A stretch of 23,069 nt of DNA from a virus. The notes below the pieces were generated by a model. That model was not told the origin of the DNA. It did no database searches and saw only the letters and a program-made list of their open reading frames with translations. A program made the position numbers and the translations under genes. The stretch's first letter is position 1. Each line of letters begins with the position of its first letter. Positions 1-23,069 of the stretch are shown here, in pieces. The stretch lies in the IMG/VR virus record IMGVR_UViG_3300037119_004034, positions 1-23,069 of that record; one strand, given 5' to 3'.

Positions 1-1933
1 AACCGATGGCGATGCCGATTCCTTCCAGCGTGTTCTTGAGCGCACCGCTGGCGCCGGCGAGGCCCTGTGTGCGAGCCCTCGCCAGCTCGGCTGCCGTGCC
101 CTGCTTTCGCTGGGCGGCAAATACCTTCAGCGTCTCCTTCGTCGTCAGCCGCGACAGGATGGACAGCGCACGCATTGCGTCCTGGCCGCCGAGGATCGCC
201 AGCGCCGCGTCGCGCTGTGCCTTGCCCATCTTCTGAAGCGCAGCACCCAGGTTCGCGAACACCTCCGGCCGAATCTCGCCGTTCGCATCTCGCAGGTGAA
301 GGCCCAGCTTGTCGAGCTCGGCCTGGATCTTCTTGGTCGGGTTGACGAGTCTCGTCAGCGCCGTACGCAGCGATGTACCGGCGTCAGAACCACGCAGGCC
401 GGCTCGAGCGAGAATGGTGAGAAAGCCCGACGTCTCCTCCAACGTGAAGCCGACCTGACGGGCGATGGTGTTTGCCTGCTGCATGGCGATCGCCATGTCC
501 GTGATCGAACCCTGAGAAGCGTTGGCGGCGTTGGCGAGCACGTCGGCGACGTGAGCGGCTTCCGAGCCGGCCAGCCCGAAGGCGTTGAGTGCAGAGGCGG
601 CGATCGTCGTCGCATCAGCCACACTGACCTGCGCGGCGGTCGCCAGCTGTAGAACGCCGCGTGCGCCGGCGATCGAGTCTTCAACCGACAGGCCTGCCCT
701 TGCCAGCTGCGACATCGCCTCGGCGGCGTCGCCGGCCGAAACTCCTGGCAGGCGAACGTCAGCTCCCAGCTGTCGGGCGGTGGCGGCGACGCGCTCGAGC
801 TCGTCGGCGGTCGCGCCGGTGACGGCTCCGAAGGTGGCGATCTCCGTCTGGAAGCTCGCGAACAACTGCAGCGACTTGGCGAAGGAGACGATTGCTGCGG
901 CGCCGATCAGGAAGCTCCTGGAGGCAGCCAGAGTCGCCCCGCGAACGCCACCGAGCTGCAGCGTGGAGGCAAGGGCACCGCGACGCAACTGCTCCTGCGC
1001 GCGCGCGGACGCCCGTGCGCCCGACAGCGCCGCCGCTGTCTGCGCCTTCTGTGTTCGTTGGATCGCCGCGGACTGTTTGAGAGCAGCTGCCTCGGCGGCT
1101 TTCGCTTGCTCGATCCGCGCCGCTGCCAGCGCCCTCTCGTCAGCAATCTGCGCCAGGGTGGCGTTACCAGTCCTGATTCGCGCCTCGGCCAGCAGGATCT
1201 CTTGCTTGGCGGCGTTGGCCGTTTCGACGTTGCCCGCTGCCTGTTCTGCAGTCAGTGAGGCTTGAAGCTTTGCGATCGCTGCCGTATCGGCCCTGATCCG
1301 TTTTTGCACCGCTTGCTTCTGGGAATCGGCCGCGATCGTGCGCGCCGTGGCCGCGGCAACGGCGGCCTGGGCATCGGCGCGGAGCTTGTCCAAAACTGCA
1401 AGCTCCTTTGCCTGCGCAAGTTCAACCGTGCGGGCGGCGACGAGCTCTTGGGTGATCGCAACGTTCGCCTGGGCACTCGCAATGAGGCCCTTCGCCCTGG
1501 TGGCTTCCGCGGCAGCAAGCTCCTTGCTCGCTGCGGCATCGGCCTGACGAGCCGCCACGAGGTTCGCCTCTGCCTGCGTGACAGCCTGCGTGGCAGCAAC
1601 CTCTTGCGTCTTGACTCGAATAATCGCCTGATTGGTGATCGCCTGCTTCGCCTCGAAGTCCGTCAGCAGCTTCTTCTGCTGCGCGGCGATCTTGGTTGCG
1701 GTGCCGTTCTCTTTCAGCGCGACGTTCTGCGTCTTGATCGCCGCCGTCGCCTTCTGCGTCTCGCCGGCGATCTGCTTGACGGCCCTGGTGGCGCCGACCT
1801 GCCGCGCGGTCACGGGCACGTCGAAGACGCCGGCCGTCTTGATCGCCTTCTTGACTTCCCGCTTCAGCTCAGCGCCGAACTTGCTCGTGTCCGGCCTGAT
1901 GAGAACGGTTGCTGAAGCAACAGGTTCAGGCAC
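1..1933 (-). CDS. Tail tape measure protein, N-terminal 644 residues (runs off left edge)
   Basis: Tape measure proteins set tail length, occupy the tail lumen and are ejected at infection. The reading frame is open from a GTG at 1933 to the window edge, so the C terminus is missing. Residues of about 60-310 are very rich in Ala, Gln, Lys and Glu, as in a long helical coiled coil. From about residue 350 the protein matches the classic phage-minor-tail core: a hydrophobic stretch, then segments such as SVADATTIAASALNAFGL, GSITDMAIAMQQANTIA and LRGSDAGTSLRTALTRL. Those segments are hallmarks of the TP901-type tape measure family. The start is fixed by a GGGAGG Shine-Dalgarno sequence five bases upstream and an 8-base overlap with the chaperone frame. 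Its position directly after the chaperone frames is the standard order in siphophages. Family assignment is firm; total length is unknown. Confidence 0.93.
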   Translation of the reverse strand, partial: MPEPVASATVLIRPDTSKFGAELKREVKKAIKTAGVFDVPVTARQVGATRAVKQIAGETQKATAAIKTQNVALKENGTATKIAAQQKKLLTDFEAKQAITNQAIIRVKTQEVAATQAVTQAEANLVAARQADAAASKELAAAEATRAKGLIASAQANVAITQELVAARTVELAQAKELAVLDKLRADAQAAVAAATARTIAADSQKQAVQKRIRADTAAIAKLQASLTAEQAAGNVETANAAKQEILLAEARIRTGNATLAQIADERALAAARIEQAKAAEAAALKQSAAIQRTQKAQTAAALSGARASARAQEQLRRGALASTLQLGGVRGATLAASRSFLIGAAAIVSFAKSLQLFASFQTEIATFGAVTGATADELERVAATARQLGADVRLPGVSAGDAAEAMSQLARAGLSVEDSIAGARGVLQLATAAQVSVADATTIAASALNAFGLAGSEAAHVADVLANAANASQGSITDMAIAMQQANTIARQVGFTLEETSGFLTILARAGLRGSDAGTSLRTALTRLVNPTKKIQAELDKLGLHLRDANGEIRPEVFANLGAALQKMGKAQRDAALAILGGQDAMRALSILSRLTTKETLKVFAAQRKQGTAAELARARTQGLAGASGALKNTLEGIGIAIG

Positions 1934-2243
1934 CGACGCCTCCCATCAGTTTCGAGAGCTCACGAAGCGAGGCATCGTTGTCAACCTGGAGAGGCTGATC
2001 CGAAGCCACGTGATTTTCTCCCGTGGCTTCGCTCAGACCTATCGCTCGATCGACGTTCTCGGTGGCGGTCACCAGGTCCATACCCACCGATTCGTAGGAA
2101 GCGACGAGATGGGCGTAACCAGCGTCGAGGAAGTCCCGCATCGTCATCTCGCCGGGCCTCCCCCCCGCTAGCGCGACCTTGCCGAAGATGGCGTGGCGGT
2201 TCTCCCACGCCCAGCCGCCGAGGGCGCGGGCTGCGGCGTAGGG
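1926..2243 (-). CDS. Tail assembly chaperone, -1 frame extension (T-like half)
   Basis: This frame lies between the G-like chaperone and the tape measure, where lambda-like phages place the T domain that is made only as a frameshifted G-T fusion. It is in the -1 frame relative to the upstream gene and stays open well into it. From about 2240 it encodes protein-like sequence (LGGWAWENRHAIFGKVALAG, then MTMRDFLDAGYAHLVASYES), while the zero frame over the same bases is a Pro/Arg/Ser-rich tail that looks like a shadow. A fusion slipping near 2243-2249 would be about 204 residues. Independent initiation at the ATG at 2147 is also possible, because GGGGGAGG lies nine bases upstream. That would give 73 residues but leave the tryptophan-rich segment unexplained. 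The frame ends at 1926 and overlaps the tape measure start by 8 bases. Confidence 0.65.
   Translation of the reverse strand, partial: PYAAARALGGWAWENRHAIFGKVALAGGRPGEMTMRDFLDAGYAHLVASYESVGMDLVTATENVDRAIGLSEATGENHVASDQPLQVDNDASLRELSKLMGGVGA
1939..1944 (-). promoter_or_regulatory. Ribosome binding site of the tape measure gene
   Basis: GGGAGG lies five bases before the GTG at 1933. It decides the start of the tape measure gene, which otherwise has no nearby ATG. The site lies inside the end of the preceding chaperone frame, so the two are probably translationally coupled. Confidence 0.75.
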
Positions 2244-2539
2244 TAACCCGACTGCACCTCGACCATCCAGCGCAGAATCTCGTTCATCTGGCCGAGCGAG
2301 ACCGGGTTCTCCTCACGGGCGCGCAGCTCGTCCCAGCGCTCAGAGGCGCCGTTCGTCTGATCGAGGAACAGCTTGATCTTCGAGTCCGTGTAGACGAGCG
2401 CGTCGACCGACTTCTCGGGTGTCTCCTCGTCCTCCCAGGAAGCGATCACCTCGGGACGCACCAGCCGCATCAGGAACTTCTCACCCCCGATTGTGAACTC
2501 CAGATCCTGTGCGAACTCTTGATCAAAATCACGTGCCAT
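2168..2539 (-). CDS. Tail assembly chaperone (G-like), 123 aa
   Basis: Tail assembly chaperones bind the tape measure and help tail tube polymerisation; they are not retained in the virion. The protein begins with a short β-type segment around residues 12-26 (LEFTIGGEKFLMRLVRPE), followed by an acidic helical region. It ends with a segment like ILRWMVEVQSGYPT, which resembles the usual end of siphophage chaperones, where a Gly-x-Pro-Thr precedes a low-complexity tail. The start is an ATG with AAAGGAG at 2545-2551, five bases upstream. The last 25 or so zero-frame residues are Pro/Ser/Arg-rich, and the alternative -1 frame is more protein-like, as expected for a G/GT pair. Identification rests mainly on position and architecture. 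Confidence 0.75.
   Translation of the reverse strand: MARDFDQEFAQDLEFTIGGEKFLMRLVRPEVIASWEDEETPEKSVDALVYTDSKIKLFLDQTNGASERWDELRAREENPVSLGQMNEILRWMVEVQSGYPTPQPAPSAAGRGRTATPSSARSR
2243..2249 (-). other. Candidate -1 ribosomal slip site in tail chaperone
   Basis: The transcript reads GGGTTAC, with zero-frame codons GGT and TAC. Slipping back one base would read GGG and TTA. P-site re-pairing is good and A-site re-pairing is poor, so this is an imperfect heptamer. The next codons, CCT to CCC, offer a second chance to slip. It is placed here because the -1 frame becomes protein-like just downstream. The exact site is inference. Confidence 0.35.
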
Positions 2540-2550
2540 AGGAACTCCTT

Positions 2551-3093
2551 TCAGGTCCCGAGTGTTTCTTCATAGCCGTCGAGCGAGACGGTGAAGGCCA
2601 ATGTCCAGCCGGCGCAGCCGCCCTCTGGTCCGAGTGGACGAAGTCCGTCCCAGTGAACCTCGCCGCAGTAAGAGAACAACTGCTTCGCCCTGACGAGATT
2701 CCAGACATGGTTCCAGAGGGCCCAGCCATCGGCAAGCAGCTGCTCTGAAGCCGCTGTCAATTCAGCCAACGCGGGCAGGTTGCCTGCGCCGTCGATGATC
2801 GGCACGCAGCGCGTGATCGTGACCGTCAGCGCGACGTGGTTCATGCGCGACATGCGGTGGCGCGTGCCCTTGCCCAGCCCGCCGGGCACGGTGTCCGCCT
2901 CCACGATCGCCGGTACGTGCACCGTCAGCTGATCGCAGCAGTCGAGCGCCGGCAGGTGAGGAGAGATGAAGGAGCGCTCAGGTGCGCCGAGCAGACCCGG
3001 AATCGCAACCGGAACCGTGTCCAGCGCGTCGATGGACGCCTGGAGCAGATCGTCCGCCAGCGTCTCGAGGTCGCCGGGTCCCGTGCCAGCCAT
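2551..3093 (-). CDS. Probable tail terminator / tail completion protein, 180 aa
   Basis: The gene lies between the neck-type gene and the tail chaperone, where siphophages encode the tail terminator that caps the tail tube and joins it to the head. The protein has an N-terminal helix rich in Leu and Asp (LETLADDLLQASIDAL), then alternating β-type segments, including VALTVTITRCVPI at about residues 86-98. It ends with a β-rich C-terminal region (GCAGWTLAFTVSLDGYEE). That helix-then-β layout fits tail-terminator folds, but I do not recognise a diagnostic motif. It starts with ATG at 3093 in a TAATG overlap with the upstream stop, so it is probably translated by reinitiation. A minor tail protein is the alternative. 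Confidence 0.5.
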   Translation of the reverse strand: MAGTGPGDLETLADDLLQASIDALDTVPVAIPGLLGAPERSFISPHLPALDCCDQLTVHVPAIVEADTVPGGLGKGTRHRMSRMNHVALTVTITRCVPIIDGAGNLPALAELTAASEQLLADGWALWNHVWNLVRAKQLFSYCGEVHWDGLRPLGPEGGCAGWTLAFTVSLDGYEETLGT

Positions 3094-3410
3094 TAGACAA
3101 CGTTCCCGTGGCGCCTCCGCATGGCGCGACCCATCCAGCTAGCGAGGCGCTCATCTTCTGCTTTTCGAGACAGCCGCTGCTCCATCGACTTCGAGTTCTT
3201 CGTCCCGATCTCTGCAACCAGCTCGCCGGCTTCGGTGCGATACGTCGGCTCCTTGACGAAGTCGCCGAAGCCGCGCATGACGTTGCGAGCTTCCTCTTCG
3301 AGCTCGAGCGCGGTCTGCTCCGCATCCGCCTTCAAGAACTTGCCGACTGCACCCGTCGGGCTGTGCAGCAGCTGATCCATCGCCGAGCCGTTGAACTCGA
3401 AGTCGCTCAT
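3093..3410 (-). CDS. HK97 gp10-like neck protein, 105 aa
   Basis: The gene sits directly after the head-tail connector and before the presumed tail terminator, where HK97 gp10-like neck proteins are usually found. The protein is short, highly charged and mostly helical. An acidic helix (LKADAEQTALELEEEARNV) is followed by a short β-hairpin-like stretch (YRTEAGELVAEIGT) and a basic C terminus (GRAMRRRHGNVV). The start is the ATG at 3410, which overlaps the connector stop as ATGA. The same frame stays open upstream, but that part is an arginine/proline-rich shadow of the connector. Assignment is by position and general architecture. Confidence 0.5.
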   Translation of the reverse strand: MSDFEFNGSAMDQLLHSPTGAVGKFLKADAEQTALELEEEARNVMRGFGDFVKEPTYRTEAGELVAEIGTKNSKSMEQRLSRKAEDERLASWMGRAMRRRHGNVV

Positions 3411-4507
3411 ACCGGCTGCGGGAAACGCTCCGATGCCACCGGCGACCAGATCACTGGCCCGCGCTGCAGGCCGGCGGGGTTGAAGGTGGACAGGAAGGCG
3501 TCGACCAGCGGCATGCCGGTGTGCCAGCCGGTGCCCTTGACCCAAGCCGTCACGGCGTTCAGGTCGACGATGATGCCCTGGCGGGTGACGCGCGAGACGC
3601 CCTTGGGTAGATCGCACTCTTCGCCGTTGCATTCCTTCAGCAGTTCCTTCGCCAGCTGAGCCGCGGCCAACTTGCCGATCTCGGGCGGGTAGCGCCCGTA
3701 GGTGTAGGTGATCGAGAAGGTGCCGTCCTCGGAATCGTCCAGCGTCACGTTCTGGCAGGAGGGCCAGCCGCGATGCAAGACCGGCGGCCCAGGATCGTCG
3801 AGGCGCTGAAGGTACTTCTCTCGGACGACGCGGTAGGAATCTGGATCGACGACGTCGCCGTCGATCTTCACCTCGACGATCGTGCGCACGGGCGAGTAGA
3901 GCTTGATGATGCTCTCCCCCGTGCAGCCACAGTCATCCTCTCCGCAGCGCCAGGAGCCGAGGTCGTCGCGCCAGTGGACGAGGTGGCCGCGAGACAGCAC
4001 CTGCCAGCCGCAGGAGCAAGCCGTCCGGCAGGGGCGTACGTTGATCGGGCCGCAGAGGCCCGAGAACCTTCGCCCGGACAGCGAATACATAATCTCCGAA
4101 CCCACCTGCGCCCAGTAGTCGAGGTCGGGCCCCGACGTCGATTCCTCGACTCCGCAGGCGACCAAATCCTCGCCAGAGATCCAAGAGGTACAAGGGCCGA
4201 GCTCCGTGCCCGCCGGCGTCGAAGGAGTGGAGATCGGCAGATCCTCGGTGACGATCAGCTCATCGGCAGCCCAGTGGTTGTCGCCGTCGTCCCAGACCAC
4301 CGTGTATTGGCCGGCGCTCGGCTCGGCTGTCAGCGTCACCTGATAGATGCCGGACCCGGCTGGGTCTTCGATGATCCCTGCCGTCGTACGCGGGGTGACG
4401 GTGTTGCCAACGTTGTCGACGACACGCACACCGATGGTTCCCACCAGTCCGGTCGTGCCGAAGTCGACCACCGCCTCGAAGTTGGCCGAGGGGAGGCTGT
4501 AGATCAC
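3407..4507 (-). CDS. Head-to-tail connector/adaptor with Ig-like N-terminal domain, 366 aa
   Basis: The C-terminal two thirds matches the head-tail adaptor family common in actinobacterial phages, which bind under the portal. Diagnostic segments include YSLSGRRFSGLCG at about residues 141-153, then a Cys cluster, YSPVRTIVEVKIDG at about 204-217 and a C-terminal TRQGIIVDLNAV followed by TGMPLVDAFLSTFNP. Residues of about 1-90 form a β-rich, Ig-like extension (FGTTGLVGTIGVRVVDNVGN, then GIYQVTLTAEPSAGQYTVVW) not needed for the adaptor core; it may decorate the neck or bind carbohydrate. Nine cysteines lie between residues 106 and 195 (106, 118, 152, 160, 164, 166, 188, 193, 195), which could bind metal or form disulfides. 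It starts with GTG at 4507, seven bases after an AGGA. Confidence 0.8.
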   Translation of the reverse strand: MIYSLPSANFEAVVDFGTTGLVGTIGVRVVDNVGNTVTPRTTAGIIEDPAGSGIYQVTLTAEPSAGQYTVVWDDGDNHWAADELIVTEDLPISTPSTPAGTELGPCTSWISGEDLVACGVEESTSGPDLDYWAQVGSEIMYSLSGRRFSGLCGPINVRPCRTACSCGWQVLSRGHLVHWRDDLGSWRCGEDDCGCTGESIIKLYSPVRTIVEVKIDGDVVDPDSYRVVREKYLQRLDDPGPPVLHRGWPSCQNVTLDDSEDGTFSITYTYGRYPPEIGKLAAAQLAKELLKECNGEECDLPKGVSRVTRQGIIVDLNAVTAWVKGTGWHTGMPLVDAFLSTFNPAGLQRGPVIWSPVASERFPQPV

Positions 4508-4535
4508 GCCGTGATCCTACGGCTTCGTTCGGCTA

Positions 4536-4784
4536 TCAGGCGCTGAGGTACAGGGCTGCGAGCGCGGCGGATCGCTTCTTCTGATCCTTCGCGGCATCGC
4601 CGGTCTGGTCGGCGAAAACGGCCACGTTCTTCTGCCCGAAGCTGGACCCGTCGAGCAGCGTGGCAAGCTCCCCGTTCGTCAGCGTGATCCCGTCCTTGTA
4701 CGAGTACGCCTCGACATCGGTGCCGCCACCGTTGATGTTCGCTAGCTGCTGGTCAGACCCGTTGACGACTGTGTAGTTGACCAC
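4536..4784 (-). CDS. Small protein of unknown function, 82 aa
   Basis: This gene lies between the SAM methyltransferase and the connector. The GTG start at 4784 has a strong AAAGGAG Shine-Dalgarno at 4790-4796, which is among the best in the window and suggests high expression. The sequence is acidic and β-like in its first half (DVEAYSYKDGITLTNGELATLLDG). The second half contains FGQKNVAVFADQTGD and ends in an alanine-rich helix (KRSAALAALYLSA). There is no signal peptide, membrane segment or cysteine. I do not recognise a family. High predicted expression and position suggest a small structural or decoration protein. Confidence 0.7.
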   Translation of the reverse strand: MVNYTVVNGSDQQLANINGGGTDVEAYSYKDGITLTNGELATLLDGSSFGQKNVAVFADQTGDAAKDQKKRSAALAALYLSA

Positions 4785-4804
4785 GTGCTCTCCTTTCTAC
4801 AGGT

Positions 4805-5410
4805 TCACTCGGATGGAAAGACGCCCCAGAAGGCACGGCCGCAGGCGCCCCCCTCATTGATCTCACCGCTCGAGCCGACGTGCCCCAGCCAGAGCTGGAG
4901 CTCGTCCTGGTGGAGTTCGTGAGGATGGCCGTCGTGGGGCGGAAGATCGAGCCACTCGAAGATGCGAATCCGTTTCGCGCAGCGGCGGCTCTCGCGGACG
5001 ACGAGCTCGGGATCGCGGACGTGCTGGAGGACGTTGTAGATCCACACCTCGTCAGCGGAACGATCGGGCACGTTGGGCAGGAAGTCCTCCGCGTACTCGA
5101 GCACCCAGTTGATGTCCGCCTCGAGGTAGCGCATCGCCACCCACTGTGGGAATAGGCAGGGGTCGATAACCCCGAGCGATCCAGGGTTTCGGCACTTCAG
5201 GAGCAGCGAGCAGGGACCGCCGCCGATGTCGAGGATGGAGTAGCCACCGAGGTCGATCTCTGGCCCCGGACCGCCGAGATCCATTAGGACCAGCTGCATG
5301 TAGCGGGCGTACACCAGCTGCTTCGTTTCCTCCCCGTAGGTGTTCTTGCAGTCGCCCCACCAGGCTGCCTCGAACTGCTGCTCCTCCGAGATGGTGGTCA
5401 CGGTGCCCAT
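4805..5410 (-). CDS. Class I SAM-dependent methyltransferase, 201 aa
   Basis: The protein has a Rossmann-type SAM-binding motif I, SILDIGGGPCS, at residues 58-68. An acidic strand end follows (LGVIDP, about 79-84), then a motif IV-like DEVWIYNVLQHVRDPE at about 120-135, as in the Methyltransf_11/UbiE-like group acting on small molecules or sugars. The ATG at 5410 is one base past the stop of the collagen-like gene, so translation is coupled to it. A GTG at 5401 would have a better-spaced AGGA and would lose three residues. The same frame is open further upstream but is an Ala/Arg-rich shadow of the fibre gene. The substrate is not evident. A methyl transfer to a glycan, or less likely to the fibre protein itself, fits the position. 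Confidence 0.82.
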   Translation of the reverse strand: MGTVTTISEEQQFEAAWWGDCKNTYGEETKQLVYARYMQLVLMDLGGPGPEIDLGGYSILDIGGGPCSLLLKCRNPGSLGVIDPCLFPQWVAMRYLEADINWVLEYAEDFLPNVPDRSADEVWIYNVLQHVRDPELVVRESRRCAKRIRIFEWLDLPPHDGHPHELHQDELQLWLGHVGSSGEINEGGACGRAFWGVFPSE

Positions 5411-5411
5411 C

Positions 5412-8393
5412 CTAGAAGTGCGTCGTGACGACGACGCAGCCGTGCCCACCGCGACCGCCGAAGCCATTCGCCGCGCCGCCACCGCCGCCACCACCGCCGC
5501 CGGGGAATCCTCCGGTGCCACCAGCGGCGATGGAAGCTCCTCCGCCGACGCCGCCCGAGCCACCGTAAGGCAGCCTTCCAGATGTCCCCCCCGAGGCGCC
5601 CTGCGCGGAGTTGACGCCCGCCATTCCGCCGCCCATGCCAGATGCGGAGATGTTCGTGTTCGTGCGCCCGCCCGAGCCACCGCCACCACCCCTCATGCTG
5701 TCTCCGTTCGCGCCGAGACCGAGGCCCGCGTCGGTGTCGCCGCCCGACTCACCGCCGCCGCCTCCGAAGTCCCCCTCGGAGCCGCCAACCGGTGCTGTCG
5801 TTCCCGATCCGCCGGGAGCGCCACCGTTGGCGTTCGCCCGAGCAGCCTGCGCGTCATTGAGTTCGCGCCGGGTGGTACTCACGGGCGGCGAAGTCGTTCC
5901 GCTGCCGGAGCCGCAGCCGCCATTGCCACCGTCGGCCGAGGCAGCCGCCGTTGCCGCCGTCCCAGGGACGCGAGACGTGTTCGTCAGGGGGCCGGGGTTG
6001 CTCTTGTCGAACTCCGACAGGGTGCCCATGTTCCCGGCCTGGTTGAGCGCCGTACCAGCCGCGCCGCCAGCGCCGGCTATGAGGACGACCGATGTGGGCA
6101 GGTCCGAAGCGTTGTACCACGCCTCGGCGTAGCCGCCACCACCACCGCCCCCGCCGCCCGCCGAGGTGACCGCACTCTGGCCCCCGGAGCCGCTACCGCC
6201 ACCGTCGCACAGCTGCACGAAGACGCGCCGTGCGCCCGACGGCTTGATCCATCTGTCCTGAGCGTTCGTCGGGGAGCCGATGAAGATCTGGGTCTGAACT
6301 CCGCGGGCAGCGGGCATGAAGGATGACGTGTCGGCCGGAAGGAAATGAATGCGGGTGCAGAGGTCGTAAGACGTGTTCGCCCAGGTGACGGTTGTCGCGT
6401 CTACCGACCCCTCTCCATCCTTCACACCGGAGGCCATGTAGAGGAAGCCGCCCGTGCCATCGGTCGTGCCGTCGTCGAACTGCTCGGTCAGGGAGGAGAG
6501 ACTCGCGTTCGTCAGGGCGGAGCCTTCGGCGCTGGCGTTGTCTGCGCTCCCGGCGAAGATGTCCACGACGAGGACCGCGTCACAGAACGTCTGTGAGGCA
6601 GGACTCGTCCCAGTAGTCGAGGTAGTGAACTTCCAGTTGTTTCCGCCGAAGGCGAACGGATCGTCTGCGTCCTGGGCGCCTCGCACCGCGAACATAAAGC
6701 CGTAGGTGTGATCACCGGTGTCGACAAGCGTGGGCGCGGACTCAGCGCCGTTGTCACGCTTCCAGAAGATGCAGAGCCGGTTGGCAGTCGCGAATGAAGC
6801 GGTATTCAGTCCGTTCTGCGGACCGAGTTGCGTGTAGCCAGCGGGAGCGGCTACCAGCCCGTCATTCGATGTCTGGAGGACGAGGACGAGGATGTCGTCG
6901 GCAGCGTGCGTGCCGGGCAGCGTTGCGGTCGGCGTGCCGGTACTCGAGAACTCGGCGCCGACCGAGATGACCTCCGGGGCCGTCGGAGCAGCCGCTGCCC
7001 CGGTCGCGCCTGTGGCACCCACGCCGGTAGCTCCGGTAGCTCCGGTGGCACCGTTGGCACCCGTTGCGCCCGTGGCCCCGGTCGCGCCGGTGGCGCCCGT
7101 GTTCCCGGCACCAGTAGCCCCCGTGCTGCCGACCGGGCCAGTCGCGCCGGTGATGCCTATCGGGCCGATGATGCCGTCTGGCCCGACGGGGCCGGTAGCT
7201 CCTGTCGCCCCGTTCGCCCCAGTGGCACCGGTCGCCCCCTGCGCTCCGGTCGCTCCCGTCGAACCCTGAGCGCCCGTCGCTCCGGTAGCGCCCGTCGCTC
7301 CCTGCGTGCCGGCGGTGCCCGTCGCACCGGTAGATCCCTGGGCGCCAGTAGCGCCGGTTGATCCCTGAGCGCCTGTGGCACCTGTGGCGCCCTGAGCTCC
7401 AGTCGCCCCGGTGATGCCGGTGGGCCCGGCCAGACCATCGAGGCCGATAGGACCAGTCGCCCCGGTCGCGCCGGTCGTACCCTGCGCTCCCGTCGCCCCC
7501 GTCGTCCCTTGCGCCCCGGTGGCCCCTGTCGCGCCATTCGCGCCAGTCGCCCCTGTCGTCCCCTGCGCGCCCGTGGCTCCCGTGGTGCCCTGGGCGCCCG
7601 TGGCGCCGGTAGTGCCGACCGCTCCCGTCGCCCCCGTAGATCCTTGAGCTCCCGTGGCACCAGTGGAACCCTGCGCGCCAGTCGCCCCCGTAGCGCCATC
7701 CGCTCCGGTGGCACCCGTGACCCCGACCGGGCCGATGATCCCATCCGGCCCGACTGGTCCCGTAGATCCCGTAGCTCCTGTAGATCCCTGCGCTCCCGTT
7801 GCTCCGGTCACGCCTACGCCGCCGGTCGCCCCGGTCGCCCCGGTCGCACCCTGCGTACCGGCGCCCGTCGCGCCCGTGGCGCCAGAGCCTCCCACCGATC
7901 CGGTAGCGCCCGTCGTGCCAGCGCCGGTGGCGCCCGTGGCGCCCGTGGCGCCCTCGGAGCCCGTAGCCCCGGTGGCGCCCTGCGTTCCTGATCCAGTGGC
8001 ACCGGTGGCACCAGCGCCGCCGGTCGCTCCGGTGGCCCCTTGCGTGCCAGCACCGGTAGCGCCTGTGGCACCTGATCCCGTAGCTCCAGTGGCTCCGTCT
8101 GATCCAGCGCCTCCTGTGGCTCCTGTCGCACCAGTAACTCCAGAACCTGTAGCGCCAGTGGCGCCGGTAGCGCCGTCAGAACCAGCAGACCCAGCAGAGC
8201 CGGTGGCGCCTGTCACACCTGCGCCGGTAGCGCCGGTAGCGCCAGTCGCTCCGACGCCGGCGACGATCGCTTCGGGAACCCACCTCTGGGCGCCGGCGTC
8301 CCAGGTCAGCGCGTCGTTGTCGGCCGGCGGCGTCGAAACAACATCGACATCGAAGAGCTCGCGCAGCCTCCGAAAGAGACGGAGGGCGGGCAT
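5412..8393 (-). CDS. Collagen-like fibre protein with glycine-rich C-terminal domain, 993 aa
   Basis: This is a putative virion fibre or host-binding protein in four parts. Residues 1-47 are a leader with a short basic amphipathic helix ([11 protein letters not shown]) and a [12 protein letters not shown] segment typical of phage fibre attachment regions. Residues of about 48-464 are Gly-X-Y triplets, mainly GAT, GAQ, GST and GTT, with occasional one-residue interruptions of the register. Residues of about 466-690 form a non-repetitive, β-rich domain. Residues of about 697-993 are extremely glycine-rich, with runs of Gly next to GYAEAW and VVLIAGAGG, as in the Gly-rich domains of phage adhesins. 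It ends in [12 protein letters not shown]. The ATG at 8393 has no Shine-Dalgarno at normal spacing and lies at the edge of a strong hairpin. A SAM methyltransferase follows after one base. It is probably trimeric, and the triplet threonines are potential O-glycosylation sites. Confidence 0.88.
7000..8252 (-). repeat. Gly-X-Y collagen-like coding repeat with spaced Pro-rich inserts
   Basis: About 415 codons encode triplets beginning with Gly, dominated by Gly-Ala-Thr. Synonymous codons vary greatly between copies, so the repeat is kept at the protein level and is not a recent DNA tandem expansion. Three related inserts interrupt it: [16 protein letters not shown] near 7729-7765, [16 protein letters not shown] near 7422-7455 and [16 protein letters not shown] near 7159-7190. 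Confidence 0.92.
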
Positions 8394-8417
8394 AGGGTTA
8401 CTACGCCCGCCCTTCCG
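8380..8417 (-). promoter_or_regulatory. GC-rich hairpin enclosing the start codon of the collagen-like gene
   Basis: GGGCGGGC at 8384-8391 is perfectly complementary to GCCCGCCC at 8405-8412. One further A-T pair, a one-base bulge and three more pairs extend the stem to about 12 bp, with a 13-base loop. In the transcript the 5' arm contains the only purine-rich stretch (GGAAGGGCGGG), and the start codon at 8393-8391 sits at the loop/3'-arm junction. It may repress translation of the fibre or attenuate transcription. No U-run follows, so it is not a classical intrinsic terminator. Confidence 0.6.
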
Positions 8418-8420
8418 TTA

Positions 8421-9077
8421 CTAGCTCGTCGAGGTTACGGACTGCGCAGCGCAGTCTGCTGTCGGCGGTTCGACGTCCGTCTTCCAGTAGGCACCATCGC
8501 TGATGTCTGAGCCGTCTGGCGGACCGTCACCGTAAGGGCCGTCTCCCCAGTTCGAGTTCGTGCGGGAGAAGCCGTTCAGCGAGATCTGCGTGGCGTCCTC
8601 ACCGAAGGTGTTGTCGGCCAGCGACCAGGAGGTCGAGGGGAACACCCAGTGAATCCAGGGGAACGCCCCGTCCTGGCCTGAGCCAACAACGTGCTTCGTC
8701 CAATACTCGAAGGCGACCGAAGGAAGGTCGTCGTCGCAGTCGAGCGAGGATGGGAACACGAGGCCGACGACATCGCCTGAGTCGTCGATCGTCTCTCCAC
8801 CCAGCAGGAACGCCTCCATCTCGGGCTCGAGTGCAGCCTTGTTGAAGCTGAACTCGAACCAGTTGAAGGTGTCAGGGAACTTGAACCGCGCGACCGAGCA
8901 ACCACACCCGTTCCGAACCGAGACCGTGTTACCGCTCTCGATGTTCGGCGTCAGTGTGATCTCAATCGGGCTGTCCGTGACGTACGACATGGAGCCTGCG
9001 ACCACGTTGCCAGCTGAATCGACCACCGTGAGACGCACGGCGCACAAGCCGAATGAAACACCACAATTTACGGCCAT
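8421..9077 (-). CDS. Structural protein, possibly tail tube or head-associated, 218 aa
   Basis: The gene lies between the capsid region and the fibre. The protein is β-rich and acidic. An N-terminal half of alternating strands (VRLTVVDSAGNVVAG, then SPIEITLTPNIESGNTVSV) leads to a central NWFEFSFNKAALEPEMEAFLLGG at about residues 72-94, which reads like segments of phage tail tube proteins that mention the size of the tube subunit loop. The C-terminal part is Gly/Asp/Pro-rich and flexible. Five cysteines lie in the first 110 residues. No other clear tail tube gene is present in the window, so this or its neighbour at 9117-9941 may fill that role. The ATG at 9077 has AGGAGG at 9087-9092. Stops TAG and TAA follow in tandem. 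The specific role is uncertain. Confidence 0.6.
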   Translation of the reverse strand: MAVNCGVSFGLCAVRLTVVDSAGNVVAGSMSYVTDSPIEITLTPNIESGNTVSVRNGCGCSVARFKFPDTFNWFEFSFNKAALEPEMEAFLLGGETIDDSGDVVGLVFPSSLDCDDDLPSVAFEYWTKHVVGSGQDGAFPWIHWVFPSTSWSLADNTFGEDATQISLNGFSRTNSNWGDGPYGDGPPDGSDISDGAYWKTDVEPPTADCAAQSVTSTS

Positions 9078-9116
9078 TGACCTATTCCTCCTTTCGCCTC
9101 GTCGGTGGTCAAGCCG

Positions 9117-9941
9117 CTAGTCCCAATCCACGAGAACGCCGACCTGGAGGGCGGTGTCCCATAGGGCAAGGACAGGTCGCTCGGCACGGAAGGTGACCGT
9201 GTTGTCCGAGCGGTCGAGGGCTTCGGCAATCGGCGGCACGGTGATCTCTCCCAGGTACACGCGCACCGGTCCCGTGGCGAACATCCAGTCCTGATCTGCG
9301 GCTGGTGTGGAGCCACCGTCGGGGTCGGTGTCGATGTAGCCCGAGCCAGAGACCACTGGTGTCCCCGAGCCGGTCGTGTAGAGCTGCCCTTCATCCGAGT
9401 AGGTGAGGGCAGGGTTGAGCGCCGCCAGCGTGCCCGGAGCGGCATGGATGACTCCACCACGCCCGGTGCCGGCGATTGCATCCTCGAGGTAGGCCAGCGC
9501 GACGGCGGGAGACTCTGTAGCGCCTCCCAGAATCGTCAGGTTGGCATCCCCGAAGAAGGGGTTGTTCGTCAGCGGTGCGTTGTCGAAGCCCTGGGCGAGA
9601 ACCTGCTCGACGCCGTGCGACGTCGTCACGTCCAACGTCACCACCGCCATCTCGGCCAGGTCTTGCCAGCCGAGCGACGAGCAGGTGACGGGCAGGTAGA
9701 GGACGAAGGGATCGAAGCTCGCCTGCGGGCGATCCTCGCCTTCGGCCTTCTCCCGGAACGTGCCTTCTGAGCAAAGTCCCCAGGTCTCCGGCGTTGCCTC
9801 CGGGTAGCCGAGCAGATTGACGCCATTCAGCCAGCGCTCCGTCTGATCGAGCACGCCCGGTACTTCCAGCAACGTGTGCTTGCGACGAACAGGAGGGGGA
9901 CCGACGAGGTCGCGCCGGATACCTACCCCGGTGATAGCCAT
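9117..9941 (-). CDS. Head-region structural protein of unknown role, 274 aa
   Basis: This gene follows the major capsid gene directly. The protein has no signal peptide or membrane segment. It begins with a basic segment (GIRRDLVGPPPVRRKHTLLEVPG), then a region with ERWLNGVNLLGYPEATPETWG. A core of mixed helices and strands contains SFDPFVLYLPVTCSSLGWQD and LDVTTSHGVEQVLAQG. The C-terminal third has VRVYLGEITVPP and ends LWDTALQVGVLVDWD. A Gly/Asp/Pro linker lies at about residues 190-215. The pattern is like proteins encoded beside capsid genes in many actinobacterial phages and prophages whose function is not assigned. The ATG at 9941 is preceded by a GGGAGGGG stretch. It could be a capsid-associated protein or a tail tube protein. 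Confidence 0.6.
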   Translation of the reverse strand: MAITGVGIRRDLVGPPPVRRKHTLLEVPGVLDQTERWLNGVNLLGYPEATPETWGLCSEGTFREKAEGEDRPQASFDPFVLYLPVTCSSLGWQDLAEMAVVTLDVTTSHGVEQVLAQGFDNAPLTNNPFFGDANLTILGGATESPAVALAYLEDAIAGTGRGGVIHAAPGTLAALNPALTYSDEGQLYTTGSGTPVVSGSGYIDTDPDGGSTPAADQDWMFATGPVRVYLGEITVPPIAEALDRSDNTVTFRAERPVLALWDTALQVGVLVDWD

Positions 9942-9966
9942 CTCGTCAGTCCCCTCCCTCTAGCTC

Positions 9967-11757
9967 CTAGTCGCAGGTCCGCGCGGTTCCGGCCGGTGGG
10001 AACTGGCCGACTGCGCAGATGTCAGATGTCACCCAGTAGGCGGCCTGTTCGGGGCCGATGCGGGCGACGTTTCGGAAGACTTCCGAGAAGATCTGGAAGT
10101 CGTTGGTCGAGTTGAGCGTCGAGTCACGGACGATGCCCAGGTTGAGCTCACCCATGTCCAGACCGAGGAACGTGCCCTCGGGGTGGATGGCCCACTGGAT
10201 GTTGTCCGGGAACGGGTCGATGGCCGCGGCTGTCTGAGCCGAGTCGGCGATCTGGGTCGTTCCTGTCGACGGCGAGTCGAGGTAGTAGACCGGCTCGATG
10301 CCCGCCGAGCGGAGGTAGCTGTCGATGTCGCCGCGGGTGCGATAGCGCGTGTCCAGCTGGTTCTGGATCGTGTCCAGAAGCAGGATGTCCAGCGTCACCG
10401 CCGGCAGGAACGCCCGGAAGCGCGCCTCCCTCGGCAGACGCAAGCGCGACCGCATTCCGAAGGCAGACTTCGTGATGGCGTCCACCACGTAGATCAGCCC
10501 GCCCAGCGTCTCGGCGCCGTTCGTCACGTTGATCGACAGCGCCTTGATCCGATCGAGCATCCGCGTCTCAGCGGCTCGAGCTCGCTCGGCCATCGTCAGC
10601 TCCATCTCGTGCCGGATCTTCTCCGGCCAAGACATCGCCAGCAGGTTCCCGAACTCACGGCAGGCCGCGATGATGCCGACCGCCGTCTCCGTGTAGTCCG
10701 GGCAGTCGACGTCCAGGCAGGCCTTCGTTGCGAAGGTGCCGCCAAGGGCGTCGTCGGACTCCTCGATGATCGTGATCGCGCCGGTTGCGTCGCCCATCGT
10801 GGTCGGCGTCGGGACGTTGATGCCGCCCCTGTTCGCCCGGAACTTGGGCAGCGCGTCCCAGACCGGCTCCGCATCCGTTGCCAGCTGCGGCATCGAATAG
10901 ATCGGAGTCAGCGGGGCACAGAGCCCACCGGAGGCCACCAGCACGTCGAGTGCGCGGTGTCCCAGGTAGGGGCTACCGATCTCGCGGATCTTCTCCGCGT
11001 TCTCGGCGCCGTCACGACCGAGCGTGCGCTCGGGCGGGTAGTTGTCGCGGTAGTCGATCGAGGCCACGATGTGCTTGACCTCTCCGACCTTCGGGTCCGC
11101 AACAGAGTGCACCGGCGAGCCCAGGGCGCGAGCAGTTCTGGAGATCGCATCCGCGATGTCCTCGTCTGACTCGAACTTCTGGCCCGGCGTGGTCGTCGGG
11201 ACAAGACCGGAAGCGACGAAGCTCAGCTCCTTCGTTTCCGTAACAACGACCCGATCTGCTGCTGGAGCTGGCGGCCGGCGAAGAGTGACCTTGACCTTCT
11301 CGTTCGCTTCGGTCTCGGCTGCGGCGAGGACGAGCTCGCGATCCGCTGCTGGCTCCTCCACCTCAGTCTCCGCGCTTGCCTCTGACTCTGCAGCCTCTTC
11401 CTCACCCTCTGCTGCTTCGCCTTCTGCTTCCTCTGCCTCGCCTTCTGCTTCGGCCTCCTCCTCATCGCCCTCGGCCTCTGCCTTGGGGAAAAATCGAGAG
11501 GCGACCTCTGCCTTCGTCGAGACGTACTGCTCCTGCGCCTCGAGGCGCGTTGCCTTCTCGGCACGGAGCTGTTCGACCTGCTCCGCACCCATCTGGTACT
11601 GCTCGATGATCTGCTCGCCGGACAGGCCCTCCAGGAACTTCTCGTCGTCGGCGTCGATCAGCCGCGCCGCCTGAAGGTGCTCGTCCTCGAGACCCTGCAG
11701 CTCGTCGTCGGAGAGCTCGGCTAGAGCTTCCGGAAGAGCTGGAAAGAGTGAATCCAT
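9967..11757 (-). CDS. HK97-type major capsid protein with N-terminal scaffold-like arm, 596 aa
   Basis: This is the shell protein. Residues of about 10-88 are helical and charged (AELSDDELQGLEDEHLQAAR, then IEQYQMGAEQVEQLRAEKAT). Residues 93-137 are a nearly pure Glu/Ala/Gly acidic tract. From about residue 195 the sequence looks like an HK97-fold capsid protein of phages with GTFLGLDMGELNLGIVRD-type C-terminal motifs. It includes a long spine-like helix (SWPEKIRHEMELTMAERAR) and an FRAFLPAVTLDIL region. The N-terminal arm would act as a fused scaffold (delta domain) and could be removed by the protease encoded two kilobases upstream. The start is the ATG at 11757, with AGGAGG at 11763-11768. 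The acidic arm is longer than in HK97 (about 100 residues removed there). Assignment is by length, architecture and position. Confidence 0.85.
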   Translation of the reverse strand: MDSLFPALPEALAELSDDELQGLEDEHLQAARLIDADDEKFLEGLSGEQIIEQYQMGAEQVEQLRAEKATRLEAQEQYVSTKAEVASRFFPKAEAEGDEEEAEAEGEAEEAEGEAAEGEEEAAESEASAETEVEEPAADRELVLAAAETEANEKVKVTLRRPPAPAADRVVVTETKELSFVASGLVPTTTPGQKFESDEDIADAISRTARALGSPVHSVADPKVGEVKHIVASIDYRDNYPPERTLGRDGAENAEKIREIGSPYLGHRALDVLVASGGLCAPLTPIYSMPQLATDAEPVWDALPKFRANRGGINVPTPTTMGDATGAITIIEESDDALGGTFATKACLDVDCPDYTETAVGIIAACREFGNLLAMSWPEKIRHEMELTMAERARAAETRMLDRIKALSINVTNGAETLGGLIYVVDAITKSAFGMRSRLRLPREARFRAFLPAVTLDILLLDTIQNQLDTRYRTRGDIDSYLRSAGIEPVYYLDSPSTGTTQIADSAQTAAAIDPFPDNIQWAIHPEGTFLGLDMGELNLGIVRDSTLNSTNDFQIFSEVFRNVARIGPEQAAYWVTSDICAVGQFPPAGTARTCD

Positions 11758-11870
11758 GGGTGCCTCCTGGACGACGTAACCAAACGTCGCCGACTCCTAT
11801 GGATTCGGCTCACCCGCCAGTGGCTATGCCTCAGGCGTGTTGTCGGGTTTGTAGCACACCTGGGCGGACG
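11758..11870 (-). other. Intergenic leader of the major capsid gene
   Basis: This is the longest gene-free stretch inside the operon. It holds the capsid Shine-Dalgarno (11763-11768) and a 6-bp hairpin (11772-11789). A weak promoter-like TGCTACAAA lies near 11848-11856 in the transcript sense, resembling an extended -10 without a convincing -35. A separate promoter or RNA-stability element for capsid overexpression is plausible but unproven. Confidence 0.35.
11772..11789 (-). promoter_or_regulatory. Small hairpin directly before the capsid ribosome binding site
   Basis: CGACGT at 11772-11777 and ACGTCG at 11784-11789 are perfect inverted repeats around a six-base loop. The stem ends three bases before the AGGAGG of the major capsid gene. 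It could protect the 5' end of a processed capsid mRNA or tune its translation. No U-run follows. Confidence 0.45.
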
Positions 11871-12497
11871 TCACCAGTCATAGGCGTCTGCATCTTCGGC
11901 GAGAAGTAGCGCCTTCCAGCCCTCGACGGTTCTCATGCCCTTGACGCTGGGCACGCCCAGGTGCTCGACGAGCGAGGGCACGGTGACCATGAACGACTGC
12001 TGCGTGCGCTTCGCCCACTGTGCGCAGATGCCGTCGTCGGCCCGCGGGTTGGGATAGCCCCGGAGCTTCACGTCCGTCTTCGTCCACTCCAGGAACTCCT
12101 CGGCCTTCTGCCGAGGCCAGAGGCAGGCGACGAGTGGAACGAAGGGCGCGGGGTAGAGGCCCACGTAGGGCTGGCCTCTTGCAAAGGCCCTACGTGCTCG
12201 TGCCGCCGCGCCCACCGGCTGTTTAGCAAGAAACAGGCAGACCGGCGTTTCTGGGTTGGTCGCGGCGATCCTTCGTAGAGCGTCCGCGAAGTTCTGCACG
12301 GGCATTGCATCATCCTGGATGATCAGCAAGTGATCGCAGGGAGGGATGTCCGTCAGGCAGAGCTGATAGCCGGCCCAGGGAGACGGCGGCACCGACTCGT
12401 GCTCGATCACCTCGACGGGTAGCGGAGCCAGCGCGGCGAGCTGTGCTTCCCTAAGCTCTCGCCGCGCCGGGTAGGCCTGGACGCGGCAGCGGATCAA
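11871..12497 (-). CDS. Glycosyltransferase-like protein, 208 aa
   Basis: Residues of about 55-66 read DHLLIIQDDAMP, the GT-A pattern of a hydrophobic strand ending in an acidic pair that binds the metal of a nucleotide-sugar donor. Upstream is an N-terminal strand-helix unit (IRCRVQAYPARRELREAQLA). Downstream are PFVPLVACLWPRQKAEEFLEW and a conserved-looking PNPRADDGICAQWAK near residues 150-164. The layout fits small family-2-like or GT25-like glycosyltransferases. The start is a TTG at 12497 overlapping the microprotein stop as TTGA, so translation is coupled. It sits alone between the head genes and the major capsid gene, far from the other glycosyltransferases, which suggests modification of a capsid-region or fibre protein. 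Donor and acceptor are unknown. Confidence 0.65.
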   Translation of the reverse strand: MIRCRVQAYPARRELREAQLAALAPLPVEVIEHESVPPSPWAGYQLCLTDIPPCDHLLIIQDDAMPVQNFADALRRIAATNPETPVCLFLAKQPVGAAARARRAFARGQPYVGLYPAPFVPLVACLWPRQKAEEFLEWTKTDVKLRGYPNPRADDGICAQWAKRTQQSFMVTVPSLVEHLGVPSVKGMRTVEGWKALLLAEDADAYDW

Positions 12498-12583
12498 CCG
12501 ACCCAGTTGGCGCCGAAGAGCAGGAACAGCACGAAGCTGGCGGCAATGGCGACTCTTGCCAGCGTGTCGAGATTGATTGGCAT
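12494..12583 (-). CDS. 29-residue single-helix membrane microprotein
   Basis: The peptide starts MPINLDTLARVAIAAS and continues into a hydrophobic helix ending FGANWVG. It would cross a membrane once. Its start is very well supported: AAGGAGGG at 12587-12594 lies three bases before the ATG and overlaps the stop of the upstream gene. It ends in TTGA overlap with the glycosyltransferase-like gene. It may anchor that enzyme, or be a small holin-like or leader peptide. Confidence 0.6.
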   Translation of the reverse strand: MPINLDTLARVAIAASFVLFLLFGANWVG

Positions 12584-12592
12584 CTTCCCTCC

Positions 12593-13084
12593 TTAGCGAA
12601 CGATGCGGTAGCCCGAGGAGAAGTCCATGTTGATGTTCTGGCCGTTAGGAATGACGGCGGCACCGTCAATCAGCAAGTCGTAGTAGGTGATGGGTACGAG
12701 GTTGGCGTCCGTACCGCCGGTAGTGTCCGAGTCGTAGGCGAGCACGGCCTTGCGCCAGGAGTCGCCGGCCACGATCGTCGCGAACACCTGCACCGGCGTT
12801 CCCAGCTCGAGCAGCGTGAAGTGGTCCGACGTGTCCACAGTCGGCGCGGCGATGTCGGCGTCGGTGATCGTCTTGCGCGCGTAGCCCGCGTTCGTCACCT
12901 CTGCGGAGGCACCAGCCAAAATGGCGTCCACTGTCGCGTAGGCACGCAGCGTGTCGTCGATGACGAGCCCGGTCGAAGCGAGCACGAGCAGGATCAGCGC
13001 GGAGTTGGCCGGGTCGTTGTTGTTGACCCGGTAGTGGAACTCGACCTCCCTGCCCTTCGCGATGTCGAAGACGCCGGAGGCCAT
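12593..13084 (-). CDS. Conserved-type phage head-region protein, 163 aa
   Basis: The protein begins MASGVFDIAKGREVEFHYRV, then NNDPANSALILLVLASTGL. I recognise this opening as typical of hypothetical proteins found near capsid genes in high-GC phages and prophages, but no function is established. It alternates hydrophobic strands with Ala/Thr/Asp-rich turns. The middle has ARKTITDADIAAPTVDTSDHF, and the C-terminal half is β-rich (ITYYDLLIDGAAVIPNGQNI). There are no cysteines or membrane segments. It starts with ATG at 13084 in a TAATG overlap with the small gene upstream and is followed directly by the microprotein. A capsid-decoration or virion-surface protein is a reasonable inference. Confidence 0.7.
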   Translation of the reverse strand: MASGVFDIAKGREVEFHYRVNNNDPANSALILLVLASTGLVIDDTLRAYATVDAILAGASAEVTNAGYARKTITDADIAAPTVDTSDHFTLLELGTPVQVFATIVAGDSWRKAVLAYDSDTTGGTDANLVPITYYDLLIDGAAVIPNGQNINMDFSSGYRIVR

Positions 13085-13251
13085 TAGAGGTCTGTCGTCA
13101 CCACGGGCACCATCGTCACTGTCTGCGCGGCGCCATCGAGGTTGATGCCGACCTGCGGCACGTCGCCGGCCTGGCCAGCGACCAGCACCATTCTCACCGT
13201 CTGCCCATTTTCGTCGACAGTGACGGGCGGGTTAGGGACGGTGGCGGCCAA
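13084..13251 (-). CDS. Small protein of unknown function, about 55 aa (TTG start)
   Basis: An open frame fills the space between the protease stop and the next gene. From a TTG at 13251 it encodes AATVPNPPVTVDENGQTV, then VRMVLVAGQAGDVPQVGIN and ends VTMVPVVTTDL. It is valine-rich and β-like, with no charged clusters, and resembles short structural or decoration peptides. It overlaps the protease end by 20 bases and meets the next ATG as TAATG. The TTG has only a weak CGGGA upstream. Internal GTG and ATG codons near 13200 are alternative starts. Confidence 0.5.
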   Translation of the reverse strand: MAATVPNPPVTVDENGQTVRMVLVAGQAGDVPQVGINLDGAAQTVTMVPVVTTDL

Positions 13252-13951
13252 GTCCCGAGGCGATCAGCGCCTTGCGGCGCAGGTAGGAGCGGCCGCGGAC
13301 AGTGCCGATGCGCAGGCCGAGCTCGTGCCGGCGCTCCTCGTAGTCGAACTGCTCGCCGGTGAAGTCGCCGGAGAGGATGATCGCTGCCACGTCACCCGAT
13401 GCTGTGACGGCCAGCGGAATGGGGAAGCCCGGTACGGGGACCGCTAGGGCGGCAACCAGCTTCCCATCCCGCCAGTCTCCAGAGGGCGGGTTTGCTCTCA
13501 GGTCGCGCAAACCCTCGCCTGAGATGTCGTTGCGAACCACCCCCGAGAGCCAGATGCCGTAGGTGCCGTTGCGGGCACGAACGAATGCACCGACCTGTCC
13601 TGTGTGGTCGTAGTGTGCGCGCGCGGCATCCGCGTCCGCGGTCAGCGGTGCATGAGGTCCGCCGAATGTCACCTTGCCGACCGCGATCTCGTCGCCCTCT
13701 GCGGTTTCCAGTCGGCCGAGATGGAAGCCCGAGTAGTCGGCATCCACCGGCGCCTGGATGCACTCCGAGAGCGCGCCGTTCATGCGACCGATGTGACAGG
13801 AGCCCCAGGGAGCGAGGTGTCCGTAAACCCGGCCGTCTGCGGCCACCGTCAACGGGGTAGGTCGGGTGGCCTCGGGTTGATCGAACCACTCCCTAGGGGG
13901 CTTCAATGGGAAGGCCGCCACGCTCACGATCGTAGTCGACTCAGAGGACAT
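13232..13951 (-). CDS. Capsid maturation protease, 239 aa
   Basis: The protein matches the prohead protease type encoded next to the portal in many actinobacterial phages. Signature segments are YGHLAPWGSCHIG at residues 43-55, CIQAPVDADYSGFHLGRL at 64-81, HYDHTGQVGAFVRA at 113-126 and a C-terminal ALAVPVPGFPIPLAVTASG. It is expected to cleave the N-terminal arm of the capsid protein and itself during prohead maturation. Histidines at 45, 53 and 113 and serines at 51 and 74 are candidates for the catalytic set. The start is the ATG at 13951, overlapping the portal stop by 11 bases. No separate scaffolding gene is seen, which fits a capsid protein with a built-in scaffold. Confidence 0.8.
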   Translation of the reverse strand: MSSESTTIVSVAAFPLKPPREWFDQPEATRPTPLTVAADGRVYGHLAPWGSCHIGRMNGALSECIQAPVDADYSGFHLGRLETAEGDEIAVGKVTFGGPHAPLTADADAARAHYDHTGQVGAFVRARNGTYGIWLSGVVRNDISGEGLRDLRANPPSGDWRDGKLVAALAVPVPGFPIPLAVTASGDVAAIILSGDFTGEQFDYEERRHELGLRIGTVRGRSYLRRKALIASGLGRHRP

Positions 13952-15740
13952 TGGGAATCTCGTTCTGCTCGATCAGCCCCGTGAAGCCTGGCGGCAGCTC
14001 CGGCTGACGAGGCTCGAACAGCGTGTGCGCGGCGTAGGTCTCGAGACGCTGGCAGAGCACGGTGGCCTGCGTTTTCTCGATGCCCCATTCCTCGAGGATG
14101 CCCATGAACTCATCGGTGCCTCCACGCACGAGGTTGATCGGATCGTGCTCTCCCATCTCCTGTAGCTGCTCCAGTCCGAGTGCGGAGGCGACCAGCGAGT
14201 TGGGGATGCCTTCGGTCTTCTCGGCGCACTCCTCGCAGGACGTATGGTGAGAGCGGAGTCGCGCGCCCGCCTTTGCCCGGCACTGGCGCAAAGCCATGGC
14301 CGCCGCGCCGAGGATGGAGGCGGTGCGCGCCTCCTCGCGCGAGACGACTCGCCCCGGCTTCGGTGACGGCGGTCCCTGAGAAGGATCTGGCTTGCCGTTG
14401 GCCGTCGGCGGCGGCCCGGTCGGGAAGGGCGCCGGCGACGGAGCTTCGATGTCGAACGAGTCCTGGATCAGCTGCGGGTTGCGCGTGATGATGGAAGCGA
14501 TCTTCTGGAGCTCCTCGTCGGAGGGAGCATCCTTCTCGGAGAACCCGGTCTGCTCGCGCAGCGCGTCCCAGGAGAGGCCGCCGACCTTGAACACCTCCAG
14601 AGCGTCGGCGGAGCGATCAGGGCTGACGACGACCTGCGAGTCGTCGAAGGCGATGACGACGTCCTCCCAGGTCTCGCCCGCTTCCTGCAGCGCCGGCCGC
14701 AGGTAGGCCTCGTTCAGGTCGTCCACGAACTGCTCGGCGCGGGTGACGCCATGCGAAGCCCACATGTCGTGCTGCACCTGCTTGGCCGTCCAGTGGTTCG
14801 CGTCGCTCATGCCCAGCAGAACCTCGGGCGGCATGTCCAGGCCGAGCGCCAGACGCTTGACGGCCTCCACGCGCAGATCGCGCTCCAGGTAGTCGGTCTG
14901 AGGATCGTGCATCTGAATCCACTTGATGCCGTCCTTGATCCACTCGTAGCCACCCTCCAGGAGGAAGGGCACACGTGCCTCTGCCGAGCCGGGGTTCTCG
15001 ATCTGCGCCTTCAGATGTTCGATGAAGGAGCGCAGGAACGGATTCGCCTCTGGGTCGTCATCCGCACCACCGATGTCGGGGTTGGGTGAAATCTCAGAGG
15101 CGATCGCCAACATGCCGTTGGTCAGGCGCGTGACCGCGGTCGCGCGCACCGACGCCGTCAGCAGCACGAGCTCTTCTGCGATGTCGAGCACGGCGCGCAT
15201 CGGCGAGTCGGCGTTGTCGCTCATCGCCGGGTGCGAGGTCCACATGCGGTAGCCCTCGGTCTCGCCTTCGCCCTCGACGCGCTTGCCGGCGCCGCTCTCG
15301 CGATACATCTTGCCGGTCGTGGTGTCGCGCTTCACTTCCTCCTTCCACAGGAAGCGCCAGCGCTCGGTGGGCTCGTCGAGGTTCGAGCCGTAGAGCACGC
15401 CCTCGCCGGTGACGAACATCAGCCGGCCGTAGTCGTACTGCAATCTCGAGCGCCCGCCGCCGGGGTCCTGGATGCGGTTCAGGAGCTCGACCGGAGCGCC
15501 CTCCTCGATCGGCTCCGTCGTTCCGTCGGGCAACTGCCGGGCCGGGTAGCAGCGAACGCGCGAGAGCTGCCGCGCGTAGAACTGCGAGGCGTAGCGCAGC
15601 TCACCGATGCGGTCGTAATACTCGAGAGCTGATCGCTGCCAGGCCGAGCCCGAGTGATCCGTGGACGCGGGCGACGGTCGCCCGCTCAGCTTGAAGGCCG
15701 AGCTGACGAGCGCGCGGCGAGGCCGCGAGAACAGGGCCAC
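13941..15740 (-). CDS. Portal protein, 599 aa
   Basis: Portals form the dodecameric DNA channel at one capsid vertex. The N terminus has ALEYYDRIGELRYASQFY followed by RQLSRVRCYPAR, a typical start for phage portals. At about residues 293-350 it has LALGLDMPPEVLLGMSDANH followed by a helix with QVQHDMWASHGVTRAEQFVD, which matches the stem and crown part of actinophage portals. The C-terminal 150 residues are an extension with a Pro-rich linker (PFPTGPPPTANGKPDPSQGP) and a helical Cys-containing region (HHTSCEECAEKTEG). It is longer than the usual 450-500 residues because of that extension. The GTG at 15740 directly follows the stop of a 20-residue open frame and has AGGAAAG just upstream. Confidence 0.9.
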   Translation of the reverse strand: MALFSRPRRALVSSAFKLSGRPSPASTDHSGSAWQRSALEYYDRIGELRYASQFYARQLSRVRCYPARQLPDGTTEPIEEGAPVELLNRIQDPGGGRSRLQYDYGRLMFVTGEGVLYGSNLDEPTERWRFLWKEEVKRDTTTGKMYRESGAGKRVEGEGETEGYRMWTSHPAMSDNADSPMRAVLDIAEELVLLTASVRATAVTRLTNGMLAIASEISPNPDIGGADDDPEANPFLRSFIEHLKAQIENPGSAEARVPFLLEGGYEWIKDGIKWIQMHDPQTDYLERDLRVEAVKRLALGLDMPPEVLLGMSDANHWTAKQVQHDMWASHGVTRAEQFVDDLNEAYLRPALQEAGETWEDVVIAFDDSQVVVSPDRSADALEVFKVGGLSWDALREQTGFSEKDAPSDEELQKIASIITRNPQLIQDSFDIEAPSPAPFPTGPPPTANGKPDPSQGPPSPKPGRVVSREEARTASILGAAAMALRQCRAKAGARLRSHHTSCEECAEKTEGIPNSLVASALGLEQLQEMGEHDPINLVRGGTDEFMGILEEWGIEKTQATVLCQRLETYAAHTLFEPRQPELPPGFTGLIEQNEIPNVL

Positions 15741-15803
15741 TTACTTTCCTGGTTTGGCTGGCTTGGGCTTACCCTTGCAGCCACAGCGAAGTCGCACGTC
15801 CAC
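15741..15803 (-). CDS. Possible 20-residue Cys/Lys-rich peptide
   Basis: A short frame reads MDVRLRCGCKGKPKPAKPGK from a GTG at 15803 and ends TAA directly abutting the portal GTG. The Cys-Gly-Cys and Lys/Pro-rich tail look selected rather than random, and its last codons carry the portal ribosome binding site. No good Shine-Dalgarno is visible for it, so it may be only a leader. It fills the otherwise empty space between the membrane protein and the portal gene. Confidence 0.3.
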   Translation of the reverse strand: MDVRLRCGCKGKPKPAKPGK

Positions 15804-15819
15804 GACCCGGATTGTAGGG

Positions 15820-16119
15820 TCAGTCGTCGGATGCCGCACGCTGGATGAGCGGGACGAGCGCGGCCACCGCCACTAAAGTGGCGATCGCCGTCACCGTCTG
15901 CGGCCAGAACTGCCACGCTCCCCACCAGCCCAGAGCAACCCAGAAGCCGAGGCAGTAGGGACACTCCAGGAACTCCTCGAGGCTTCCCCGGTGACCGCCG
16001 GCACGGTTCAGTAGGTAGCGCCGCGGTCGGTCGAGGATCTGGTCGGAGGCCAGCAGGCACCAGGTCCGCCATGCGGCCAAGCCGAGCAGGGCGAGCTCGT
16101 ACCAGCCGGGGACGTTCAC
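15820..16119 (-). CDS. DUF1360-like small membrane protein, candidate holin, 99 aa
   Basis: The protein begins MNVPGWYELALLGLAAWRTW, with an ILDRPRRYLL segment, then EFLECPYCLGFWVALGWWGAW. The pattern WRTWxLLxxDxIxDRPR with a CPYCxGFW box is that of DUF1360 proteins, found in Gram-positive bacteria and their phages. There are two or three membrane segments, the last of which (TVTAIATLVAVAALVPL) is Ala/Val-rich. It starts with a GTG at 16119 in a GTGA overlap with the cell-wall hydrolase stop, so the two are translated together. The same frame is open further upstream, but that part is an arginine-rich shadow. Coupling to a hydrolase makes a holin or lysis helper plausible; DUF1360 has no proven function that I know. 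Confidence 0.7.
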   Translation of the reverse strand: MNVPGWYELALLGLAAWRTWCLLASDQILDRPRRYLLNRAGGHRGSLEEFLECPYCLGFWVALGWWGAWQFWPQTVTAIATLVAVAALVPLIQRAASDD

Positions 16120-16919
16120 GCGAGCGGCGGCCGGCAGACGAAGCGCAGGTCGCTGCGGTAGTGCAGCGACAGCGGCATCGGTCCCGCCTCTTGCCCGTGC
16201 GAGCTCCAGATCGAAGCCGTCGCCGTCCCACCACGGCGGCAGAGCGTGACGTGCCCCGAGTAGTGGGCGAGGTCTCCGGTGCGATAGGGCTCCGAAACTC
16301 GCGGGTGATCGTCCTCGTACCAGTCCGTGTTCCCGTAGCCAGTCCACCTCTGAATCGCAGGGTCGGGGACGGCGAGGCCCGTCTTGTCCTTCGCCCACTT
16401 GTAGGCCTGGATCACGTAGCCCGAGCAGTCGGACCAGATGTAGCCGGCCAGCGGGTCGATGGTGATGTCGACGGGTCTGGCTTGGCGGTAGTGCCAGTCG
16501 TCCTCATTGCTCTCGGCCAGCTTGCAGAAGTTCGCGATCGCGCTGCGGATGTCGTCCTCGTCCGGTGTGTGGTCAGCCTTCCACTCCGCTTGCAGCAGGC
16601 CGAGCGCGAATTTGTCGAGCGCGTACTCGCCGGCGTGCGGCTTTCCTGTCGGCACCTTCGCGTAGCGGATCATCTTCCACGACTGGCGGCCGTAGACGCC
16701 GTCAGCGGGCATGTCCTCGTCCAGCTGCCAGTGCCGGTAGGCCTTATCGAAGGTCTGGCCGGCGGGCCACTTGGGAGTGAACTCGGCTCCCTTCCACTCC
16801 ATGTAGCCGAGTCGCGAAATCGCTCGCTTGAGAGCGATCACCGTCGGCCCCTCCGAGGGGAACTTCGTCGCCGTCGAGGAGTACGGGCCCGTGTACGGCG
16901 CTTGCTTCTCGGTCAGCAT
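16116..16919 (-). CDS. NlpC/P60-type cell wall hydrolase (candidate endolysin), 267 aa
   Basis: Residues of about 25-90 form an N-terminal helical module ending VYGRQSWKMI, with TVIALKRAISRLGYMEW. This resembles a peptidoglycan-binding domain of the kind that precedes phage lysin catalytic domains. The C-terminal domain has SDCSGYVIQAYKW at residues 163-175, supplying the nucleophile Cys165. It is followed by GDLAHYSGHVTLC at 215-227, supplying His223, the two-part signature of NlpC/P60 papain-like peptidases that cut peptide stems. His241 may complete the site. There is no signal peptide, so release would need a holin; the next gene encodes a membrane protein. It starts with the ATG at 16919, right after the YegP-like stop. 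Its site between terminase and portal genes is unusual for a lysin, so a virion-associated hydrolase is the alternative. Confidence 0.8.
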   Translation of the reverse strand: MLTEKQAPYTGPYSSTATKFPSEGPTVIALKRAISRLGYMEWKGAEFTPKWPAGQTFDKAYRHWQLDEDMPADGVYGRQSWKMIRYAKVPTGKPHAGEYALDKFALGLLQAEWKADHTPDEDDIRSAIANFCKLAESNEDDWHYRQARPVDITIDPLAGYIWSDCSGYVIQAYKWAKDKTGLAVPDPAIQRWTGYGNTDWYEDDHPRVSEPYRTGDLAHYSGHVTLCRRGGTATASIWSSHGQEAGPMPLSLHYRSDLRFVCRPPLA

Positions 16920-17129
16920 TTAGCCGGGGTAGACGGGTAGGCCGGGAAAGAGCGAGCGCGCCATCTTGTAGGCATAGCCACGGTTCTTGTAGCCCTCGCC
17001 CGAGTTGGCAACCTCCTGACCGTTGGCAGCCTTCGCCGACCACCACCAGCCATCCTCGCGCTTGGAAACCGCGAGCCAGTCAGCGACCGTCTCCTTCTTC
17101 TTCTTGGCTGGGGCTTTCTTCTGGGCCAA
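16920..17129 (-). CDS. YegP/DUF1508-like small protein, 69 aa
   Basis: The protein has an alanine/lysine N terminus (AQKKAPAKKKKE), then the compact pattern WWWSAKAANGQEVANSGEGY followed by KNRGYAYKMARSL. The strand-turn pattern 'W, then NGQ, then SGEGY, then an A-containing helix' is that of the DUF1508/YegP fold, a small protein module of unknown role in bacteria and phages. The start is a TTG at 17129, chosen because AGGAGGG at 17133-17139 lies three bases upstream. It immediately precedes the cell-wall hydrolase. The basic N terminus could bind nucleic acid or peptidoglycan; no function is claimed. Confidence 0.7.
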   Translation of the reverse strand: MAQKKAPAKKKKETVADWLAVSKREDGWWWSAKAANGQEVANSGEGYKNRGYAYKMARSLFPGLPVYPG

Positions 17130-17138
17130 TGTCCCTCC

Positions 17139-17627
17139 TCAGTCGAGAGCGTTGTGGAACGAAAGAACCTCGTCGACGTACACAGCATTGACGTGCGGCA
17201 GGATGTCATGAAGGAACTCGCCGTCACCTGCGTAGGTCTCGGGGATGCGCTGAGCGCCGATCACGTCGCGGCGGATGATCGCCTGCCCGATGTCGACCGT
17301 GCCGATCATCACGTTCGTGGGGGCAGCGTGCAGGACGCCGAGCACTGAGTGCTGCTGGGAGACGACGATCGCTTCGGCCTCGGCGTTGTGGCGTGAGAAC
17401 AGCTTCCACAGGTCCGGATGCACCACCGTGTCGTCGTCGAGGAACATCACCCAGCCGTCGGTGATCTCGTCCAGCAACGTGTTCTTGACGGCTTGGCCTC
17501 CGACGTGACGCTTCGCCATGTCGAAGCGGATGTGCCAGATGAAGTCGGCGCGTCCCCAGGCGGCCAGCGACTCGGCGATCGCCGGCAGATTGTGCGGGCG
17601 CGTGCAGGCGGTCAAGACGTGCAGCAT
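17139..17627 (-). CDS. Small GT-A-type glycosyltransferase, 162 aa
   Basis: The protein opens MLHVLTACTRPHNLPAIAES, as in family-2 glycosyltransferases of phages and bacteria. WVMFLDDDTVVHPDLW follows at residues 59-74, in which D64-D66 is the metal/nucleotide-sugar binding triad. It is shorter than usual (230 or more residues), and the acceptor-binding half is abbreviated, with ETYAGDGEFLHDILP near residues 130-145 resembling the GDGE-type motif of retaining enzymes. The ATG at 17627 overlaps the stop of the CmcI-like gene as TGATG. It is the last of the five consecutive glycan-modification genes. Donor sugar and acceptor are unknown. Confidence 0.75.
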   Translation of the reverse strand: MLHVLTACTRPHNLPAIAESLAAWGRADFIWHIRFDMAKRHVGGQAVKNTLLDEITDGWVMFLDDDTVVHPDLWKLFSRHNAEAEAIVVSQQHSVLGVLHAAPTNVMIGTVDIGQAIIRRDVIGAQRIPETYAGDGEFLHDILPHVNAVYVDEVLSFHNALD

Positions 17628-18208
17628 CAGATCCGCCGCAGGAAGCCGCTCGGGTTCCAGGTGATGCCGAAGAGCTCGCGATCGCGGTCGGGCTCGAAGC
17701 CGTCGTTCTCGGTCAGGAAGTCGGAGATAGCTCGAGCGGCCTCGGGCACGACGCCGTCCTCGCAGATGAAGTAGTGCCCCGGCTGGACGAGGGTGCTGTA
17801 GACCCGCAGCACGGCCAGCGTGTTCTCGTAGGTGTGGGAAGAGTCCTCGATCACCAGCGCCGTGCGACCGGCCACCAGCTCGGCCACGTTCGGGTACTGC
17901 TCGATGGCGTCACCCATCAGGTTGGTGATGCGCGGATGCGCAAGGACCGCTCCTTGCCAGGTGGGGTCGATGTCGACACCGATCACCTGCCCGTGATCCA
18001 TCACGTCGCAGAAGTGCGCCAGCTTGAGCAGGTGGCCTCCCTGGTAGGAGCCGACCTCGACGATCACCTCTGGCCGCGTCGTCCACAGGATCTCCTCGTA
18101 AACCCAAGCATCGAGGGGGTTCTTGAGCGTGGGGATTCCGCAGTAGGTCGTCAGCTCCATGATGCGGCCCTGCATCTGTTCGAGGACGCCGGGAAGATCG
18201 TTCACCAT
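17627..18208 (-). CDS. CmcI/rhamnosyl O-methyltransferase-family protein, 193 aa
   Basis: Residues 46-60 read PEVIVEVGSYQGGHL, a SAM motif I. VIGVDIDPTWQG follows at 75-86 and LVIEDSSHTYENTLAVLRVY at 118-137. The C terminus has YFICEDGVVPEAARAISDFL then TWNPSGFLRR. The set 'VDID, then DSSHTYE, then EDG, then NPSGFLRR' is that of the RMNT_CmcI family, which includes cephalosporin 7-hydroxylase-linked methyltransferase CmcI and rhamnosyl O-methyltransferases. I infer methylation of a sugar hydroxyl, since it is flanked by glycosyltransferases. The start is the ATG at 18208, which overlaps the previous stop by one base (TGATG). The same frame is open further upstream, but that part is Arg/Ala-rich shadow. 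Confidence 0.82.
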   Translation of the reverse strand: MVNDLPGVLEQMQGRIMELTTYCGIPTLKNPLDAWVYEEILWTTRPEVIVEVGSYQGGHLLKLAHFCDVMDHGQVIGVDIDPTWQGAVLAHPRITNLMGDAIEQYPNVAELVAGRTALVIEDSSHTYENTLAVLRVYSTLVQPGHYFICEDGVVPEAARAISDFLTENDGFEPDRDRELFGITWNPSGFLRRI

Positions 18209-18801
18209 CAGTCGTTCAGGTAGACGAGCCCTAGCCCGCCCCACTCGGCTTCGGGGTCTGCGATCAGCTCTTCGGTCATCCAGCCGAAGCGCTTGATCTC
18301 CTTCCACAGCCACCAGACCTGAATGTCGGGCCAGGTGCGGCTTGGCGGCAGGATGTCGTGGAAGACGACGACGCCGGGGGCTCGGACCATCGGTCGGTAG
18401 TTCTCCCAGTCGTCTCGAACCTCATCGTAGAAGTGGCCGGCGTCGATGAACAGCCAGTCGTAGGGGCCGTAGCCGCGCACCTTCTCGATCGTGTGCTTCT
18501 TGCGCGAGTCGCCCTTGATCACCTGCAGGTCGAGCTCGTGGATGTTCCACTCGTCGTACAGACGACGGTTGTCGACGCCGACGAGGTAGGAGTCGACGGA
18601 GACGATGACGTCGGCCCAGTCGGCGCGCTGCAGCCAGTGGAAGAGCGTGCCGCCGTGGTAGGTGCCGATCTCGAGGATGCGCTCCGGCTTGCGGCGATCG
18701 AACATCTCCAACAGCTGCGAGAACTCTTCCTCCCACTGGAAGATGGGGACCGGCGCCGGAGGGCCGTAGCCCTCCGCCTGCTCAACGAGCTCGACGGGCA
18801 T
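18208..18801 (-). CDS. Class I SAM methyltransferase (Methyltransf_24/CmcI-like), 197 aa
   Basis: Motif I is ILEIGTYHGGT at residues 42-52. VIVSVDSYLVG follows at 65-75. WLFIDAGHFYDEVRDDWENY at 116-135 and GVVVFHDILPP at 143-153 are the typical acid-His and HD patterns of metal-assisted sugar or small-molecule O-methyltransferases. It differs from the neighbouring CmcI-like protein but belongs to the same broad group, so the cassette may methylate two positions on one glycan. It starts with ATG at 18801, overlapping the preceding glycosyltransferase by 20 bases, and its stop forms TGATG with the next gene. Substrate is not evident from the sequence. Confidence 0.8.
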   Translation of the reverse strand: MPVELVEQAEGYGPPAPVPIFQWEEEFSQLLEMFDRRKPERILEIGTYHGGTLFHWLQRADWADVIVSVDSYLVGVDNRRLYDEWNIHELDLQVIKGDSRKKHTIEKVRGYGPYDWLFIDAGHFYDEVRDDWENYRPMVRAPGVVVFHDILPPSRTWPDIQVWWLWKEIKRFGWMTEELIADPEAEWGGLGLVYLND

Positions 18802-19453
18802 GACGACGTCTGCGAGGTCGGGGGCCGATGCGACGATCGGCGAAGGCCTTCACGTAGTAGGGATCGTCCTCCCAGAGCTCGGTCTCGGAGAAGTCTGGCG
18901 ACAGCATCTCCAGGCAGGGCCGCGTCACTCGGTCCCAGGAGAAGCCGTACTTGATCACCTCCGGCGAGAAGTAGGTGTCCTCGGACATGCCGGCTGGGTA
19001 GCGTCGCCACGCGCGCTCGTCCCAGCGCAGGCCCTTGTTCCAGAGGATGCGGCGGACGATGCAGTTGCCGCCGGTGTTGACGGCGCAATGGCGTTCTTCC
19101 TCAGCGGTGCGCAGACCAAGTTGGCCCAGCCTGCGCTTCCGCTTCAGGATCTTCTCGACGTGCTCGCACCAACCGGGCAGGAAGCGCATGTCGTTGTCCG
19201 CTCGGTGCAGAAGCGTGGCGTTGTCGGGCGCCTGCTCCCAGCCACGGTTGGTCGCGTAGCCCGGATAGAAGTTCCGCCACAGGAACTCGTGCGGGTGCTT
19301 CTCTTTGATCAGCCAGTCGATTGTGCCGTCCTCAGAACCGTTGTCGATCACGTTGTAGGTGAAGGGGATCTCGATCGTCGACAGGTAGCTCTCGATCGCC
19401 TGCTTCGTCAGCTCGAGCCGGTTGTAGGTGACGAAGGTGGTGTGGATTCTCAC
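18782..19453 (-). CDS. Family-2 glycosyltransferase, 223 aa
   Basis: The protein opens MRIHTTFVTYNRLELTKQAI, then IDNGSEDGTIDWL at about residues 36-48, the nucleotide-binding part of family-2 glycosyltransferases. LLHRADNDMRFLPGW follows at 81-95 and supplies the D86-N87-D88 metal-binding triad. MSEDTYFSPEVIKYGFSW in the C-terminal third resembles the E-D-x-E-type acceptor motif. The GTG at 19453 is the start, forming a GTGA overlap with the preceding gene. An in-frame upstream extension is Arg/Pro-rich and is shadow. It is a soluble enzyme without membrane segments, in a cassette with two more glycosyltransferases and two methyltransferases. Donor and acceptor are unknown. Confidence 0.85.
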   Translation of the reverse strand: MRIHTTFVTYNRLELTKQAIESYLSTIEIPFTYNVIDNGSEDGTIDWLIKEKHPHEFLWRNFYPGYATNRGWEQAPDNATLLHRADNDMRFLPGWCEHVEKILKRKRRLGQLGLRTAEEERHCAVNTGGNCIVRRILWNKGLRWDERAWRRYPAGMSEDTYFSPEVIKYGFSWDRVTRPCLEMLSPDFSETELWEDDPYYVKAFADRRIGPRPRRRRHARRAR

Positions 19454-20109
19454 TTGAACGACTTCTGTCGTTTCGCGTAGGTCTGCCGGTCGCGCTGGAA
19501 CTGACGGAAGCCCTTGTCGTAGGTGGCGTCTCGTTCCTCGCCGGTGAAGGCCGGATGCTTGTGGCAGATGCGCGCCTTGTGGGCGAAGGCCCACTCGTGC
19601 CGGCGCTGCGCCAGCTTGCAGATCTCCACGTCCACCTGGTTGTGGTCGTAGCCCTCGTGACAGAGAACACCGGGCCCGTCGTTGGATGCTCCGCGCTCGA
19701 CGACGTAGGAACGCCGCACCATCGGGTGCGTCGAGAACTCGCCGCGCATCACCGATGGGTTGGCACAGTCGTTGGAGCCGATCACGCCCAGCTTCGTTTC
19801 CTCAGCCATCAGCAGGAGCTCGTAGTCCCAGCCCGCCTCGAACTCGATGTCGTCTGCGCCCAGCAAGCAGAACTTGCGGTCCGTGCGCGCGAAGGCATGG
19901 TTCATCTTCCGCGGGTACTCGGAGCGCCCGCCCTCGACCGTCAGCACACGGGCGCCGGTGTGCAGGCAGGCGTCGTAGTTCGCGGTGTCGCCCGCGGTGC
20001 AGATGAAGATGACCGAGAAGTCGACGATCGAGATCGTGCTCGCGATCGAGGCCACGACCTTCTTGGCGTTCTCGGGCCTGCCCAGCACGGGGATGAAGAT
20101 GTCGATCAC
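19450..20109 (-). CDS. GT-A-type glycosyltransferase, 219 aa
   Basis: The protein opens MIDIFIPVLGRPENAKKVVA, a family-2-like start. FCLLGADDIEFEAGWD follows at residues 80-95, in which the D86-D87 pair takes the place of the DxD motif. The middle contains GVIGSNDCANPSVMRGEFST, and the C terminus is Lys/Arg-rich (FRQFQRDRQTYAKRQKSF), possibly to bind acidic protein or nucleic acid. It starts with GTG at 20109, in a GTGA overlap with the large terminase stop, and ends GTGA onto the next glycosyltransferase. Some phages use such enzymes to glycosylate DNA bases, but no base-modification gene is seen nearby, so protein or glycan targets are more likely. Confidence 0.78.
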   Translation of the reverse strand: MIDIFIPVLGRPENAKKVVASIASTISIVDFSVIFICTAGDTANYDACLHTGARVLTVEGGRSEYPRKMNHAFARTDRKFCLLGADDIEFEAGWDYELLLMAEETKLGVIGSNDCANPSVMRGEFSTHPMVRRSYVVERGASNDGPGVLCHEGYDHNQVDVEICKLAQRRHEWAFAHKARICHKHPAFTGEERDATYDKGFRQFQRDRQTYAKRQKSFK

Positions 20110-21461
20110 GCCGGCACCGCCGTCTTGAAGCTCGAGTAGACGCGCGCCTTGGAGGAACCGGAGCGTTCGGTCAGCCAGTTGGCCGCCAGCGCCAGCGCGA
20201 TCACGCGGTCGTCGTGCTGGAAGCGATCGTGGTCGATGCGGTAGACGTTGGGCGACGACTCCTTCAGCCGCACGTTTCGCAGTTCGTCCAAGAGCTCGGG
20301 TTCCTCCGGGATGGCGAGTGAGTGTTCACGGATCAACTGCAGGAGGACGTTGGCGAGCTTCCCAACGGACGACGCAGAGAATACAAACTCCGAGACGTGG
20401 AGGCCCTTGCGCTTGAGACGCTGGGCCAGATGCACCGCCTGGTAGGGGTCGAAGCGCACCGAGGCCCGGTTGTAGCGCGAGGCCGCCTCCTCGATCCAAT
20501 CCTCCACCTGCTGCAGCTGCACCGGCTGCTTGAGCGAGCCGTGCCAGACCTGCATCCGGTCGAGAACGACGGTCGGATGTTCGTGACCTTCCTCACGCTC
20601 GGCGTGGCAGACGCAGGCGACGGTGGCGTCCGCGGTCAGACCGACGTCCAGCCCGATCACGTAGCGCTTGCCCCGCTCCGGCTCCTGGTAGCCGTCGAGA
20701 CGGATCGCTGCGATCAGGTCTTCCTCTGTCGCCAGCCGATCCTCGCCGGCCGCCCACTCGTTCAGGAACAGCCGCCGGAATGAGCTTTCCGGCAGCCGCC
20801 GGCGCTCGCCCTCCAGACGTTGCTCGTTCATCCAGGGAGGCGGACCGTGCACTTCGTGCACACGCCAGAGCTCGTCATCACGTGCGGCCTGGATCACGCG
20901 GGCAGACCAGTGAGCCGGATCAGAGGCGGTCGTCAGCAAGACCATCCGCGAGTCGGCCATCTTGGCAGCCGCCGTCGAGACCGCCTCGTAACAGCGCTGC
21001 GGGGGAGGAGTCGTGTGCCACTGACCGATCTCGTCGACGATCACGAAGTAGGGACGCAGGCCCCAGAGCGTCGCCTGGTCTGCGGGCAGGATGTGCAGCA
21101 TCGAGTTGGTGGCGTGGAAGTAGACCTTGTGCTCTCTGACGGTCAGCGTGCCCTGGAGCTCGGGGGTGCGGCTGTAGAAGCCCGCGACCGAATCGAGTAG
21201 CAGCGCAGCCTGGTCTCGAGCAGCGGCCAGCCCGTACATGCGCGTGTGCGGCGGCGACTGTGTGAGCCCGACCGCGATCGCCATGCCGGCCAGGTCGGAG
21301 GTCTTGGAGCCCCCACGGGCTCGCGTGAGGAAATGGTTCGGCCTTCCCTCACGGTCGAGCACGGCGCGGGCGTCCTCCCACTGGAACTCCGCTGCCGACT
21401 CACCCCAGCGGCGCCCATCCTCGAGGACGAGAGCAGAGAGAACGTCGAGCGCTTCGCTCAC
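20106..21461 (-). CDS. Large terminase subunit, 451 aa
   Basis: The packaging motor ATPase and nuclease. The ATPase has a Walker A-like TRARGGSKTS at residues 46-55 (K53), a Walker B FVIVDEIGQW at 139-148 with D143-E144, and a coupling motif LLTTAS at 175-180. The RNase H-like nuclease shows YVIGLDVGLTADATVACV at 267-284 (D272), RFDPYQA at 336-342 (D338) and HDDRVIALALA at 416-426 (D417, D418), giving a full acidic set. The start is a GTG at 21461 in a GTGA overlap with the DNA methyltransferase stop. The frame is open for about 240 codons further upstream, but that part is Arg/Gly-rich shadow of the methyltransferase gene, and 451 residues is a normal length. Confidence 0.9.
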   Translation of the reverse strand: MSEALDVLSALVLEDGRRWGESAAEFQWEDARAVLDREGRPNHFLTRARGGSKTSDLAGMAIAVGLTQSPPHTRMYGLAAARDQAALLLDSVAGFYSRTPELQGTLTVREHKVYFHATNSMLHILPADQATLWGLRPYFVIVDEIGQWHTTPPPQRCYEAVSTAAAKMADSRMVLLTTASDPAHWSARVIQAARDDELWRVHEVHGPPPWMNEQRLEGERRRLPESSFRRLFLNEWAAGEDRLATEEDLIAAIRLDGYQEPERGKRYVIGLDVGLTADATVACVCHAEREEGHEHPTVVLDRMQVWHGSLKQPVQLQQVEDWIEEAASRYNRASVRFDPYQAVHLAQRLKRKGLHVSEFVFSASSVGKLANVLLQLIREHSLAIPEEPELLDELRNVRLKESSPNVYRIDHDRFQHDDRVIALALAANWLTERSGSSKARVYSSFKTAVPA

Positions 21462-22558
21462 GCGGCCAGAATCCTGCGGCCGATCCACTCCGCCACGTTG
21501 GCGGTGACCGCATCGCCGAGTGCCGCATAGCGCTTCGAGTCCGTACCCTGTGCCGTCCAGCCGTCGGGCAGCGATTGCAGGCGTTCGCACTCGATCGGTG
21601 TCAGGCGACGGACGCCGATCTCCGAAGCGGCCAGCGACACACGATCGTGCTGCTGTCCATTCTTCGAGGAGAGCGAGAGTGCCAGCGGCGACTCCAGTGC
21701 CCGCAGGTCTGCGCCCTGTGTGCGTTCGGGCATGACGTTGAAGGTGCGGACGAGTGGCTGGCGATCTGTACGCGAGCCGCCGGCGCCGTTGGCTTTCAGG
21801 GTGCCGTTCTCGCAGTCTTCGACGTAGTAGCTCTCGTCGTTCACGAAGGTGTCCTGGCCACTTCGGCCCGAGCCAGTACGGCTTCCAGAGCCATCCGCAA
21901 GTGCGTAGGCAACTTCCGTCCCCGGCGATCGGAGCGCAGAAGAATGCCCTTCGCAGCGCGTGCCGAGAGCGAGTACCTCGCCGCAACGTTCTGCGGCGGC
22001 TCGAGTATCTGCGCGAGAGTAGGTTCCGAGGATGAACACCCGTCTTCGGCGCTGGGGCACTCCGAAGTAACGGCTGTCGAGAATCCTCCACGCCACGCCG
22101 TACCCGATGTCGGCCAGCGTTCCAAGCACGACTCCGAAGTCCCGACCGCCGTTCGAGGAGAGGAGTCCGGGTACGTTCTCGAGGAGAAGCCATCGAGGTC
22201 GAACAGACTCAGCGATTCGGGCGAACTCGTAGAAGAGCCCTGATCGGTCTCCCTCAAGTCCTGCCCGTCGGCCGGCGATGGAGACGTCTTGGCAAGGAAA
22301 GCCACCGCAGAGTAACCCGTTCCGGGCTTGCCACCATCCGAGGGCAACTGATGAGCCACTTCCGTCAGCACCAGCTCCCCCCGCTGGTTCTCCGACAAGC
22401 CGAACGTCTCGAAAGACGGGGACCCCGGGCCAGTGTCGGGTGAGGATGGCGCGTCGCCATTCGTTCGACTCACAGAAGAAGGCGTGGCGGTAGCCGGCTC
22501 TCGAGAGGCCGAGATCCATTCCTCCGATGCCGGAGAAGAGCGACCCGACACTAGGCAC
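21458..22558 (-). CDS. DNA C5-cytosine methyltransferase, 366 aa
   Basis: All core motifs of the C5-cytosine methyltransferase family are present in order. Motif I is SLFSGIGGMDLGL near the N terminus. Motif IV GGFPCQDVSIAG at residues 85-96 holds the catalytic Cys89. Motif VI is LLENVPG at 125-131, and motif VIII is QRRRRVFILG at 169-178. After a variable target-recognition region of about 120 residues come RRLTPIECERLQSLPDGWT and motif X (LGDAVTANVAEWIG, about 347-360). It should methylate cytosine in a short double-stranded sequence, protecting phage DNA from host or competing restriction enzymes. No partner endonuclease is visible. It starts with GTG at 22558, overlapping the small terminase by 8 bases, and is wedged between the terminase subunits, so it is expressed with packaging genes. 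Confidence 0.93.
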   Translation of the reverse strand: MPSVGSLFSGIGGMDLGLSRAGYRHAFFCESNEWRRAILTRHWPGVPVFRDVRLVGEPAGGAGADGSGSSVALGWWQARNGLLCGGFPCQDVSIAGRRAGLEGDRSGLFYEFARIAESVRPRWLLLENVPGLLSSNGGRDFGVVLGTLADIGYGVAWRILDSRYFGVPQRRRRVFILGTYSRADTRAAAERCGEVLALGTRCEGHSSALRSPGTEVAYALADGSGSRTGSGRSGQDTFVNDESYYVEDCENGTLKANGAGGSRTDRQPLVRTFNVMPERTQGADLRALESPLALSLSSKNGQQHDRVSLAASEIGVRRLTPIECERLQSLPDGWTAQGTDSKRYAALGDAVTANVAEWIGRRILAA

Positions 22559-22967
22559 CGACTGTGGCTTTCGAGGTTCGCGCCTTCTGCCCCTCCGAGG
22601 CCAGTGCCGAGAGGGCGTCGTCCATGCGGGTGTCTTCCTTTGCCATCTCCGACACGACCTGGCGCAACTCGCCGAGCGCGGTGATCGACGTCTTGATCGC
22701 GTTCAGGTAGAAGCGCGCGACCTCGGGCACCTTGCCGTCGTCGGCGCCGACGATCGGCGTCTTCGAGAAGTAGTCGTCGCAAGCGACGACGTGCGCGCGC
22801 GTTCTGCAGTAAAGGTCGAGCAGCTCCTGGCCCTGCCACGAGAGCTCGTTCATGCGCAGGCCCATCCGTCTCACGAGATCGCGCTTGAGAATCCCGACCT
22901 TGTGACCGGTGATCGCATTCGCAGGCTTCACTCCGGCGGGCCGGCGTACGTAGACGCCCGTTGGCAT
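22551..22967 (-). CDS. Probable small terminase subunit, 138 aa
   Basis: The protein lies at the start of the packaging block. It is mostly helical, with a basic N-terminal part (GVYVRRPAGVKPANAITG, then GILKRDLVRRMGLRMNEL) that could bind DNA. Central helices contain QELLDLYCRTRAHVVACDDY. A TPIVGADDGKVPEVARFY segment then leads into SITALGELRQVVSEMA, somewhat like P27-family small terminases, where a glycine-rich turn precedes the oligomerising helices. The position before the large terminase supports the call, although the DNA methyltransferase gene separates them. The ATG at 22967 has no Shine-Dalgarno at normal spacing, so translation may be leaderless or coupled. A general DNA-binding protein is the alternative. 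Confidence 0.6.
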   Translation of the reverse strand: MPTGVYVRRPAGVKPANAITGHKVGILKRDLVRRMGLRMNELSWQGQELLDLYCRTRAHVVACDDYFSKTPIVGADDGKVPEVARFYLNAIKTSITALGELRQVVSEMAKEDTRMDDALSALASEGQKARTSKATVGA

Positions 22968-23069
22968 CGCAACATCGTAAGGGCTCTAAACGGACGACGC
23001 GCCGTTTTCACGTGAAAACGCTCCGTCTCGCTTTTTCCTGAGAAGCGCGCGCTGGAAAAGTTGCGTTCC
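22968..23069 (-). other. Leader region upstream of the packaging genes
   Basis: About 100 bases without a gene. It contains the 18-bp palindrome described separately and a GCGCGCGC tract near 23045-23052. A weak -10-like TACGAT lies just before the small terminase start, without a good -35. The promoter or a packaging recognition site (cos/pac) may lie here or further right. Confidence 0.4.
23003..23020. promoter_or_regulatory. 18-bp perfect palindrome resembling a parS site
   Basis: CGTTTTCACGTGAAAACG reads the same on both strands. Its central TTTCACGTGAAA is identical to the core of the parS sites bound by bacterial ParB; the next two bases on each side differ from the consensus TGTTTCACGTGAAACA. 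It lies 35 bases before the small terminase start. It could be a ParB-bound site, an operator or part of a packaging signal. No parA or parB gene is in the window. Confidence 0.55.

Follow-up and report, generated by a model that had tools for sequence, protein, structure and literature searches.

A probable locus for glycosylation of phage particles

Virion glycosylation is established in a few mycobacteriophages, among which Corndog gp38 and Che8 gp110 are named as essential capsid-glycosylation glycosyltransferases (GTs) (PMC12363180). Papers citing Freeman et al. (2023) describe glycosylation of both the capsid and the tail tube by such phage enzymes (PMC11600133; PMC12363180). In cluster O mycobacteriophages (Corndog gp35-38 and Firecracker gp33-36), an O-methyltransferase and several GTs are encoded by overlapping genes inside the structural operon. 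The Firecracker cassette comprises an O-methyltransferase and three GTs, joined by overlaps of 4-8 bases and located between the portal and protease genes; on the basis of gene order, we equate Firecracker gp36 with Corndog gp38. Literature searches for phage CmcI-type genes or for virion glycans carrying methyl groups returned nothing closer. The locus described below would be a richer, methylating and exchangeable version of such a system in uncultured phages with unrelated heads.

Gene order of the window

The window, i.e. the whole stretch of DNA analysed, is a 23-kb IMG/VR virus record and probably a fragment of a larger genome. Its minus strand encodes, in order, a C5-cytosine methylase, the large terminase subunit (TerL), a cassette of three GTs and two methyltransferases (MTs) (GT_A, GT_B, MT_C, MT_D and GT_E), a DUF1508-like small gene, an endolysin-like gene, a DUF1360 gene, the portal, the protease, a phrog_854 GT, the capsid and, farther on, a collagen-like fibre. 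The GT genes thus sit in or near the virion structural operon. The main features are:

22558-21458, minus strand: C5-cytosine methylase (Dcm), in the same operon and overlapping the TerL gene
20106-21467, minus strand: TerL, left border of the slot (phrog_9 at 7e-41)
19450-20109, minus strand: GT_A, phrog_14945-like glycosyltransferase of GT-A fold (PHROG match and predicted fold)
18782-19453, minus strand: GT_B, family 2 glycosyltransferase (Pfam Glycos_transf_2 above cut-off)
18208-18801, minus strand: MT_C, Methyltransf_24/CmcI-like O-methyltransferase (Pfam, profile matches and conserved motif residues)
17627-18208, minus strand: MT_D, RMNT_CmcI O-methyltransferase (Pfam, 1.7e-26)
17139-17627, minus strand: GT_E, short glycosyltransferase of GT-A fold with an invariant DDD motif (Pfam GT2 and model)
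15820-16119, minus strand: DUF1360 gene, conserved right border of the slot before the portal (comparison with portal relatives)
11871-12497, minus strand: phrog_854 glycosyltransferase (gt11871) adjoining the capsid gene (PHROG match; kept in L002 and L034-L037)
8393-5412, minus strand: collagen-like fibre gene (Gly-X-Y repeats)
5410-4805, minus strand: phrog_3603 methyltransferase (E 1e-47)

We propose, with a probability of about 0.72, that the cassette forms the variable portion of a phage locus for virion glycosylation. The phrog_854 GT would initiate a glycan on a virion protein, and enzymes of the cassette would extend and O-methylate this glycan. As such, the system would be a variant of known phage virion glycosylation, its interest lying mainly in the exchangeable slot that the cassette occupies.

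The link to the mycobacteriophage system is made through gt11871, which matches phrog_854 at E 1.8e-10 and Firecracker gp36 directly by blastp at E 1.8e-6; gp36 itself matches phrog_854 at E 1e-74. Both systems therefore have a phrog_854 GT, and in both an O-methyltransferase matches Methyltransf_24. They differ in several respects. The cluster O cassette lies between the portal and protease genes, whereas that of the window precedes DUF1360 and the portal, with the phrog_854 GT standing separately beside the capsid gene. Firecracker gp33 is a TylF-like O-methyltransferase, while MT_C and MT_D belong to another MT subfamily. Apart from the phrog_854 GT, none of the GTs and MTs of the window showed sequence similarity to the Firecracker O-methyltransferase or its other two GTs. 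The content of the slot also varies among relatives of the window. Given the shared phrog_854 GT, the window has the toolkit of the mycobacteriophage system, its second part being different and more variable.

Gene joins

An earlier note, made from the letters of this DNA, described five overlapping minus-strand genes, and these exist exactly as given there: the TerL/GT_A and GT_A/GT_B joins are GTGA overlaps, GT_B and MT_C overlap by 20 bases, and the MT_C/MT_D and MT_D/GT_E joins are each TGATG. The note took this tight coupling to indicate a five-gene unit of fixed stoichiometry. We reject that reading as unproven because tight joins are not special to the cassette; other genes of the same operon overlap or abut too (Dcm/TerL, -10; small gene/endolysin-like gene, 0; endolysin-like gene/DUF1360, -4; portal/protease, -11). 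Moreover, MT_D is missing from the nearest relative (L002), and contig L034 carries GT_A and GT_B without MT_C and GT_E.

Identity of the enzymes

GT_B and GT_E pass the Pfam cut-off for GT2. GT_A falls under its Pfam cut-off (E 0.089) and matches the phrog_14945 glycosyltransferase at 1.9e-6; its model (pLDDT 73) matches GT-A-fold enzymes. The model of GT_E (pLDDT 91.8) has SpsA as its best structural match (TMq 0.71-0.75), and several of its GT-A matches were solved with nucleotide. GT_E shares its predicted fold and an invariant DDD motif (D64-D66 among 13-15 aligned sequences) with SpsA-type family 2 GTs, although it has only 162 residues; in sequence, it matched no solved structure at E below 0.1.

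The resemblance of MT_D to the CmcI/rhamnosyl O-methyltransferase family (PF04989, RMNT_CmcI) extends along almost the whole protein and takes in the acidic ED pair close to the C-terminal half (E 1.7e-26; 93.7 bits against a curated cut-off of 23.2; profile positions 5-206 of 206). CmcI binds SAM and a metal. MT_D aligns with CmcI itself at E 1.4e-9, again including the acidic pair, and is about 40 residues shorter. MT_C lies above the Pfam cut-offs for both Methyltransf_24 and RMNT_CmcI; it matches PF04989 in part only and is nearer to Methyltransf_24. In profile searches it matched metal-dependent O-methyltransferases, CmcI and PDB entry 3ssm, and E44, G46, D70, D120, H148 and D149 are invariant among 13-15 aligned sequences.

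The assignment of three GTs and two MTs made in the earlier note is thus upheld by domains and predicted folds, and the nucleotide-sugar and SAM pockets whose absence would have spoken against it are supported by predicted fold for GT_A and GT_E and by profile for the MTs. For the four cassette genes common to the window and L002, dN/dS is 0.23-0.34 (portal, 0.35). Taken with the domains, the predicted folds and the identity to L002, this supports the conclusion that the five genes encode real enzymes.

Nearest relative

Contig L002 keeps the genes that it shares with the window in the order found there, including the start of the collagen-like gene. Protein identities are 64% for GT_A, 57% for GT_B, 65% for MT_C and 78% for GT_E, compared with 64% for the portal, 62% for the phrog_854 GT and 46% for the capsid. 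The earlier note placed the cassette between terminase and lysis genes. This holds in the window, where the DUF1508-like small gene and the endolysin-like gene downstream are compatible with a lysis label, but lysis genes are absent from the corresponding place in L002, and the conserved right border is instead DUF1360-portal.

The two genomes differ in TerL family (phrog_38 in L002, phrog_9 in the window). Only the last 30 residues of TerL align, weakly (window 21467-20106, L002 about 1814-3280), and both genomes retain the 4-base join to GT_A. This pattern would fit a terminase swap with its break point near the end of TerL. In L002, GT_B and MT_C are also separated by an inserted HNH endonuclease gene (4519-5013).

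A variable slot upstream of the portal

Slots were compared among contigs that were found as portal relatives and share the head module; these are mostly fragments, and the left border is unread in L035-L039. In L034, GT_A, GT_B and an MT follow the end of TerL. L035 has an asparagine-synthase-like gene, a GT, an MT and a further GT, followed by a small gene and an amidase. GT_A recurs in L036, alongside three MTs, further GTs and a PIG-L deacetylase, and in L037, together with MTs, GTs and a polysaccharide deacetylase. L038 and L039 have other GTs and MTs upstream of DUF1360-portal, among them relatives of Firecracker gp35, and L038 has an epimerase as well. No GT or MT of the cassette set was found in L040-L042, and in L042 the slot is empty, TerL being followed directly by DUF1360 and the portal. 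On this comparison of gene order, which the earlier note had suggested as a check for removable cargo, the block is indeed removable, and the cassette represents one of several contents of a variable slot ahead of DUF1360-portal.

The asparagine-synthase, GT and MT block of L035 is 62, 62 and 44% identical, respectively, to that of L026, a contig whose head genes remained unmatched in our searches; this suggests that blocks have been exchanged. It is conceivable, though we hold it only tentatively, that uncultured tailed phages possess a hypervariable virion-glycan slot before the portal. Phages that are otherwise unrelated would refill it by trading enzyme blocks, and surface sugars would thereby vary among particles of a single lineage. 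Such differences within a lineage would be comparable to the O-antigen types of bacteria.

The phrog_854 GT follows the state of the slot in these contigs. It lies between the protease and capsid genes or nearby in L034-L037, while L040 and L042 gave no phrog_854 match and have no room for such a gene between protease and capsid. It is present in filled-slot relatives with a readable capsid region and absent from empty-slot ones (about six versus two contigs, which share ancestry). The existence of an empty-slot relative, together with a capsid-type GT accompanying the filled slot, makes the role of virion sugars in nature testable by comparing filled and empty relatives.

The MT_C-GT_E pair

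MT_C and GT_E occur together in 14 loci, namely the window, L002 and 12 further viral contigs. The two genes overlap directly by 1-19 bases in 9 of the 14 and are 2 bases apart in one; MT_D separates them in the window, and in three loci they lie 1.2-3.6 kb apart. The heads of the phages carrying the pair belong to unrelated families. Pairwise distances of MT_C and GT_E correlate (Mantel r 0.63, p 5e-5), and by this sequence measure the two are co-inherited. The cooperation proposed in the earlier note is thereby supported for at least MT_C with GT_E, whereas action of all five enzymes as a unit on one product is not supported.

Capsid, protease, connector, portal or tape-measure genes, i.e. 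head, connector or tail genes, lie near MT_C/GT_E in nine loci (L005, L006, L009, L010, L024, L026, L027, L028 and L031). Relatives of GT_B were found in L002, L024, L026, L029 and L034, close to the pair in L024, L026 and L029. In L023, a relative of GT_A comes before the pair. The L026 locus is large (4425-11136) and contains a GT4, MT_C, GT_B, an epimerase, an asparagine-synthase-like gene, a GT, an MT, GT_E and another GT, followed by a tape-measure gene. GT_A-like GTs of Streptomyces phages (Gilson) sit among replication genes, and thus a GT_A-like GT alone is no marker of a virion locus.

A search of 50,697 phage records gave no match to GT_A, GT_E, MT_D or gt11871, and one distant pair only for MT_C. 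When viral contigs were scanned with TerL or with MT_D as single proteins, no matches were obtained. In bacterial genome contigs, GT_E had one weak partial match, in Gramella, and thus neither a prophage nor a cellular home was identified.

Proposed pathway and alternatives

In the proposed pathway, the phrog_854 GT (12497-11871), the likely initiating enzyme, would put the first sugar on a virion protein, which may be the capsid, the tail tube or the collagen-like fibre. GT_A, GT_B and GT_E would add more sugars from host nucleotide-sugars in the cytoplasm, and MT_C and MT_D, with SAM and a metal, would O-methylate hydroxyl groups of the sugars. The outcome would be a capped, lineage-specific glycan coat, which exchange of slot enzyme sets could alter while the head genes stay unchanged. 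Acceptor, sugars, order of action and benefit are what we infer for this pathway.

Within virion modification, the main acceptor could be the collagen-like fibre (8393-5412), with Thr glycosylation of its Gly-Ala-Thr repeats. Threonine glycosylation of collagen-like repeats is reported for Bacillus BclA. Repeat runs of the fibre contain 140 Gly-X-Y triplets, of which 63 are GAT, the start of the fibre gene in L002 has GATGATG repeats, and a separate methyltransferase gene (5410-4805) begins one base after the fibre gene. Nevertheless, Pfam Collagen is matched in only 3 of 16 module-bearing records, the window included (L002 adds a truncated one), and the cassette and the fibre gene are far apart; we consider the fibre an unlikely main acceptor.

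Modification of phage DNA is less likely than virion glycosylation and appears improbable. In this TET-type hypermodification, the C5-cytosine methylase would mark cytosines, an oxidase would hydroxylate them and the GTs would add sugars. The methylase gene (22558-21458) does overlap the terminase gene in the same operon, but a C5-cytosine methylase is present in only 2 of the 16 incomplete records (the window and one other). The window and 15 related records gave no Tet_JBP match, the contigs being incomplete and no control genome having matched either. MT_C weakly matches phrog_2675, labelled DNA methyltransferase. A GT of L003 matches the same model, which hence looks like a GT-MT fusion with a doubtful label. 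Both MT_C and MT_D fall in O-methyltransferase families. A further point for DNA modification comes from L040, a portal relative without GT or MT content in the slot, where a phrog_9677 protein and a phrog_842 GT (beta-glucosyl-HMC-alpha-glucosyltransferase) are encoded upstream of TerL (4743-7392).

Alteration of a host surface glycan in late infection or lysogeny, blocking re-infection as in seroconversion, is likewise less likely than virion glycosylation and seems equally improbable: cell-wall and polysaccharide GTs (SpsA, TarP, TarS and WrtF) are among the best fold matches of GT_E and GT_A, and deacetylases and an epimerase, which are glycan-tailoring genes, occur at the slot in relatives, but the five cassette proteins showed no membrane GT or flippase-like domain and no accepted transmembrane segment (the single hydrophobic peak of GT_A, residues 18-36, lies inside the core of its predicted fold), and the genes have head and tail genes as their neighbours in unrelated phages and go with the capsid-type GT.

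The fibre-associated methyltransferase

Relatives of the phrog_3603 methyltransferase (5410-4805), 44% identical, occur in Synechococcus phage ACG-2014f. There they lie just downstream of a collagen-repeat gene and are followed by a GT and a PiuC gene. Because these relatives also adjoin a collagen-repeat gene, the methyltransferase is suggested to be part of a separate fibre-modification unit.
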